In this document: positions 1-64,000 of the stretch, in pieces | Layout: the number at the start of each line of letters is the position of its first letter | How positions within the stretch are numbered: the stretch's first letter is position 1 | Assembly: GCA_004134985.1 (NCBI GenBank) | Contig: REGQ01000007.1 | Coordinates: forward strand, 153,615-217,614 | Origin: Paenibacillaceae bacterium | GTDB lineage: Bacteria > Bacillota > Bacilli > Paenibacillales > Paenibacillaceae | Length of the DNA: 64,000 nt | Direction of reading: 5' to 3' | The notes under the pieces: generated by a model | What the model saw: the letters and a program-made list of their open reading frames with translations, nothing else | Databases searched by the model: none | Told to the model about the DNA's origin: nothing | Position numbers and translations under genes: made by a program

Positions 1-1
1 G

Positions 2-259
2 CGCGAGGTTGCCGCCGCTGAAGACCTTCAGGCACTGCTTGGCCTGCTCTACGAGATGGATGAGGTGCTCGGACTGCTGCCTTCCCAATCGATTGATGAC
101 GGGCTGCAGGATGAAGAGGTAGAACGGCTGATTGAGGAGCGGACAGCTGTCCGTCAAGCGAAAAACTGGGCGCGCGCCGATGAAATTCGCGATCTGCTGT
201 CCAGCAAGGGAATTGTGCTTGAAGATACGCCGCAGGGATTGCGCTGGCGTCGCAAATAA
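2..259 (+). CDS. cysS: cysteinyl-tRNA synthetase, C-terminal end (partial)
   Basis: This is the last 85 codons of a gene that begins left of the window; the reading frame is open from base 2. The tail has the CysRS C-terminal helical pattern: an EERTAVRQAKNWARADEIR stretch followed by GIVLEDTPQG and a basic end. This part binds the tRNA-Cys anticodon stem, and the enzyme charges tRNA-Cys in the cytoplasm. The next gene, mrnC, follows in the same direction after 52 bases, which is the B. subtilis order cysS-mrnC-rlmB-rae1. The catalytic HIGH and KMSKS motifs lie outside the window. Confidence 0.93.
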   Translation, partial: REVAAAEDLQALLGLLYEMDEVLGLLPSQSIDDGLQDEEVERLIEERTAVRQAKNWARADEIRDLLSSKGIVLEDTPQGLRWRRK

Positions 260-311
260 ATGAGATGTTCGTCCGGAAGCTTCAGTTTCTGGAATTAACC
301 GAGGGGGTGCA

Positions 312-782
312 TTGTTGGAGAGGGAAGCGGATGAGACGCAATTTCAAGAAATGGTAGCGGCGGGCGCGCCGGCAGGGCTATGGTTTCATCAGCCGGCGAA
401 GGCGCCGTCCCAGCTGCCTCCGGTTGTGCTGGCTTATATAGGGGACGCTGTATTTGAACTGCTCGTCCGGCAATATTTGATTTCGCAGCCGAATCTTCGG
501 CTGCATCACCTGCATCAGCAGGCGACTTCTCTGGTCTCCGCCAAAGCCCAGTGCGCGCTGCTGAGACGTTGGCAGCCGCTGCTTTCAGAGGAGGAGGCGG
601 ATGTCGTACGCCGCGGCCGCAATGCGAAGTCCGGGACCCCGCCCAAAAATGCGGACCCTGAGGATTACCGGCATGCAACAGCGCTGGAGTGTTTGGTCGG
701 CTATTTATATTTGCTGCAGCGCAGCGAGCGGCTTCAGCAACTGCTGGCATATGCCGTGAATGAATCCGTCTCCTCAAACTAA
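312..782 (+). CDS. mrnC: Mini-ribonuclease III (23S rRNA maturation)
   Basis: A 156-residue RNase III-fold protein without the double-stranded RNA-binding domain, as expected for Mini-III, which trims 23S rRNA precursor ends. The catalytic-domain core is visible: VVLAYIGDAVFELLVRQYL near residues 36-54, with the conserved Asp of GDA, then RRGRNAKSGTPPKNAD and the helix ATALECLVGYLYLL carrying the conserved Glu. The start is one of two tandem TTG codons (312 or 315) behind GAGGGGG at 301-307; an ATG at 331 is the alternative. It sits between cysS and rlmB, matching the B. subtilis order. Confidence 0.9.
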   Translation: MLEREADETQFQEMVAAGAPAGLWFHQPAKAPSQLPPVVLAYIGDAVFELLVRQYLISQPNLRLHHLHQQATSLVSAKAQCALLRRWQPLLSEEEADVVRRGRNAKSGTPPKNADPEDYRHATALECLVGYLYLLQRSERLQQLLAYAVNESVSSN

Positions 783-838
783 CGGATAAACGGATGGAAA
801 TTGCAAGGATACCGAATGATACTTTTAGGAGGGATGAC

Positions 839-1645
839 ATGTCAGAACAAGAGAAGCAAGAGGAGTTTATCGTTGGCAAACACCCTGTTCTGGAGGCGCT
901 TCGCTCTGGAAGGGAAATCAACAAAATCTGGATAGCCGAGACGGCCCAGAAAAGTGTCACGGCACCGATCATTATCGAGGCGAAGAAACTGGGGATCGTC
1001 GTGCAAAATGCCGACAAGAGGAAGCTGGATCAGATGGCTGCGGGCGTGCAGCATCAAGGCGTGGTCGCGCAGGTAGCTGCCTATCGTTACGCCGAGGTTG
1101 AAGATATGATCGCGCTTGCCCGGAGCAAGGGAGAAGAGCCGTTTTTGCTGCTGCTTGATGAGATAGAGGACCCGCACAACCTGGGCTCGATTCTCCGGAC
1201 AGCGGAATGTACCGGCGTGCATGGCGTCATACTGCCCAAAAGAAGATCCGCTTCGTTGACAGCAACCGTATCGAAGACATCGGCAGGCGCAATGGAACAT
1301 GTGCTTGTTGCGCGGGTTACCAACCTTGCCCAGTTAATTGAACAATTGAAAACCGAAGGCATCTGGATTGCCGGCGCGGATGTGGGCACGGCGCAGGATG
1401 TTTATTCCGCGGATTTCAATATGCCGCTTGGCATCGTAATCGGCAATGAAAGCAAAGGCATGGGCCGACTGATCAAAGAGAAATGTGACTTCCTGATCAA
1501 GCTGCCGATGCTGGGCAAACTGAATTCCCTGAATGCATCGGTCGCTGCTGGCGTGCTGATGTATGAAGTGGTAAGGCAGCGTGCGGGCAGCGCCGCGGCA
1601 TCTGCAGGGAAGCATGGAACCGGCGTATTAAACCAGGGCGGTTAG
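839..1645 (+). CDS. rlmB: 23S rRNA (guanosine-2'-O-)-methyltransferase, TrmH/SpoU family
   Basis: A 268-residue SPOUT-class methyltransferase, placed as RlmB (YacO) by neighbours and domain order. The N-terminal substrate-binding domain begins FIVGKHPVLEAL. The catalytic knot carries LLDEIEDPHNLGSILRTAE, then IVIGNESKGM and LPMLGKLNSLNASVAAGV, the three SpoU motifs that form the SAM pocket. The family methylates a 23S rRNA loop guanosine. I chose the ATG at 839 because AGGAGGG lies 7-13 bases upstream; an in-frame ATG at 794 has no good ribosome binding site. The gap to the next gene is only 4 bases. Confidence 0.9.
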   Translation: MSEQEKQEEFIVGKHPVLEALRSGREINKIWIAETAQKSVTAPIIIEAKKLGIVVQNADKRKLDQMAAGVQHQGVVAQVAAYRYAEVEDMIALARSKGEEPFLLLLDEIEDPHNLGSILRTAECTGVHGVILPKRRSASLTATVSKTSAGAMEHVLVARVTNLAQLIEQLKTEGIWIAGADVGTAQDVYSADFNMPLGIVIGNESKGMGRLIKEKCDFLIKLPMLGKLNSLNASVAAGVLMYEVVRQRAGSAAASAGKHGTGVLNQGG

Positions 1646-1649
1646 AGGG

Positions 1650-2174
1650 ATGAACCGGCAATCAGATGTGCTTCTGGTAGACGGCTACAACATCATCGGG
1701 GCATGGCCGGAGCTTGCGCGGCTGAAAGAGACAGGATTGGAAGAGGCGCGCGATCGCCTCCTGGATATGCTGGCCGACTACCAGGGATTTACCGGATTGC
1801 AGGTGTACGTCATTTTCGATGCATACAGGGTTCCAGGCCTTGGCGCCACATTCCGGCAATATAAAATTACAGTAGTCTATACAAAAGAAAAGGAAACTGC
1901 GGATGAGTGCATTGAGCGGCTTGTCGTGCAACTAACCCGGAGGGGGCGCAATATCCATGTCGCCACATCGGACATGGTGGAGCAGCATGTCGCTTTCGGC
2001 AAAGGCGCGCTGCGTATTTCGGCCAGGGAGCTGCTGATTGATATCGGCCAAAACCGCAAGCAAATCAACAAGACGGTCAGTTCGGATCAGATACAAAAGA
2101 AAAACCCGCTTGACGGGATTCTAAGTCTTGATGTGCGCAGCAGGCTGGAGCGTTTGCGGCGGGGGAAGGACTAA
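1650..2174 (+). CDS. rae1: Rae1/YacP ribosome-associated endoribonuclease (NYN domain)
   Basis: A 174-residue NYN-domain (PIN-like) protein. The opening strand reads DVLLVDGYNIIGAW with the metal-binding Asp, then VYVIFDAYRVPG, the acidic VVYTKEKETADECIERLV stretch and IHVATSDMVEQHVAFGKGA. In B. subtilis, Rae1 enters the ribosomal A site and cuts certain mRNAs. The gene follows rlmB by 4 bases, and AGAGGG lies directly against the ATG, so translation is probably coupled to rlmB. The C-terminal 35 residues are charged and basic. Confidence 0.87.
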   Translation: MNRQSDVLLVDGYNIIGAWPELARLKETGLEEARDRLLDMLADYQGFTGLQVYVIFDAYRVPGLGATFRQYKITVVYTKEKETADECIERLVVQLTRRGRNIHVATSDMVEQHVAFGKGALRISARELLIDIGQNRKQINKTVSSDQIQKKNPLDGILSLDVRSRLERLRRGKD

Positions 2175-2189
2175 CCAATTCCGGGCTTA

Positions 2190-2219
2190 TTGACGATTTC
2201 AAGTTACATAATGTATACT
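2190..2219 (+). promoter_or_regulatory. candidate housekeeping promoter for sigH
   Basis: TTGACG at 2190-2195 and TATACT at 2214-2219 are separated by 18 bases, about 70 bases upstream of the sigH start. The match to the vegetative consensus is good, and the site lies just after the rae1 stop. In B. subtilis sigH is transcribed by sigma-A under AbrB repression. No AbrB site can be recognised here by eye. Confidence 0.55.
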
Positions 2220-2290
2220 TGTTCTATGTTTGTTGACGATTGTTGGAAAATTGCGCGCAATGCATGCTTTGCAGGCCGGAGGGATAGTTC

Positions 2291-2944
2291 GTGAGTATCG
2301 ACCTCAAAGATTTGAGCATACACGAATATGACGGCATAACGGATGAAGATGTCGTTGAAGCGGTCCGCGAAGGCAATGGTGAAGCGTTGGAGTATTTGAT
2401 TAATAAATACAAAAACTTTGTACGCGCCAAAGCACGCTCCTATTTCCTCATTGGAGCAGACCGCGAAGATATAGTTCAGGAAGGCATGATAGGTCTCTAT
2501 AAATCCATTCGGGATTTTAAAGGGGACAAGCTTGCCTCTTTTAAGGCATTTGCCGAATTGTGCATCACAAGACAGATCATTACCGCTATTAAGACCGCCA
2601 CTAGACAGAAGCATATTCCTCTCAATTCTTATGTATCTTTGGACAAGCCTATCTATGACGAAGACTCTGACCGCACATTGCTGGACGTTATTTGCGGGTC
2701 GCGCGTATCCGACCCAGAAGAACTGATTATCAACCAGGAAGAATTCATTGGACTGGAAGACAAGATGTCTGAAATTCTGAGTGATCTGGAACGCCAGGTT
2801 CTTATGCTGTATCTGGACGGGCGATCCTATCAGGAAATCGCAGTCGATCTAGACCGGCATGTGAAGTCGATAGATAATGCCCTGCAGCGTGTAAAGCGGA
2901 AGCTGGAGCGATATCTTGAAGTGCGGGATCTTACGACAGGATAG
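2291..2944 (+). CDS. sigH: RNA polymerase sigma-H factor (early sporulation)
   Basis: A 217-residue sigma-70-family factor of the usual SigH length. Region 2 reads LINKYKNFVRAKARSYF and DREDIVQEGMIGLYKSIRDF, with the core-binding and -10 recognition helices. An AFAELCITRQIITAIKTATR segment follows. Region 4 ends LDGRSYQEIAVDLDRHVKSI with its helix-turn-helix. SigH directs transition-state and early sporulation transcription. The start is GTG at 2291 behind GGAGGG at 2279-2284. The position before rpmG-secE-nusG matches Bacillus. Confidence 0.95.
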   Translation: MSIDLKDLSIHEYDGITDEDVVEAVREGNGEALEYLINKYKNFVRAKARSYFLIGADREDIVQEGMIGLYKSIRDFKGDKLASFKAFAELCITRQIITAIKTATRQKHIPLNSYVSLDKPIYDEDSDRTLLDVICGSRVSDPEELIINQEEFIGLEDKMSEILSDLERQVLMLYLDGRSYQEIAVDLDRHVKSIDNALQRVKRKLERYLEVRDLTTG

Positions 2945-3126
2945 CAGGCTGATCGCGCATCTGGTTTAAATCGGCGTGATTCGGGCGATAATGGTTGGCA
3001 TGACGGTATGCCTTCACCGTGAATCACTTGTGCAGATGTTTATGCTCAATGGGAAATAATGCCCCCTCCGACTAAGATACGGAGGAGTTGTTTCTCCTTG
3101 ACATGAAAATTTGCTTATGATAAAGT
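2945..3126 (+). promoter_or_regulatory. sigH-rpmG intergenic region: hairpin and rpmG promoter
   Basis: This gap holds no gene that I can support. A small hairpin (CCTCCG at 3065-3070 with CGGAGG at 3080-3085) could end sigH transcription, but only a weak T-run follows. TTGACA at 3098-3103 and TAAAGT at 3121-3126, 17 bases apart, form a plausible promoter for rpmG-secE-nusG. The transcript would have a leader of about 115 bases before rpmG. Confidence 0.5.
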
Positions 3127-3250
3127 ATTTTAGGTAGCCTGAAATATGCGGATTTTATAAGCGGGAATTTTGGATCGGTGATCCGATTCACTATAATCGT
3201 TAGCACAAGTGTTAGGGCACTTAGTAGGTTAGTCATGGAGGTGTACTTCA

Positions 3251-3400
3251 ATGCGGGTTATTGTTACTTTGGCTTGCACAAGCTGCAAACAAAGAAATTA
3301 CACGACAGACAAGAACAAAAGGAATCACCCCGACCGCATCGAGATGAAGAAGTACTGCAAGTTTTGTAACGAGCATACTCCTCATCGCGAAACTCGATAG
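3251..3400 (+). CDS. rpmG: 50S ribosomal protein L33
   Basis: A 49-residue protein found by direct translation. It begins [17 protein letters not shown] and ends [14 protein letters not shown]. The two CxxC pairs (residues 9 and 12, 36 and 39) make this the zinc-binding (C+) form of L33, located near the ribosomal E site. An AGGTGT ribosome binding site lies before the ATG at 3251. It lies directly upstream of secE, as in other Firmicutes, so expression with the translocon and NusG is likely. A zinc-independent paralogue may exist elsewhere but cannot be seen here. Confidence 0.95.
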
Positions 3401-3418
3401 TTAATTGGAGGTGTGAAC

Positions 3419-3628
3419 GTGGCATTTGTTGGTAGGATGAAGCAAAGCCTCGCTTCGACGTTTGCCTTCTTTGCCGACAGCTGGGCAGAACTTAAAAAAG
3501 TTCGCTGGCCGAACCGTAAAGAGTTGACAAGTTATACGCTCGTCGTGCTTGTGACGATCGTGCTTACGACGATTTACTTCTGGCTTCTTGACATCGGGAT
3601 TTCCGAATTGGTCGAACTGATTGTTTAA
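3419..3628 (+). CDS. secE: preprotein translocase subunit SecE
   Basis: A 69-residue single-span SecE. The conserved amphipathic helix WAELKKVRWPNRKEL precedes one membrane segment, YTLVVLVTIVLTTIYFWLLD. SecE clamps SecY in the membrane and is essential for Sec export. I place the start at GTG 3419, seven bases after GGAGG (3407-3411). The in-frame GTG at 3413 almost overlaps the binding site. nusG follows after 23 bases. Confidence 0.94.
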   Translation: MAFVGRMKQSLASTFAFFADSWAELKKVRWPNRKELTSYTLVVLVTIVLTTIYFWLLDIGISELVELIV

Positions 3629-3651
3629 GAAGGGTCCAAAGGTGGCTTGTT

Positions 3652-4185
3652 ATGGAAAAGAGATGGTATGTCGTTCATACTTACTCAGGTTATGAGAACA
3701 AGGTAAAAGCGAATCTTGAAAAGCGTGTTGAATCAATGGGGATGGAAGATAAGATTTTCCGTGTCCTTGTTCCTATGGAAGAAGAACTGGTAAACAAAGA
3801 CGGCAAGAAGAAAACCGTCATGCGTAAAGTTTATCCGGGCTATGTTCTTGTGGAAATGGTTCAAACCGATGATTCGTGGTACGTTGTTCGCAACACACCT
3901 GGAGTAACAGGTTTCGTCGGCTCTACAGGGTCGGGCTCTAAACCAACAGCATTGCTTCCTGATGAAGTTGAACAAATCTTGAAGCACATGGGAATGGAAG
4001 AGCCGAAACCGAAAATGGAATTCGATCTGAAAGAAACAGTTCGGGTCAAAGAAGGGCCTTTTGCGAATTTTGTCGGTTCGATCGAAGAGATTCTTCTCGA
4101 CAAAAGCAAGCTGAAGGTTCATGTTAACATGTTTGGCAGGGAGACCCCAGTTGAGCTTGATTATACTCAAGTGGAGAAGATATAA
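3652..4185 (+). CDS. nusG: transcription termination/antitermination protein NusG
   Basis: A 177-residue NusG of standard length. The NGN domain opens KRWYVVHTYSGYENKV and continues with RKVYPGYVLVEM and VRNTPGVTGFVG. A short linker leads to the KOW domain near residue 125 (VRVKEGPFANFVGSIEEI, then the LKVHVNMFGRETPVEL strand). NusG binds RNA polymerase and affects pausing and coupling to ribosomes. Its place between secE and the L11 gene is the usual one. Confidence 0.96.
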   Translation: MEKRWYVVHTYSGYENKVKANLEKRVESMGMEDKIFRVLVPMEEELVNKDGKKKTVMRKVYPGYVLVEMVQTDDSWYVVRNTPGVTGFVGSTGSGSKPTALLPDEVEQILKHMGMEEPKPKMEFDLKETVRVKEGPFANFVGSIEEILLDKSKLKVHVNMFGRETPVELDYTQVEKI

Positions 4186-4292
4186 TAATATCTGGTTTTC
4201 CGAGAGTCGCAGCGCGCTTTCATCGTTCTGCGTCAGTGGGAGGGATTGCCTCTTTCCCATTTGTCATATAGTAGGAGAAGGAGGTGTGCAAT

Positions 4293-4718
4293 ATGGCAAA
4301 GAAGGTCATTAAACTTGTTAAACTGCAAGTACCTGCAGGTAAAGCGAACCCGGCTCCGCCGATCGGTCCTGCCTTGGGTCAAGCTGGTGTTAACATCATG
4401 GCATTCTGTAAAGAGTTCAACGCTCGTACAGCCGATCAAGCGGGGCTGATTATACCGGTTGTTATTTCTGTGTTTGAAGACCGTTCCTTTACATTTGAGA
4501 CAAAAACGCCGCCGGCAGCAGTACTGCTCCGTGTCGCTGCTGGAATCTCGAAAGGTTCTGGAGAACCAAACAAAAAGAAAGTAGCATCTGTTTCCCGTGC
4601 GAAAGTGCGTGAAATCGCTGAACAAAAAATGCCGGATCTTAACGCGGCTTCAGTTGAAGCAGCTATGAGAATGGTTGAAGGTACAGCGCGCAGTATGGGC
4701 GTAACAATCACGGAATAA
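4293..4718 (+). CDS. rplK: 50S ribosomal protein L11
   Basis: A 141-residue L11, the exact family length. The N-terminal domain has the proline-rich [16 protein letters not shown] segment that contacts thiopeptide antibiotics and elongation factors. The C-terminal domain, from about residue 75, binds the GTPase-associated centre of 23S rRNA. The start is ATG 4293 behind AAGGAGGTG; the in-frame GTG at 4284 lies inside the binding site. It is followed by rplA after 108 bases. Confidence 0.96.
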
Positions 4719-4826
4719 TTGCCTTTATTTCCGTTATGATTGTCTGGCATGCGGAGTATTTCCGCAGCGTGGGAGGACCATCCGCAAGGAGGATTTTCCG
4801 TTATACCACAATTAGGAGGCTATACA

Positions 4827-5519
4827 ATGGCTAAACATGGCAAGAAATACCAAGAAGCTGTTAAGATTATTGACAGCGAGAAAGTCTACGAATCAGCAGA
4901 AGCAATCAGTCTGGTGAAAAAAGCAGCAACTGCCAAGTTTGACGAAACGGTTGAAGTAGCGATTCGTCTTGGCGTAGATCCTAAGAAACAAGACCAAGCA
5001 GTGCGCGGTGTCGTTGTACTCCCGCATGGTACTGGTAAAACAAAACGCGTCCTTGTTTTCGCTAAAGGTGAAAAAGCCAAAGAAGCGGAAGCGGCTGGCG
5101 CAGATTATGTCGGCGATTCAGACATGATCAACAAAATTCAACAAGGTTGGTTTGACTTTGACGTATGTGTGGCTACGCCAGACATGATGGCTGAAGTCGG
5201 TAAGCTTGGCCGTATTCTCGGTGGTAAAGGTTTGATGCCAAACCCTAAAGCCGGCACGGTAACTTTCGACGTATCCAAAGCTGTTCAAGAAATCAAGGCT
5301 GGTAAGATTGAATATCGTCTTGATCGTCAAGGACAAATTCACGCGCCTATCGGTAAAGCGTCGTTTGAAGAAGACAAACTCAATGAGAATCTTCGGACGT
5401 TGATCGATGCATTGGTTCGCGCTAAACCAGCTGCTGCCAAAGGCGTTTACTTGAAAAATATTGCGGTTTCCTCCACGATGGGTCCAAGTGCCCGTGTGAA
5501 CGCGGCAGTTTATCGCTAA
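4827..5519 (+). CDS. rplA: 50S ribosomal protein L1
   Basis: A 230-residue L1, which builds the mobile stalk at the E site. Typical segments are [39 protein letters not shown] and the final [12 protein letters not shown]. In many bacteria L1 also represses its own mRNA. The start at ATG 4827 has TTAGGAGG upstream. An upstream in-frame extension to 4740 shows no L1 homology by eye and is rejected. Confidence 0.96.
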
Positions 5520-5544
5520 GAGGACCGACCTCACATTCGAATAT

Positions 5545-5690
5545 GCATACCGTAGACAGTAGGTGTCCATTGGACTTAATTTCCTACCGAGGTGTTATGA
5601 TATAATGTTTGTTGCGCCGAGGCTGTGTTATTACATAGCACTTGGAGGAATGGACAATTCATGGCCTTCGCTCGGTTGCGGAGGCTTTTC
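5545..5690 (+). promoter_or_regulatory. L10 leader (ribosomal protein autoregulatory RNA) with terminator-like hairpin
   Basis: The rplA-rplJ gap holds the conserved core of the Firmicute L10 leader: CCGTAGACAGTAGGTG, then ACTTAATTTCCTACCGAGGTG, where the AGTAGG and CCTAC arms pair. In known leaders the L10-L12 complex binds this RNA. Downstream, GCCTTCGC (5664-5671) pairs with GCGGAGGC (5678-5685) before TTTT, giving a terminator-like stem. The arrangement suggests attenuation of rplJ-rplL when free L10(L12)4 accumulates. The leader type is recognised from motif memory, not from a covariance search. Confidence 0.8.
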
Positions 5691-5753
5691 TCATGCACTG
5701 AAACGGGAAGCTTCGTTTATCGGGGTTTTAACATTTAACAGGAGGTGTAGAAT

Positions 5754-6257
5754 TTGGCAAACGCAAAAATTATCGAAGGCAAACAACTTGAAGTCAATGA
5801 AATTGCGGAAAAATTGCGCGGCAGTGTATGTACAGTCGTCGCTGACTACCGCGGTTTGAACGTGGCACAAGTGACTGAACTGCGCAAACAGCTTCGCGAA
5901 GCTGGCGTAGAATTCCAAGTGTTGAAAAACTCGCTGGTTCGTCGCGCTACAGTCAATGCCGAGCTTTCGGAATTGAATGACGTGCTGGCTGGACCGACTG
6001 CGATTGCTTTCGCAAAGGATGACGTTGTATCGCCTGCTAAAATTTTGAGCACATTCGCGAAAAAGAACGAAGCGCTCAAAGTTAAAGGCGGCGTAGTAGA
6101 AGGCCAAGTTGTTGGTGTGGAACAGATTAAAGCACTTGCTGACCTTCCATCCCGCGATGGCTTGCTGTCCATGCTCCTCAGCGTGCTTCAAGCGCCTGTG
6201 CGCAACTTCGCGCTTGCAGTTAAAGCAGTATCGGAAAAACAAGAGCAACAAGCTTAA
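5754..6257 (+). CDS. rplJ: 50S ribosomal protein L10
   Basis: A 167-residue L10, the base of the L12 stalk. It shows [20 protein letters not shown] near residues 26-45, [10 protein letters not shown] and [11 protein letters not shown], and ends in the helix that carries L12 dimers. The start is TTG 5754, eight bases after AGGAGG, as in B. subtilis rplJ. It is the likely regulator acting on the leader just upstream. Confidence 0.95.
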
Positions 6258-6302
6258 TCGGCTAAGAGCCGTATAAAAACTACATTCTATGGAGGTTTAA
6301 CC

Positions 6303-6665
6303 ATGAGTAAAGAGCAAATTCTTGAAGCCATCAAAGGCATGAACGTTCTTGAACTGAATGATCTTGTTAAAGCAATCGAAGAGGAATTCGGCGTAACAGC
6401 TGCTGCACCAGTTGCAGTTGTAGCTGGCGGCGGAGCTGCAGAAGTAGAAGAGCAAAGCGAGTTCGACGTAATCCTGAACAACGCTGGCGCTTCCAAAATC
6501 AACGTTATCAAAGCTGTTCGTGAAATCACTGGCCTTGGTCTGAAAGAAGCAAAAGACCTGGTTGATGGCGCTCCTAAACCAATCAAAGAAAAAGTATCTA
6601 AAGAAGATGCTGAAGCAGTCAAAGCTAAGCTTGAAGAAGCTGGCGCAGCTGTAGAAGTGAAGTAA
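6303..6665 (+). CDS. rplL: 50S ribosomal protein L7/L12
   Basis: A 120-residue L12. An N-terminal dimerisation helix ([20 protein letters not shown]) is followed by an Ala/Val/Gly hinge near residues 37-50 and a C-terminal domain with [19 protein letters not shown]. The C-terminal domain recruits translation factors to the ribosome. The binding site is TGGAGG at 6290-6295. A terminator follows 16 bases after the stop. Confidence 0.96.
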
Positions 6666-6681
6666 GAACAGTTCAACAGAC

Positions 6682-6710
6682 AACCCCTTAGAGCTTGCTC
6701 TGAGGGGTTT
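6682..6710 (+). terminator. terminator after rplL
   Basis: AACCCCTTAGA and TCTGAGGGGTT form an 11-base stem (one non-Watson-Crick pair) with loop GCTTGC. Only a short T-run follows (TTTGCTTT), so termination may be partial, allowing some read-through to the methyltransferase gene. Confidence 0.65.
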
Positions 6711-6716
6711 GCTTTA

Positions 6717-6763
6717 AAATACAAAGCAAGTATAGGCATCGTTCCTATACTTGCTTTGTATTT
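6717..6763. repeat. 20-base perfect inverted repeat between rplL and ybxB
   Basis: Bases 6717-6736 and 6744-6763 are perfectly complementary (20 pairs) around a 7-base loop, CATCGTT. The stem is immediately downstream of the rplL terminator. Its right arm ends in TTTGTATTTC, so in RNA it could act as a second terminator or as a 3'-end stabiliser; it is symmetrical and could work on either strand. Confidence 0.8.
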
Positions 6764-6832
6764 CAAATCGAGAGCAGATGAAATAGATGCTTGGGCCGGA
6801 AATTATGTTATGTAGAAGGCAGGGGGATGGCG

Positions 6833-7432
6833 TTGGAACATTACTACTCAAAGACACCTGCAGCCGCGAATGACCGCCGTACTTTTGAAGCGAAGCTGAG
6901 AGGACATTCTCTTAAATTTATCACTGATGCAGGCGTGTTTGCCAAATCGGGTGTCGATTACGGGAGCCGTGTTTTGATCGAAGCGCTTGAACTGCCCGAT
7001 AATGCCCGTGTGCTAGATGTCGGATGCGGCTATGGTCCGATCGGTATAACCGCGGCCAGACTGGCCCCCGCAGGCAAGGCGACTTTAATCGACATTAATG
7101 AAAGAGCTGTCGAACTGGCGCGTGAGAATGCGAAAATGAACGGGATCGGCAATATTGAGATTATACAAAGTGATTTATTCGAAGCTGTGCAGGGACGGCA
7201 ATTTGATGTGCTAATTACGAACCCGCCGATTCGGGCTGGCAAGGCGGTTGTGCATCAGATTTTTGAAGAAGGGGCTGCGCTTCTGAAGCCGGGTGGTACG
7301 ATGTGGGTCGTTATTCAGAAGAAACAAGGAGCGCCTTCAGCCAGGGAAAAGCTGGAAGCTGTACTCGGCGATGTTGTTGAGGTAACGAAAGACAAAGGCT
7401 ATCGTATTTTCAAGGCAACCAAATCAATATAA
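6833..7432 (+). CDS. class I SAM-dependent methyltransferase, YbxB/RsmC-like
   Basis: A 199-residue Rossmann methyltransferase. The N-terminus EHYYSKTP matches B. subtilis YbxB (SEHYYSEKP, from memory). SAM motif I is VLDVGCGYGPIGI, motif II ATLIDINERAV, and the catalytic motif is LITNPPIRAGK, an NPP[FIY] type typical of enzymes that methylate exocyclic amino groups of rRNA bases such as RsmC. I chose TTG 6833, six bases after AGGGGG; ATG 6827 overlaps the spacing and is the alternative. The position between rplL and rpoB is conserved in Bacillus. The rRNA target is inferred. Confidence 0.85.
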   Translation: MEHYYSKTPAAANDRRTFEAKLRGHSLKFITDAGVFAKSGVDYGSRVLIEALELPDNARVLDVGCGYGPIGITAARLAPAGKATLIDINERAVELARENAKMNGIGNIEIIQSDLFEAVQGRQFDVLITNPPIRAGKAVVHQIFEEGAALLKPGGTMWVVIQKKQGAPSAREKLEAVLGDVVEVTKDKGYRIFKATKSI

Positions 7433-7460
7433 ACTAAATCCACCAAATTGTGAAAATTAA

Positions 7461-7489
7461 TTGACTTGGTTATCTGACTATGGTATTAT
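7461..7489 (+). promoter_or_regulatory. promoter upstream of rpoB
   Basis: TTGACT at 7461-7466 and TATTAT at 7484-7489 with 17-base spacing form a good vegetative promoter. It starts a leader of about 385 bases before rpoB. This suggests rpoBC has its own promoter in addition to read-through from rplJL. Confidence 0.6.
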
Positions 7490-7622
7490 TGTAAAATGTC
7501 AGTATTAAAAATGGGTTAAATCTCTTTAGTTGATTAAAATGTCAAGTGTTATTTTTTTGTGAATAATGCATAGAAAAATGACGTTTGACGTATAATGTTT
7601 AAATTTTGGGCAAAATTACATG

Positions 7623-7735
7623 ATACTAGCAAAAACGGCTTTTGCTGTCGTTTGGCGGTGCGAGCATCATTTTGCTGCGAAATATATGCTAGTATAGCCT
7701 ATTGTTACTATGCTGACATATATTTCGAGGAGTTT
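7623..7735 (+). promoter_or_regulatory. structured rpoB leader with competing hairpins
   Basis: Bases 7678-7697 pair with 7708-7727 (20 positions, one mismatch, two G-U) around a 10-base loop, followed by AGGAGTTTTTG. The left arm contains TGCTAGTAT (7687-7695), which is also perfectly complementary to ATACTAGCA (7623-7631). AGCAAAA (7628-7634) can further pair with TTTTGCT (7640-7646). The stems are mutually exclusive, the layout of an attenuator. No protein-coding gene is supported in 7433-7880. Confidence 0.55.
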
Positions 7736-7880
7736 TTGAAATTTCGTCACACTGACCGCCAGGAACATGCTCTTTTTTCGAAATTCTTCGATAAGGGCTT
7801 TTATTTATTTCAGTTACGCTTTAATTTAGCCAAGTGCTTGTCGCGTAGGCGTTGAAGCAGACATGAGGGGTGAGGTTAAG

Positions 7881-10800
7881 TTGGCAGGACAACTTGTTCA
7901 GTATGGCCGACGCATGCGTAGAAGTTACGCTCGCATTAACGAAGTTCTCGAGGTACCAAATCTGATTGAAATTCAACAGAAATCGTATGAAAAATTTCTT
8001 GAACGCGATTTGTTGGAATTGTTCCAGGATATTTCACCGATTCAGGATTTCACAGGCAATTTGTCTCTGGAGTTCATCGATTACAGCTTGGGCGAGCCGA
8101 AATATTCGGTTGACGAATCGAAAGAGCGTGACGTCACGTATGCTGCTCCATTACGCGTTAAGGTACGGCTCATCAACAAAGAGACCGGAGAAGTAAAGGA
8201 ACAGGAAGTTTTCATGGGAGACTTCCCGCTAATGACCGAAACCGGGACGTTCATTATTAATGGGGCGGAACGGGTTATCGTCAGCCAATTGGTACGCTCA
8301 CCCAGTGTTTACTTCAGCACGAAGGTCGATAAGAACGGCAAGAAAACGTACACGGCAACTGTAATTCCTAACCGGGGAGCATGGCTTGAGCTGGAGACGG
8401 ACGCCAAGGATATTATTTATGTCCGCATTGACCGTACCCGCAAAATTCCGGTGACGGTATTGCTGCGTTCACTTGGTTTCGGCACCGATGCGGAAATTCT
8501 GGATTTGCTTGGGCATGACGAATACATTCGCAATACGCTTGACAAGGACAACACAGATTCTACGGAAAAAGCGCTGATTGAAATCTATGAGCGCCTTCGT
8601 CCGGGCGAGCCGCCGACTCTTGACAATGCCAAGAGCTTGCTGGTTGCACGTTTCTTTGATCCGAAGCGTTATGACCTTGCCAATGTAGGTCGTTACAAGA
8701 TCAATAAAAAGCTTCATATTAAAAACCGCTTGTTCAACCAGCGTCTTGCAGAAACATTGATCGATCCGAGTACGGGAGAAATTTTGGCGGAAAGCGGCCA
8801 GATGATCGATCGTCGTCTGCTTGATGAAATTCTGCCTTTGCTGGAGAAAAATGTTGCTTTCAAAACCTATCATGTCGCAGGCGGCGTGATGGATGAAAGT
8901 AGTATTCCACTACAAACGGTCAGTGTATTCTCACCGATTGAAGACGGCAAAATTATCAAGGTCATTTCCAATGGCCTGATTGATAAAGCTGTTAAACATA
9001 TTACGCCGGCGGACATTATTTCGTCCATCAATTATTTCATCAATTTGCTGCATGGCGTAGGCAGTACGGATGATATTGACCACTTGGGGAACCGTCGTTT
9101 GCGTTCCGTAGGTGAATTGCTGCAAAACCAGTTCCGGATTGGTCTTTCCCGGATGGAACGGGTTGTGCGCGAGCGGATGTCAATCCAGGATGCGAATGCG
9201 ATCACGCCACAGGCGCTGATTAACATACGTCCGGTTATTGCATCCATCAAGGAGTTTTTCGGAAGTTCACAGCTCTCCCAGTTTATGGACCAGACGAATC
9301 CGTTGGCTGAACTGACGCATAAGCGTCGTCTTTCAGCGCTTGGACCGGGTGGTTTGACTCGGGAACGCGCGGGCTTTGAAGTCCGTGACGTTCATAACTC
9401 TCACTATGGACGTATGTGCCCGATTGAGACGCCTGAGGGACCTAACATCGGGTTGATCAACTCCTTGTCCACTTTTGCAAGGATTAATGAATATGGCTTC
9501 ATCGAGGCGCCTTACCGCTGGGTAGATCCGCGGACAGGAATCGTAACGGAGCAAATTTCGTATTTGACAGCCGATGAGGAAGACAACTACGTTATTGCCC
9601 AAGCGAATGCAAGGCTTGGCGGCGACGGCAAGTTTTCCGACGAAAGTGTTATCGTACGGTATAACAAGCAGGCTGATAACATCCTGACCATGCCGAGCGA
9701 ACGGGTTGACTATATGGACGTTTCACCGAAGCAGGTTGTATCCGTAGCGACGGCGCTCATTCCGTTCCTTGAGAACGATGACTCCAACCGTGCGCTAATG
9801 GGTTCCAACATGCAACGGCAAGCCGTTCCGCTTTTAATTCCTAAAGCGCCGCTTGTCGGTACGGGTATGGAGCATAAGTCAGCGAAGGATTCTGGTGTTT
9901 GTATCGTTTCCAAGCATGACGGGATCGCTGAACGGGTTACAGCTAACGAAATCTGGGTTCGCCGTGTGGAGACCATTGACGGTAAACAGGTAACAGGCGA
10001 CCTGATTAAACATAAGCTTCATAAATTTATGCGTTCCAACCAAGGGACTTGCATTAACCAGCGTCCGATTATCCGCAAGGGTGAAGTTGTTCGCAAAGGC
10101 ATGATTCTTGCTGACGGACCTTCGACAGAGATGGGCGAATTGGCGCTGGGCCGCAATGTGGTCGTAGCTTTCATGACATGGGAAGGCTACAACTATGAGG
10201 ATGCGATCCTGCTGAGTGAAAAGCTGGTTAAAGAAGATGTATACACTTCAATTCATATTGAAGAATATGAGTCCGAAGCGCGTGATACTAAGCTTGGACC
10301 AGAAGAAATTACACGCGACATTCCTAACGTGGGTGAAGAAGCGCTCAAGAACCTTGATGAGCGCGGTATTATCCGTGTTGGCGCAGAGATCGGCGCAGGG
10401 GATATTCTCGTTGGTAAAGTAACGCCTAAAGGTGTAACAGAACTGACTGCAGAAGAACGTCTGCTCCATGCGATTTTCGGCGAAAAAGCGCGTGAAGTGC
10501 GTGATACCTCGCTGCGCGTTCCTCACGGAACAGACGGTATTGTCGTCGATGTCAAGGTGTTCACAAGAGAGAACGGCGACGAGCTGCCTCCTGGTGTAAA
10601 CCAGTTGGTACGTGCTTATATCGCTCAAAAACGTAAAATCTCGGAAGGCGACAAAATGGCGGGACGCCACGGCAACAAGGGTGTCATCGCACGTATTCTT
10701 CCGGAAGAAGATATGCCTTTCCTCCCGGACGGCACGCCTGTTGAAGTCGTGCTTAACCCGCTCGGCGTTCCATCACGGATGAACATCGGACAGGTGCTCG

Positions 10801-11426
10801 AAGTCCATTTGGGGATGGCGTGCAAACATCTTGGCATTCATGCTGCAACACCGGTATTCGATGGTGCGAGCGAGTTCGATGTGTTCGACAGCATGGAAGA
10901 GGCAGGTATGCAACGCAATGGTAAAACCGTGCTGTATGACGGAAGAACCGGTGAATCGTTCGAACGTGAAGTTACGGTTGGGGTCATGTATATGATCAAA
11001 CTGGCGCACATGGTCGATGATAAAATTCATGCTCGTTCCACAGGACCTTACTCACTCGTAACACAGCAGCCGCTCGGCGGAAAAGCGCAATTCGGCGGAC
11101 AGCGTTTCGGGGAGATGGAGGTTTGGGCGCTCGAGGCCTACGGCGCAGCATATACGCTGCAAGAAATTCTTACCGTCAAGTCCGATGACGTGGTTGGCCG
11201 CGTGAAAACTTATGAGTCGATTGTGAAGGGCGAGAATGTGCCGGAGCCGGGTGTTCCTGAATCATTCAAAGTTCTGATCAAAGAGCTGCAAAGTTTGGGA
11301 ATGGACGTTAAGATCTTGAGCGAGAATGAAGAAGAGATCGAAATGAGAGAAATGGATGACGAAGATGACGGCGCGGGCGACAAGCTCAACCTGAACCTCG
11401 AAGGCACGGAAGTCGGCGTAGAGTAG
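7881..11426 (+). CDS. rpoB: DNA-directed RNA polymerase subunit beta
   Basis: A full-length 1181-residue beta subunit. The start is TTG 7881, giving [19 protein letters not shown], which matches the TTG-started Bacillus RpoB N-terminus; an ATG six codons upstream is less likely. The rifampicin-pocket segment (about residues 459-492, [10 protein letters not shown] ... [14 protein letters not shown]) is wild type at the usual resistance positions. [11 protein letters not shown] and the C-terminal [18 protein letters not shown] segment that meets beta-prime are present. The C-terminus carries a short acidic tail. rpoC follows 113 bases on. Confidence 0.98.
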
Positions 11427-11464
11427 GCGCTTGGAAGCATTAACCATTCATATGGAGAACAGCA

Positions 11465-11494
11465 GGTTATCCCGATCTAACAGTCGGGATAACC
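11465..11494. repeat. rpoB-rpoC intercistronic hairpin
   Basis: GGTTATCCCGA (11465-11475) and TCGGGATAACC (11484-11494) are perfect 11-base complements around an 8-base loop. No T-run follows, so it is not a normal terminator. It lies 31 bases before the rpoC ribosome binding site and could protect or process the rpoBC transcript. Confidence 0.7.
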
Positions 11495-11539
11495 GCGTGT
11501 TGCCGGACGAATGGATACAGATTTAAGGAGGGTTGCTCC

Positions 11540-14500
11540 TTGTTGGACGTTAACAACTTTGAGTATATGAAAATCGGCCTGGCCTCCCCGGACAAGATTC
11601 GTTCATGGTCCCGCGGCGAGGTGAAAAAGCCGGAGACAATCAATTACCGAACGTTGAAGCCGGAGAAAGAAGGGCTGTTCTGCGAGAAAATCTTTGGACC
11701 GACGAAAGACTGGGAATGTCACTGCGGAAAGTACAAGCGCGTTCGTTACAAGGGCGTTGTATGTGACCGTTGCGGTGTTGAGGTAACGCGCGCCAAGGTG
11801 CGTCGTGAACGGATGGGGCATATTGAACTGGCCGCTCCGGTCTCCCATATCTGGTACTTCAAAGGCATTCCAAGCCGGATGGGGCTTGCGCTTGACATGT
11901 CGCCCCGCTCGCTGGAAGAGATTATTTATTTCGCTTCTTACGTTGTAACTGATCCAGGCGATACACCGCTTGAGAAGAAGCAATTGCTTTCGGAGAAGGA
12001 ATATCGCAGTTACCGTGAGAAGTACGGCTATGGCTTTCAGGCTGGCATGGGCGCTGAAGCTGTAAAACGTCTCTTGCAGGATATCGATGTTGAACGTGAA
12101 CTGGAAGTGCTGAAGGAAGAATTGCGCTCTGCTCAAGGGCAGCGTCGTAACCGTGCGATCAAGCGACTTGAGGTTATCGAGGCATTCCGCAACTCCGGCA
12201 ATGAGCCGGAATGGATGATTCTTGATGTGCTGCCGGTCATTCCACCTGAGCTTCGCCCAATGGTTCAACTCGACGGCGGACGTTTCGCTACATCCGACTT
12301 GAACGACTTGTACCGTCGGGTAATTAACCGGAACAACCGTTTGAAGCGTCTGCTTGATCTGGGCGCGCCAGACATTATCGTTCAGAATGAGAAGCGGATG
12401 CTTCAGGAAGCCGTTGATGCGCTGATCGATAACGGCCGCCGCGGCCGTCCTGTTACCGGACCGGGCAATCGCCCGCTCAAATCGCTGAGCCACATGCTGA
12501 AAGGTAAACAAGGACGTTTCCGGCAAAACTTGCTCGGTAAACGGGTTGACTATTCCGGTCGTTCGGTTATCGTAGTAGGACCAAGCCTGAAAATGTACCA
12601 ATGCGGTTTGCCTAAAGAAATGGCACTTGAATTGTTCAAGCCGTTCGTCATGAAGGAGCTTGTCAACAAAGGGCTTGCTCATAACATCAAGAGCGCGAAG
12701 CGCAAAGTAGAACGGGTTAGTCCTGAAGTATGGGATGTGCTTGAGGAAGTCATCAAGGAGCATCCGGTATTGCTTAACCGTGCCCCTACGCTTCACCGTT
12801 TGGGAATCCAGGCATTTGAGCCAATTCTCGTAGAAGGACGCGCAATCAAATTGCATCCGCTCGTATGTACGGCCTACAATGCCGACTTCGACGGAGACCA
12901 AATGGCCGTTCACGTACCGTTATCCGCAGAAGCGCAGGCAGAAGCAAGATTGCTTATGCTGGCCTCCGGCAATATTCTTAACCCTAAGGATGGTAAGCCG
13001 GTTGTAACGCCGTCCCAGGATATGGTACTTGGAAGCTTCTACTTGACGATGGACAATGTCGAGGCGAAAGGTGCAGGTTCCGTGTTTGCCACGGTCAATG
13101 AGGCGATCTCTGCATACCAGCGCGGAATCGTATCGCTGCATGCGCGTATCGTTATTCCGGTCAAGGTGCTGAACAAGCAAACCTTTACGGAGCAGCAGCA
13201 GAATTCACTGCTCGTTACGACGGTCGGCAAAGTAATATTCAATGAAATTTTCCCGGATTCGTTCCCGTACATCAATGAAGCGACCAAGTCGAATTTGTTG
13301 AATGGAACGCCGGATAAATATTTTATTTCCAAAAAAGGCACCGATTTACAGAAGTTTCTGCATGACTTGGAAACGGCTGGCGCGGTAGGAAAAGAGTATC
13401 TCGGGCTTATTATCGCAGAGTGCTTCCGCCAATACCATACTACCAAAACGTCGGTTATTCTGGATGAAATCAAGCAGCTCGGCTTTACGTATTCCACCAA
13501 AGCAGGTATCACAATCGCGGTTTCGGACGTTACCGTTCCTGAGGAAAAGGTTGAACTGCTCGTTAGATCGGAAGAAAAGGTCAGAGTGGTTACCAATCAA
13601 TACCGTCGCGGCTTGATTACCAATGAAGAGCGTTATGACCGTGTAATCGGCATCTGGAGCAAGGCGAAGGATGAAATTACGGAAATTCTCATGAAATCGA
13701 TGGATCGCTATAACTCCATCATGCTCATGGTAGATTCCAAGGCACGGGGTAATAAATCGCAGATCACGCAATTGGGTGGAATGCGGGGACTGATGGCGAA
13801 CCCGTCAGGTCGGATTATCGAGCTCCCAATCAAATCGAACTTCCGCGAGGGATTGACCGTATTGGAATACTTTATTTCCACTCACGGCGCGCGGAAAGGT
13901 TTGGCGGATACGGCACTTCGTACCGCGGATTCCGGGTATTTGACCCGTCGTCTTGTTGACGTTGCTCAGGATGTAATTGTTCGTGAAGATGACTGTGGAA
14001 CAGATAAAGGCTTCATGGTTAGTAAAATTCAGGACGGTAAAGAAGTAATCGAGGACCTCTATGACCGTATTGAAGGACGCTACTCCTTCGAAACTGTGCG
14101 TCATCCACAGACAGGCGAAGTCATTGTCAATCGCAATGAACTGATTAATTCGAACAAGGCGGATGCGATTATTGATGCCAATGTCGAAAAACTGCAAATT
14201 CGTTCTGTGCTGAGCTGTCGTGCGCGTCATGGCGTTTGTAAAATTTGTTATGGCCGCAACTTGGCTACTGGCAAGCATGTTGAAATCGGTGAAGCAGTTG
14301 GTATTATCGCAGCTCAATCGATCGGTGAGCCAGGAACCCAGCTGACAATGCGGACGTTCCATACCGGCGGTGTAGCCGGAGATGACATCACCCAAGGTTT
14401 GCCGCGTATTCAAGAGCTGTTCGAGGCGCGTAATCCGAAGGGGCAAGCGATTATTTCCGAACTTGATGGTGTCATCAAGGAAATTCGCGAAGCGAAGGAC

Positions 14501-15163
14501 CGTCGTGAGATTGAAGTCCAAGGTGAAGCGGAATCCAAGGTGTACTCTGTCACTTACGGTTCCCGTATCCGGGTGACGCTCGGTCAGCATATCGAAGCAG
14601 GCGACGAGCTTACCGATGGATCGATCGATCCGAAGGATATGCTGCGCATCAAGGGTATTCGTGGTGTACAGAACTACATTCTGCAAGAAGTTCAGCGCGT
14701 ATACCGTAACCAGGGTGTAGAAATCAACGACAAGCACGTTGAAGTTATGATCAAGCAGATGCTTCGCAAAATCCGAATTGTCGATGCCGGAGGCACAACA
14801 TTGCTGCCGGGCGCCTTCGTTGATATTCATGAATACGAAGCAGCGAACCGTGAAGCGATTTTCTCTGACAATGAGCCGGCGGTTGCCAAGCCGGTACTGC
14901 TCGGGATTACGAAAGCGTCGCTCGAAACCGACTCCTTCTTGTCCGCGGCTTCTTTCCAGGAGACAACACGTGTCTTGACTGATGCAGCGATCAAAGGAAA
15001 AGTCGATCAGTTGCTTGGTCTCAAAGAGAATGTTATCATCGGTAAGCTGATTCCTGCCGGTACAGGTATGAATCGTTATCGCAGCATTAAATTTGCAGGT
15101 TTTGATGAAGAAGATCAGGTGCTGCAAGAGCAGGATCTTGAGGCGGTTCAGGTCGAATCCTGA
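11540..15163 (+). CDS. rpoC: DNA-directed RNA polymerase subunit beta-prime
   Basis: A 1207-residue beta-prime. The N-terminal zinc site is [20 protein letters not shown] (near residues 60-80). The catalytic metal loop is [13 protein letters not shown] (near residue 447). The second zinc site [13 protein letters not shown] is near residue 892, followed by [20 protein letters not shown] and the trigger loop. The start is TTG at 11540 (tandem TTG) with AGGAGGG upstream. A strong terminator follows. Confidence 0.98.
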
Positions 15164-15186
15164 TCTAACTTTCTGATATAAGCAGC

Positions 15187-15240
15187 ATGGGATGCCGGTA
15201 AACAGTGATTTTGGTATAACGCCGGCATCCCTTCTTTTTA
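15187..15240 (+). terminator. terminator after rpoC
   Basis: GGGATGCCGG (15189-15198) and CCGGCATCCC (15222-15231) form a perfect 10-base stem with a 23-base loop, followed by TTCTTTTTATT. This separates rpoBC from the str operon. Confidence 0.85.
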
Positions 15241-15286
15241 TTACAGCTGCTGCAATGCAATCTAGATAAAAGGGTTGCGAAAAAAC

Positions 15287-15316
15287 TTGACATTGCAGCC
15301 TATTGGATGCTATTAT
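15287..15316 (+). promoter_or_regulatory. promoter of the str operon
   Basis: TTGACA at 15287-15292 and TATTAT at 15311-15316, 18 bases apart, lie about 215 bases before rpsL. The 15164-15531 gap otherwise holds the rpoC terminator and a structured leader. No L7Ae-family gene (rplGB) is present there, unlike in B. subtilis. Confidence 0.65.
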
Positions 15317-15417
15317 GTCGTAGTGTGCCTGAAGATACGGATTCTAAGAGTTGAATGAAGCTGACAATTACTTGATAGCTGCATTGATCTCTGATGATAA
15401 TAAGGAATTTGTTATTT

Positions 15418-15450
15418 TGTCAGTCGTAAGTCTGATTGACAGAATTTTTA
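15418..15450 (+). promoter_or_regulatory. attenuator-like hairpin in the rpsL leader
   Basis: TGTCAGTC (15418-15425) pairs with GATTGACA (15434-15441), one G-U, and is followed by GAATTTTTATTTG. This resembles a weak intrinsic terminator about 80 bases before rpsL, so str operon transcription may be attenuated. Confidence 0.45.
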
Positions 15451-15531
15451 TTTGTTCCTTTATGAACCGCCTGGATCTGTGGGCTTAAAAAGTAAAACAG
15501 TTTTGGATGAATGAAGGAAGGGGGTAGCAAC

Positions 15532-15951
15532 ATGCCAACTATTAACCAACTGGTTCGGAAAGGCCGTCAGGCTAAAGTTGTAAAATCGAAATCGCCAGCT
15601 CTTCAAAAAAGCTTCAATGCACTTAAGCGTGTTGAGAACGACCTTAGCGCTCCTCAAAAACGTGGCGTATGTACACGTGTAGGAACAATGACACCGAAGA
15701 AACCGAACTCAGCATTGCGTAAATACGCAAGGGTGCGTCTGACAAACCGTGTAGAGGTAACAGCCTATATTGGAGGAATCGGACACAACCTGCAAGAGCA
15801 CAGCGTGGTATTGGTACGTGGAGGCCGGGTTAAAGACTTGCCGGGTGTACGTTATCATATCGTTCGCGGCGCATTGGATACAGCAGGCGTTAACAACCGG
15901 ATGCAAGCTCGTTCCAAATACGGTACGAAGCGTCCTAAAGTTAAAAAGTAA
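15532..15951 (+). CDS. rpsL: 30S ribosomal protein S12
   Basis: A 139-residue S12, the decoding-centre protein. The streptomycin-relevant loops are wild type: [15 protein letters not shown] (Lys56/57) and [13 protein letters not shown]. The start at ATG 15532 has AAGGGGG upstream; the longer frame from 15511 adds a sequence that is the binding site itself. First gene of the rpsL-rpsG-fusA-tuf operon. Confidence 0.97.
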
Positions 15952-16009
15952 GCTGAACATTCAATAGAAATGACTCGTTAATAAATATTAGAGAAAGGGG
16001 GATTACCTC

Positions 16010-16480
16010 ATGCCACGCAAAGGTCCTGTAACGAAGCGCGATGTGCTTCCTGACCCGCTGTATAACAGCAAACTGGTAACTCGTCTCATTAATCGTATTA
16101 TGATTGACGGTAAACGCGGTGTTGCCCAGACAATTCTTTATGATGCTTTCAAATTGGTTCAACAGCGTACCGAGAAAGAACCGATGGAAGTTTTCGAGGC
16201 TGCCATCAAGAACATCATGCCTGTGCTTGAAGTTAAAGCCCGCCGTGTAGGTGGATCTAACTATCAAGTACCGATCGAGGTTAAACCTGAACGTCGGACA
16301 GCGCTTGGTCTCCGTTGGCTCGTGAACTATTCACGTAACCGCGGTGAGAAAACGATGGAAGAACGTTTGGCTGCCGAGATTATCGACGCGTCGAACAACA
16401 CTGGTGCTTCAGTAAAAAAACGTGAAGATACTCACAAAATGGCAGAAGCGAACAAAGCGTATGCTCATTACCGCTGGTAG
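16010..16480 (+). CDS. rpsG: 30S ribosomal protein S7
   Basis: A 156-residue S7, which nucleates assembly of the 30S head. It starts [16 protein letters not shown] and contains [14 protein letters not shown] and [15 protein letters not shown], the helices that contact 16S rRNA and the E-site tRNA. The binding site GAAAGGGGG precedes the ATG. It follows rpsL by 58 bases and precedes fusA by 28. Confidence 0.97.
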
Positions 16481-16508
16481 GATTTAAATACGGAGGGAGA
16501 CATTATTT

Positions 16509-18584
<2,076 letters not shown>

Positions 18585-18630
18585 GACCTGTTAACTGCTG
18601 GTTAATAGCATAATTAAGTACCCGGCCTGT

Positions 18631-18659
18631 TGCAAGCCTTGTTCGCAAGGTGCCGCAAT
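18631..18659. repeat. fusA-tuf intercistronic hairpin with TTCG loop
   Basis: CCTTG-TTCG-CAAGG at 18637-18650 is flanked by further complementary bases (TTGC at 18630-18633 with GCAA at 18655-18658). There is no T-run, so it is unlikely to terminate. It may be a stable RNA element or processing site upstream of the highly expressed tuf. Confidence 0.5.
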
Positions 18660-18706
18660 AGGACCATAACATATCATTTTTTGATTAATAAGGAGGATTA
18701 AGTTCA

Positions 18707-19897
18707 ATGGCTAAGGCTAAATTTGAGCGTAACAAACCGCACGTAAATATCGGTACTATCGGTCACGTCGACCATGGTAAAACTACTCTGACTGCTGCCA
18801 TCACAACCGTTCTTTCCAAAAGATACGGCGGCGCGGCTGTCGCATTTGATCAAATCGATAAGGCTCCGGAAGAGCGTGAGCGCGGGATCACAATCTCGAC
18901 TTCCCACGTTGAGTACGAAACACCTAATCGTCACTATGCACACGTTGACTGTCCTGGTCACGCCGACTATGTTAAAAACATGATCACCGGCGCTGCACAA
19001 ATGGACGGAGCGATCCTGGTTGTATCCGCAGCTGACGGCCCAATGCCGCAAACTCGTGAGCACATCCTGTTGTCCCGTCAAGTAGGCGTACCTTACATCG
19101 TTGTATTCTTGAACAAATGCGACATGGTTGAAGACGAAGAGTTGTTGGAACTGGTTGAGATGGAAGTTCGCGATCTGTTGAGCGAATATGATTTCCCAGG
19201 CGACGATACTCCAATCGTTCGTGGTTCTGCTCGTGAAGCATTGTCGAACACTGATGGCGAGTGGGCTGACAAAGTTGTTGAGCTGTTTGAGCACGTTGAC
19301 ACTTACATCCCAACTCCTGAGCGTGACGTTTCCAAGCCTTTCCTGATGCCAGTAGAGGATGTCTTCACAATCACAGGCCGTGGTACAGTTGCAACTGGCC
19401 GTATCGAGCGTGGAGTTGTTAAAATCGGTGATGAAGTTGAAATCATCGGTCTGCAAGAAGAGTCCCGCAAATCCGTTTGCACAGGCGTTGAAATGTTCCG
19501 TAAATTGCTTGATTCCGCACAAGCGGGCGACAATGTCGGCGCATTGCTTCGTGGTGTTGAGCGTAAAGACATCGAGCGTGGTCAAGTACTTGCTAAGCCA
19601 GGTTCCGTTAAACCACACACGAACTTTACTGCACAAATCTACGTTCTGACTAAAGAAGAGGGCGGACGTCACAAACCATTTTTCACTGGTTACCGTCCAC
19701 AGTTCTACTTCCGTACAACAGACGTAACAGGTATCATCAACCTGCCAGAAGGCACTGAGATGGTAATGCCTGGTGATAACATCACCGTTACTGTTGAACT
19801 GATCGCTCCAATCGCGATTGAAGAAGGAACTCGCTTCTCCATCCGTGAAGGCGGACGTACAGTTGGTGCGGGCGCGGTTGCTTCCATCCAAAAATAA
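18707..19897 (+). CDS. tuf: elongation factor Tu
   Basis: A 396-residue EF-Tu that delivers aminoacyl-tRNA to the ribosome. GTPase motifs are [26 protein letters not shown] and NKCD. Domain 2 starts near residue 210 ([18 protein letters not shown]) and domain 3 ends with [13 protein letters not shown]. The binding site is AAGGAGGA. It ends the str operon before a strong terminator. Confidence 0.98.
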
Positions 19898-19929
19898 TTT
19901 ATTGCGGCCTTCAGGCTGCAATGAACATC

Positions 19930-19967
19930 ATAAAGCTCCTGCCTATGGCAGGAGCTTTATTGTTTTT
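19930..19967 (+). terminator. terminator after tuf
   Basis: ATAAAGCTCCTGCC and GGCAGGAGCTTTAT form a perfect 14-base stem with a TAT loop, followed by TGTTTTT. A strong intrinsic terminator for the str operon. Confidence 0.92.
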
Positions 19968-20217
19968 GCTAAAACATAGTCTAATTGGCTCGCACGCCTT
20001 CAATAGATGCGCCTTGACTGCCCAGAGCGCCACGCAGCCAATCTGCGGGTCTCTATTATACTAATGATGCAATTTCGCTGCTAATGACGCATGGCCTGTC
20101 TGACGTTCAATGTGGGCGGCATAGAGGAGTTGCAGGTTCTATACAACCCTCTAAAGTACTTGTTTAACCTTATTTAGCGCCGATTTTTAACTTGTCTAAA
20201 AAATATTCATCTTTTTC
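19968..20217. other. gene-free stretch before the S10 operon
   Basis: About 250 bases with no convincing gene on either strand, no ribosome binding site and no clear hairpin. Its only clear relation is as the region upstream of the S10 promoter. Confidence 0.5.
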
Positions 20218-20691
<474 letters not shown>

Positions 20692-20731
20692 TTCCAGCAT
20701 AACGGAATAGGAAAGGAAATGAGGTGTCAAC

Positions 20732-21355
20732 ATGAAAGGTATCTTAGGAAGAAAGCTTGGAATGACGCAAGTTTTTACAGCTGAGGGCATTGTGATTCCA
20801 GTAACGGTTATCGAAGCAGGTCCTTGCGTGGTTCTGCAGAAGAAAGACCTGGAGAACGATGGCTACGAATCGATCCAACTCGGTTTTGCCGATAAGAAAG
20901 AGTCGCGTTCAATCAAACCGGAAATCGGTCATGCCAAAAAAGCCAATACAGCGCCTAAGCGCTACGTTCGTGAAATTCGCGGCATTAATGCTAGCGAGTA
21001 CGAAGTTGGCGCAGAAGTGAAAGCCGACTTGTTCGCTGAAGGCGAATTTGTTGACGTAACAGGAACTTCTAAAGGTAAAGGTTTTGCAGGTGTTATCAAA
21101 CGTTGGGGACAAAGCACTGGGCCAATGTCTCACGGTTCCCGCTATCACCGCGGACCAGGTTCGATGGGTTCTATCCAGGCGAACCGTGTACCAAAAGGCA
21201 AACGCCTGCCAGGACACATGGGTCATGATACAATCACGATTCAAAACCTGGAAGTTGTACGTGTAGATACAGAGCGCAACGTTCTGCTCGTTAAAGGATC
21301 GATTCCTGGACCGAAGAACAGCTTTGTTAAAGTAAAATCAACAACAAGGAAATAA
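20732..21355 (+). CDS. rplC: 50S ribosomal protein L3
   Basis: A 207-residue L3, which reaches toward the peptidyl transferase centre. It opens [15 protein letters not shown] and contains [30 protein letters not shown] and the GHMG loop, which carries the conserved methylated Gln/His environment. The binding site is AAATGAGGTG. Forty bases separate it from rpsJ. Confidence 0.97.
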
Positions 21356-21380
21356 CCTTTAAAGAAAGGAGGAACATGCA

Positions 21381-22004
21381 ATGCCAAAAGTAGCAGTATA
21401 TAATGTGAGCGGCTCGCAAGTCGGAGAAGTTGAACTGTCTGAGAGTGTGTTCGGTATTCAACCGCACGTTCACGTATTGCACAGCGCAGTTGTGCTTCAA
21501 CAAGCGGCACAACGCCAAGGTACGCATAAGACAAAAGGACGTTCTGAAGTTCGCGGCGGTGGTCGCAAACCTTGGAAACAAAAAGGAACAGGACGCGCTC
21601 GTCAGGGCAGCACGCGTTCGCCACAATGGGTTGGCGGCGGTACGGTTTTCGGACCAACACCACGCTCCTACGGATTTAAATTGCCTAAGAAGGTTCGCCG
21701 TCTGGCAATCAGATCAGCGCTTTCTTCCAAAGTGCTGGACAACGAAATCATCGTGCTTGATCAACTTGCACTTGCAACTCCAAAAACCAAAGAATTCGCT
21801 GGAATTTTGAGCAATTTGAAGGTGGATCGCAAAGCGCTTGTCGTTACAGGCAGCTATGAAGATAACGTCGCATTGTCGGCGCGCAATATTCCTGGAGTCA
21901 AGTTTGTCGCTGCAGATGGCATCAATGTTCTGGATGTTATGGTACACGACAAATTGATTATTACGAAGGAAGCAGTCGAGAAAGTACAGGAGGTGCTTGC
22001 GTAA
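21381..22004 (+). CDS. rplD: 50S ribosomal protein L4
   Basis: A 207-residue L4. The exit-tunnel loop reads [19 protein letters not shown] and [19 protein letters not shown], where macrolide-resistance changes occur in other species; here it looks wild type. In some bacteria L4 also controls S10 operon transcription. Its stop overlaps the rplW start (TAATG), so the two are translationally coupled. Confidence 0.97.
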
Positions 22005-22294
22005 TGAAGAACGCTCGAGATATTATCAAGCGCCCGGTAATTACCGAACGTACGAGCGATTACATGGCTACTAAACGCTATGTGTTCGAAGTGGACATTC
22101 GCGCGAACAAAACAGCGATCAAACAAGCTGTTGAAGAAATTTTCAAAGTAAAAGTAACCAGCGTAAACACAATGCGTGTTGCAAGCAAGCCGAAGCGTCA
22201 AGGCCGCCATTCCGGATATACTTCCGAGTGGAAGAAAGCCATTGTACAGCTTAGTGCAGAAAGCAACGAACTTGAGTTTTTCGAAACGGTTTAA
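22004..22294 (+). CDS. rplW: 50S ribosomal protein L23
   Basis: A 96-residue L23, the docking site for trigger factor and SRP at the tunnel exit. It reads [16 protein letters not shown] near the start and [20 protein letters not shown] in the extended loop. The ATG shares one base with the rplD stop codon. AGGAGGTG lies inside the end of rplD. Confidence 0.96.
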
Positions 22295-22329
22295 TCTAGG
22301 GCTACAAGACAAGTAAGGAGGGAATCGAA

Positions 22330-23160
22330 GTGCCAATCAAGAAGTATAAACCGACTTCCCCGGCCCGCCGTGCAATGTCCGTCTCGACATTTGAAGAGAT
22401 TACGACAAGCACACCGGAGAAATCGCTTCTTGCGCCGCTATTTAAAAAAGCTGGCCGCAACAATCAAGGTAAAATTACGGTTCGCCATCATGGCGGTGGA
22501 CATAAACGTAAATACCGGATTATTGACTTCAAGCGCAACAAAGACGGAATCGTCGGTAATGTTGCTACGATCGAATACGATCCGAACCGGACCTCGAACA
22601 TTGCTTTGATCCATTATGCTGACGGAGAGAAACGTTACATCATCGCTCCTAAAGGATTGAAAGTCGGCGATCAAATCATGTCTGGAGCAGGCGCGGACAT
22701 TAAAGTAGGAAACGCATTGCCTTTGGAAAACATCCCAGTGGGTACAGTTATCCACAACATTGAGATGAAACCAGGCAAAGGCGGCCAAATGGTTCGTGCA
22801 GCTGGTACAGAAGCACAACTGCTTGGTAAAGAAGAAACTTATGTTACCATTCGTTTGTCCTCTGGTGAAGTTCGCCGCATCCTTAAAGTTTGCCGCGCAA
22901 CGATCGGATCGGTAGGCAACGGTGACCATGAGCTTGTGAAAATCGGTAAAGCCGGTCGTTCACGTTGGCTGGGCAAGCGTCCTGAAGTTCGTGGGGTAGT
23001 AATGAACCCGAACGATCACCCACACGGTGGTGGTGAAGGCCGTGCGCCAATCGGACGGAAATCTCCAATGTCTCCATGGGGCAAACCAACCCTTGGTTAC
23101 AAAACACGCAAAAAGAAAAAAGCATCGAGCCAGTACATTGTACGTGGCCGTACGAAATAA
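22330..23160 (+). CDS. rplB: 50S ribosomal protein L2
   Basis: A 276-residue L2, needed for subunit joining and peptidyl transferase activity. It opens with the [15 protein letters not shown] motif and contains [19 protein letters not shown] and the C-terminal [18 protein letters not shown] loop with the conserved His. The start is GTG at 22330 after AAGGAGGG. Confidence 0.97.
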
Positions 23161-23177
23161 TAAGCCTGACATCTGCC

Positions 23178-23198
23178 GCGCGAACTTGCGGTTCGCGC
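23178..23198. repeat. hairpin before rpsS
   Basis: GCGCGAAC (23178-23185) and GTTCGCGC (23191-23198) form a perfect 8-base stem with loop TTGCG. A second copy of the right arm (GTTCGCGG at 23202-23209) lies directly before the rpsS binding site GAAGGAGG. Alternative pairing could therefore touch ribosome access. Confidence 0.6.
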
Positions 23199-23223
23199 CA
23201 TGTTCGCGGAAGGAGGAATACCT

Positions 23224-23505
23224 ATGGGTCGCAGTTTGAAAAAAGGGCCGTTTATCGATGGCTATCTGCTTAAAAAAGTCGAAGAACTGAACGAGTCCGA
23301 GAAGAAAGTTGTAGTAAAAACTTGGTCGCGTCGCTCCACGATTTTCCCACAGTTCATCGGGCATACTTTCGCCGTTTATGATGGTCGCAAGCATGTGCCG
23401 GTTTATGTGACGGAGGATATGGTTGGACACAAACTTGGTGAGTTTGCACCAACACGTACGTACAAAGGCCACGCAGCCGATGATAAGAAAACAGGCAGAA
23501 GATAA
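23224..23505 (+). CDS. rpsS: 30S ribosomal protein S19
   Basis: A 93-residue S19 in the 30S head. It opens [19 protein letters not shown] and contains [20 protein letters not shown] and [13 protein letters not shown]. The start at ATG 23224 follows GGAGGA by six bases; the open frame upstream to 23200 is discarded. A small hairpin sits in the 63-base gap after rplB. Confidence 0.97.
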
Positions 23506-23546
23506 TAATTTGTCTGAGTTAACTGTTTCCGAGAGGAGGTTCAACC

Positions 23547-23882
23547 ATGCAGCAAGCTAAAGCCAGCGTCAATTTTATCCGAATTGCCCCTCGCAAGGCG
23601 CAACTCGTTGTGGATTTGATCCGCGGCAAGCGAGTAGGCGATGCGATTGCAATTTTGCGTCATACGCCTAAAGCAGCTTCCCCAATCGTAGAAAAGCTTC
23701 TTAATTCCGCGATTGCGAATGCCGAGCATAACTATCAATTGGACGTTAATAAATTGGTCATCTCTCAAGTGTTCGTTAACCAGGGACCAACGATGAAACG
23801 TTTCCGTCCACGCGCGATGGGCCGCGCTAGCCGGATTAATAAAAGAACGAGCCACATTACTTTGGTGGTAGCCGAAAAATAA
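23547..23882 (+). CDS. rplV: 50S ribosomal protein L22
   Basis: A 111-residue L22. It starts with the typical [20 protein letters not shown] helix. The tunnel-lining hairpin reads [19 protein letters not shown], the site of macrolide-resistance changes in other bacteria, and appears intact. The binding site is GAGAGGAGG, and rpsC follows after 12 bases. Confidence 0.96.
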
Positions 23883-23894
23883 GGAGGGGAAACT

Positions 23895-24557
23895 GTGGGT
23901 CAAAAGGTAAATCCAGTAGGACTTCGTGTTGGAATTATCCGCGATTGGGAATCCAAATGGTACGCCGGTAAAGATTTTGGCGATCTTCTGTTGGAAGACG
24001 TAAGAATCCGTGAGTATCTGAAGAAAAAGCTGAAAGATGCGGCAGTATCCCGCATTGAAATTGAACGTGCGGCCAACCGTGTCAACGTTTCGATTCATAC
24101 CGCTAAACCAGGAATGGTTATTGGTAAAGGTGGTTCCGAAGTAGAAAACCTGCGTACGGAACTGTCCAAAATTACGAACGGCAAGAAAGTTCATATCAAC
24201 ATCTCTGAAATCAAACAAGCCGATCTTGATGCGATTCTTGTAGCTGAGAGCATTGCCCAACAGCTTGAGCGCCGGACTTCGTTCCGTCGTGCATTGAAAC
24301 AAGCTATTCAACGCTCGATGCGCGCAGGCGCTAAAGGAATTAAAACATCGGTTAGCGGTCGCCTCGGCGGCGCTGAGATTGCTCGTACGGAAGGTTATAG
24401 CGAAGGAACGGTTCCGCTGCATACGCTGCGTGCCGATATTGACTACGGAACAGCAGAAGCGCACACGACTTATGGTCGTATCGGCGTGAAAGTTTGGATC
24501 TACCGTGGTGAAATCCTTCCAACGAAGAAGAAAGCTCCCCAGGAAGGAGGCAACTAA
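23895..24557 (+). CDS. rpsC: 30S ribosomal protein S3
   Basis: A 220-residue S3 at the mRNA entry channel. It opens with the conserved [20 protein letters not shown] segment. A type-II KH domain follows with [15 protein letters not shown], then the C-terminal domain with [13 protein letters not shown] and [12 protein letters not shown]. The start is GTG 23895 after AAGGAGGGG. Two bases separate it from rplP. Confidence 0.97.
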
Positions 24558-24559
24558 TC

Positions 24560-24994
24560 ATGTTGGTGCCTAAACGCGTCAAACACCGCAAAGAACAACG
24601 CGGTCACTTGAAAGGCCGTGCCAAAGGTGGAACGGAAGTTGCTTTTGGCGAATACGGTTTGCAGGCTGTTGAACCAGCTTGGATTACAAACCGTCAAATT
24701 GAGGCGGCTCGTATCGCCATGACTCGTTATATCCGCCGTGGCGGTAAAGTATGGATTAAAATTTTCCCTGCCAAGCCGATTACACAAAAGCCGCTTGAGG
24801 TTCGGATGGGTAGCGGTAAAGGTAATGTGGAGAAATGGGTAGCGGTCGTTAAGCCGGGCAAAATCTTGTTCGAGCTTGCTGGCGTATCTGAAGAGATCGC
24901 TCGTGAAGCAATGCGCCTCGCATCCCACAAACTCCCGATCAAAACGAAGTTTGTGAAACGCGAAGAAGTGGGTGGTGAAGCAAATGAAAGCTAG
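24560..24994 (+). CDS. rplP: 50S ribosomal protein L16
   Basis: A 144-residue L16 that contacts A-site tRNA. It opens [19 protein letters not shown] and carries [20 protein letters not shown] and [15 protein letters not shown]. The AGGAGG binding site lies within the end of rpsC. Its last 11 bases overlap the start of rpmC. Confidence 0.97.
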
Positions 24995-25184
24995 TGAAAT
25001 TCGCAACCTGACCACTGCTGAGATTGAGCAAAAAGTTGCTGGCTTCAAAGAAGAGTTGTTCAACCTCCGTTTTCAGTTGGCTACCGGTCAACTTGACAAT
25101 CCAACACGGATTCGTGACGTGCGGAAAGAAATAGCTCGTGCCAAAACCGTATTGCGTGAAAGAGAACTCGGAATCAGCAGCTAA
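24984..25184 (+). CDS. rpmC: 50S ribosomal protein L29
   Basis: A 66-residue helical L29 near the tunnel exit. It starts [20 protein letters not shown] and has the [16 protein letters not shown] core. The ATG at 24984 lies inside the end of rplP with GGTGG upstream, suggesting coupled translation. An ATG four codons earlier is also in frame but lacks spacing. Confidence 0.95.
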
Positions 25185-25225
25185 TATTTTACGATATTCG
25201 CTAACTGCCTGGAAGGAGGAAGAAC

Positions 25226-25489
25226 ATGAGCGAACGTAACGCCCGTAAAGTTCAAGTGGGGAAAGTAATCAGTGACAAAATGGATAAAACGATCGTAGTA
25301 GCGATCGAAACCTATAAAAAGCACGACTTGTACCACAAACGGATTAAGTATACGAAAAAGTTCAAAGCGCATGACGAGAATAACCAAGCTAAAATCGGTG
25401 ACACCGTGAAAATCATGGAAACTCGTCCGCTTTCCAAGGACAAACGCTGGAGACTTGTTGAAGTCGTAGAAGTAGCGGTTGTCTTGTAA
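25226..25489 (+). CDS. rpsQ: 30S ribosomal protein S17
   Basis: An 87-residue S17, a primary binder of 16S rRNA. It shows [20 protein letters not shown], then [14 protein letters not shown] and [17 protein letters not shown]. The binding site is GGAAGGAGGA. Forty-one bases after rpmC. Confidence 0.96.
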
Positions 25490-25572
25490 TTTGTAAGTTA
25501 GGAACGTGAGCATTTCATGTACGGAACGGATTCGCGTTCTAATGTGCATTTTTCCGAAAGGAGGACGTTAAG

Positions 25573-25941
25573 ATGATTCAACCATTTTCCCGTTTGAGAG
25601 TTGCTGACAACTCCGGCGCTAAAGAACTGATGTGTATCCGTGTGTTGGGTGGTACAGGACGTAAATCCGCTCACATCGGTGATCTGATCGTGTGCTCTGT
25701 CAAACAAGCAACACCCGGTGGCGTTGTCAAAAAGGGTGATGTTGTAAGAGCAGTTATCGTTCGTACAAGAAGTTCGGTACGTCGTAAAGACGGTTCATAC
25801 ATCTCATTTGATGAGAACGCAGCTGTTGTTGTTAAAGACGATAAGAGCCCGCGTGGAACACGTATTTTCGGACCAGTTGCCCGCGAACTTCGCGACAGTG
25901 ACTTTATGAAAATCGTTTCGCTTGCACCGGAAGTTATCTAA
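25573..25941 (+). CDS. rplN: 50S ribosomal protein L14
   Basis: A 122-residue L14 forming an inter-subunit bridge. It opens [20 protein letters not shown] and includes [18 protein letters not shown] and the end segment [20 protein letters not shown]. The binding site AAAGGAGGA is strong. An 83-base gap after rpsQ shows no clear structure. Confidence 0.97.
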
Positions 25942-26031
25942 TTCGCCATTACCCGCACGGATGCAGCTGAAAGATGCTGATCCAGGGTGTGAAATAGCCT
26001 GAGAGCTTAAAGTGAGCAGGAGGTGTAATCA

Positions 26032-26382
26032 ATGCCAAGGCTGAAAAAAGTGCTTGAGAGCCATAACAACAAGCTGCACGTAAAAAAGGATGACAATATC
26101 ATCGTAATTACGGGCAAGGATAAAGGCAAGAAGGGCCGCGTTATCGCCGCTTATCCTCGTGAAAACCGCGTACTTGTTGAAGGTGTTAATATGGTCAAAA
26201 AACATACGCGTCCATCCCAGCAAAACCAGCAAGGCGGTATCGTTGAGCAGGAAGCGCCGATCCACGTATCGAACGTTATGCTGATCGATCCTAAAACAAA
26301 CAAACCGACACGCGTCGGATACAAAGTGCAAGATAACGGCAAAAAAGTTCGGGTTGCAAAATCCGGCGCAGTTATCGACTAA
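26032..26382 (+). CDS. rplX: 50S ribosomal protein L24
   Basis: A 116-residue L24, an early assembly protein with a KOW motif ([20 protein letters not shown]). The C-terminal part shows [20 protein letters not shown]. The binding site is AGCAGGAGG. It follows rplN by 90 bases. Confidence 0.96.
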
Positions 26383-26413
26383 CACGATGTGACGGAAAGG
26401 AGGACCATAAATC

Positions 26414-26956
26414 ATGGCTGTTAGAATGAAAGATCGTTTTCTGAACGAGATTACGCCTGCTTTGATGCAGAAATTCAACTATACAACCGTTATGCAAGTC
26501 CCTAAGATTGAAAAAGTTGTTATCAACATGGGGGTTGGCGAAGCGGTTTCGAACTCCAAAGTTTTGGATGCTGCTGTTGAGGAATTGCGTAAAATCGCTG
26601 GTCAAAAGCCAGTTGTAACACGCGCTAAGAAATCAATCGCTGGTTTCAAACTTCGTGAAAATATGCCTATCGGGGTTAAAGTAACATTGCGCGGTGAGCG
26701 CATGTACTACTTCCTCGACAAATTGTTCAATATTGCGCTTCCGCGCGTACGTGACTTCCGTGGTATCTCCAACAAAGCGTTTGATGGCCGCGGAAACTAC
26801 ACGCTTGGCCTGAAAGAGCAGTTGATCTTCCCGGAAATTGAGTACGACCAAGTCGACAAAATTCGCGGTATGGACGTCGTCATCGTCACGACGGCAAAAA
26901 CGGACGAAGAATCTCGCGAACTGCTTACCCAATTGGGCATGCCGTTTGCGAAGTAA
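26414..26956 (+). CDS. rplE: 50S ribosomal protein L5
   Basis: A 180-residue L5 that holds 5S rRNA in the central protuberance. It contains [17 protein letters not shown] [37 protein letters not shown] and the C-terminal [19 protein letters not shown]. The binding site is GGAAAGGAGG. It is followed by the type-Z S14 gene. Confidence 0.97.
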
Positions 26957-26982
26957 TCCACTTGCAGGAGGTGTAATACCCA

Positions 26983-27168
26983 GTGGCAAAAACTTCGATG
27001 AAAGTTAAGCAGCAGCGCACGCCAAAGTTCAAAGTGCGCGCCTATACACGCTGCGAGCGTTGTGGCCGTCCGCATTCTGTTTTGCAAAAGTTTAAAATTT
27101 GCCGGATTTGTTTCCGTGAATTAGCATACAAAGGCCAGATTCCTGGCGTTAAAAAAGCAAGCTGGTAA
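26983..27168 (+). CDS. rpsN: 30S ribosomal protein S14, zinc-binding type Z
   Basis: A 61-residue S14. Two CxxC pairs, [10 protein letters not shown] and [10 protein letters not shown], mark the zinc-binding short form found in most Gram-positive spc operons. The end [12 protein letters not shown] is typical. The start is GTG 26983 with GCAGGAGGTG upstream. A zinc-free paralogue, if any, lies outside the window. Confidence 0.97.
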
Positions 27169-27199
27169 TTAGCCGAGTTCGGGAAGGAGGTTTACAAGA

Positions 27200-27598
27200 A
27201 TGGTTATGTCTGATCCGATTGCAGATATGTTGACCCGCATTCGTAATGCGAATGTTGTACGTCATGAGAAAGTCGAAATGCCTGCTTCGAACGTGAAGAG
27301 ACAAATCGCTGAGATCTTGAAACGTGAGGGTTTTATCCGCGATGCCGAATATATCGAGGACAACAAACAGGGGATTATTCGTATTTTCCTGAAGTACGGT
27401 GCAAACAATGAGCGTGTAATCACTGGTTTGAAACGTATAAGCAAGCCTGGTCTTCGCGTTTATACGAAAAGCACAGAAGTTCCCCGGGTGCTTGGTGGAT
27501 TGGGAATTGCAATTATTTCCACGTCCAAAGGCATCATGACTGATAAAGAAGCTCGTCAAGGAAAAGCTGGCGGCGAGGTCGTCTGCTACGTTTGGTAA
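27200..27598 (+). CDS. rpsH: 30S ribosomal protein S8
   Basis: A 132-residue S8, a central-domain 16S rRNA binder and in other bacteria the spc operon repressor. It begins [20 protein letters not shown] and ends with [15 protein letters not shown] and GGEVVCYVW. The binding site is GGAAGGAGG. No S8-binding-site mimic could be recognised by eye. Confidence 0.97.
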
Positions 27599-27628
27599 TT
27601 AGTCTTCACAACGATTGGAGGTGTAAGA

Positions 27629-28171
27629 ATGTCCCGTATTGGTCGCAAACCGATCCAGCTGCCTACAGGCGTTAACATCACGCTGGATAACACATTGATT
27701 ACTGTTAAAGGTCCAAAAGGCTCGCTTTCCCGTGAACTTCACAAAGACATGAAAGTTGTCCTTGGAGAGAGTGATATCACAATCGAGCGTCCTTCAGACA
27801 ATAAATTACACCGCTCCCTGCATGGTACAACGCGCAGCGTTGTTGCCAACATGGTTAACGGTGTGACAGAAGGCTTCTCAAAATCGCTGGAACTCGTCGG
27901 CGTTGGATACCGTGCAAACAAAACTGGTGATAAAGTCGTTCTTAACGTCGGCTACTCCCACCCGGTTGAAATCGTCCCTGCAAGCGGTATTGAGTTTGAA
28001 GTTCCTTCTAACACAAAAATCATCGTTAAGGGCATCGACAAAGAACTTGTCGGCGCTACTGCAGCAAATATCCGCTCCGTACGTGAGCCTGAGCCGTATA
28101 AAGGCAAAGGTATCAAGTATGAAGGCGAACGCATCCTTCGCAAGGAAGGTAAAGCCGGTAAGAAGAAGTAA
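27629..28171 (+). CDS. rplF: 50S ribosomal protein L6
   Basis: A 180-residue L6 built from two related domains. It opens [17 protein letters not shown] and carries [37 protein letters not shown] and the C-terminal [19 protein letters not shown]. It lies near the sarcin-ricin loop. The binding site is TTGGAGGTG. Confidence 0.97.
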
Positions 28172-28239
28172 GCGTCCTGTTAGCAGGAGCCGCTTAACGC
28201 TTATATCGGTGTAAAGCAGAAGAAGGGAGTGTACCCCAG

Positions 28240-28599
28240 ATGATAAACAAAGGCGATAAAAATAAAGCCAGATTGAAACGGCACCTGCGTGTCCGTAAAA
28301 AAATCAACGGAACGACTGCACGTCCGCGTCTGTCGGTTTTCCGTTCGGCAAAACATATTTATGTGCAATTGATTGACGATGTACAAGGCGTAACGCTTGC
28401 ATCAGCATCTACCCAAGATAAAAGCTTTGGCGGCAATGGCGGGAATGTTGAAGCAGCACGTCAAGTTGGAACGTTGATCGCAGAACGTGCAAAAGCAAAA
28501 GGCGTAGCCAAAGTTGTTTTTGACCGCGGCGGCTATCTGTATCACGGCAGAATTCAAGCATTGGCTGACGCTGCTCGCGAAGCAGGTCTTGAATTCTAA
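28240..28599 (+). CDS. rplR: 50S ribosomal protein L18
   Basis: A 119-residue L18 that binds 5S rRNA. It shows [28 protein letters not shown] and the final [20 protein letters not shown]. The start is ATG 28240, ten bases after AAGGGAG. The 68-base gap behind rplF contains only short imperfect complementarity. Confidence 0.96.
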
Positions 28600-28631
28600 A
28601 CGGAATTCACTTATAAGGAGGTATAACGAAC

Positions 28632-29129
28632 TTGCGTGTAGATCCAAATACGTTAGAACTAACTGAAAAAGTTGTTCAGATCAATCGTGTTTCCAAGGTT
28701 GTCAAAGGCGGACGCCGTTTCAGCTTCAGCGCACTGGTTGTTGTCGGTGACGGCAAGGGCTGGGTTGGAGCAGGAATTGGTAAAGCAGGCGAAGTACCGG
28801 ACGCGATTCGCAAAGGCATCGATGATGCCAAGAAAAACCTGATCCACGTTCCACTCGTAGGAACAACGATCCCTCACCTTGTACTTGGTCACTTTGGCGC
28901 TGGTGAAGTACTGTTGAAACCAGCTTCCGAAGGTACTGGAGTTATTGCGGGAGGACCTGTGCGTGCTGTGCTTGAGCTTGCAGGGGTAGGCGACATTCTT
29001 ACAAAATCTCTTGGTTCTTCCAACTCCATCAACATGGTTAATGCAACATTGGAAGGTCTTTCCCGTTTGAAGCGTGCGGAAGATGTTGCCAAATTGCGTG
29101 GAAAAACCGTTCAAGAGCTACTAGGTTAA
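28632..29129 (+). CDS. rpsE: 30S ribosomal protein S5
   Basis: A 165-residue S5 at the mRNA entry site. It contains [40 protein letters not shown] and [20 protein letters not shown]. The loop around the residues tied to spectinomycin resistance (VVKGGRRFS) is wild type. The start is TTG 28632 after AAGGAGG. Confidence 0.96.
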
Positions 29130-29142
29130 GGAGGGGAATACA

Positions 29143-29322
29143 ATGGCAAAATTGCAAATCACCCTCGTTCGCAGTTTGATTGGCCGTAACGAGAAACAAC
29201 GGGCAACCGTTCAAGCGCTAGGCCTGAAAAAAATTAACCATTCCGTAGTCCAAAGCGACAATGAAGCAATTCGCGGTATGGTAAATCAAGTGAGTCACTT
29301 GGTAAAAGTTGAAGAAGTATAA
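29143..29322 (+). CDS. rpmD: 50S ribosomal protein L30
   Basis: A 59-residue L30 found by direct translation. It starts [20 protein letters not shown] and has [16 protein letters not shown], the family core. AAGGAGGGG lies 7-15 bases upstream of the ATG. It sits between rpsE and rplO as in all Firmicutes. Confidence 0.96.
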
Positions 29323-29387
29323 GGCTATTCGCCATAAGGCAATGATCGGCCTGGTTTTCATTTAAGATTAAGGAGGTGCAACGAACG

Positions 29388-29828
29388 ATGAAAATACATG
29401 AGCTAACACCGGCTCCAGGCTCCAAGCAAGTCCGTAAACGCAAAGGCCGCGGTATCGCTACCGGTAACGGCAAAACAGCAGGTCGCGGTCATAAAGGTCA
29501 AAACGCGCGTTCCGGCGGTGGCGTTCGTCCTGGATTTGAGGGCGGACAAAACCCGTTGTATCGTCGTTTGCCTAAACGCGGTTTCAATAACCCGTTCCGC
29601 AAAGAGTATGCGATTGTGAACATTGACGAGTTGAACAGCTTTGCAGCAGGGACTGAAGTAACTCCTGATGTTCTACTGGAGCAAGGTATCATCAAAAAAC
29701 CGCTTGATGGTATTAAAATCTTGGGTGATGGTGAAATCAAGGTTCAACTAACTGTTAAAGCTAACAAGTTCTCACAATCTGCGGTAGAAAAGATTCAAGC
29801 TGCCGGCGGTCAAACCGAGGTGATCTAA
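29388..29828 (+). CDS. rplO: 50S ribosomal protein L15
   Basis: A 146-residue L15. It opens [20 protein letters not shown] and has the glycine-rich [20 protein letters not shown] loop and [21 protein letters not shown] place the start at ATG 29388 behind AAGGAGGTG; the frame extends upstream to 29376 without a better site. The secY start codon directly follows the stop. Confidence 0.96.
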
Positions 29829-31127
29829 TTGTTCAAGACGATGTCCAATATTTGGAAAGTGGCTGACTTGCGCTCGAGAATATTGTTCACGCTGTTCATC
29901 TTGCTCATCTATCGGATTGGCTCCTTTATTCCGGTGCCGAATATTGATAAATCTGTATTTGAGCAAATTAATGAATCCGGAGTGGACTTGTTCGGCCTGA
30001 TGAACACTTTCTCGGGCGGTGCTTTATTCCAATTCTCGATTTTTGCGCTTAACATTTTCCCGTATATTACCGCATCCATTATCGTGCAGTTGCTAACGAT
30101 GGATGTCATCCCAAAATTCGCCGAATGGGCGAAAGAAGGCGAAGTAGGTAAGCGCAAGTTAGCTCAGATTACTCGGTATGGCACCATTGTACTTGCGTTG
30201 ATTCAAGGTTATGCAACGGCGATTGGTTTTAATCGTCAATATGCACAGGAGTTTGTATTGAATGCTAACGTAGCAACTTACACAATGATCGCCATTGTGC
30301 TTGCTGCAGGTACGGCATTCCTGATGTGGCTTGGTGAGCAGATCACTGAGCGCGGCATCGGGAACGGTATCTCCGTTATCATCTTTGCAGGGATCATTGC
30401 CGGTCTTCCTGGCCATGCCCGCACGCTGTATGCCGAGCTTCTGCTTGACACGGATCAGTTGTTCCTGAACATTGTCAAGCTTGTTCTGATTATTGCAGCG
30501 GTAATTGTTATGATTGTTGGTGTAATTTTCGTACAGCAAGGGATTCGCAAAATTCCTGTTCAATATGCTAAACGGGTTGTTGGACGCAAAATGTACGGTG
30601 GGCAGTCGACGCATATTCCACTTAAAGTGAATGGCGCCGGCGTTATCCCGGTAATCTTTGCGATTTCACTGTTGATGTTCCCTGTTACGATTGCTCAGTT
30701 CTGGGCAAATACAACTTGGGCGCAGTGGGTTATTCAGAACATGAGTTATGACAAGCCGCTTGGCTTGGTATTGTACGTGCTTCTGATTATCGGGTTTACG
30801 TTCTTCTACACATTCGTGCAGATTAACCCGACGCAAATGGCTGACCAAATGAAAAAGAATGGTGGCTATATTCCAGGAATTCGTCCCGGCAAGCCGACAT
30901 CTACTTACATCACTCGCGTGATGTCCCGGATTACGCTCTCCGGCGCACTGTTTCTGGCATTGATCTCGATTATTCCTGTTGTTTTCGGGAAATTGGCAGG
31001 TTTGCCACAGTCCATCCAGCTTGGAGGAACATCACTGCTGATCGTGGTTGGTGTTGCCCTTGATACGATGAAACAAATCGAGAGCCAGTTGATTAAACGC
31101 CATTACAAAGGGTTTATCAATAAATAA
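29829..31127 (+). CDS. secY: preprotein translocase channel SecY
   Basis: A 432-residue membrane protein with ten hydrophobic segments and the SecY signature GSFIPVPNID (first loop), plus LNIFPYITASIIVQLL (plug/TM2 region) and the cytoplasmic loop RPGKPTSTYITRVMSRIT. It forms the Sec channel with SecE (3419-3628). The start is TTG 29829, abutting the rplO stop, with GAGGTGATC inside rplO. Confidence 0.97.
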   Translation: MFKTMSNIWKVADLRSRILFTLFILLIYRIGSFIPVPNIDKSVFEQINESGVDLFGLMNTFSGGALFQFSIFALNIFPYITASIIVQLLTMDVIPKFAEWAKEGEVGKRKLAQITRYGTIVLALIQGYATAIGFNRQYAQEFVLNANVATYTMIAIVLAAGTAFLMWLGEQITERGIGNGISVIIFAGIIAGLPGHARTLYAELLLDTDQLFLNIVKLVLIIAAVIVMIVGVIFVQQGIRKIPVQYAKRVVGRKMYGGQSTHIPLKVNGAGVIPVIFAISLLMFPVTIAQFWANTTWAQWVIQNMSYDKPLGLVLYVLLIIGFTFFYTFVQINPTQMADQMKKNGGYIPGIRPGKPTSTYITRVMSRITLSGALFLALISIIPVVFGKLAGLPQSIQLGGTSLLIVVGVALDTMKQIESQLIKRHYKGFINK

Positions 31128-31142
31128 CAACCAGGTTTTTGA

Positions 31143-31191
31143 GCGGGTAACTACGAAGTGCCGGCGTAAGCCGGAGATTTCGTTAGCCCGC
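31143..31191. repeat. secY-adk intercistronic stem-loop
   Basis: An extended imperfect inverted repeat: GCGGGTAAC...CGAAG at 31143-31157 matches CTTCG-like and GTTAGCCCGC at 31179-31191. The apical stem is CCGGC-GTAA-GCCGG (31161-31174). No T-run follows, so it is probably a processing or stability element rather than a terminator. Confidence 0.6.
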
Positions 31192-31226
31192 CTGGACCTA
31201 TTGTGTTTAAAGTGAGGAACACCAAA

Positions 31227-31880
31227 ATGAACATCCTATTTATGGGTCCTCCAGGGGCCGGCAAAGGAACGCAAGCTGAGCGGATTGTCACAGAGTTCGG
31301 GATTCCTCACATTTCAACAGGTGATGCATTTCGTCTGGCAATCAAGCAAGGAACACCACTCGGAGTGAAAGCTAACGAGTATGTTAACAAAGGTTTGCTC
31401 GTTCCTGACGATGTCACCAACGGCATCGTGCGTGACCGTTTGAAACTTGACGATTGCGCGAACGGTTTTCTGCTTGATGGTTTCCCTCGTACTTTGGCGC
31501 AAGCCGAGGCACTGGATGCTATGCTGGCAGAAATGGATCGCCGGATCGATCATGTTGTTAATTTGAAAGTGGACCGCAGTCTGCTGCTTGCCCGTTTGAC
31601 GGGCCGTCGGATCTGCAGAGTCTGCGGTGCGACTTATCACGTGCTCTTCAACCCGCCTAAAGAGGAGGGTGTGTGTGATAAGGACGGAGGCGAGCTTTAC
31701 CAACGTCCGGATGACACAGAAGAGAAAGTCGGGACGCGTCTCGATGAGTATATTTCCAAGACAGCTCCTTTGCTGGCCTACTACTCGGGCAAACAATTGC
31801 TTCGGGAAGTTGACGGCGAGAAGGAAATCGACACGGTTACTTCGGAAATCGTATCCTGTCTGCGGGGTTCGGTAGAATGA
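31227..31880 (+). CDS. adk: adenylate kinase (zinc-lid type)
   Basis: A 217-residue long-form adenylate kinase interconverting ATP, ADP and AMP. The P-loop is [11 protein letters not shown], followed by ISTGDAFR and [12 protein letters not shown]. The lid carries Cys-x2-Cys (CRVCGATYH) and Cys-x2-Asp (VCDKDGGEL), the Gram-positive zinc site. I chose ATG 31227 ([10 protein letters not shown]). Its last four bases overlap the map start. Confidence 0.97.
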
Positions 31881-32629
31881 TCATATGCAAATCTGAAGCG
31901 GAATTAGGATTCATGAGAGAGGCTGGACGAATTGTAGCGGAAACGCACAAGCTCATGGCGCAAGCCGTTGTGCCTGGAGTTACAACAAGAGAGCTCGATC
32001 GAATTGCTGAAACCTATATTCGTAGTCAGGGAGCAGTGCCTTCCTTCAAAGGCTACAATCAATTTCCTGCCAGCATTTGTGCTTCTGTAAATAATGAATT
32101 GGTTCATGGCATTCCGGGTTCCCGGAAGCTGAACGAAGGTGATATCATCAGTATTGATATCGGCGCCCAATTCAAAGGCTATCACGGAGATTCAGCCTGG
32201 ACGTATGGGGTTGGTCAAATTTCCGAGGATAACCGACGCCTGCTTGAAGTGACGGAACAGTCGTTGTATGCCGGATTGGAACAAGTCAAACCGGATACCC
32301 GTTTGTTTACCGTCTCGCATGCGATTCAGCAAGTGGTAGAAGAAGCTGGATTCTCGATTGTTCGCGAATATGTCGGACATGGAATTGGCGCGGAACTTCA
32401 TGAAGAACCGCAAATTCCAAACTATGGCATTGCAGGCCGTGGCCCGCGCTTAAAGCAGGGCATGGTACTTGCGATTGAACCGATGGTTGTGATCGGTGAA
32501 CGCTATGTTCGCACACTGGCGGACAACTGGACAGTTGTAACAGAAGACGGTACATGGTGCGCGCATTTTGAGCATACTGTAGCAGTTACCGCCGATGGTT
32601 ATGAGATACTAACCCGCACGACTTCTTAG
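31877..32629 (+). CDS. map: methionine aminopeptidase, type I
   Basis: A 250-residue type I enzyme that removes initiator Met. Metal ligands lie in [20 protein letters not shown] (both Asp), [12 protein letters not shown] (His), LAIEPM (Glu) and the final FEHTVAVT (Glu). The start ATG overlaps the adk stop (ATGA), so the two are coupled. Next comes a small KOW-domain gene 11 bases on. Confidence 0.97.
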
Positions 32630-32640
32630 GAGGCGCTGGA

Positions 32641-32934
32641 ATGGAAATCGGCACTCCTCAGATCGGCCAAATCGTCAAGATACTGCGCGGCAAGGATGGT
32701 GGGGGCTATGCCGTCATCGTCGGCCTGGTTGAAGAGCGGTTCGCGCTCATCGCCGACGGAAATAAACGAAGGTTTGATGAACCGAAACGAAAGAATCTTC
32801 TACACCTGGAATTGCAGGCGGAAATCAGCAGCGAAGTAGCAAGCAGCATCCAGGACACCGGTAGAGTGACTAATGGCAAGCTGCGCTATGCGGTTCAGAA
32901 GTATAGGAATGGAAAGGAGAATGACTGTGGCTAA
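32641..32934 (+). CDS. small KOW-domain RNA-binding protein
   Basis: A 97-residue protein with a KOW-type start: [20 protein letters not shown] then [20 protein letters not shown], resembling the L14e-like KOW proteins encoded between map and infA in Bacillus. The function is unknown; RNA or ribosome binding is inferred from the fold. The C-terminal 40 residues have no recognisable motif. It overlaps infA by 8 bases. Confidence 0.8.
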
Positions 32935-33142
32935 AGAAGATGTGATTGAGGTTGAAGGTACGGTAATCGAGCCGCTACCCAACGCTGTTTTCAAGGTGGA
33001 ACTGGAGAACGGACATCAGATTCTTGCCCATGTTTCCGGCAAGCTTAGAATGCATTTTATTCGTATTCTCACCGGGGACAAAGTGGTTATACAGTTGTCG
33101 CCTTATGATTTGACTAAAGGTCGTATCACTTATCGAAAGTAG
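32927..33142 (+). CDS. infA: translation initiation factor IF-1
   Basis: A 71-residue S1-like OB-fold protein: [20 protein letters not shown], then [20 protein letters not shown] and [13 protein letters not shown]. It blocks the A site during initiation. The start is GTG 32927 after AAAGGAG (32913-32919); the ATG two codons earlier is too near the binding site. The gene begins within the KOW gene. Confidence 0.96.
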
Positions 33143-33154
33143 GTCCATTAATAA

Positions 33155-33304
<150 letters not shown>

Positions 33305-33323
33305 GAAGGAGGGATAACGGAAT

Positions 33324-33692
33324 ATGGCACGTATAGCTGGTGTAGACTTGCCGCGGGATAAACGCGTAGGAATCGCCCTGACGTACATTTTTGGGATTGG
33401 TACAACAACTGCCCAAAAAATTATTGCAACGACAGGAATCGATGAGCAAACCCGTGTTCGCGATTTAACGGAGGACGAAGTTAGCCGTCTGCGTGAAACG
33501 ATCGATAAATCGGTCAAAGTAGAAGGAGACTTGCGTCGGGAAATTTCGTTAAATATTAAAAGGTTGACTGAGATCGGCTGCTATCGCGGTATCCGTCACC
33601 GTCGTGGGTTGCCCGTTCGCGGTCAACGTACGAAAACCAATGCCCGCACTCGTAAAGGTCCTCGTCGGACTGTAGCGAACAAGCGGAAATAA
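33324..33692 (+). CDS. rpsM: 30S ribosomal protein S13
   Basis: A 122-residue S13 in the 30S head. It opens [20 protein letters not shown] and has [13 protein letters not shown], then [20 protein letters not shown] and a basic tail reaching the P site. The binding site is GAAGGAGGG. Confidence 0.97.
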
Positions 33693-33710
33693 TAAGGGGG
33701 GATAACCGAA

Positions 33711-34106
33711 ATGGCAAAACCGAAAAAAGCGGTACGCACGAAACGTCGCGACCGTAAAAATATCGAAACTGGCGTTGCGCATATCCGCTCGACGTTTAAC
33801 AATACAATCGTTACGATTACTGATCCCCACGGCAATGCAATTTCATGGGCTAGCGCAGGTAACCTGGGCTACAAAGGCTCACGGAAAAGCACGCCGTTTG
33901 CCGCGCAAATGGCAGCTGAATCAGCAGCTAAAGCGGCAATGGAGCACGGTATGAAAGTCGTTGAAGTTATGGTTAAAGGTCCAGGCGCGGGCCGTGAGGC
34001 TGCTATCCGTTCGCTTCAGGCAGCAGGCCTTGAAGTTAACTTGATTAAGGATGTTACGCCAGTCCCGCATAACGGATGCCGCCCACCTAAACGTCGCCGC
34101 GTATAG
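33711..34106 (+). CDS. rpsK: 30S ribosomal protein S11
   Basis: A 131-residue S11 of the platform. It shows [40 protein letters not shown] and the conserved end [18 protein letters not shown]. The binding site is AAGGGGGG. The 125-base gap before rpoA is the largest inside the alpha operon and shows no clear terminator. Confidence 0.97.
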
Positions 34107-34231
34107 TTCAACTGAATGTGGTATCAAATTTCAACAACTTGTGAATAATGGTTGTGAAGGTTAGGCATACTACATGGTTTGATTGCAGAACGGTATGGAA
34201 CGGAGCGACGTTTTGAAGGAGGGTTATATTA

Positions 34232-35176
34232 GTGATTGAGATCGAAAAGCCGAAGATTGAAACCGTAGAATTGAATGAAGAAGGCACATACGGGCGATTC
34301 ATTGTTGAACCGCTCGAACGCGGTTATGGCACGACACTGGGAAACTCGCTGCGCAGAATCCTGTTGTCATCTCTGCCAGGCGCGGCTGTCACCTCGGTGC
34401 AAATTGACGGAGTACTTCATGAGTTTTCGACGATAGCCGGAGTGATTGAGGATGTGACCGAGATCATTCTGAACCTGAAAGGTCTTTCGTTGAAAATTCA
34501 TTCCGACGAAGAGAAAGTGTTGGAAATTGATGCGGAGGGCGAAGGTAACATTACGGCCGGAGACATTCGCGCAGACAGCGATGTCGAAATTCTCAACCCC
34601 GATCTTCACATCGCCACCTTGGCCCCCGGCGCACGGCTTCATATGCGTATATTTGCAAACCGCGGCCGTGGCTACGTACAGGCGGATCGCAACAAGCGGG
34701 AAGACCAGCCCATTGGCGTTATTCCAGTAGATTCAATCTACACGCCAATAACCCGTGTAAATTACAGTATTGAAAACACGCGCGTCGGTCAGGTGACAAA
34801 CTATGACAAATTGACGCTTGAAGTATGGACGGATGGAAGCATCCGCCCAGAAGAAGCAGTAAGTCTTGGCGCCAAAATTTTGACTGAGCATCTGGATCTG
34901 TTCGTCGGCTTGACTGACGAGGCGAAAGACGCTGAAATTATGGTCGAAAAAGAGGAAGACAAGAAAGAAAAAGTACTTGAGATGACGATTGAAGAACTGG
35001 ATCTCTCAGTACGTTCTTACAACTGTCTGAAACGGGCAGGCATTAATACCGTGCAAGAGTTGATCACGAAAACGGAAGAAGACATGATGAAAGTCCGCAA
35101 CTTGGGCCGCAAGTCTTTGGAAGAAGTTCAGGAGAAACTCGAAGAGCTGGGTCTTGGCCTGCGTATGGAAGACTAG
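34232..35176 (+). CDS. rpoA: DNA-directed RNA polymerase subunit alpha
   Basis: A 314-residue alpha subunit. The N-terminal assembly domain has [20 protein letters not shown] and [20 protein letters not shown]. After an acidic linker rich in Glu/Lys (near residues 230-250), the C-terminal domain reads [20 protein letters not shown] and [14 protein letters not shown], which contacts UP elements and activators. The start is GTG 34232 after AAGGAGGG. Confidence 0.97.
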
Positions 35177-35231
35177 CTTAGAAAATGGAATGTGCTTATA
35201 GATTCTAGTGGTTTAGAAGGAGGGAAAATCA

Positions 35232-35597
35232 ATGGCATACCAAAAGTTGGGGCGTGATTCCAGCGCACGGAAAGCTTTGTTTCGTGACCTGGTAACTGAC
35301 CTGTTCTTATATGAACGCATCCAAACTACGGAGGCAAAGGCGAAAGAACTGCGCCCTGTGGCGGAAAAGTTGATTACACTGGCAAAACGCGGTGATCTTC
35401 ATGCTCGTCGTCAGGTAGCTGCATTCGTACGTCGTGAAACTTTGGACGGTGAGCAAGATGCAATTCAAAAACTGTTCTCTGATCTGGCCACCCGTTACTC
35501 GGAACGTGCGGGCGGATACACGCGGATTCTGAAGCTGGGTCCACGTCGTGGCGACGCGGCACCTATGGTTTATTTGGAATTGGTTGATCGTGCGTAG
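35232..35597 (+). CDS. rplQ: 50S ribosomal protein L17
   Basis: A 121-residue L17. It begins [20 protein letters not shown] and has [20 protein letters not shown] and [20 protein letters not shown]. The binding site is GAAGGAGGG. A strong terminator follows. In B. subtilis ECF transporter genes come next; here truA follows directly. Confidence 0.97.
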
Positions 35598-35611
35598 ATG
35601 ACCGGACTAGA

Positions 35612-35641
35612 AGGGTGGACCCAAGGGCCACCTTTTTTTTC
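35612..35641 (+). terminator. terminator after rplQ
   Basis: GGTGG (35614-35618) pairs with CCACC (35628-35632), with an inner CCC/GGG extension and an eight-base T-run. It ends the S10-spc-alpha superoperon. Confidence 0.88.
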
Positions 35642-35671
35642 TTCTTGAATTCAGGAGTTGAGGGAGAACGG

Positions 35672-36421
35672 ATGATTCGCAATATCTGCATGACTGTCAG
35701 CTATGACGGTACGGCTTACTACGGTTTTCAGACACAGCCGGCGGGGAGAACGGTTCAGGATGAGGTTGAGCGGGCGATAGGCAAGCTGACGGGGGAACAG
35801 GTCAAGATACATGGCTCTGGCCGTACAGATGCGGGCGTTCATGCCTATGGACAAGTTTTTCACTTCCATACCGCTTCCCCGATACCGGTGGAGCGCTGGG
35901 CGCTGGCGATGAACACCTGGCTGCCTGATGATATCATCATACGTCATGCGGAAGAGGTTCCGCTTGCCTTCCATGCGCGACGCGCGGCCATTCGCAAGAC
36001 GTATCGCTATTCCATTCGTCTTGGGCCAACGCCGGATGTATTCAGAAGACGTTACGAATTCCATCATTACAGCCCGCTGATGATTGAACCCATGCGGGAA
36101 GCGTTGACCTATTTAATAGGGGAGCACGACTTTACCTCTTTCACATCGATTCGCTCCACCAAGAAGAGTCATGTAAGAACCATCTATGAAGCGTATGCGG
36201 TTGAAGAAGACGGGGTACTGCACACTTATTTTACAGGCAATGGTTTTTTGTACAACATGGTGCGCGTCATTATGGGGACATTGATGCGAATTGGGGAAGG
36301 CAAGGCAGCAGCATCTGATATACCGAATATTCTCGCCGCGCGCGACCGCTCTTTGGCCGGCCCAAAGGCAATGGCACATGGGTTGACGTTGATGCGCGTA
36401 GAATATGCGGCCAAGGTATAA
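35672..36421 (+). CDS. truA: tRNA pseudouridine(38-40) synthase
   Basis: A 249-residue TruA. It carries VSYDGTAYYGFQTQPAGRTV, the catalytic-Asp loop GSGRTDAGVHAYGQVFHF and the end-domain segment FTGNGFLYNMVRVIMGTLMR. It modifies the tRNA anticodon arm. I chose ATG 35672 with GAGGGAGA upstream; the frame opens further upstream across the rplQ terminator, which is rejected. Confidence 0.95.
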   Translation: MIRNICMTVSYDGTAYYGFQTQPAGRTVQDEVERAIGKLTGEQVKIHGSGRTDAGVHAYGQVFHFHTASPIPVERWALAMNTWLPDDIIIRHAEEVPLAFHARRAAIRKTYRYSIRLGPTPDVFRRRYEFHHYSPLMIEPMREALTYLIGEHDFTSFTSIRSTKKSHVRTIYEAYAVEEDGVLHTYFTGNGFLYNMVRVIMGTLMRIGEGKAAASDIPNILAARDRSLAGPKAMAHGLTLMRVEYAAKV

Positions 36422-36455
36422 ATTTCCTTGGGGAACGGATGACTGTCGTTAAAAA

Positions 36456-36550
36456 TTGACTTGCTCTTCGCCCGTATTTATAGTAAAATATAACTTGTGC
36501 TTTCTTAGTGGCTATCCCACAGCCCCGACTAAGTAAGCCGACAATTGCTA
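36456..36550 (+). promoter_or_regulatory. rplM promoter and L13 leader
   Basis: TTGACT (36456-36461) and TATAGT (36479-36484) are 17 bases apart. Downstream, CTTAGT (36504-36509) pairs with ACTAAG (36528-36533) around a CCACAGCCCCG core, followed by TAAGCCGACA. This matches my memory of the Bacillus L13 leader, an RNA that mediates feedback control of rplM-rpsI. No covariance search could be run. Confidence 0.7.
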
Positions 36551-36638
36551 CAATTCATTTAACAATTCAACTAATGATATGAACGTTTCGAACGAATAAA
36601 TAAGCAAAATTGTTCCAATGAACGAAGGAGGATCATCC

Positions 36639-37076
36639 ATGCGTACCACGTATATGGCCAAGCCGAATGAAGTTGAGCGCAAATGGCACATTATCGATGC
36701 AGAAGGCAAAACGCTCGGTCGTTTGGCAAGCGAGGCGGCAACGCTCATTCGCGGCAAACACAAACCGCAATTTACACCGCATGTTGACACAGGTGACTTT
36801 GTCATTATCATCAACGCGGAGAAAATTGTACTGACTGGCAACAAGCTTCAAAACAAGATTTACTATCGTCATTCCATGTATTCAGGCGGCTTGAAAGCTA
36901 CACCTGCTAAGGAAATGATCGCTACTAAACCAGAACGTGTTCTGGAGCAAGCTGTTCACGGCATGCTGCCAAAGAACCGTTTGGGCAACAAAATGAAATT
37001 GAAATTGAAAGTTTATGCCGGATCGGAACATCCACATCAAGCACAGAATCCTGAAGTTTACGAACTTCGCGGATAA
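36639..37076 (+). CDS. rplM: 50S ribosomal protein L13
   Basis: A 145-residue L13. It has [40 protein letters not shown] and [13 protein letters not shown] chose ATG 36639 (MRTTYMAK) behind GAAGGAGGA at 36624-36632; the upstream ATG 36618 precedes the binding site. It is probably repressed through the L13 leader. Confidence 0.96.
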
Positions 37077-37096
37077 AGAAAAGGGAGGACAGTTTC

Positions 37097-37489
37097 ATGG
37101 CTCAAGTGCAATACTATGGAACGGGTCGTCGTAAACACTCGGTCGCACGCGTGCGTCTTATCCCGGGTGAAGGACGAATCATTATTAATAAACGCGACTT
37201 AAATGAATATTTCGGTCACGAGACGTTGAAATTAATCGTTAAACAGCCGTTGGCGCTTACTGATACTTTGTCGAACTACGATATTCTCGTATTGGCACAT
37301 GGTGGCGGTACAACTGGCCAAGCTGGCGCGATTCGTCATGGCATTTCCCGTGCGCTGCTTAAAGCTGATCCTGAGTTCCGTCCTGCGTTGAAACGCGCTG
37401 GATTCCTGACTCGTGATCCGCGTATGAAAGAGCGTAAAAAGTATGGTCTTAAAGCAGCTCGTCGTGCACCACAATTCTCGAAACGTTAA
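37097..37489 (+). CDS. rpsI: 30S ribosomal protein S9
   Basis: A 130-residue S9. It opens with [20 protein letters not shown], continues [20 protein letters not shown] and ends [17 protein letters not shown], whose C-terminal Arg contacts P-site tRNA. It is the last core gene before the accessory island. Confidence 0.97.
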
Positions 37490-37516
37490 TATCCCTTGTG
37501 TATCAAGGATATTCAG

Positions 37517-37549
37517 CCCCTGGCCTATTGGTCAGGGGTTTTGTTTTTT
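37517..37549 (+). terminator. terminator after rpsI
   Basis: CCCCTGGCC (37517-37525) pairs with GGTCAGGGG (37530-37538, one G-U) and is followed by TTTTGTTTTTTG. It marks the boundary between core operon and accessory DNA. Confidence 0.9.
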
Positions 37550-37622
37550 GTCTGAACGGGCGCGTTGACCATATTCTGGACATATTCTTTTTATTTGACC
37601 TTGGGTGAACATATTGATGAGG

Positions 37623-37740
37623 TCACAACTCCATGAATTTTTCAAAGCGCTCCGACGTATTTTCCTTGACCGCTGTCGCAACATGCGTATTGATGTCATG
37701 GTCATTTTGATGTCAGAGTGGCCGAGGCGCTGTTCCATCT
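37623..37740 (-). pseudogene. tyrosine recombinase C-terminal remnant
   Basis: Read on the minus strand, this fragment carries QRLGHSDIKMTM, the conserved strand before the catalytic Tyr of phage-type integrases. After a frameshift it continues NTHVATAVKENTSERFEKFM and stops at 37623. In intact relatives the motif continues TMNTYAHV. The catalytic Arg region is missing. It is the tail of a decayed integrase, next to the rpsI terminator. Confidence 0.7.
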
Positions 37741-37869
37741 GCGCGGCAAAAATTAACTGGTTCCCTGGTGGCTCAAAGCTCACTAGGGGCTCGCTGGTCG
37801 CCTCACTGCGGAGTTTCTTGATCAGGGTGATCGGTTGGTTTAGGCTGATCGAACGCCTGGAGGCGGCTG

Positions 37870-38113
37870 TTTTTGACGTCAGAGCGAACGCTTCCCCATT
37901 CTCATGAAAAGGCGTTTTGCTCAGCGATTGGCTGAAGTCGCGCAGCGCATACGTTTTTCCGGCGCAGGACTCCTCGACGATCAGCCCCATACCGCGGGTT
38001 TGCTTCAGATACGTCAGCGCGACGACCGTCTCCTGCGAAGCGACCGACGGATAAGCCTGGTTAGCGCTCGCTTCCTTGGCGCTGGACGTTCCCTTGACGT
38101 AGGCATTTTCCAC
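37870..38113 (-). pseudogene. mobile-element AAA/ExeA-like ATPase remnant
   Basis: The minus-strand frame reads YPSVASQETVVALTYLKQTR, then GMGLIVEESCAGKTYALRDF. This resembles ExeA/TniB-type ATPases that accompany transposases, where the sequence is usually GIGLITGE.GSGKT. The P-loop is damaged (ESCAGKT lacks a glycine) and nothing recognisable follows for about 40 codons before the integrase remnant. Identification rests on that one motif block. Probably non-functional. Confidence 0.5.
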
Positions 38114-38203
38114 AAACCTTACCGCTTTGCCTCGGCCACCGCTTAAACCTCGACGTTTTTAGACAGGATTTACCACTCATATAATATACTCCGAGTTTTT
38201 ATT

Positions 38204-39729
38204 TAACTCAATTTTCGCAGCATGAAATCGGTAAATAAGCCTTGATGTAACTGGGCAAAGCAGCAATCCATTGCTGGAGTTGACGCTGAATCAGAGCCGA
38301 AAGTTTCTTCCCGGCTTTGGCGGCGACTTCATGGACTAAATCGACCAGGTTGCTGCAGGGCCAATGTCCAGTCGAGCGTGCCGACTTCGTCGCACAGCAA
38401 ATAAACCAAACCGCCAAACGAGCGAGCGTCCGTGCTTTGCCGATGCTGCCAAGCCAGTAGAATATAACGCGAGAACACAATGGTAGTGTGGCTAACAAGC
38501 AAGTCGTACGAGCGGCCCTGGAACTCTTTTTGCAGGAGCAGCAGCGATTTCGCACACTTAAAGAACACCTCGATATCCCAACGCATCCAGTAGATCCGGA
38601 TGATCTCTTGGGCGGTCAGGGCTAGATCGGTCGAAAGGATGGCCAGCCATTCGGCGTTTTTTTTGGAACGATGACGACGAACAAACACTATCACGACCGG
38701 GATTCCCGGGGCGAGGTCGGTTTGAATCAAACGTAGAATGTTCCGGTTTTTCCCCTCCACGCGTGGTGCGGCGGCGTACAACTCCCTCAGGCTGAGTCGC
38801 TGTCCGTTCATGAGATAGCACTTGTTGTCGTTCTTTACCATGCCGATCACATGCAGCCCGCGGCGGAGGACTTCTTGGATGAGCGGCGCATGCGTAAACC
38901 AGTTATCCATCAAAGCGTACGAGGCCGAGATCCCGGCTTGTAGCGCACGATCCAACATGGCTGAGATCACATGTGGAGCCGAACGAAACGCTTCTTGCCG
39001 ACGTTTATAGCCGTGGCTTCGTTTGTCGATCCCGCCTGTCATTCCTGTGATTCCGGACTTTGCTGAACTGAGCAGCCCAACGTCTATGGGGACAAACGAA
39101 TGGCCGTCCGACCAGCCCATTTTCAATATGCGGAAGCCTTTGTAGAAAGCGCCTGTGGCATGATCTTTAAAGCGTGCCAGCATCTCCACAGCCTTGCTGC
39201 GGTTGCGTTCAAACATGGAATCGTCGAAGATAAAGGCTCTCTCCCGGTTGGACGAGGTCAACGGTTCCATCCGAGCGATCGTTTCACCGCTGAGCGACAA
39301 CAAAAACAGCCGCCAGGCATAGCCGCTATGATTTAAGAAACGATAGACCGTGTTTTTACCGGGAAACCTTTCTCCTTTCTTGCTTTCCAAGAGACGGAAC
39401 CAGTTCTTCTGGTGAAAAGAACAAACACAAGGCGGAATAAGTAAGCGCACGTAAAGCCAAATTTCTTGTTAAAACCCGCGCCACGCAAGTGTTTGAGTAC
39501 CATTAGTCCCTGAAAAGCCGGTTTAATTTCGTTTGGCAGTTGATCAAGTGACGTTTTCTGGTCTATCATAGAGTAGACACCTCTTCTGTGTGGTAGTGAT
39601 TGCTAATCACCTTCACTTTACCAAACGAAGCGGTGTTTTTCTATTTTCGTCAAGCCAACAACCCAATTGACTTCAAACCTAGGCTACACGTACTGTTGAG
39701 CTAACTTTGGCTCTGCGAAAGTTGAGTTA
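38204..39729 (-). mobile_element. IS4-family insertion sequence with both ends
   Basis: An element of about 1526 bases bounded by 17-base inverted repeats: TAACTCAATTTTCGCAG (38204-38220) and the complement of CTGCGAAAGTTGAGTTA (39713-39729), with one mismatch. It encloses one transposase gene on the minus strand. I could not find a clear target-site duplication at the flanks, so the exact ends could differ by a few bases. Confidence 0.75.
38208..39569 (-). pseudogene. IS4-family transposase, frameshifted
   Basis: The product is split over three frames. Part 1 (39569 to about 39400) begins MIDQKTSLDQLPNEIKPAFQ. Part 2 (about 39420-38330) carries the catalytic core: AFIFDDSMFERNRSK (first Asp), ALMDNWFTHAPLIQEV (second Asp) and YWMRWDIEVFFKCAK, the Y-(2)-R-(3)-E-(6)-K signature of IS4 transposases. 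Part 3 continues from DEVGTLDWTLALQQ into LVDLVHEVAAKAGKKLSALI and ends at 38208. Two frameshifts make it inactive unless they are sequencing errors. Confidence 0.85.
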
Positions 39730-40032
39730 TTTAATAATTAACGGTAAAAGACAAGATTATCTTATATTAAAGTATTCACTCCCTATAGTATTATAAAAAA
39801 GTGAATATTTACCACGAATTGGATTTTTACAAGATTTTGAAAACCAAAATCCAGGGGATAAAAGGATGAGTTTCAAAATCAAAATCCAGGGGATAAAGGG
39901 ATGAGTTTCAAAATCAAAACTTTTCCATTAAATTATGGCTCAAAACAGAAACCAGTGCTTGACGAAGTAGCCGGAGGATAAAAATGGAAAATCCTCTGCT
40001 GATCCTGTAAAGTTGTAAGTCCCCTCCCACAG
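39730..40032. other. A+T-rich gene-free stretch with a 35-base tandem repeat
   Basis: No gene is supported here. Two copies of a 35-base unit lie head to tail (39845-39879 and 39880-39914, one difference); each holds AATCCAGGGGATAAA and GATGAGTTTCAAAATC. A third partial match to the unit start precedes them. Probably the left flank of the decayed ISL3 element. Confidence 0.6.
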
Positions 40033-40929
40033 ATGGCAATCCAGTATATTAATGAAATGCCCACTATATCAGAACTTACGATTAGCCAAATCCTGTTCAT
40101 CGGTCACGACGAGCTTCATATTGAAGCTTTGCCTGTCGGTCATAAGCAAGATTGTCCCTGCTGCAAGTCGGAGCAAGCGGTCATCCGTAAAGGGTATAAT
40201 GAAATGCGGGATCCGGTATCTGGCTGTATTTTAGAAGAAAACCTACTTGTTCGTATCGAGCATCCGCATGTACTGCGTGAATTGTGAAATTGGGTTTGGT
40301 TGGGCATATGATTTTGTTGATCCTAAACAGGGTTACAGCCATCTGTTTCGTTCACGCGTCGTGGAACAAGTACTCGTTACAACGGCTACTCATAGCGCCC
40401 GGATGCAGCAAGCGCCGGTTAGCACGTGCAGAATATGCATAACCAGGCTGTGCCAATGATTTGTCAGCAGCTTACCGATCAGCATGGGAAGAAGCGCACG
40501 AGACCAACGATTTGGTGCTCGGCATTGATGACTTCGCGATCAGAAAAGGTCATACCTACAATACCGGCATTCACAACCTGAAAGGAGAGACCATGCTGGA
40601 TCTCCTACCCAGACGCAAACTGGAGGATTTACGCGCGTATGCCTGTGAGCATCCCCAATTTCGCATACTCAATGACAAAGCGGTCATGATGGATTTGACC
40701 CAAGCTTACCGCACCTGGATTCGGGAGTGTTTTCGATCGGCTATCCCGATCGCCGATCGTTTCCACGTACACGGTTACGTAATGAGAGTGTACAAGAGGT
40801 GCGTAATACGGTTCATCAGTGCTTCTCGCCGCGAGCAAAGGCGTATTTAAAGGCCAACAATTGCTTGCTGAAAGGCTTACCAACATCGTCACTTCACCAG
40901 CTACAAAGCTGGCATTCTATCCTGAATAA
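40033..40929 (+). pseudogene. ISL3-family transposase remnant, frameshifted and truncated
   Basis: Successive frames together give an ISL3 transposase. The N-terminal zinc region shows DCPCCKSEQAVIRKGYNEMR and CVNCEIGFGWAYDF. A segment with QGYSHLFRSRVVEQVLVTT follows. The catalytic domain reads VLGIDDFAIRKGHTYNTGI (first Asp) and IPIADRFHVHGYV (second Asp), then VRNTVHQCFSPRAKAYLKAN. At least three frameshifts are needed and the C-terminal third with the catalytic Glu is missing. It stops 30 bases before the radical SAM gene. Confidence 0.8.
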
Positions 40930-40959
40930 ATGAAATATAAGAAAAAATTGGAGGTTATT

Positions 40960-42270
40960 ATGTCAAAAAAACTAAAATCTTCAAAATTTAATGTTGAAGT
41001 CTACGATAAAGAAGGTAATTTATTGATATTTAATACGCTTACCGGTAATAAAACTAAAATCGGTTCGACTTCAGCCGCGCGCGTTGCAAAATTATTAAGA
41101 GAACCTCAATCCTCACTGAGCAGTGAACTGGACAAGGATTTTTTTATATCACAGAAGTTTATAATTGATGAACAAACTGACGAGTATGAAGTCGCGAGTG
41201 AATTACATAGAAATACAATAAACGCACATAGAACGTTAACACTTATCCTCTTGCCTACAGAGAACTGCAATTTTAGATGTAAGTATTGTTATGAGTCATT
41301 TGAGAAGAACTGGATGACTGAAAATGTGCGAAACGCTGTGGTGGAATATGTTGCGAAAAACATATCGAATTATGACAGTATTCATTTTGAGTGGTTTGGC
41401 GGAGAACCACTAACAGCGTATCCCGTAATAGAGGCAATATCAGAAAGAGTCATCAATATTTGCCGAAAGAATAAAGTTCGTTATACGGCAAGTATGACGA
41501 CGAATGGTTACTTACTTAACTTAGATATGTTTAGAAAATTGCAAAAATTAAGAGTTGTTAAATATCAAATTTCATTAGACGGAGCTAAAGAATTTCATGA
41601 TTCTCAAAGAGTATTATTTGGCGGACAAGGTAGCTTTGAAAAGATTTTTCGAAATCTCAAAGCTATAAAGGACAATATAACTTCAAGTAGTTTTCTGATA
41701 AATGTGAGATCGAATATTTCTGCTGGAATGCTTGATTCCCTAGATACGTTTTCAGGTTTCTTAGCTACTAATTTCTCTAATGATAAAAGATTTAATTTCT
41801 TTTGGAAAACTGTAGGTGACTGGGGCGGCGATTCAGTAAAAAATATGAATTTATGTACATTAGAAGATTTACTGCCTCAGATAGGAGAAAACATCAAGAA
41901 AGGTTTAGATTTCAGACCATTTACAAATGTCATATATCCCGGAGAAAGCGTATGCTACGCTGCGAAGAAAAACAACTTTGTAATCGGATCAGATGGAATT
42001 GTTTATAAGTGTACAGTGGCATTTAATATGGAAGAGAATCAAATAGGGCAGTTAAATGACGACGGTTCTATGACAATAAATGAAGAACGCTTAAAGTTAT
42101 GGGTCACTGGACATGAAGAAAGTGATTCAAATTGTCAAAAGTGCTTTTTTAGACCATCATGCCAAGGTGCAACTTGTCCTCTCAGTAGAATCCAGACTTC
42201 AAAGAGTCCATGTCCACCTCAAAAAAGCAATATTAAAACATATGTAGAGTATCAATTCGAAACAGTTTAA
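40960..42270 (+). CDS. radical SAM/SPASM peptide maturase
   Basis: A 436-residue enzyme. The N-terminal 90 residues (LLIFNTLTG motif) look like the domain that precedes the barrel in peptide-modifying members. The radical SAM cluster is C103-x3-C107-x2-C110 (ENCNFRCKYCYE), followed by FEWFGGEPL and TTNGYLL. The C-terminal third has the SPASM Cys pattern: SVCYAAKK, VYKCTVAF, NCQKCFFRPSCQGATC and SPCPP. Such enzymes bind extra Fe-S clusters and cross-link or epimerise ribosomal peptides. The start at ATG 40960 has TTGGAGG upstream; an ATG at 40930 is unlikely. It opens the RiPP cluster. The exact reaction is unknown. Confidence 0.9.
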   Translation: MSKKLKSSKFNVEVYDKEGNLLIFNTLTGNKTKIGSTSAARVAKLLREPQSSLSSELDKDFFISQKFIIDEQTDEYEVASELHRNTINAHRTLTLILLPTENCNFRCKYCYESFEKNWMTENVRNAVVEYVAKNISNYDSIHFEWFGGEPLTAYPVIEAISERVINICRKNKVRYTASMTTNGYLLNLDMFRKLQKLRVVKYQISLDGAKEFHDSQRVLFGGQGSFEKIFRNLKAIKDNITSSSFLINVRSNISAGMLDSLDTFSGFLATNFSNDKRFNFFWKTVGDWGGDSVKNMNLCTLEDLLPQIGENIKKGLDFRPFTNVIYPGESVCYAAKKNNFVIGSDGIVYKCTVAFNMEENQIGQLNDDGSMTINEERLKLWVTGHEESDSNCQKCFFRPSCQGATCPLSRIQTSKSPCPPQKSNIKTYVEYQFETV

Positions 42271-42281
42271 AGGTGGTTAAT

Positions 42282-42503
42282 ATGGATACGAAAATCAATT
42301 TACTTAAAATTTATGACCAGTTCGGTATCAATCCAGAGGAAGAGTTAAATAGCCAGTTAGATTCATTAGATTTCGTTACATTAATAATAGAAATAGAAGA
42401 GAATTTTAATGTAAGTGTGCCAGAAGATTTGCTTAATGTCGACGTGTTGACAACTGATAAACTTGTTAATTTGATAGATCAAGAATTAGAGAAAGGCAAT
42501 TAG
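42282..42503 (+). CDS. acyl/peptidyl carrier-like protein
   Basis: A 73-residue four-helix carrier protein. The phosphopantetheine site is LDSLDFVTLIIEIEENF with Ser28, and the flanks INPEEELNSQ and VSVPEDLLN fit the acyl-carrier fold. It begins at ATG 42282 behind AAAGGTGG, 11 bases after the radical SAM stop. No acyltransferase, ketosynthase or adenylation gene is in the cluster, so what it carries is unclear. From memory, carrier-related proteins accompany some clostridial Cys-rich peptide radical SAM systems. It probably needs the host's phosphopantetheinyl transferase. Confidence 0.85.
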   Translation: MDTKINLLKIYDQFGINPEEELNSQLDSLDFVTLIIEIEENFNVSVPEDLLNVDVLTTDKLVNLIDQELEKGN

Positions 42504-42550
42504 GCAATGCAGGTGTAGTAATTCAGCTTGAATGAAAGGAGGTGAGTTAA

Positions 42551-42652
42551 ATGAAACAAAAGCTGAAAAAAATCAATTTTGTTAAGTCGAAGAATTTGGT
42601 TGTAACACTCGCAGTAATAGGTACAAATGAAAATTGCAGCGGGAATTGCTAA
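42551..42652 (+). CDS. RiPP precursor peptide, copy 1
   Basis: A 33-residue peptide: MKQKLKKINFVKSKN, then LVVTLAVIG and the C-terminus GTNENCSGNC. The N-terminal half is lysine-rich and looks like a leader; the last 10-12 residues look like the modified core. It has a near-perfect ribosome binding site, AAAGGAGGTGA (42535-42545). The second copy differs only at residue 22 (Val here, Tyr there). A C-terminal Cys fits the LanD-like decarboxylase in the cluster, and Cys29 could be a radical SAM target. No GG cleavage motif is present. Precursor identity is inferred from size, duplication and neighbours. Confidence 0.85.
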   Translation: MKQKLKKINFVKSKNLVVTLAVIGTNENCSGNC

Positions 42653-42677
42653 AGTTGAATGAAAGGAAGTGAGTTAA

Positions 42678-42779
42678 ATGAAACAAAAGCTGAAAAAAAT
42701 CAATTTTGTAAAGTCAAAGAATTTGGTTGTAACACTCGCATATATCGGTACAAATGAAAATTGCAGCGGGAATTGCTAA
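42678..42779 (+). CDS. RiPP precursor peptide, copy 2 (V22Y variant)
   Basis: A 33-residue peptide identical to copy 1 except Tyr at residue 22 (LAYIG instead of LAVIG). It lies in a tandem duplication with a 127-base period that includes the ribosome binding region. Its binding site is AAAGGAAGTGA, one base weaker than in copy 1, so it may be made at a lower level. Synonymous third-base changes elsewhere while the protein stays identical point to selection on the peptide sequence. A 16-base-pair hairpin follows 12 bases after the stop. Confidence 0.84.
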   Translation: MKQKLKKINFVKSKNLVVTLAYIGTNENCSGNC

Positions 42780-42791
42780 AGTTGAATGAAG

Positions 42792-42830
42792 AATTACCTT
42801 CTATAAATGAATTTTTTATAGAAGGTAATT
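42792..42830. repeat. 16-base perfect hairpin after the precursor genes
   Basis: AATTACCTTCTATAAA (42792-42807) and TTTATAGAAGGTAATT (42815-42830) pair perfectly around a 7-base loop. No T-run follows on the plus strand. It could stabilise the 3' end of the precursor mRNA, raising peptide output over downstream genes, or end the transcript inefficiently. Confidence 0.75.
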
Positions 42831-42878
42831 ACCTTCAAATTCATGGTACCATTTAACCAGGGTCCTATTACTCTCACT

Positions 42879-43223
42879 TTATCGGCTGAAGACAGGGAAA
42901 TCCAACGCACGCACCGGTTTCAAGAGTTGTTTCAATTCTTCAGAGCTGCTATTTTTAAGATTCCTGGTAGAGAGAATGGCCGCTGAAATAAGCAATGTGA
43001 GATATCGTTCATACAATTGTGTCGTGTTCAGGTCGCTCATGTCGACACAGCGTTGATACAGTATGATAAGCACATCCCCAAAAAATGTGCAGTGGTAGGT
43101 CCAATTGACAACTACGCTCATTAGAGCTGTTCCACAATGCGAACAGTACGTCAGTTCGCTGAAGAAGTAAACCTTTTTCCATGATACAATTCGTTTCTTA
43201 GCGGACTCCTTCGATGCCTTCAT
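42879..43223 (-). pseudogene. probable transposase-related fragment inside the RiPP cluster
   Basis: A 114-residue open frame on the opposite strand to its neighbours. It contains VYFFSELTYCSHCGTALMSV and HCTFFGDVLIILYQRCVDMS, a Cys-x2-Cys plus Cys pattern like the N-terminal zinc region of some transposases. The remainder has no recognised motif. There is no good binding site. It most likely marks an old insertion between the precursors and the transglutaminase-like gene. Identification is weak. Confidence 0.35.
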
Positions 43224-43284
43224 TAACCGAAAAGTTGAGAAATCCTAGCTTGGTTAGTTAAACAATAAGTCGTAGTTTTTCGAG

Positions 43285-43312
43285 TTAACGGTGACCTTGC
43301 TAGGTTTATAAT
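43285..43312 (+). promoter_or_regulatory. candidate promoter for the second half of the RiPP cluster
   Basis: TTAACG (43285-43290) and a perfect TATAAT (43307-43312) with 16-base spacing lie 20 bases before the transglutaminase-like gene. The remnant separating the two halves may have made an independent promoter necessary. Confidence 0.5.
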
Positions 43313-43332
43313 AAAGAAAATGGGGGTGAACG

Positions 43333-44073
43333 ATGTTTACATATATTGAAAGCGATCATGATTATCTCGTCAACCTAAAGAGGGAATACGGATTAGAAGA
43401 ATTGATCCACACTCACTCTGATGACTTCAGTAAAGTGAAGTCACTATGTGATTGGGCCCATCATAAGTTGTTTTATACACCAGCTGGATATGAGAGTACG
43501 CTTATGGATCCTGATAACATAATAAGAGAAGCAAAAATAAAAAAAATAGGTTTTAGATGCATAGAGTTTGCCATTGTTTTAAACGGATTGATCAATTCAA
43601 TCGGAATAGTATCTAGAATTGTTTTTTTGCATAAAAAGGCTATGGAGAAACTTATTGGTGGAGCGACACATGCGGTTGTAGAAGCGTTTCTGCCTTCATC
43701 GGGCAAGTGGGCATTATTTGACGCAGCGTATAATCAGCATGTTTTGCTAAATAATGTGCCTCTAAATTGCTATGAAACCTTATTAAACTATAAAAATGTT
43801 GAGGCATCGAGTTACGTTAGCTCTATACATAAATACCTTTATTATTTTGAGAGTTATTATGATAATCATGTGTTCATCGCCGATCATCATGTGGACTCCA
43901 AAAAAATAATGCTCGTTACTGGAGGCGAACATGAGCCAAGAGTTTATCAAAGGGTCCACCCGTTAATTAATGTAGATGTTACATTTAACCCCGATAATTT
44001 TTATATAATTCCGACGAGTTATCAAAGTTTGAGGAGAGAATATGATTACGGAAAAAATATCCAAACCGTTTAA
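43333..44073 (+). CDS. transglutaminase-like fold protein (cysteine-protease superfamily)
   Basis: A 246-residue protein with the transglutaminase-core triad. Cys76 lies in GFRCIEFAIVLNGLINSIGI, His113 in GGATHAVVEAFLP, and Asp130 in KWALFDAAYNQHV. All three residues and their spacing match the superfamily, which includes transglutaminases, peptidases and amide-forming enzymes. No signal peptide is visible, so it should act in the cytoplasm. The binding site is GGGGGTGA. Its last 32 bases overlap the next gene. Possible roles are leader removal, cross-linking or macrocyclisation of the peptide; none is shown. Confidence 0.75.
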   Translation: MFTYIESDHDYLVNLKREYGLEELIHTHSDDFSKVKSLCDWAHHKLFYTPAGYESTLMDPDNIIREAKIKKIGFRCIEFAIVLNGLINSIGIVSRIVFLHKKAMEKLIGGATHAVVEAFLPSSGKWALFDAAYNQHVLLNNVPLNCYETLLNYKNVEASSYVSSIHKYLYYFESYYDNHVFIADHHVDSKKIMLVTGGEHEPRVYQRVHPLINVDVTFNPDNFYIIPTSYQSLRREYDYGKNIQTV

Positions 44074-45886
44074 AGCCGACATAGTAATAATTGATACTGG
44101 TGTTGATATTAAACATGAGCTGTTTGGCGACAAGGCTTTTTTTGGAGTAAATATATATAATCGCGACGACAAAATATATGTTGGCACTAACATACAAGAT
44201 GAAATAGGACACGGTACTGCGATAACACATAAAATTATTACCATTTGTCCATGGGCTTCAGTATTTATAATCAAAATTTTTCAACAAGATCGGGAAGTAG
44301 ACGAAAATATTCTACTTCGAGCATTGGAGTTTATTAAAGAAAATATTGAGTGTAACGTCATTAATATTAGTGCCGGTCTAACCATATGTACAAGGCTGCA
44401 CGATCTACAACAGATTTGTAAAGAACTACACAACGATAACATAATTCTAATATCTGCTTTTCATAGTGATGGATCTCTTTCTTACCCAGCAAGCTTCAAA
44501 GAAGTGATTGGGGTTGAAATGGGAATGGATTATAAAAATGATGATGAATTTGATTATGTCGAAAGCGATTTCGTAAATATTATTGGAAGAAGCGGACGTC
44601 AAAAATTGGCAAATATTAGTTCGTCATTTCAATATGTAGAAGGTAGTAGTTTTTCAACAGCAGTAATTAGTGGACTTGTTTTAAATTACTTGCATGAACG
44701 TAATAGTTACACATTTAATGAAATAATGACCTATTTAAAAATACACGCTATAAAGGTTTATGAGAAATCGCAAAGTGTTGTTGATAATTCGTTTGGTTTT
44801 GAATTAAGAAAAGCCATAGCATTTCCATTCAACAAAGAGATGAGTAACATGATAAAATTTCACGATTTGTTAAGTTTCAATGTAACAAAAGTATTGCATG
44901 TCAAATATTCAGGTCAAGTTGGTAAACTTGTATCAGAAATAATTGGTACTAAGGTTGATAAAGACTTCGTAATTGAAAATATAGACTCCTTAGACTGGGA
45001 GGCGCAATTTGATACTGTTATTTTAGGTCACACCGTGGAACTCTCAAAGAAAATGAAGAAAGATATAAATCAGGAAATACTGAAAAAATGTATTAAATAT
45101 GGGAAAAATTTATATGCATTTGACCCATTACTTAATTATGATGTGTTAATTCAAGAAGCTAGGTCTAATAATTGTAATGTGTTTTTTCCCACTGTTGATA
45201 AAAATCAATTGCCAGCACATAGATTTGGAAAGTTGTGTGAATTATCAACACCTGTTTTGGGTATATTTGGTACATCTTCCATGCAAGGTAAATTTACACT
45301 GCAATTGGTGTTACGATCAGTATTTAAAGCAAATGGATATGAGGTTGGACAGTTGGGTACGGAGCCATCATCTTTATTATTTGGTTTCGATGAAATGTAT
45401 CCAATGGGATATAATTCGAACCTCTCTGTTTCAAGGCATGAAGCGTTGCAAGTTATTAATGACAAGTTGATGAGAATTGAAAGAAAACAAGTTGATATTA
45501 TTTTAGTTGGAAGCCAAAGTAGTACGATACCTGAACTTACCACAAATACCGCCTTCTATACGTTTAAACAAATAGAATTCTTGATGGCTACCAATCCGGA
45601 TATTGCGATTCTCTGTGTAAATGTAGACGATGATTATCACAATGTTTTAAAAACGATCAATGCAATCCAATCACTAAGTAGAGCCAACGTTTTGTCCTTA
45701 GTTATTTACCCAGTTATTAAGAAAATAACCACAAATAATCTATATCAGCTAACGAAACCTTCCAAACATCAGTTAGATGAATATAGAATTGGACTGCAAG
45801 AAATGGCCTCATTACCTGTCTTTATACTTGGGATTAATGATGAGATGGAAAGATTGTATGAGCAAATTATTCACACATTATCATAA
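44042..45886 (+). CDS. subtilisin-like (S8) domain fused to a P-loop domain, peptide maturation protein
   Basis: A 614-residue two-part protein. Residues 10-220 are a compact S8 peptidase domain with Asp18 (VIIDTGVDIKHE), His57 (GHGTA) and Ser203 (GSSFSTAVISG). The oxyanion Asn that normally sits in an AAGN motif appears replaced by His141 (SAFHSDG). Residues from about 280 form a second domain with a P-loop-like GIFGTSSMQGKFTLQLVLR near 407-425, recalling the C-terminal domain of DUF1611-type proteins. No signal peptide, so it is cytoplasmic. The start ATG 44042 follows GAGGAG and lies within the previous gene. Likely role: leader cleavage coupled to an ATP-dependent step; this is inference. 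Confidence 0.75.
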   Translation: MITEKISKPFKADIVIIDTGVDIKHELFGDKAFFGVNIYNRDDKIYVGTNIQDEIGHGTAITHKIITICPWASVFIIKIFQQDREVDENILLRALEFIKENIECNVINISAGLTICTRLHDLQQICKELHNDNIILISAFHSDGSLSYPASFKEVIGVEMGMDYKNDDEFDYVESDFVNIIGRSGRQKLANISSSFQYVEGSSFSTAVISGLVLNYLHERNSYTFNEIMTYLKIHAIKVYEKSQSVVDNSFGFELRKAIAFPFNKEMSNMIKFHDLLSFNVTKVLHVKYSGQVGKLVSEIIGTKVDKDFVIENIDSLDWEAQFDTVILGHTVELSKKMKKDINQEILKKCIKYGKNLYAFDPLLNYDVLIQEARSNNCNVFFPTVDKNQLPAHRFGKLCELSTPVLGIFGTSSMQGKFTLQLVLRSVFKANGYEVGQLGTEPSSLLFGFDEMYPMGYNSNLSVSRHEALQVINDKLMRIERKQVDIILVGSQSSTIPELTTNTAFYTFKQIEFLMATNPDIAILCVNVDDDYHNVLKTINAIQSLSRANVLSLVIYPVIKKITTNNLYQLTKPSKHQLDEYRIGLQEMASLPVFILGINDEMERLYEQIIHTLS

Positions 45887-45918
45887 CTACATCTTAAACG
45901 ATAGGTAGGATTATAGTG

Positions 45919-46485
45919 ATGAGACGTGAGGATTTTTATAATAATGGGAATTTATTGGTAGGATGTACTGGGACTGTTGAATCTATTGATTTTTATAGGC
46001 AGATTTGGCATCTAAAGTCGACAGTTTGCAAGAACATAAAAATAATAGTAACTGATGATGCTAAGAATTTTATTAATGTCACACTACTCAAAACAATCAC
46101 ACATTGTGAAGTATACGATTCGATGTTTTCAGAAGGTCTTTCCGTACCTCACGTCAATTTACCACTATGGGCTGACGTATTTCTGATTCTTTGTGCTTCT
46201 GCTAATTCTATTGCCAAGATCGCAAATGGCCATTCTGATAACCTTTTGACTGCAGCGGTACTTAACGCAAGTTGTCCGGTTATATTGGTTCCCAGCATGA
46301 ATAAACAAATGTGGAGAAAACCATCAGTTCAACGAAACATTGACACTCTTGTGAAAGATGCAATAATTGTTTGCGCGTTTGAAGTTAGAGTATTTGAAGC
46401 GGCGACATTAACCTCCGAGGAGGGGATTTCGGTAGATTTCCCTAAATTGATACTTAGGCTAAGCCGGGTAATTAGAACTTTATAG
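45919..46485 (+). CDS. LanD/EpiD-type flavoprotein cysteine decarboxylase (HFCD family)
   Basis: A 188-residue HFCD flavoprotein. It has NLLVGCTGTV for FMN binding, catalytic His78 in SVPHVNLPLWADVFLI, CASANSIAKIANG at 92-104 (the PASANT-type motif) and PSMNKQMW at 125-132 (the PxMNxxMW motif). EpiD and MrsD of this family oxidatively decarboxylate a peptide C-terminal Cys to an enethiol. Both precursors here end in Cys, which supports the same chemistry. The Dfp/CoaC housekeeping enzyme is an alternative, but the length and setting favour the peptide type. ATG 45919 is preferred over GTG 45916. Confidence 0.87.
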   Translation: MRREDFYNNGNLLVGCTGTVESIDFYRQIWHLKSTVCKNIKIIVTDDAKNFINVTLLKTITHCEVYDSMFSEGLSVPHVNLPLWADVFLILCASANSIAKIANGHSDNLLTAAVLNASCPVILVPSMNKQMWRKPSVQRNIDTLVKDAIIVCAFEVRVFEAATLTSEEGISVDFPKLILRLSRVIRTL

Positions 46486-46529
46486 TGTTGTGGATAAATT
46501 TCTAGATAATAACATAAAGGAGGCTTTTC

Positions 46530-48293
46530 ATGCAAACAAGAAGATATCTCGTCTTCTTATTCCCATATTTGAAAAAATATAAGCGTGAATACACAATTTT
46601 GTTCTTCTGTATTGGAATAGGGATGTTATTAAATTTAGCCATAGCTTGGTTTTTTCAAAATATGACAAATAACCTTTTGGGTGGTACGAACGATGGATTA
46701 GTATTATTTCTTGTACTGGGTATTTCTATTATCATAGTCATGATGTTAACAAACTATATTAATACTTTTTATGTAGCTAAAACGACAAGTTTGGTTAAAA
46801 ATGATATTCGAATAAAAATGTTTAATCATATGATTGAATTTCCTATGAGTTTTTTCGATTCGAACCATAGTGGTGAAATCCAGTCAAGAATACAACAAGA
46901 TACCGAACAATTAGATGGAGTTTTAGGACATAATATAATTCAATTTGTAATCTTACCGGTTTCAGGAATTGTGGCTTTTGTTTATCTCTCTTTTATTCAT
47001 CTTCCAATGTCTTTAATAGCGCTAACTTTAGGGCCTTTAATATTACTCGTTAGTAAGATGTTCGGTCAGACTATTCGAAACAACGGCGTAGCCATTCAAA
47101 ATAACTTAGCTAAATTAACGCAGCAATTACAAGAGGCATTATCCGGCCATATGATTACAAAAGTATTAAGGTTAGAACACGAAATATCCAATAAGTATAT
47201 CCATAAAAGTGAGGACGTACTGAACACGCAATTCAAGGAAGCTAGAGTCAGTGGAGTATTACAAGCAATATCAATTGGTATAAGTTATTGTTCTCAAATA
47301 ATGATATTTGCGATAGGTTGTTTCTTTGTAGCAAATGGTGATCTAAGAGTGGGCGACCTTTTTGCTTTTATAGTCCTTTCGCAGTCACTTATTACTCCAT
47401 TCTCAAACATGGGACACTTATGGTCTAACCTACAGAGATCTTTGGCTGCTGTTGTTAGGATCTATGATTTTTTGAATATAACCAAGGATCGTTTCGTAAT
47501 AAAGAATAAGGTTGAGCAAGTGCCTGTTGCTATTGAATTCAAGAATGTTAGCTTTTCATACAATGATAGTAAAAAGGTGCTAATTGATGTGAATCTAAAA
47601 ATAAAGCCTGGCGAACGTGTTGCGATCATTGGGGAAAGTGGATCTGGAAAGAGTACATTATTGAAGGTTCTGTTGGGATTATATCACCCAACAGAAGGAG
47701 AAGTCTGGTTATATCCAGAAAATAAAGAAGCGACTATGGTAGAGGGAATTAACCCGTATACATCTTACGTACCACAAGATTACTTTTTATTTGATGATAG
47801 CATATATCAAAATATTCAATATGGTGAACTTAACGCGACGAATGACCAAATACAATATGCTGCTAATATGGCTAATGCGCATCCATTTATATTAGATCTA
47901 CCTGATCAATATAACTTTCGAGTAGGCGAGCGCGGATCAAAGTTATCAGGCGGCCAGAGACAACGGATAACTTTAGCGCGTGCTTTTATAGGTAATCACT
48001 CGATTGTTGTACTTGATGAGGCTACTTCGGCTTTAGACGTACAAACTGAAGAGTTTATTATCAAGCACATACTTGAATTACGGAAAGATCACTCCTTAAT
48101 CATGATTACACACAGGCTATCTACAGCTATGAATTTCGATAGGATTATACTAATGGATAATGGGTGCCTAATTGCATCAGGGACACATACCGAGCTTTTA
48201 AGGACCAGTGACAAATATAAAAAATTATTTGAGCATTTCCTAAGTACCGACTCCAGGCCTGTTGATTATCCAATAACAGGGACAGGAAATTGA
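46530..48293 (+). CDS. ABC exporter, fused membrane and ATPase domains
   Basis: A 587-residue half-transporter. Six membrane helices occupy residues 1-300. The ATPase has GESGSGKST (Walker A), the Q-loop YVPQDYFLF, the signature KLSGGQRQR, Walker B IVVLDEATSALD and the H-loop MITHR. It lacks an N-terminal C39 peptidase, so leader removal must be done by another protein such as the S8 or transglutaminase-like one. It probably exports the mature peptide and may give self-protection. The start ATG 46530 has AAGGAGG upstream. Last gene of the cluster. Confidence 0.93.
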   Translation: MQTRRYLVFLFPYLKKYKREYTILFFCIGIGMLLNLAIAWFFQNMTNNLLGGTNDGLVLFLVLGISIIIVMMLTNYINTFYVAKTTSLVKNDIRIKMFNHMIEFPMSFFDSNHSGEIQSRIQQDTEQLDGVLGHNIIQFVILPVSGIVAFVYLSFIHLPMSLIALTLGPLILLVSKMFGQTIRNNGVAIQNNLAKLTQQLQEALSGHMITKVLRLEHEISNKYIHKSEDVLNTQFKEARVSGVLQAISIGISYCSQIMIFAIGCFFVANGDLRVGDLFAFIVLSQSLITPFSNMGHLWSNLQRSLAAVVRIYDFLNITKDRFVIKNKVEQVPVAIEFKNVSFSYNDSKKVLIDVNLKIKPGERVAIIGESGSGKSTLLKVLLGLYHPTEGEVWLYPENKEATMVEGINPYTSYVPQDYFLFDDSIYQNIQYGELNATNDQIQYAANMANAHPFILDLPDQYNFRVGERGSKLSGGQRQRITLARAFIGNHSIVVLDEATSALDVQTEEFIIKHILELRKDHSLIMITHRLSTAMNFDRIILMDNGCLIASGTHTELLRTSDKYKKLFEHFLSTDSRPVDYPITGTGN

Positions 48294-49080
48294 AAAGAGG
48301 CCTTGCCTTTAGAAGAATCGATAGTTACCACACCAACGATATCACGACACAGGGAAGAAATTCACGGTATACACCCTGGTTCAATTTTTAACAAATGCTG
48401 CGGCAGGGGAGTGGGAAGTTGCTGTACTGATTCGGACAAAGCAGCACTTGCGGATTGCCGTCCGTGAACTATTCGACATTCTCCAAGAAAGCCGCAGATG
48501 TACCTTATGAAGTGTTCAAACGATTGTTTGAAATTATGGTTATTAATTTGGAGAACACAATGGGATTATGGACGAAGCAGCAACTGCGAGATTTTATTAA
48601 AGAGAACAAACTGGTGACAGCAAAAGATGCACAGGACGCGTTCAAAAATCTGTTCGCCGAGACGATTAAGGAAGTGCTGGAGGTGGAGATGGACACCCAT
48701 CTGGGTTATGCCAAGCATGAAACATCGGAGAAAACGACGACGAATTCACGCAATGCAAGAGCCACAAGTAGATCACCAGCGAGTATGGCGAGCAGGAAAT
48801 TGAGGTTCCGCAACCGTCAAGTTTAAGCCGCTGGTCAAAGAGTGGCAGAATCGGCCGCTGCAAAACGTCTATGCGGTTGTCTTTCTCGATGCCATCCATT
48901 TCAAGGTAAAACAAGATGGTGCTATCGTGAACAAGGCCGCGCACATGGACATTGGCATTGATTTGGACGGCAACAAGGGTGTTTTTGGGCATCTGGATCG
49001 GCGAGAACGAGTCCGCCACGTTCTGGCTCAGCGTGCTGAACGAGCTGAAAAACCACGGCAGACCCGTACAATAGTGTCTT
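48294..49080 (+). pseudogene. IS256-family (Mutator-type) transposase remnant
   Basis: The 48455-48826 frame has LWTKQQLRDFIKENKLVTAK, DAFKNLFAETIKEVLEVEMD and THLGYAKHETSEKTTTNSRN, all from the IS256 N-terminus. A different frame then gives EWQNRPLQNVYAVVFLDAIH and FKVKQDGAIVNKAAHMDIGI, the start of the catalytic domain, and it ends in frameshifts near ENESATFWLSVLNELKNHG. An internal deletion of roughly 100 codons and several frameshifts make it dead. Bases 48294-48454 hold no gene. Confidence 0.8.
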
Positions 49081-49227
49081 GACCACTTAAACCAAGTAGT
49101 TAATGCGCTCAATGCGCTAGTAATTTGGACAATAATACACAGTAAAGTTTATAACTCTCGTATTGTTCTGCTGAGAAATACGGGATAATATAATATTACA
49201 GTAAATACTAATTTGTGGGGTTTGAAT

Positions 49228-50661
49228 ATGTCTCAAAAGATATTGCCTCTTGATAAGTCGCCAATTACAAGCTATCAGAACGCTTCTTATTTCCTTTCCA
49301 TTTCACTGAGCAGTGATGATGCAAGGCCATGGATGTATAGTAACTTCATTCAGTTATATACAAGCGAGGGTGACAGAGAGGTTCATTTCTATAAGGCAGA
49401 TGATTTGAAATTTTACCCGTGGCTGGATTATGTGCAAATTGATAAACTTCTCATCATGCAGCACAAAATAGATATATTTGAATGGATCAAAAACTATGTC
49501 GACAGAGAACACTATATTCATATTTTTCTGAACAAATATTATGTATCAGGAACATCATATTATCACGAAATTAACCAGGTTCATGATTTGCTTATCCGTG
49601 GCTATGATGAGGTCAAGGGGCAAGTTTATATATCCGCTTACAATGAGCGAGGAGTATATGCGAGCTGGTGGATACCTATCGGCGACGTAATACAAGGTTT
49701 CGCAACGGAACAATACGACAGTAACGAAATGACGTTAAAAGCAAGCGCGATCAAGTGTAACCGACATTATAGCTATCAACTCGATTTAAACAATATGTTG
49801 GAATTGTCGCGCGATTATTTGTTTTCCCGCAATACGTCGAAAAGAACAAGTATAATCGCTAGTCCCATGTATCGTACATACGGAATTGAAGTTTATGATA
49901 AGATAACCATGCTTTTATACTCTAGCAAGCGGCAAGTGCTGGATCTTCGACCTTTGCGTGTTCTCTGGGAGCATAAAAAAATAATGGTTCAGCGGATTAA
50001 ATTTTTGAAAGAACATAATATTTTCTATAATACCGATTTAGAACAGGGCTTCAAACAGATAGAAGATGAGACTAACACGGTGCGAAATATAGCTTTGAAA
50101 TATAACATGTCTCAAAATCAAAAGCTGGTTCATCACATTATTTCAAAACTCAGCATGATAAAGGAACGGGAAAGCCGTCTATTTAAAATATTGGTGAATG
50201 AAATGGAAGCAGCAAGTATAGCTTTTAAATGGAAGAACAGACAACTGGAACATTTATGGCAGTTCTTTAATGAGTATTTTTTGATCAAAGAGACGTATGA
50301 TGACCCTGAGGTTGCTGTGCAAATAACGGAACTCTTGTATGCAGTGGGGAAAGACAAAGCTATCATTGATATTTTGTTGTTCCGTATGCCGATCGACTTT
50401 GTGCCGAGAATGTTTGTACATGCAAGAGAAAAAGCGTATGAGCTGTTTGTGAGGATTTATGAAATCATTAAAGACAGGTTGAGCCTTCATCAGGTCTCCT
50501 TCATCAACCATCTCACGGACAAATACAAGCAGTTGTTTTTGCATGTAGAGGATGCCCCCTTTCGAGAAAGCATATTGCAGGAATTAGATTTTCTTTATTC
50601 CACTTATAGACGACAGGAGATATTGGAATTGAAAGAAAAATTACTCAACTTTCGCACCTAG
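49228..50661 (+). CDS. protein of unknown function with a possible degenerate C39/BtrH-like domain
   Basis: A 477-residue soluble protein, A+T-rich like the cluster. Its first 170 residues suggest a papain-fold domain: HYIHIFLNKYYVSGTSYYHE then INQVHDLLIRGYDEVKGQVY, the usual His and Gly-Tyr-Asp region of C39/BtrH-like domains. The N-terminal position that should hold Cys is Ser/Tyr (ITSYQNASYF), so catalysis is doubtful. The C-terminal 300 residues are helical with a repeated Leu/Ile pattern and are unrecognised. The start ATG 49228 follows GTGGGG. I do not recognise the function; the cluster context could be coincidental. Confidence 0.55.
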   Translation: MSQKILPLDKSPITSYQNASYFLSISLSSDDARPWMYSNFIQLYTSEGDREVHFYKADDLKFYPWLDYVQIDKLLIMQHKIDIFEWIKNYVDREHYIHIFLNKYYVSGTSYYHEINQVHDLLIRGYDEVKGQVYISAYNERGVYASWWIPIGDVIQGFATEQYDSNEMTLKASAIKCNRHYSYQLDLNNMLELSRDYLFSRNTSKRTSIIASPMYRTYGIEVYDKITMLLYSSKRQVLDLRPLRVLWEHKKIMVQRIKFLKEHNIFYNTDLEQGFKQIEDETNTVRNIALKYNMSQNQKLVHHIISKLSMIKERESRLFKILVNEMEAASIAFKWKNRQLEHLWQFFNEYFLIKETYDDPEVAVQITELLYAVGKDKAIIDILLFRMPIDFVPRMFVHAREKAYELFVRIYEIIKDRLSLHQVSFINHLTDKYKQLFLHVEDAPFRESILQELDFLYSTYRRQEILELKEKLLNFRT

Positions 50662-50921
50662 AAAATCGACTTAAATCCTTGAGGGCGTAAGAAGAATTCA
50701 ATACAAGTATTGACAAAAAGACCTCACTTGTTTGGTATCATGGAAGTGTCGAACAACCACATGCCAACAAGAAAGGTGTCATCAGCCACTTTAATTGTAG
50801 GTGAATTCGGAACCGCCAATGACGGTGGCTTTTTGCATTCGTCACCAACATGGATTTGGCGATCAGATTCAGGCGATCAGAATGACGGTCAAAATATAAG
50901 ACCCGCCATTGGTAGGTCAGT

Positions 50922-51120
50922 TTAGAAGGACACACGGTATTTGGTTTTGGTATGGAGCCAGAACTTCACACCTCCAAAAGCAACGTAGCGCTCCGTATCA
51001 AGCTCTACATTCGCCGGGTAAAGAACGTTTCCGAGCTCAAAGATCATCGGATTCCCGCAATGCAAGGGATAGAGCAGCCTCATCCCTTCATAGACACGCC
51101 AGCGCCTCGGTCGTAAAGAT
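50922..51120 (-). pseudogene. decayed small ORF, possibly DUF5348-like
   Basis: The minus strand reads VYEGMRLLYPLHCGNPMIFE, then NVLYPANVELDTERYVAFGG and FWLHTKTKYRVSF before a stop at 50922-50924. The pattern of a Cys-Gly turn, an Asp-x-Glu pair and a Tyr-Val strand recalls small DUF5348 proteins. No start codon or ribosome binding site is present, so it is probably a fragment. The family link is from memory and weak. Confidence 0.35.
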
Positions 51121-51441
51121 CGGATTAGTACTGCCGGCAGCCTCGACCGCCTTTCCAGCTTTATGGCGGCAGCCGATTACCGCGGCGCGCGTGTTGTTCC
51201 TTCCTTTTGACGCTTCCACAACCCTTTTTCCTCGCCAGTCCATCGCCTGCGCGATATGCTATAGAAGCTGCATTCCTCTGCTAAAAGCTACCTCTACCTT
51301 CACCTCTGCGTCTGCTTCTGTCCTCTATAGTTAACCACTGATTTTTTAGTTTGAGACCCAATTGACTCAACTTTAGTTGCTAAGGTCGATCTTGCCATAT
51401 GAGCGCCAGGTCATTGATATCATGCGTCTGCATCTATCAAT

Positions 51442-51477
51442 CTTTATTGTTGTTGGGTCGAACGCTCAACAATAAAG
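51442..51477. repeat. 11-base inverted repeat
   Basis: CTTTATTGTTG (51442-51452) and CAACAATAAAG (51467-51477) are perfect complements around 14 bases. Related TTGTTG-containing arms recur at 51655-51675 (TTGTTGTA-AGAAA-TACAACAA, perfect). Together they form a local family of A+T-rich hairpins. Confidence 0.7.
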
Positions 51478-51654
51478 GAATAGCAGCTGTATTTCCACTT
51501 TTAACCTTGTTTTATTTTCTCAAGTACTAATTTTGGGGTTGTGCCCCTAAAATTGTTGTATTTTCTGCAAGAATTTAGTTCATAATCTGTCATTTCCCTA
51601 AAATTGTTGTGCTTTATGCAACATTTTTTATGAAATAGCAATAATTAGGCGTTA

Positions 51655-51675
51655 TTGTTGTAAGAAATACAACAA
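51655..51675. repeat. 8-base inverted repeat TTGTTGTA/TACAACAA
   Basis: Perfect 8-base stem with loop AGAAA. The arm is part of a motif family (AAATTGTTGT) that recurs at about 51550 and 51601, so the four occurrences are probably related. Possible operators, recombination sites or remains of an element end. Confidence 0.6.
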
Positions 51676-51726
51676 TTTAAAGCTTTACTTAAAAATCAGT
51701 GCTTGTCTCCTGCGGGAAGGGGAGCC

Positions 51727-51795
51727 GAGGGATGCAGGGGTTGTAGAGGAATGCAGGGGGTTGTAGAGGGATGCTGAGGATGCAGAGGGTTGCTG
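51727..51795. repeat. G-rich tandem repeat, 19-20 base unit
   Basis: Three full units and one partial unit of the form GAGGGATGCAGGGGTTGTA lie at 51727-51745, 51746-51765, 51766-51784 and 51785-51795. The unit has clear strand bias (G-rich on plus). No coding role is apparent. Confidence 0.75.
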
Positions 51796-51954
51796 AAAGA
51801 ACGAAATGATTGCTTTTTAAAGCTGTATTTCAACCTTTTGAAAAATAGAGATAAGAAATCCGGCTTGGAATGGCGATTGAAGTACCCTGCAGCCCCGCAG
51901 CAGCACGCCCGCCTGTCGTCGAAATCTGAGTTTGGTTTTGAGCCAAAAAAACAT

Positions 51955-51983
51955 TTGATCATTTTGGATGAAAGTCGTATACT
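51955..51983 (+). promoter_or_regulatory. promoter for cysH-sat
   Basis: TTGATC (51955-51960) and TATACT (51978-51983), 17 bases apart, lie about 50 bases before cysH. The short leader leaves no room for an S-box riboswitch. Regulation by a repressor such as CymR is possible, but no operator was recognised. Confidence 0.6.
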
Positions 51984-52031
51984 TAAGAAAGCAGACAAAA
52001 TTACTTGGGATTTAAAAAGGAGGACAATGGC

Positions 52032-52724
52032 ATGAATTTGTTTGAAAAAGAGGCATTGGTCAAGCAGAAGGCTGAAGAGCTTGAGCATGCTTCCCCGGAA
52101 GCAATTCTGCAATATGCGGTCGAGACATTTCCGAATATTACATTTGCCTGCAGCTTTGGTGCTGAGGATGTAGTACTCGTCGATATGCTGCAAAAAATTA
52201 GTCCAGAGACAGATATTTTTTATCTTGACACCGATTTTCATTTCAAAGAAACGTATGAGACGCGTGACCGGATGGTTGAAAAGTATAATTTGAAGTTTGT
52301 GGAAGCTCGCACGTTAATTACACCGGAACAGCAGGCAGAACAGTATGGTGATGAGTTGTGGAAGAGCGACCCGAACCAATGCTGCAGCATTCGTAAAGTT
52401 CAGCCGCTTACGGAAATCCTTTCGCATTATGATGCCTGGATTACCGGCATTCGTCGCGATCAGGCGCCGACCCGTGCCAATTCGAAGAAAATTGAGTATG
52501 ATGTAAAATTTGGTCTTATTAAATTTAATCCAATTGCGCATTGGACATCGGAAGATGTATGGAAATATATTCGTGATAATGACATCATTTATAACCCGCT
52601 GCATGACAACTATTATCCGAGTATCGGTTGTGAGCACTGTACACGTCAAGTTATGCCTGGAGAAGATCCGCGTGCTGGACGTTGGGCTGGAAACGAAAAA
52701 ACAGAGTGCGGTTTGCACAAATAA
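52032..52724 (+). CDS. cysH: adenylylsulfate (APS) reductase, assimilatory Fe-S type
   Basis: A 230-residue PAPS-reductase-family enzyme. Conserved parts are FACSFGAEDVVLVDML (P-loop-like), DTDFHFKETYETRD, GIRRDQAPTRA and the end TECGLHK with the catalytic Cys. It keeps the paired cysteines QCCSIRKV and CEHCTR that bind a [4Fe-4S] cluster, the mark of APS reductases rather than E. coli PAPS reductase. It reduces APS to sulfite with thioredoxin. This fits the absence of an APS kinase next door. The start ATG 52032 has AAGGAGGA upstream. Confidence 0.95.
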   Translation: MNLFEKEALVKQKAEELEHASPEAILQYAVETFPNITFACSFGAEDVVLVDMLQKISPETDIFYLDTDFHFKETYETRDRMVEKYNLKFVEARTLITPEQQAEQYGDELWKSDPNQCCSIRKVQPLTEILSHYDAWITGIRRDQAPTRANSKKIEYDVKFGLIKFNPIAHWTSEDVWKYIRDNDIIYNPLHDNYYPSIGCEHCTRQVMPGEDPRAGRWAGNEKTECGLHK

Positions 52725-52754
52725 AGCAAAAACAATGGGGAGGTTATTTGCAGC

Positions 52755-53924
52755 ATGAGCATTATTCAGCCGCATGGCGGTGTTCTGGTAAACAGAGTAG
52801 CTGAGGGCGAGGAACGTGAGCTTCTTTTGGCTGAGGCTAAGCAGTTGCAATCGATTAACGTTAGCGCGTGGGCGATATCGGATCTTGACTTGATTGGTGT
52901 TGGCGCATTTTCTCCGTTAACCGGTTTTTTGAATGAGCAGGATTATAACTCGGTTGTTGAGTCCATGCGGCTGTCTGATGGCACGGTGTGGAGCATCCCG
53001 GTTACTCTTGCGGTGGAAGAAGTCGAAGCAGCCAAACTGGAAGTTGGCGTAAAGGCAGCGTTGGTTGGCGAGGATAATGTCATTTATGGCACAATCATTG
53101 TTGAGAGCATCTACCAAGTGGATCAAAAACGTGAAGCGGTCAACATTTTCAAAACCGACGATCTGGAGCATCCTGGGGTTGCGAAGCTGTATTCCCGTCC
53201 TTCCACTTATGTGGGGGGCTCCATTACTGTTTTAAACCGTCCGAAGCCAGAGCGTTTTGAAGAATATTATTATGATCCGAGTGAAACCCGCCGCTTGTTC
53301 GCTGAGAAGGGATGGCGGACAGTTGTCGGCTTCCAGACGAGAAACCCGGTTCACCGCGCTCATGAATATATTCAGAAATGCGCCATGGAAGTTGTCGATG
53401 CACTGTTCCTGAACCCGCTTGTGGGCGAAACAAAATCGGATGATGTGCCAGCAAATGTGCGGATGCGCAGTTATGTAGCGCTGCTGGAGAACTACTATCC
53501 GGAAGATCGCGTATTTCTGGGGGTATTCCCGGCTGCAATGCGCTATGCAGGACCACGGGAAGCTATTTTTCATGCGATTGTACGTAAAAACTATGGATGC
53601 ACCCATTTTATCGTAGGGCGCGATCATGCAGGTGTGGGCGATTATTACGGTACCTACGAGGCTCAGGATCTACTGCGTTCGTTTACCGCTGAAGAGCTGG
53701 GTATTACACCGCTTTATTTTGAACACAGCTTTTTCTGCACCAAATGCGGCAACATGGCTTCCAGCAAAACCTGTCCGCATGACAAAGCGCATCATCTTAC
53801 GCTTTCAGGCACGAAAGTACGCGCGCTGCTGCGCGATGGCCAATGTCCGCCTCCAGAGTTTTCAAGACCGGAAGTCGCGAAGATTCTGATCGAAGGCATG
53901 GCTGAGCATACTGTGCAACAATAA
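52755..53924 (+). CDS. sat: sulfate adenylyltransferase (ATP sulfurylase)
   Basis: A 389-residue single-chain ATP sulfurylase making APS from sulfate and ATP. Motifs are [17 protein letters not shown] (HxGH-like), [17 protein letters not shown], and the C-terminal [18 protein letters not shown], a Cys cluster typical of Bacillus-type Sat, then [10 protein letters not shown]. It follows cysH by 30 bases and should work directly with it. The binding site is GGGAGG. Confidence 0.96.
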
Positions 53925-53975
53925 CGGAACAATCAACAGCATCGCTGTTTCATAGGCCGTCTTCCGGCTTGCTTT

Positions 53976-54004
53976 GCATAATGAACCGTCTCGTCCCATA
54001 TAGT
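53976..54004 (+). promoter_or_regulatory. candidate sporulation-type promoter for cwlD
   Basis: GCATAAT (53976-53982) and CATATAGT (53997-54004) are 14 bases apart and resemble sigma-E/sigma-G promoters (-10 CATAxxxT). B. subtilis cwlD is expressed from sporulation promoters. The match is partial and no test was possible. A hairpin (ACTGTTTC/GAAACAGT, 54034-54060) lies in the leader. Confidence 0.35.
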
Positions 54005-54113
54005 GATAAAGAGTCCGTAGGCTGTGGCTGCAGACTGTTTCTTCAACAAAGAGAAACAGTTGTACACAGTACAGGAGTTCATATATCGCTGGGGATCGAG
54101 GTGGTTTTTTGCT

Positions 54114-54884
54114 ATGCGCCGGCGGAAAAGGAATCGTATCGTAATATGGATGAGCTACAAAGGCATGCTGCGAATTGGGTTAGGTCTGGCTATGGTGGCG
54201 CTCACGTTTGTTCTCTTGACACAGGAAATGCCCGCATCTCGCACATGGTCATACTGGACGATGCCGCTCTCAGGCAAAGTTATCGTTATTGATGCCGGTC
54301 ACGGGGGCGTCGATGGCGGGGCTACCAGCAAGCAGGGACTGATCGAAAAAGATCTGAATCTTGCGATCGCCCTTCATCTGAGAGATTATCTCCAGGAAGC
54401 AGGAAGTCTGGTTTATCTGACTCGTGAGGGCGACTATGATCTGGCTGACCAGGATACCAAAGGCTACAGTCGCCGTAAAACAGAGGACTTATTGACCCGC
54501 GTGAAGCTGATTAAAGACAAGAAGGCAGATTTGGTCATCAGTATTCATATGAACAGCATTCCCCAGACGAAGTGGTCGGGAGCCCAGACGTTCTACTATC
54601 CAAGCAATCCCCACAACGAATCACTCGCTGTACTGATTCAGGAGGAAATCAAACGCAACCTGGAAAATACGAATCGGCTGGCTAACCGTGCAGATACGGT
54701 GTATTTGCTTAAATCGCTAGACCAGATTCCAAGCGCCCTTGTGGAAGTAGGTTTCCTGTCCAACCCGGGGGAAGCAAAGCGGCTTGGCGATGCGGAATAC
54801 CAACGCAAAGTCGCCGCATCAATTTATCAGGGTGTGCTGCGCTTCACCTCTGGGGAGAAGGGGCAGCTGAAGCCAGGCGCTTAA
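54114..54884 (+). CDS. cwlD: N-acetylmuramoyl-L-alanine amidase CwlD (spore cortex)
   Basis: A 256-residue Amidase_3 enzyme. A basic N-terminus (MRRRKRNR) and one membrane segment (LGLAMVALTFVLLTQ) anchor it. Zinc and catalytic motifs are VIDAGHGGVDGGA, the Glu in LIEKDLNLAI, VISIHMNSI and the Glu in VEVGFLSNPGEAKRLG. CwlD starts muramic-delta-lactam formation in spore cortex, needed for germination. I chose ATG 54114 with GAGGTGG upstream; the frame opens to 54024 without homology. No partner pdaA is in the window. Confidence 0.92.
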   Translation: MRRRKRNRIVIWMSYKGMLRIGLGLAMVALTFVLLTQEMPASRTWSYWTMPLSGKVIVIDAGHGGVDGGATSKQGLIEKDLNLAIALHLRDYLQEAGSLVYLTREGDYDLADQDTKGYSRRKTEDLLTRVKLIKDKKADLVISIHMNSIPQTKWSGAQTFYYPSNPHNESLAVLIQEEIKRNLENTNRLANRADTVYLLKSLDQIPSALVEVGFLSNPGEAKRLGDAEYQRKVAASIYQGVLRFTSGEKGQLKPGA

Positions 54885-55086
54885 AGTGCAGCGAAGGCCA
54901 AGCGGCGGACTGCACTCAGCCCCCGACAGGTTTACCTCTGACAGCTGTCCAACCACAGCCGGGGAGTGTGCTGCACCATGCCGGAGACCGTGCGCAGCAG
55001 CCGGAAGCTGCTTCCGATCGTTCCGGGAAAGCGGTGATGCCTTCGCTAGCAGTGTCCGGCAAACTGGCGCCAGGCCGGCGTTCAGC

Positions 55087-56064
55087 TTAACGGTCTGCCG
55101 GGCTGACGTCATCGGCAATTAAACAGTCATTGGCAGCGTATTGGCTCCCCTCAGTGGCGCTCACGGAAGGCTGCCTGCTTTGCAGATCGGGGACAGTATT
55201 GCGCTCTGCAGCAGGGTTGCTGCTCGTTTGGGGCAGTTTCTCCAGATATCCGGCGCGCGCTTTGGTCGCTCGCAGATTATAGGTTCTGCCCAAAGCTTTG
55301 CCATAGGCAATGATCGTATTCAGCGGTTGCTTGTCTTTAAGCATCGTAAAGGGACGAGGGTCCGGCTTAGTATTCAGTTCTAATATCCATGGCTTAAAAT
55401 CGCTACTGAGTGCGATATCAAGCCCCACTTCACGAATGGCTGGGTAAGATCTTCTCATCTGCCTGGCTGACCGCAGACCGATTTCCTGCAATGCTGCCTG
55501 CAGCCGTTCGATAAACTCTGGCGCTGCTTTGAACGGCTCTAATTCGTCCAGTTCATGAATCGTTCCCCCTTGGCTGCCGTTAGTGACAACCTTGCCCCGA
55601 TGGGCAATTCGGGCGGCAATGCCAGTAACTTCCCATACTCCGGCTGGATTGGTCTGTACCATAACGCGCAGATCAAAAGGCCGGCCTTGATGCTTCAGCA
55701 TCCGAATGCCTTGCTGTACCAAATAGGAGCGGCCGCGCGTATATTTGCTAATCGCCTCATACATGTGCTGATAGCTGGCAAATGCCCGTACTGTGGTGCC
55801 GGTCTGAAAACGCCAGCGTCCTTGCCGGGAGCGATTCATCTCTGCTGGCGGGTCAGCTTGCAGCTTTTGTACGCGCATAACTCCTTCACCCAAGGAGCCG
55901 CAGCTGGGTTTGACGTAGACCATACCGTGAATCTGGAGCATGGCGAGCAAGCTGTCACGATTCATTTTCCTTGTTTCAGGAATATAGCTTCGAAGCTGTG
56001 GGTTCATTTGCAGCGCGACGGTTTTCGTCCATTTGTTGGAAATATATCTTCGCTGTTTTCTCAT
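55087..56064 (-). CDS. ATP-grasp protein, YheC/YheD type
   Basis: A 325-residue protein of the spore-associated YheC/D family. ATP-grasp motifs are YVKPSCGSLGEGVMRVQKL, PFDLRVMVQTNPAG and GLDIALSSDFKPWILELNTK. The substrate is unknown; ligation of an amino acid or acid is typical for the fold. I start at the ATG complement at 56064, behind GGAGGAGAC; the open frame continues another 157 codons upstream without homology. It faces away from the adenylate-forming gene. The C-terminal 55 residues are Ser/Asn-rich and unlike the core. Confidence 0.8.
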   Translation of the reverse strand: MRKQRRYISNKWTKTVALQMNPQLRSYIPETRKMNRDSLLAMLQIHGMVYVKPSCGSLGEGVMRVQKLQADPPAEMNRSRQGRWRFQTGTTVRAFASYQHMYEAISKYTRGRSYLVQQGIRMLKHQGRPFDLRVMVQTNPAGVWEVTGIAARIAHRGKVVTNGSQGGTIHELDELEPFKAAPEFIERLQAALQEIGLRSARQMRRSYPAIREVGLDIALSSDFKPWILELNTKPDPRPFTMLKDKQPLNTIIAYGKALGRTYNLRATKARAGYLEKLPQTSSNPAAERNTVPDLQSRQPSVSATEGSQYAANDCLIADDVSPADR

Positions 56065-56233
56065 CGTCTCCTCCATTTTGAATTGGATTAAAAAATAATT
56101 GCAGATAGTACAGCTTATGGAGATTTGCCCCCGGTTGCCCCAATTCAATACAGGAATGGGCAGAACCAATGGAAATGGGCGGGCATATTGTTTAGTATGC
56201 GACCCGTTGCGGCAGCAAATTGTTGGAGGTGCA

Positions 56234-57697
56234 TTGAAGAGGATGACAAAGGGAAGGGCGGAAGCGGAAGTGCAAGTGGATGACACGCAAATGGAACAGG
56301 AAAAGGCGGGGAAGTTGAACGATGTGGCAGCAGACCCGGCGGCTACGACGACCGAAACAGAGCGCTTGCTTGCAGTATGGCAGTCAAGCATAGCGCGTGA
56401 AGTACAAGAACAGAAGAAGCAGGCAGAGCAGTTGTTTACCTGGTATGCTGATTTGCTGGAACGGACAAGAGAGCAGGAGACATCCAAAAAAGAGAAATCC
56501 AGAGAAGAGAAATCCATAAAAGAGACAGGAGACATTCCGACTGAGTTAAGGGCAGCAAGGGCAGCGACGGGGCATTCGGAAGGCGCCGTCCGAAGCGATA
56601 GCCCGCTGCCATTGATAACAGCAAATTTGCTCGAAGAGCATTATTACAAATCTCCCGCGGCATCCGATGCCAGCGTATATCGAACTTCAGGCACAGGTTC
56701 CGGCATCCGCAAGTCGATTAGCTATTCAGATCAGGATGAGGAGCAGTATGTAGCCATCAAAACAGCGCTATTCGGCAAGTTGATCGCAGAGGATGCAATT
56801 GCCAGGGCAGTTGCGGACATGGGAACGGGGCACGCGGCGGATACGGCGATTGAAATCTTCAGGAGGCTGGGACTGGAGAGAGAGTCGATCCCCTTCGACC
56901 AGCCGCTTGCGTATCATGCGGAGCGACTTGCAGCTTTTCAGCCTGAGCTATTATATACGATGCCGTCGATATTGGATCAATTGGCGACCAGAGTAGACGA
57001 TGGTCTTTTTCAGCGGTTGCGCAAAGTAATTTTGGTCGGGGAGACAGCATCGCAAGCATGGCAGCAGCGAATGGCTGCTAAGCTTGAACTTGCACCGGAA
57101 GCAATAATTGATACGTACGGCTCCATCGAGATCGGAACGATCGCATCCTATGATCATGAGCGGGGCTGCTATGTTATCGCTGACGGGCTTTATGCGGAAG
57201 GAATCGGGACAGAGCAATTGGATGAACGGCTGGAGCCGCTTGGGGAAGAGGAGTCGATTCTCGTGCTGACCTCTTTTGTAAGGACGTATTTCCCCGGTAT
57301 TCGTTATGTTACCTATGATGTGGTGCGCGGACTGCGCAACGAAGTGGTTAACGGAAACGTTATTCAATGTTTCGACTGCCTAGTCAAGCGGGTAGGACGT
57401 GAGCTAAAGCATGGGGAAAAAATCAGTCTGTATGACATTGAAACGGTTATTTATGCCCATCTGGAGCAGGCGGATTTCCGGGTACAACTGATCGACAATG
57501 CGCTGCATATCCGTATTCAAAGCAAGCAGCTTGACCCACAGACGACACAGATGATTCGCAAGGCGGTAGAAGAGCAAATCCCTGAAATCGGCATGATGAT
57601 CAGAAATAAGCTTATTCGCGGCATCGAGGTCGAAGCCGTAGCGGATGGGGAAGAACTGGAGCGCGGCAAGGTGAAGACGAAAAAGATTTATTACTAA
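56234..57697 (+). CDS. adenylate-forming (ANL superfamily) enzyme, phenylacetate-CoA ligase-like
   Basis: A protein of about 487 residues. The first 120 are charged and without homology (many Glu/Lys). Near residue 150, YRTSGTGSGIRKSISYSDQD is the adenylating P-loop, followed near 292 by DTYGSIEIGTIASYD (the A5-type YGxxE motif) and a C-terminal domain ending KVKTKKIYY, with the final Lys often catalytic. It resembles coenzyme F390/phenylacetate ligases. The start is uncertain: TTG 56234 close behind GGAGG, or ATG 56243. The next gene starts 15 bases later, so they form an operon. The substrate is unknown. Confidence 0.7.
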   Translation: MKRMTKGRAEAEVQVDDTQMEQEKAGKLNDVAADPAATTTETERLLAVWQSSIAREVQEQKKQAEQLFTWYADLLERTREQETSKKEKSREEKSIKETGDIPTELRAARAATGHSEGAVRSDSPLPLITANLLEEHYYKSPAASDASVYRTSGTGSGIRKSISYSDQDEEQYVAIKTALFGKLIAEDAIARAVADMGTGHAADTAIEIFRRLGLERESIPFDQPLAYHAERLAAFQPELLYTMPSILDQLATRVDDGLFQRLRKVILVGETASQAWQQRMAAKLELAPEAIIDTYGSIEIGTIASYDHERGCYVIADGLYAEGIGTEQLDERLEPLGEEESILVLTSFVRTYFPGIRYVTYDVVRGLRNEVVNGNVIQCFDCLVKRVGRELKHGEKISLYDIETVIYAHLEQADFRVQLIDNALHIRIQSKQLDPQTTQMIRKAVEEQIPEIGMMIRNKLIRGIEVEAVADGEELERGKVKTKKIYY

Positions 57698-57712
57698 CGA
57701 GACAAAGGTCGG

Positions 57713-58705
57713 ATGATGATGGAAGAAGCGAATTTGTTGTCGGTCATTGGCAATACGCCACTCGTGAGGCTTGGCAAGCTGTTCGATGAATCTCAGGGAA
57801 TACGCGTCTACGGGAAGTTGGAACTGTTGAACCCAGGGGGGAGCGCGAAGGACCGCCCTGCGCTGCACATGATCCGCAAAGCCTGGGATGAAGGAAAGAT
57901 CGGTCCGCATTCCGTCGTGGTCGAATCCAGCTCAGGCAACATGGCCATTTCACTTGCTGCGATCTGCCGCTATTTGAATATGCGATTTATTTGTGTGCTC
58001 GATACAAGAACGACTAGCCAACATATCCGGTTGCTTCGGGCATACGGGGCCGAAGTTGACCTGGTTGAGCAGCCTGATGCGGCAACAGGCGAGTTTCTGC
58101 CTGCCCGTATACAGCGCGTTCAGGAGCTGCTGCAGCATATCCCGGGAAGCTACTGGCCCAATCAATATGCCAATCCTAATAATTACCGTTCGCACTACGA
58201 CACGACAATGGCCGAAATTGCCGCACAACTGGACCGGATCGATTATGTTATTGGAGGGGCGAGCACATGCGGAACACTGAAAGGGTGCCGCGACTATGTG
58301 CAGGATTTTGGGATGCCGACCCAAATTGTAGCTGTCGATGCCGAAGGGAGTGCGATTTTTGGCAGTGACAGCAGCAGCGTGCGCCGCTTTCCCGGGCTGG
58401 GTGCCGGCATTGTGCCTCCGTTCGCCCGGGAACAGCCAGCAGATCGGGTTATTCATGTGTCCGACTGGGAAATGGTCGCAGGCTGCCGCCAATTGCTGAA
58501 TGAGGAAGCACTGATGGCCGGTCCTTCATCCGGCGGCGTGATCAGCGCGGCCAAGCGATTGACGAGCGAAATGAAGCCAGGCGCGGTATGTGTTGTCATT
58601 GTGCACGACCGCGGCGAACGTTATCTGGATACGGTGTACAATGACGAGTGGGTTTTCGAGCAATTCGGGAAGCGGGTCGGTGCAAAGGCGGAAGCGGTGC
58701 TGTAA
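57713..58705 (+). CDS. PLP-dependent SbnA-like synthase (cysteine synthase family)
   Basis: A 330-residue fold-type II PLP enzyme. The cofactor lysine is Lys46 in NPGGSAKDRPA, with VESSSGNMAISLA and a GGASTCGTLKGC phosphate loop. SbnA-specific-looking blocks are EQPDAATGEFLPARIQRVQE, WPNQYANPNNYRSHY, VAVDAEGSAIFG and DRGERYLDTVYNDEW, which fit N-(2-amino-2-carboxyethyl)-glutamate synthases using O-phosphoserine rather than CysK. No SbnB partner is visible. The frame starts at three tandem ATG codons; any could be used. It follows the ANL gene by 15 bases. Confidence 0.8.
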   Translation: MMMEEANLLSVIGNTPLVRLGKLFDESQGIRVYGKLELLNPGGSAKDRPALHMIRKAWDEGKIGPHSVVVESSSGNMAISLAAICRYLNMRFICVLDTRTTSQHIRLLRAYGAEVDLVEQPDAATGEFLPARIQRVQELLQHIPGSYWPNQYANPNNYRSHYDTTMAEIAAQLDRIDYVIGGASTCGTLKGCRDYVQDFGMPTQIVAVDAEGSAIFGSDSSSVRRFPGLGAGIVPPFAREQPADRVIHVSDWEMVAGCRQLLNEEALMAGPSSGGVISAAKRLTSEMKPGAVCVVIVHDRGERYLDTVYNDEWVFEQFGKRVGAKAEAVL

Positions 58706-58815
58706 CAAAGGAGCGGCCGCGGAGGGGACGCGGTTTACCGCAACTTTGGTTGGAGAAAACTTGAAGCTTATTTCACAATGAAGCCTCGCGGATGTTATAA
58801 GCTCAGGGCCGTGTG

Positions 58816-58824
58816 TGTTATAAT
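58816..58824 (+). promoter_or_regulatory. extended -10 promoter for salA
   Basis: TGT directly followed by TATAAT (TGnTATAAT) lies about 90 bases before salA. No -35 match is found at standard spacing, which extended -10 promoters can lack. Confidence 0.45.
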
Positions 58825-58912
58825 GGGGATTATTAGGCACTATGCTGACATGATTATCATTAAAGCATCATGCTTATCGGTTTATGATCACGAGGGGTGT
58901 GTGAGATAACAA

Positions 58913-60061
58913 ATGTTGACGCGTGAAATAGCTATTGAAACCGTCATGTCTATTGTAGAGCAAAGCGATAATGGCGCGGATGCCATGCAAATCCGCGACT
59001 GCGTCGTGCGGGATGGTCAAGTATCCATGACCGTCCTGACTGCCAGCGGCGAGGCAGAGCCGCCGCTGGAAACCGCGCTGCGCGAGGCGCTCCTGCGCCT
59101 GGGGGCCGAAACCGTCCATTTCCGGTTTCGGGCCTTGCCAGCGGCGGAGCGCTCGCCGGAGACTGCGGCAGCGCCAGCCGCAGCCGCAGCTTCCGCGCCT
59201 GCTGGCGCGGCTTCCGGCGCCCCCGCTCAAGGGACGAGCGGGGCCGCAGCGAGCGACCAGCCCGTGCGTGGGCACGGGGCTGGTCTGGAATCGCATCCGC
59301 TGCTGAGTGAAGACAGCGCGGTGCGGTTTATTGCCATCGCCAGCGGCAAAGGCGGCGTAGGCAAATCGACGGTAACCGTCAATTTGGCGGTCGCGCTGGC
59401 GCGCAAAGGCAAGCGCGTCGGCATTATTGATGCCGACATTTACGGTTTTAGCGTGCCTGATATGATGGGAATCGAGGAACGTCCGGAAGTTGTGAACGAG
59501 CGGGTAATTCCCATTGAAAAGCATGGCGTACGCGTCATGTCGATGGGATTCTTCGTTGAGGACAACAGCCCGGTCGTATGGCGTGGACCAATGCTTGGCA
59601 AGATGCTGCGGAACTTCTTCATGGAGATCGAGTGGGGAGAGTTGGACTATCTGCTGCTTGATCTTCCGCCTGGAACCGGGGATATCGCGCTTGATGTGCA
59701 TCAAATTATTCCTCAGAGCCAGGAGATTATCGTTACGACGCCGCATGCTACCGCAGCTTTTGTTGCGGCGCGCGCCGGGGCAATGGCGATCAAGACAGAA
59801 CATGACATCATTGGCGTAATCGAAAATATGTCCTATTATGAATGCAGCAAATGCGGTGAGCGCGATTATATTTTTGGCAGAGGCGGTGGCGGCAGACTGG
59901 CTGAGTCGCTTAATGCTGAACTGCTCGCGCAAATTCCAGTCGGCGCGCCTGACAATCATCCGTCCGAACCGGATTTTTCACCGTCGATCTATAAGGCGGA
60001 TACACCGACAGGCCAGATTTATCTGGAAATTGCCGACAAGTTGATCGCTCAACATCAATAG
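58913..60061 (+). CDS. salA: Mrp/NBP35-family P-loop ATPase SalA
   Basis: A 382-residue protein in two parts. The N-terminal MIP18/DUF59-type domain (residues 1-75) is followed by an Ala/Pro-rich linker (about 80-125) and an ATPase with SGKGGVGKSTVTVNLA (residues 142-157), IIDADIYGFS and LLLDLPPGTGDIALD. A CSKCG near the end fits Fe-S carrier function. B. subtilis SalA affects exoprotease genes; Mrp proteins also serve in Fe-S cluster assembly. The start is ATG 58913. A shared terminator lies downstream. Confidence 0.93.
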   Translation: MLTREIAIETVMSIVEQSDNGADAMQIRDCVVRDGQVSMTVLTASGEAEPPLETALREALLRLGAETVHFRFRALPAAERSPETAAAPAAAAASAPAGAASGAPAQGTSGAAASDQPVRGHGAGLESHPLLSEDSAVRFIAIASGKGGVGKSTVTVNLAVALARKGKRVGIIDADIYGFSVPDMMGIEERPEVVNERVIPIEKHGVRVMSMGFFVEDNSPVVWRGPMLGKMLRNFFMEIEWGELDYLLLDLPPGTGDIALDVHQIIPQSQEIIVTTPHATAAFVAARAGAMAIKTEHDIIGVIENMSYYECSKCGERDYIFGRGGGGRLAESLNAELLAQIPVGAPDNHPSEPDFSPSIYKADTPTGQIYLEIADKLIAQHQ

Positions 60062-60080
60062 TGAGGTATAGAAGCGCTGC

Positions 60081-60129
60081 AAATAAAACAAGGAGGCCAT
60101 CCATCGGGATCGGCCTCCTTGTTTTATTT
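60081..60129. terminator. bidirectional terminator between salA and gerD
   Basis: Bases 60081-60098 and 60112-60129 form an 18-pair perfect stem with a 13-base loop. A T-run lies on each side (TTTTATTTTT on plus, and the complement of AAATAAAA on minus). It ends both convergent genes. Confidence 0.93.
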
Positions 60130-60819
60130 TTGACTGTCGCCTGAATTTCCATCTTCCTCATCGCCGCCTTGGTCGTCCTCACCTTGACCTCCGCCTTGAT
60201 CCCCTTGCCCTTCGTTTTCTTTCTTGACTTTCTCATCTGGCTTGGGCAGTAATTCTTCCTTAACTGCCTTCTTCATCAGCTCCAGCATTTCCAGACGAAC
60301 AAGCGGGCTTTGCAGCCCTTCCTGCATAATTGTCATTACCTGCTGCCGATACTGCGTGCTCTGTAGAACATCCAGAATCATGCGATCCATCTCCGGATTT
60401 TTCATGACACCAATCAAATCCTTCTGATAAGACGGGTCCTTCATTAAATCCTTGTGAATTTGTTTGTTCTGTTTATTGACGACTTTGGCGAATTCGCCTG
60501 CAAATCGCTGGTCGGTCATTAATTTCTCAATGACCTTGTTATAATCTGGAGATACAAGCACTTCCTTGACAGCCAGCCGAACCTGCTCATGATCCTGCAC
60601 CGACAGCAAGCCCATTTTGTTGCCTGTGCCATCGGTTGATTGAATAGCGGACTCCTGCAGCGCTTTTTGCGCATCTTCCGTTTTTAAAATATCGATGACC
60701 ATCGACTTCATATCCTTATAGCTGATTTGCTGATTGGAACCAGATGGTTCTGCACCGCAGCTTGTCAGTATAGTGGTCAGCAGGACGATAAGCGCCAGCA
60801 ATGGCGATCTGTTTCGCAT
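60124..60819 (-). CDS. gerD: spore germination lipoprotein GerD
   Basis: A 231-residue lipoprotein. The signal peptide (LLALIVLLTTILTSCG) ends in a lipobox with Cys20, so it is anchored in the spore inner membrane. The mature domain is helical, with ISYKDMKSMVIDILKTEDA and TIMQEGLQSPLVRLEMLELM. The last 50 residues are acidic, Gly/Asp-rich and low-complexity. GerD assembles the germinosome cluster. I start at the ATG complement at 60819, preceded by GGGAG. The convergent salA matches Bacillus order, though orientation may differ. Confidence 0.9.
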   Translation of the reverse strand: MRNRSPLLALIVLLTTILTSCGAEPSGSNQQISYKDMKSMVIDILKTEDAQKALQESAIQSTDGTGNKMGLLSVQDHEQVRLAVKEVLVSPDYNKVIEKLMTDQRFAGEFAKVVNKQNKQIHKDLMKDPSYQKDLIGVMKNPEMDRMILDVLQSTQYRQQVMTIMQEGLQSPLVRLEMLELMKKAVKEELLPKPDEKVKKENEGQGDQGGGQGEDDQGGDEEDGNSGDSQK

Positions 60820-61002
60820 GATCCACTTGTCTCCCTTCTGTAGACGAGTGCCCGGTAACAATAATAAAATAGAAAAACGGGCAGCCGTTATGCATTCATG
60901 CAGTTATTATGCTCATTGTTCACGGGATTATCATGGAGATTACGTAGCTTTTTGTTGTGAAAGTGGTAAAATAAAGGGCATATAGAAGGAGGTAAGAACA
61001 GC

Positions 61003-61629
61003 GTGAATATCAGGAAATGGTTTTTTCTGTTTTGGAGCTGTATGGCGGTTGGGGCGGTGGTTACCGCGATTACAGGTTCGATAATGCAGTGGACCGATAA
61101 ATCGTTTGGGTTTATGGGGTTGGAAGCGGCGGGCTTCAATGCGGCCATGATGGCGCTTGTGGGCACGATGATCGGGGCATTCAGTCAGATGGGCTTTTTC
61201 GCTTATTTGACATTAAGTTATATTGCGCTCAGTATTTTCCGTAAGAAATATTTATGGAACGCGTTGCAGGCCTATACTTCTTTATTTGCCCTGATTGCAC
61301 TTGGATATCTGCTTTTTCAAAACCGGGCTGAGTTGTCTAATGTTGCTTTCTGGCTGCTCCCACTGCTGCTCGCGGCCGCGGCGATTATCGTCACAAACAT
61401 CAAAGTGCAGCAGACCAATAGAAGCGCGATGGTTCCGACATTGTTTCTTTTGGTGTTCGTTACCATATTGGAGGCATGGCCTGCGCTGAACGGTGAAAAC
61501 AATATCAATGCAATCGTATTTATGTTTGTCCCGTTGTTCGCATGCAATGCATACCAGATTTTAATGCTGCACCGGCTCGTCAAACCTGCAGCAACCGATT
61601 CCGCCAGAGAGGCGAAACCGGTCGCTTGA
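61003..61629 (+). CDS. kbaA: KinB-signalling activator KbaA
   Basis: A 208-residue membrane protein with about five to six hydrophobic segments, beginning VRKW-type MNIRKWFFLFWSCMAVGAVV. It belongs to the KbaA family, which in B. subtilis raises KinB kinase activity in the sporulation phosphorelay. The start is GTG 61003 after AAGGAGG. Its end is only 10 bases from that of pdaB on the opposite strand. The presence of KinB cannot be checked here. Confidence 0.88.
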   Translation: MNIRKWFFLFWSCMAVGAVVTAITGSIMQWTDKSFGFMGLEAAGFNAAMMALVGTMIGAFSQMGFFAYLTLSYIALSIFRKKYLWNALQAYTSLFALIALGYLLFQNRAELSNVAFWLLPLLLAAAAIIVTNIKVQQTNRSAMVPTLFLLVFVTILEAWPALNGENNINAIVFMFVPLFACNAYQILMLHRLVKPAATDSAREAKPVA

Positions 61630-61639
61630 TAACCGTTAT

Positions 61640-62443
61640 TTAAAATTCTTTGGGCAAGCTGTTGGAGAGGACGGAGGAGGATTTGTCACGGACGGTCTGA
61701 CCCTTCACTTCGGTCTGCTCGATTAATTGAGATACCGTCGCAAAGTCATATCCATCATCACGGAGCTTATCGATAATTACCGGCAACGCTTCGTGCGTTT
61801 GTTCACAGGAATCGCTCGCATGCATCAGGATGATATCTCCAGGATGTGCTTTGCTGACGACACGGTTAACAATTTTGTCGGGTCCAGGGTTCGTCCAGTC
61901 GAAGGAATCGGTATCCCACTGAATAACTTTATAATTCAATTCATCCGCTATTCGTAGTACCCGCTTGTCAAAATCTCCATTAGGCAGACGAATCAGATTG
62001 GGGCTTTTTCCTGTTACGTCCCCCAGAATCGAATGGGCGGTTTGAATTTGCTGGCGAATTTCTTCATCGCTCAGCTTGCTGTAGTTATCGTGTTTATGCC
62101 CGTGGCTGCCCACTTCATATCCGGCATCCACAATTTTTTTGACGATATCCGGATGAGCCTGGCTCCAGGGGGCTGACAGGAAGAAGGTAACGTTAGTGAC
62201 CCCTTTTTCTTTAAGCACCTCGAGAATAGGTTCGGCTCTTTTCTCCCCCCAACTGATGTCAAAAGTAAGGGCAACAACTTTCTTGTCTGTGGGCACACTG
62301 TAAATTGCTGCTGTCTGCGGCGGAGCAAACACCGAAATATTGTCTTTCTCGGCATACACGATGCCGGCAGTGAAGAGCAATCCAACCAGAACCAGAAAGT
62401 ACCGTTTAACCCGCCGACCGTTAATCACATAAAAAACGTTCAT
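61640..62443 (-). CDS. pdaB: polysaccharide deacetylase PdaB
   Basis: A 267-residue NodB-type protein. One N-terminal membrane segment (YFLVLVGLLFTAGIVYA) is followed by the deacetylase domain: LTFDISWGEKRAEPIL (first motif, with the second Asp altered), SHGHKHDNY with metal His residues, LIRLPNGDFD, and a C-terminal PGDIILMHASD. This altered first motif is typical of PdaB, needed late in sporulation. I start at the ATG complement at 62443, behind GAGGAGA. Extension upstream has no homology. Confidence 0.9.
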   Translation of the reverse strand: MNVFYVINGRRVKRYFLVLVGLLFTAGIVYAEKDNISVFAPPQTAAIYSVPTDKKVVALTFDISWGEKRAEPILEVLKEKGVTNVTFFLSAPWSQAHPDIVKKIVDAGYEVGSHGHKHDNYSKLSDEEIRQQIQTAHSILGDVTGKSPNLIRLPNGDFDKRVLRIADELNYKVIQWDTDSFDWTNPGPDKIVNRVVSKAHPGDIILMHASDSCEQTHEALPVIIDKLRDDGYDFATVSQLIEQTEVKGQTVRDKSSSVLSNSLPKEF

Positions 62444-62559
62444 TTTTGCAGGCTCTCCTCTCGTTTGGGGCTTGTTTAATATCAATGTATGCTCGTACGA
62501 AGGAGTTATGCGTTAATTATTGTTTCAAAAAAAGAGACAGGCGAAGAAAGGAAACGGAT

Positions 62560-63171
62560 ATGTTCTCATGGCGTGCAATAGGAAATCATTTTGTGGAAAT
62601 GCGAAGTTATTTCGTGATCGCCCTAATACTGCTGCTGGCTGGAATGTTTGTAGGGGCTTCTAATGAACAGTTGGAAGCGTTTCTGAACTCGCAGCTCAGC
62701 GGACTGGAGCAGTTTGTCAAAACGGCAGATGCCAGTTCGAACCCGCAGCTTACGATGTTTTTTATTATCTTTTTCAACAATGTGATTAAATGCATTGTGG
62801 TAATGTATTTAGGCGCACTGTTCGGCATTATTCCCATACTGTTTATTTTTGTGAATGGCATGGTGATGGGCTATTTGTTCAATATGATTCATACAAGTGG
62901 CGAAAATTTGTTTCTTATCATTGTCAAAGGAATTTTGCCTCACGGCATTATTGAAATTCCGGCATTGATTGTGGCATGTGCATATGGACTTAAATTCGGG
63001 ACACTTGGATTTCGAGGAATTGCCAACCTGGTAAGACAGGTTCCAGGCATCGGTCTGGAATATGAGAAGCTGGCGATACGCTCCGTACCGATTACAGTTA
63101 TATTAATTGTCTCGCTACTGGCAGCGGCAGTGATCGAGAGCACATTGACTGTGTGGCTGCTCGGCAAATAA
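62560..63171 (+). CDS. SpoIIM-family membrane protein
   Basis: A 203-residue protein with five hydrophobic segments, including YFVIALILLLAGMFVGA, FIIFFNNVIKCIVVMYLGAL and LFGIIPILFIFVNGMVMGYL, then LPHGIIEIPALIVACAYGLK, the SpoIIM/DUF95 pattern with the PHG..E..A motif. SpoIIM in Bacillus works in engulfment with SpoIID and SpoIIP; this divergent copy may be a paralogue. The start is ATG 62560 after AAAGGAAA. A terminator follows 40 bases after the stop. Confidence 0.85.
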   Translation: MFSWRAIGNHFVEMRSYFVIALILLLAGMFVGASNEQLEAFLNSQLSGLEQFVKTADASSNPQLTMFFIIFFNNVIKCIVVMYLGALFGIIPILFIFVNGMVMGYLFNMIHTSGENLFLIIVKGILPHGIIEIPALIVACAYGLKFGTLGFRGIANLVRQVPGIGLEYEKLAIRSVPITVILIVSLLAAAVIESTLTVWLLGK

Positions 63172-63210
63172 ATCGTTGTAATAAAAATTCCAATATTTGA
63201 GCATAACAAT

Positions 63211-63250
63211 AAAGCGGCGGTTAGCGCAGTAGAGCGTACGCTGCTTTTTT
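63211..63250 (+). terminator. terminator after the SpoIIM-family gene
   Basis: AAGCGGCG (63212-63219) pairs with CGCTGCTT (63239-63246, one G-U), with a further small hairpin in the loop and a run of six T. Confidence 0.7.
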
Positions 63251-63397
63251 CTATAAGTGCTGTTGGAGGGCTACTCTTGTGCTGCCTGCGGAATGAAACC
63301 AACTTCATCGGGATGAAGAGGATGTCGGTGTACACTTGTCGGTCAGTACTGAATGTTGCTTTAATGTGCATTGTCAAAGGAGGTCCGGCAATCGGAT

Positions 63398-63610
63398 ATG
63401 CTTGGATTTTTATTTAATGACAAGGAATGCAGGGAATTGGATTACGTATTGCGCAGAGAGATGGATGAAATGTTATTGCATCTTCAGGATGCAAGGATGG
63501 AAGGCGAAATTAAACATGCTATTACAAGACGCTACAAAATAATATTCAGAATGTATGCACGAATTGCCTCGCCTAAAGAATTGTCCCGATATGCATTAAA
63601 GGTAAGATAG
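63398..63610 (+). CDS. small conserved-looking protein of unknown function
   Basis: A 70-residue helical protein: MLGFLFNDKECRELDYVLRR, then EMDEMLLHLQDARMEGEI and RRYKIIFRMYARIASPKELS. It resembles short hypothetical proteins seen in other Bacilli, with a CRELDYVLRREMDE helix. No enzyme motif, signal peptide or membrane segment. AAAGGAGG lies 14 bases before the ATG, longer than ideal; a TTG start at 63371 is the alternative. It lies alone before the rRNA promoter. Confidence 0.6.
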   Translation: MLGFLFNDKECRELDYVLRREMDEMLLHLQDARMEGEIKHAITRRYKIIFRMYARIASPKELSRYALKVR

Positions 63611-63781
63611 TGAGATTGCAATGCAAAGTGAACGCTGGATTTAATTGAGAAATATGAAGGCAAGCAATGTTTAATGTACAATGCCGTTTAACGCCATCAA
63701 TAGTTAAGCGGCCAAAATGCATCACTGAGAGTAGCAGATCTGCTCTGTAATAAGAGGTTTTTCGGTATATTTCAATTTTTT
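63611..63781. other. gene-free spacer before the rRNA operon
   Basis: No supported gene or obvious structure in these 170 bases; A+T-rich upstream sequence of the kind that precedes rRNA promoters (TTTCAATTTTTTT at its end). Confidence 0.5.
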
Positions 63782-63793
63782 TTGACAAAGGTA

Positions 63794-63823
63794 TTGACGA
63801 CTAGAAGTAATATGTGGTAAATT
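63794..63823 (+). promoter_or_regulatory. rRNA operon promoter P1
   Basis: TTGACG (63794-63799) and TAAATT (63818-63823) are 18 bases apart behind an A+T-rich stretch; an overlapping TTGACA is at 63782. This fits a first rRNA promoter. The exact start was not determined. Confidence 0.45.
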
Positions 63824-63899
63824 AACATTCGCTCCACTGGGGCGGTGCTAAATGAAAGCAAGCTGATAAACACTTCGAAAAAAAACTTTAAAAAAAAGC

Positions 63900-63929
63900 T
63901 TGCATTAAGATAGTAACCTGTGATATATT
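63900..63929 (+). promoter_or_regulatory. rRNA operon promoter P2
   Basis: TTGCAT (63900-63905) and TATATT (63924-63929) with an 18-base spacer lie about 70 bases before the window end. Together with P1 this gives the tandem promoter layout common for Bacilli rRNA operons. Confidence 0.55.
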
Positions 63930-63986
63930 ATAAAAGTCGCCGCTGAGAGAAACGGGCGATGAGGAAAGAGTAAATGAGCAAGATTT

Positions 63987-64000
63987 TGTTCTTTGAAAAC
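63987..64000 (+). promoter_or_regulatory. boxA antitermination element before 16S rRNA
   Basis: The final bases TGTTCTTTGAAAAC match the boxA of Gram-positive rRNA leaders, bound by NusB and S10 (NusE). It normally lies shortly before mature 16S rRNA, so a 16S gene should start just beyond the window. In B. subtilis an rRNA operon follows pdaB as well. Confidence 0.75.

Follow-up and report, generated by a model that had tools for sequence, protein, structure and literature searches.

What peptide is made where a radical SAM enzyme, a carrier protein and a LanD-type flavoprotein stand beside two 33-residue peptide genes? This question is raised by positions 40930-50661 of the window (the whole stretch of 64,000 nucleotides of Paenibacillaceae DNA that was analysed), which hold nine genes predicted to encode a ribosomal peptide pathway. 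Searches for this gene combination found no described product, and none of the 203 papers matched in the literature search joins DUF1611 with radical SAM and RiPP. The reading preferred here, held tentatively and at somewhat less than even confidence, is a nine-gene pathway for a cross-linked, cut, N-acylated, C-terminally decarboxylated and exported peptide, its folds being modelled and its chemistry inferred.

Gene content of the locus

Eight ORFs, all on the + strand, span 40930..48293 and are followed by the ninth gene; all nine ORFs are open.

40461..40850, + strand: ISL3 transposase fragment directly upstream of the cluster (PF01610, 64.4 bits)
40930..42270, + strand: radical SAM/SPASM peptide maturase, 446 aa (PF04055, 69.7 bits)
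42273..42503, + strand: carrier protein, 76 aa (PP-binding, 23.6 bits, cut-off 20.8), phosphopantetheine Ser in DSLDF
42551..42652, + strand: precursor copy 1, 33 residues, Val22, C-terminal ENCSGNC
42678..42779, + strand: precursor copy 2, 33 residues, Tyr22, C-terminal ENCSGNC, matches the leader motif
43333..44073, + strand: transglutaminase-like protein, 246 aa (PF01841, 38.2 bits, cut-off 23)
44042..44782, + strand: N-terminal half of a fusion protein, S8 (subtilisin-like) protease (Peptidase_S8, 40.3 bits)
44783..45886, + strand: C-terminal half of the fusion, TIGR04066/DUF1611 domain (DUF1611, 31.9 bits), Walker A GTSSMQGK
45916..46485, + strand: LanD-type HFCD flavoprotein, predicted C-terminal Cys decarboxylase (PF02441, 83.0 bits)
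46530..48293, + strand: ABC half-transporter, predicted exporter (PF00664, 167.2 bits; PF00005, 106.7 bits)
48455..48826, + strand: mutator-type transposase fragment between the exporter and the ninth gene (PF00872, 25.5 bits)
49213..50661, + strand: ninth gene, 482 aa, predicted CcbD/AziU3/CtaG-like fold, nucleophile Cys replaced by Gln22

An earlier sequence-only reading had placed eight genes on one strand, as found here, with the radical SAM gene starting at 40960; that position is the second Met, and the ORF opens at 40930. The A+T-rich character that it assigned to the block is confirmed by a G+C content per kb of 0.319-0.376 (41-48 kb) vs 0.419-0.557 in the first 38 kb, and the motifs that it read by eye agree with Pfam domains assigned in all six protein genes. 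Lanthionine dehydratase, cyclase and YcaO, which it reported as missing, are absent from the Pfam/NCBIfam table entries of the nine proteins, a result that covers the dehydratase and cyclase domains expected of a lanthipeptide pathway. An Rfam search of 38000-52000 gave no match.

The transposase fragments at 40461 and 48455, around and inside the cluster, raise the question of whether this is a decaying copy with one ABC half-transporter left. In the comparison set of 84 loci, ABC genes occur in 71, and two full-length copies are present in 46/84, both Tumebacillus loci included, which would fit decay, as would the stretch 42855-43260, without a Pfam match, that parts the precursors from the transglutaminase-like gene. 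Decay is nevertheless very unlikely, as the nine ORFs are open, the S8 triad, the P-loop, the carrier Ser and the HFCD motifs are intact, the precursor copies differ by three synonymous codons and one residue, and a single full-length ABC gene is also found in 21/84 loci. The idea that the gap 48293-49213 holds another ABC gene was dropped, the matches being insignificant (only at E >= 0.065, the best at 0.065). The ORF 42879-43223 had likewise been taken for a transposase piece or transposon remnant, a proposal dropped for want of a Pfam match. In the preferred pathway, export of the product would likely fall to the ABC protein.

Precursor peptides and predicted cross-linking

Both 33-residue peptides proposed from the sequence are present, each with a ribosome-binding-site-like sequence in front. 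The leader consensus is V-x-L-Y, and copy 1 was missed by the strict leader motif because it has Val in place of Tyr. This motif is strand-specific in a strand control on the loci; since it was derived from peptides of the same loci that were searched, the control checks the specificity of the motif and not its discovery. The recurrence of the gene set across phyla and the strand-specific precursor motif are, together, more than chance. The motif also allows many tiny precursors to be found that are unnamed by the NCBIfam models tested. Subtilisin favours hydrophobic P4 and P1 residues, a preference that V-x-L-Y suits, and the leader would be cut after residue 22, presumably by the protease half of the fusion. 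Both copies would then yield one core, IGTNENCSGNC, with a calculated mass of 1110.41 Da.

Cross-linking of the Cys core is the predicted task of the radical SAM enzyme. Examined as a sactipeptide/ranthipeptide maturase, it passes the cut-off of PF04055 and scores 20.5 bits for SPASM (cut-off 21.5); its top NCBIfam match, TIGR04463, reaches 225 bits (below the cut-off of 525), and the PapB model 129.5 (below 340). Relatives occur in 63/84 loci; a match is absent in 21/84, in some of these because contigs end. If one protein both cuts and caps the peptide, radical cross-linking of the very short Cys core would precede these two steps.

A proposed carrier-fed cut-and-cap protein

The S8/P-loop fusion noted by the sequence-only reading stands, although that reading missed the DUF1611/DgcN-type fold of the P-loop half. 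DUF1611 (PF07755) scores above the gathering score, and the C-terminal half is predicted from modelling to have a DgcN-like, acyltransferase-like fold. Residues K162, Q166, E186 and N272 are invariant in the alignment of this domain. Once the protease half had removed the leader, the new N-terminus would probably be acylated by the DgcN-like half, with the carrier as donor. The phosphopantetheine Ser is kept in 71/71 aligned family carriers, the window's included, and the full P-loop in 85/85 members of the fusion family, which implies selection for a loaded carrier.

The ninth gene was absent from the gene list of the sequence-only reading. Homologues occur in 58/84 loci, and modelling assigns the protein the BtrH/CcbD/CtaG fold. 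In an alignment of 42 of the 61 matches, with the column set by sequence and model range, the catalytic Cys is present in only 9/42 sequences and gone in 33/42, the window's (Gln22) among them, a loss that counts against the preferred pathway. The protein would perhaps assist acyl transfer by the DgcN-like half, and the two modelled folds, DgcN and CcbD/CtaG, both point to such a transfer.

Alternatively, the pathway might proceed without acylation, the carrier and the DUF1611 half supporting leader binding and cutting as a scaffold or as a chaperone driven by NTP. The product would then be close to the view of the sequence-only reading, cross-linked and decarboxylated at its C-terminus. The DgcN-like fold also resembles P-loop enzymes that use ATP or other NTPs, e.g., dethiobiotin synthetase, and among carrier-related proteins beside 26 stand-alone TIGR04066 genes the Ser is lost in 20. 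The same scheme may hold in the CcpM systems compared below, which have mostly lost the carrier Ser. No acyl-supply gene was found in the window cluster, and a fatty-acid gene set, which adjoins the precursor in locus L109, is present in 2/84 loci that represent one lineage, being near copies; the remaining 82/84 have no member of it. The invariance of Ser and P-loop in the fusion family and the concordance of the two folds speak against this explanation, which is regarded as rather unlikely.

The stand-alone TIGR04066 genes also show loss of the last Walker Gly in 22 of 25 readable P-loops. The idea that carrier Ser and P-loop Gly disappear together at each locus was rejected, the pattern being no more than a trend between clades: the aligned Ser persists without the Gly in L117 and L137-L139, the Gly alone in L130, and both residues in L140 and L141. 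The five Ser cases L137-L141 form one subgroup with an extra residue.

It has also been considered that the carrier brings an amino acid instead of a fatty acyl group, so that an aminoacyl unit would lengthen or cap the peptide in a butirosin/lincosamide-like manner. Going by PDB titles, CcbD has been solved together with methylthiolincosamide and together with a PCP domain. According to PMC4351081, CcbD/LmbD belong to the condensation step, their role there being left open and LmbE being favoured for the bond itself. Further, in L028 the carrier gene is directly followed by a class I tRNA-synthetase-like gene, and L016/L109 encode a fusion of an AMP-binding enzyme with a carrier. Each of these features is, however, confined to one lineage, and L109 carries the fatty-acid gene set too, beside its precursor, making aminoacyl transfer improbable.

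Predicted C-terminal decarboxylation

The sequence-only assignment of a LanD-like decarboxylase is upheld by a PDB sequence search, in which MrsD (1.2e-20) and EpiD (1.4e-18) score above CoaBC (4.7e-16). Both precursors end in Cys. This residue is little proof, since a C-terminal Cys is common without HFCD (26/53 loci), and it was rejected as a signature of HFCD loci. The flavoprotein has the catalytic His, ASAN and PxMNxxMW and is without the CoaC-type ACG Cys, motif roles that are assumed here. In CoaC-type enzymes a cysteine reduces the decarboxylation intermediate. As this residue is missing, we infer that the C-terminal Cys would likely be decarboxylated oxidatively to an enethiol. With the N-terminus acyl-capped and this enethiol in place, both ends of the proposed product would be blocked.

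The top NCBIfam match of the flavoprotein is CoaBC (109.9 bits, below the cut-off of 219.7), which, in a cluster employing a phosphopantetheine carrier, could mean that it serves coenzyme A/phosphopantetheine supply and not the peptide. This is most improbable given that the genome has a separate CoaBC with the ACG motif, whose reductant Cys the window protein does not have, and given the PDB ranking above.

Recurrence and significance

The gene set recurs across phyla, in distant bacteria. Co-occurrence of the six protein genes with such precursors, as the sequence-only reading expected, holds for the radical SAM, carrier, fusion and ABC genes and only in part for the decarboxylase (3/84 loci) and the transglutaminase-like gene (16/84). 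Single and multiple origins of the HFCD insertion are both compatible with the tree. A broader proposal, a cross-phylum ribosomal acyl-peptide class with one carrier-fed cut-and-cap enzyme and the enethiol in this branch, is possible but doubtful.

NCBIfam names TIGR04066 and such carriers only as 'peptide maturation system' proteins, and the present reading gives them a testable function in radical SAM peptide clusters. To our knowledge, N-acylated ribosomal peptides are made by GNAT-type enzymes or PKS/NRPS parts. If true, the reading would add a carrier-dependent route and combine radical chemistry with C-terminal decarboxylation.

Comparison with known systems

EpiD and MrsD share with the window the catalytic His, PxMNxxMW and a C-terminal Cys in the substrate, and their C-terminal segments (FEISSGR and FEIATGT, respectively) align with FEAATLT of the window and RVSTGR of Tumebacillus; unlike them, the window flavoprotein is partnered by a radical SAM enzyme and a carrier, without dehydratase or cyclase. 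DUF1611 proteins and the DgcN N-acetyltransferase (7xrj) are 13-18% identical to the window domain, which differs in being fused to a protease and in its predicted peptide substrate. The carrier-dependent enzymes CcbD, AziU3 and CtaG, compared here along with the BtrH_N family, have a nucleophile Cys where the window has Gln. QhpE, the leader protease of quinohemoprotein amine dehydrogenase maturation, matches the window S8 half at 96.8 bits (below the cut-off of 165) but belongs to another kind of cluster.

The closest comparison is with the CcpM systems (TIGR04065-TIGR04069), represented by the SacP23 cluster of Paenibacillus polymyxa, as described in PMC10731318, and by locus L115. In the literature searched, TIGR04066/TIGR04069 turn up in two papers and TIGR04065 in one more. 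Scores of the window stay below the cut-offs: 94.8 bits for the radical SAM enzyme against TIGR04068 (cut-off 500; 615.2 in L115, the positive control), 91.2 for TIGR04066 (cut-off 200; L115 359.1) and 20.3 for the TIGR04069 carrier (cut-off 70, which L115 itself, at 65.4, just misses). TIGR04065 matched neither the window precursors nor their own genome (L115 34.9, cut-off 26), and the HFCD model had no match in L115. S8 and TIGR04066 are separate genes in L115 and in SacP23 as described, whereas they are fused in the window; eight fusion proteins score 80.6-99.9 for TIGR04066 and unbroken stand-alone ones 238.1-429.4. The SacP23 report gives TIGR04066 an immunity role, in contrast to the N-acetyltransferase fold modelled here. 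The sequence-only reading missed that the window carrier keeps the Ser, unlike most neighbours of stand-alone TIGR04066 genes. Its placement of the locus as a RiPP-type cluster distantly related to clostridial Cys-rich systems, with their radical SAM enzyme and carrier-related protein, agrees with the gene logic: both have a short precursor starting MK-x-L-x-K with a Tyr-ended segment before a Cys-rich core, a radical SAM maturase, a TIGR04066-like protein, a carrier-related protein, an S8 protease, likewise QhpE-like in the CcpM system (92.6 bits), and an ABC exporter.

Gene content and surroundings of the block

The block is very probably a functional RiPP-type cluster belonging to a large family. 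Eight genes on the + strand, from a radical SAM/SPASM enzyme through an ABC half-transporter, form its main part, in which G+C falls to 0.32-0.38, followed by a ninth gene for whose product no Pfam family was found above cut-off.

Features of the block and its borders
38329-39450, DDE_5 transposase gene or fragment, beside the cluster
40461-40850, ISL3 transposase gene or fragment, beside the cluster
40930-48293, + strand, radical SAM/SPASM enzyme, small carrier protein, two 33-residue peptides, transglutaminase-like (TG-like) protein, S8 protease + DUF1611/TIGR04066 fusion, HFCD flavoprotein, ABC half-transporter
48455-48826, mutator-type transposase fragment, inside the cluster
49213-50661, ninth gene, downstream of the mutator-type fragment

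Ribosomal protein L13 is encoded about 3.5 kb upstream of the block (36618). Six further congeneric genomes gave no match to either the fusion or TIGR04066 (0/6). Taken with the block's A+T content and its transposase fragments, this absence suggests that the block was acquired horizontally. About 400 bases (42855-43260) separate the precursors from the TG-like gene and contain an antisense ORF (42879-43223) that matched no Pfam family. Sulfate-assimilation genes (PAPS reductase, ATP-sulfurylase) occur just downstream of the block (52005-53921), possibly by chance.

Spread of the fusion family

Among 7994 scored candidates, 1243 relatives of the fusion protein were detected at E <= 0.001, and a genome scan confirmed 112 loci. 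The best 80 of these 112 were retained and joined by the window, L106 and two loci of the window's family (L109 and L110), giving a set of 84 chosen for holding the fusion (hence 84/84 by selection), to which several genomes contribute more than one locus and which includes close relatives (the L016/L109 and L003/L106 pairs). The carrier was found in 74/84 loci, ABC genes in 71/84, radical SAM in 63/84, the ninth protein in 58/84, the TG-like gene in 16/84 and HFCD in 3/84, the corresponding absences being upper limits because contig ends cut some loci. Two full-length ABC genes are present in 46/84 loci and one in 21/84, including the window. Judged by their labels, the hosts belong among others to Bacillota, Spirochaetota, Bacteroidota, Latescibacterota and Gemmatimonadota, and many are metagenome-assembled genomes; within the window's own family a full-length fusion was detected in 8/394 genomes, the window's counted, one of which (G071) is listed with a stop codon. 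A Latescibacterota genome harbors two tandem fusion-carrier-ninth-protein modules with no radical SAM match (L071:9938-18573).

Precursor peptides

Small ORFs near the fusion share a pattern consisting of MK-x-L-x-K, V-x-L-Y-x-x-E and a Cys-rich tail. A motif derived from these peptides matched 93/2451 same-strand ORFs, in 58 loci, and 1/2893 on the opposite strand; after 8 matches judged to be doubtful or chance ORFs were removed, 85 peptides from 53 loci remained. In these, Cys is nearly restricted to the tail (median 23 residues after the aromatic residue), P4 is Val in 50/85 and P3' is Glu in 57/85, the aromatic P1 being part of the motif anchor and not independent evidence. In the first precursor copy of the window Val takes the place of the motif's Tyr and the strict motif misses this copy, and NCBIfam models matched none of the eight precursor peptides submitted. 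No radical SAM match was found in 21/84 loci (likewise an upper limit), among them L110, with a candidate precursor whose tail lacks Cys, and L074 and L076, with Cys in their candidate precursors. Three spirochaete clusters (L063:5876-8034, L044:1732-3192 and L057:249-1164) carry arrays of about 4-7 different precursors with one common leader.

HFCD flavoprotein

The flavoprotein gene follows the fusion by 29 bases in the window, 29 in L003 and 11 in L106, and its product probably decarboxylates the peptide. Searched alone, the window protein ranked 7cfu (6e-24), a flavoprotein that carries no specific name, above MrsD (1.2e-20), EpiD (1.4e-18) and CoaBC (4.7e-16), and a profile from all three cluster flavoproteins gave the identical ranking. 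GQLACG is retained in the genome's own CoaBC but missing in the three cluster proteins. Based on the MrsD and EpiD scores over CoaBC and on this missing motif, the likeliest reaction would be oxidative decarboxylation of the C-terminal Cys, a residue that is also common in precursors from loci without HFCD enzyme.

Carrier protein, possible acyl supply and candidate tailoring genes

More tentatively, and with the chances slightly against it, the fusion may be a cut-and-cap enzyme that would remove the leader and acylate the new N-terminus with a group fed by the carrier. All normal-length carriers of the fusion family (71/71) keep the phosphopantetheine Ser, as do 78/79 rows of a further comparison, the exception being a truncated ORF. 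For comparison, 26 of the 29 places above the TIGR04066 cut-off were examined; these stand-alone loci are taken as CcpM-type (the clostridial Cys-rich peptide system), the NCBIfam check covering L115 alone. Carrier-related genes beside them encode Pro (12), Ala (8) or Ser (6) at the aligned residue, and the TIGR04066 domains of these loci lack the last Walker Gly in 22/25 readable cases and keep the Lys in 25/25. This contrast in carrier Ser and Walker Gly separates two clades but does not hold as a correlation from locus to locus.

In L109 a head-to-tail run of fatty-acid-type genes (ketoacyl synthase, dehydratase, second ketoacyl synthase, ketoreductase, PPTase and enoyl reductase) leads into precursor, carrier and fusion, and on the other side lie genes for an AMP-binding enzyme/carrier fusion and a BtrH_N protein above cut-off. 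L016 has the same gene set and, as the two are near copies, they count as one lineage. Queried with the L109 genes, the remaining 82 loci yielded scattered SDR and AMP-binding matches but no comparable set, and in a Pfam scan covering 69/70 proteins encoded nearby no further biosynthetic family recurred among the matches listed. YcaO, carbamoyltransferase, GNAT or tRNA-synthetase-like genes each occur in single clusters, the first three suggesting a modular tailoring platform.

Candidate tailoring genes in single fusion clusters
L048:11799-13658, YcaO gene
L018:15568-17241, carbamoyltransferase gene
L058:7102-8022, GNAT gene

A methionyl-tRNA-synthetase-like gene lies directly 3' of the carrier gene in L028 (4125-5753); is it a resistance copy or an amino acid loader? 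Response-regulator-like proteins of one sequence cluster occur in 18/84 loci, with Pfam support for LytTR in L036 only, and AgrB-like proteins were assigned by eye in 6 loci (Pfam AgrB in 2/69 scanned), pointing to possible peptide-sensing control in L014, L018, L024 and others.

Comparison with known systems

CcpM is the closest described system, the window scoring below all four CcpM model cut-offs. The CLI_3235-type precursor of L115 (TIGR04065, 34.9 bits) has the same start as the fusion-family precursors and a leader region ending in LEAY. In contrast to CcpM, the window has the fusion, a live carrier, the ninth protein and a probable decarboxylase.
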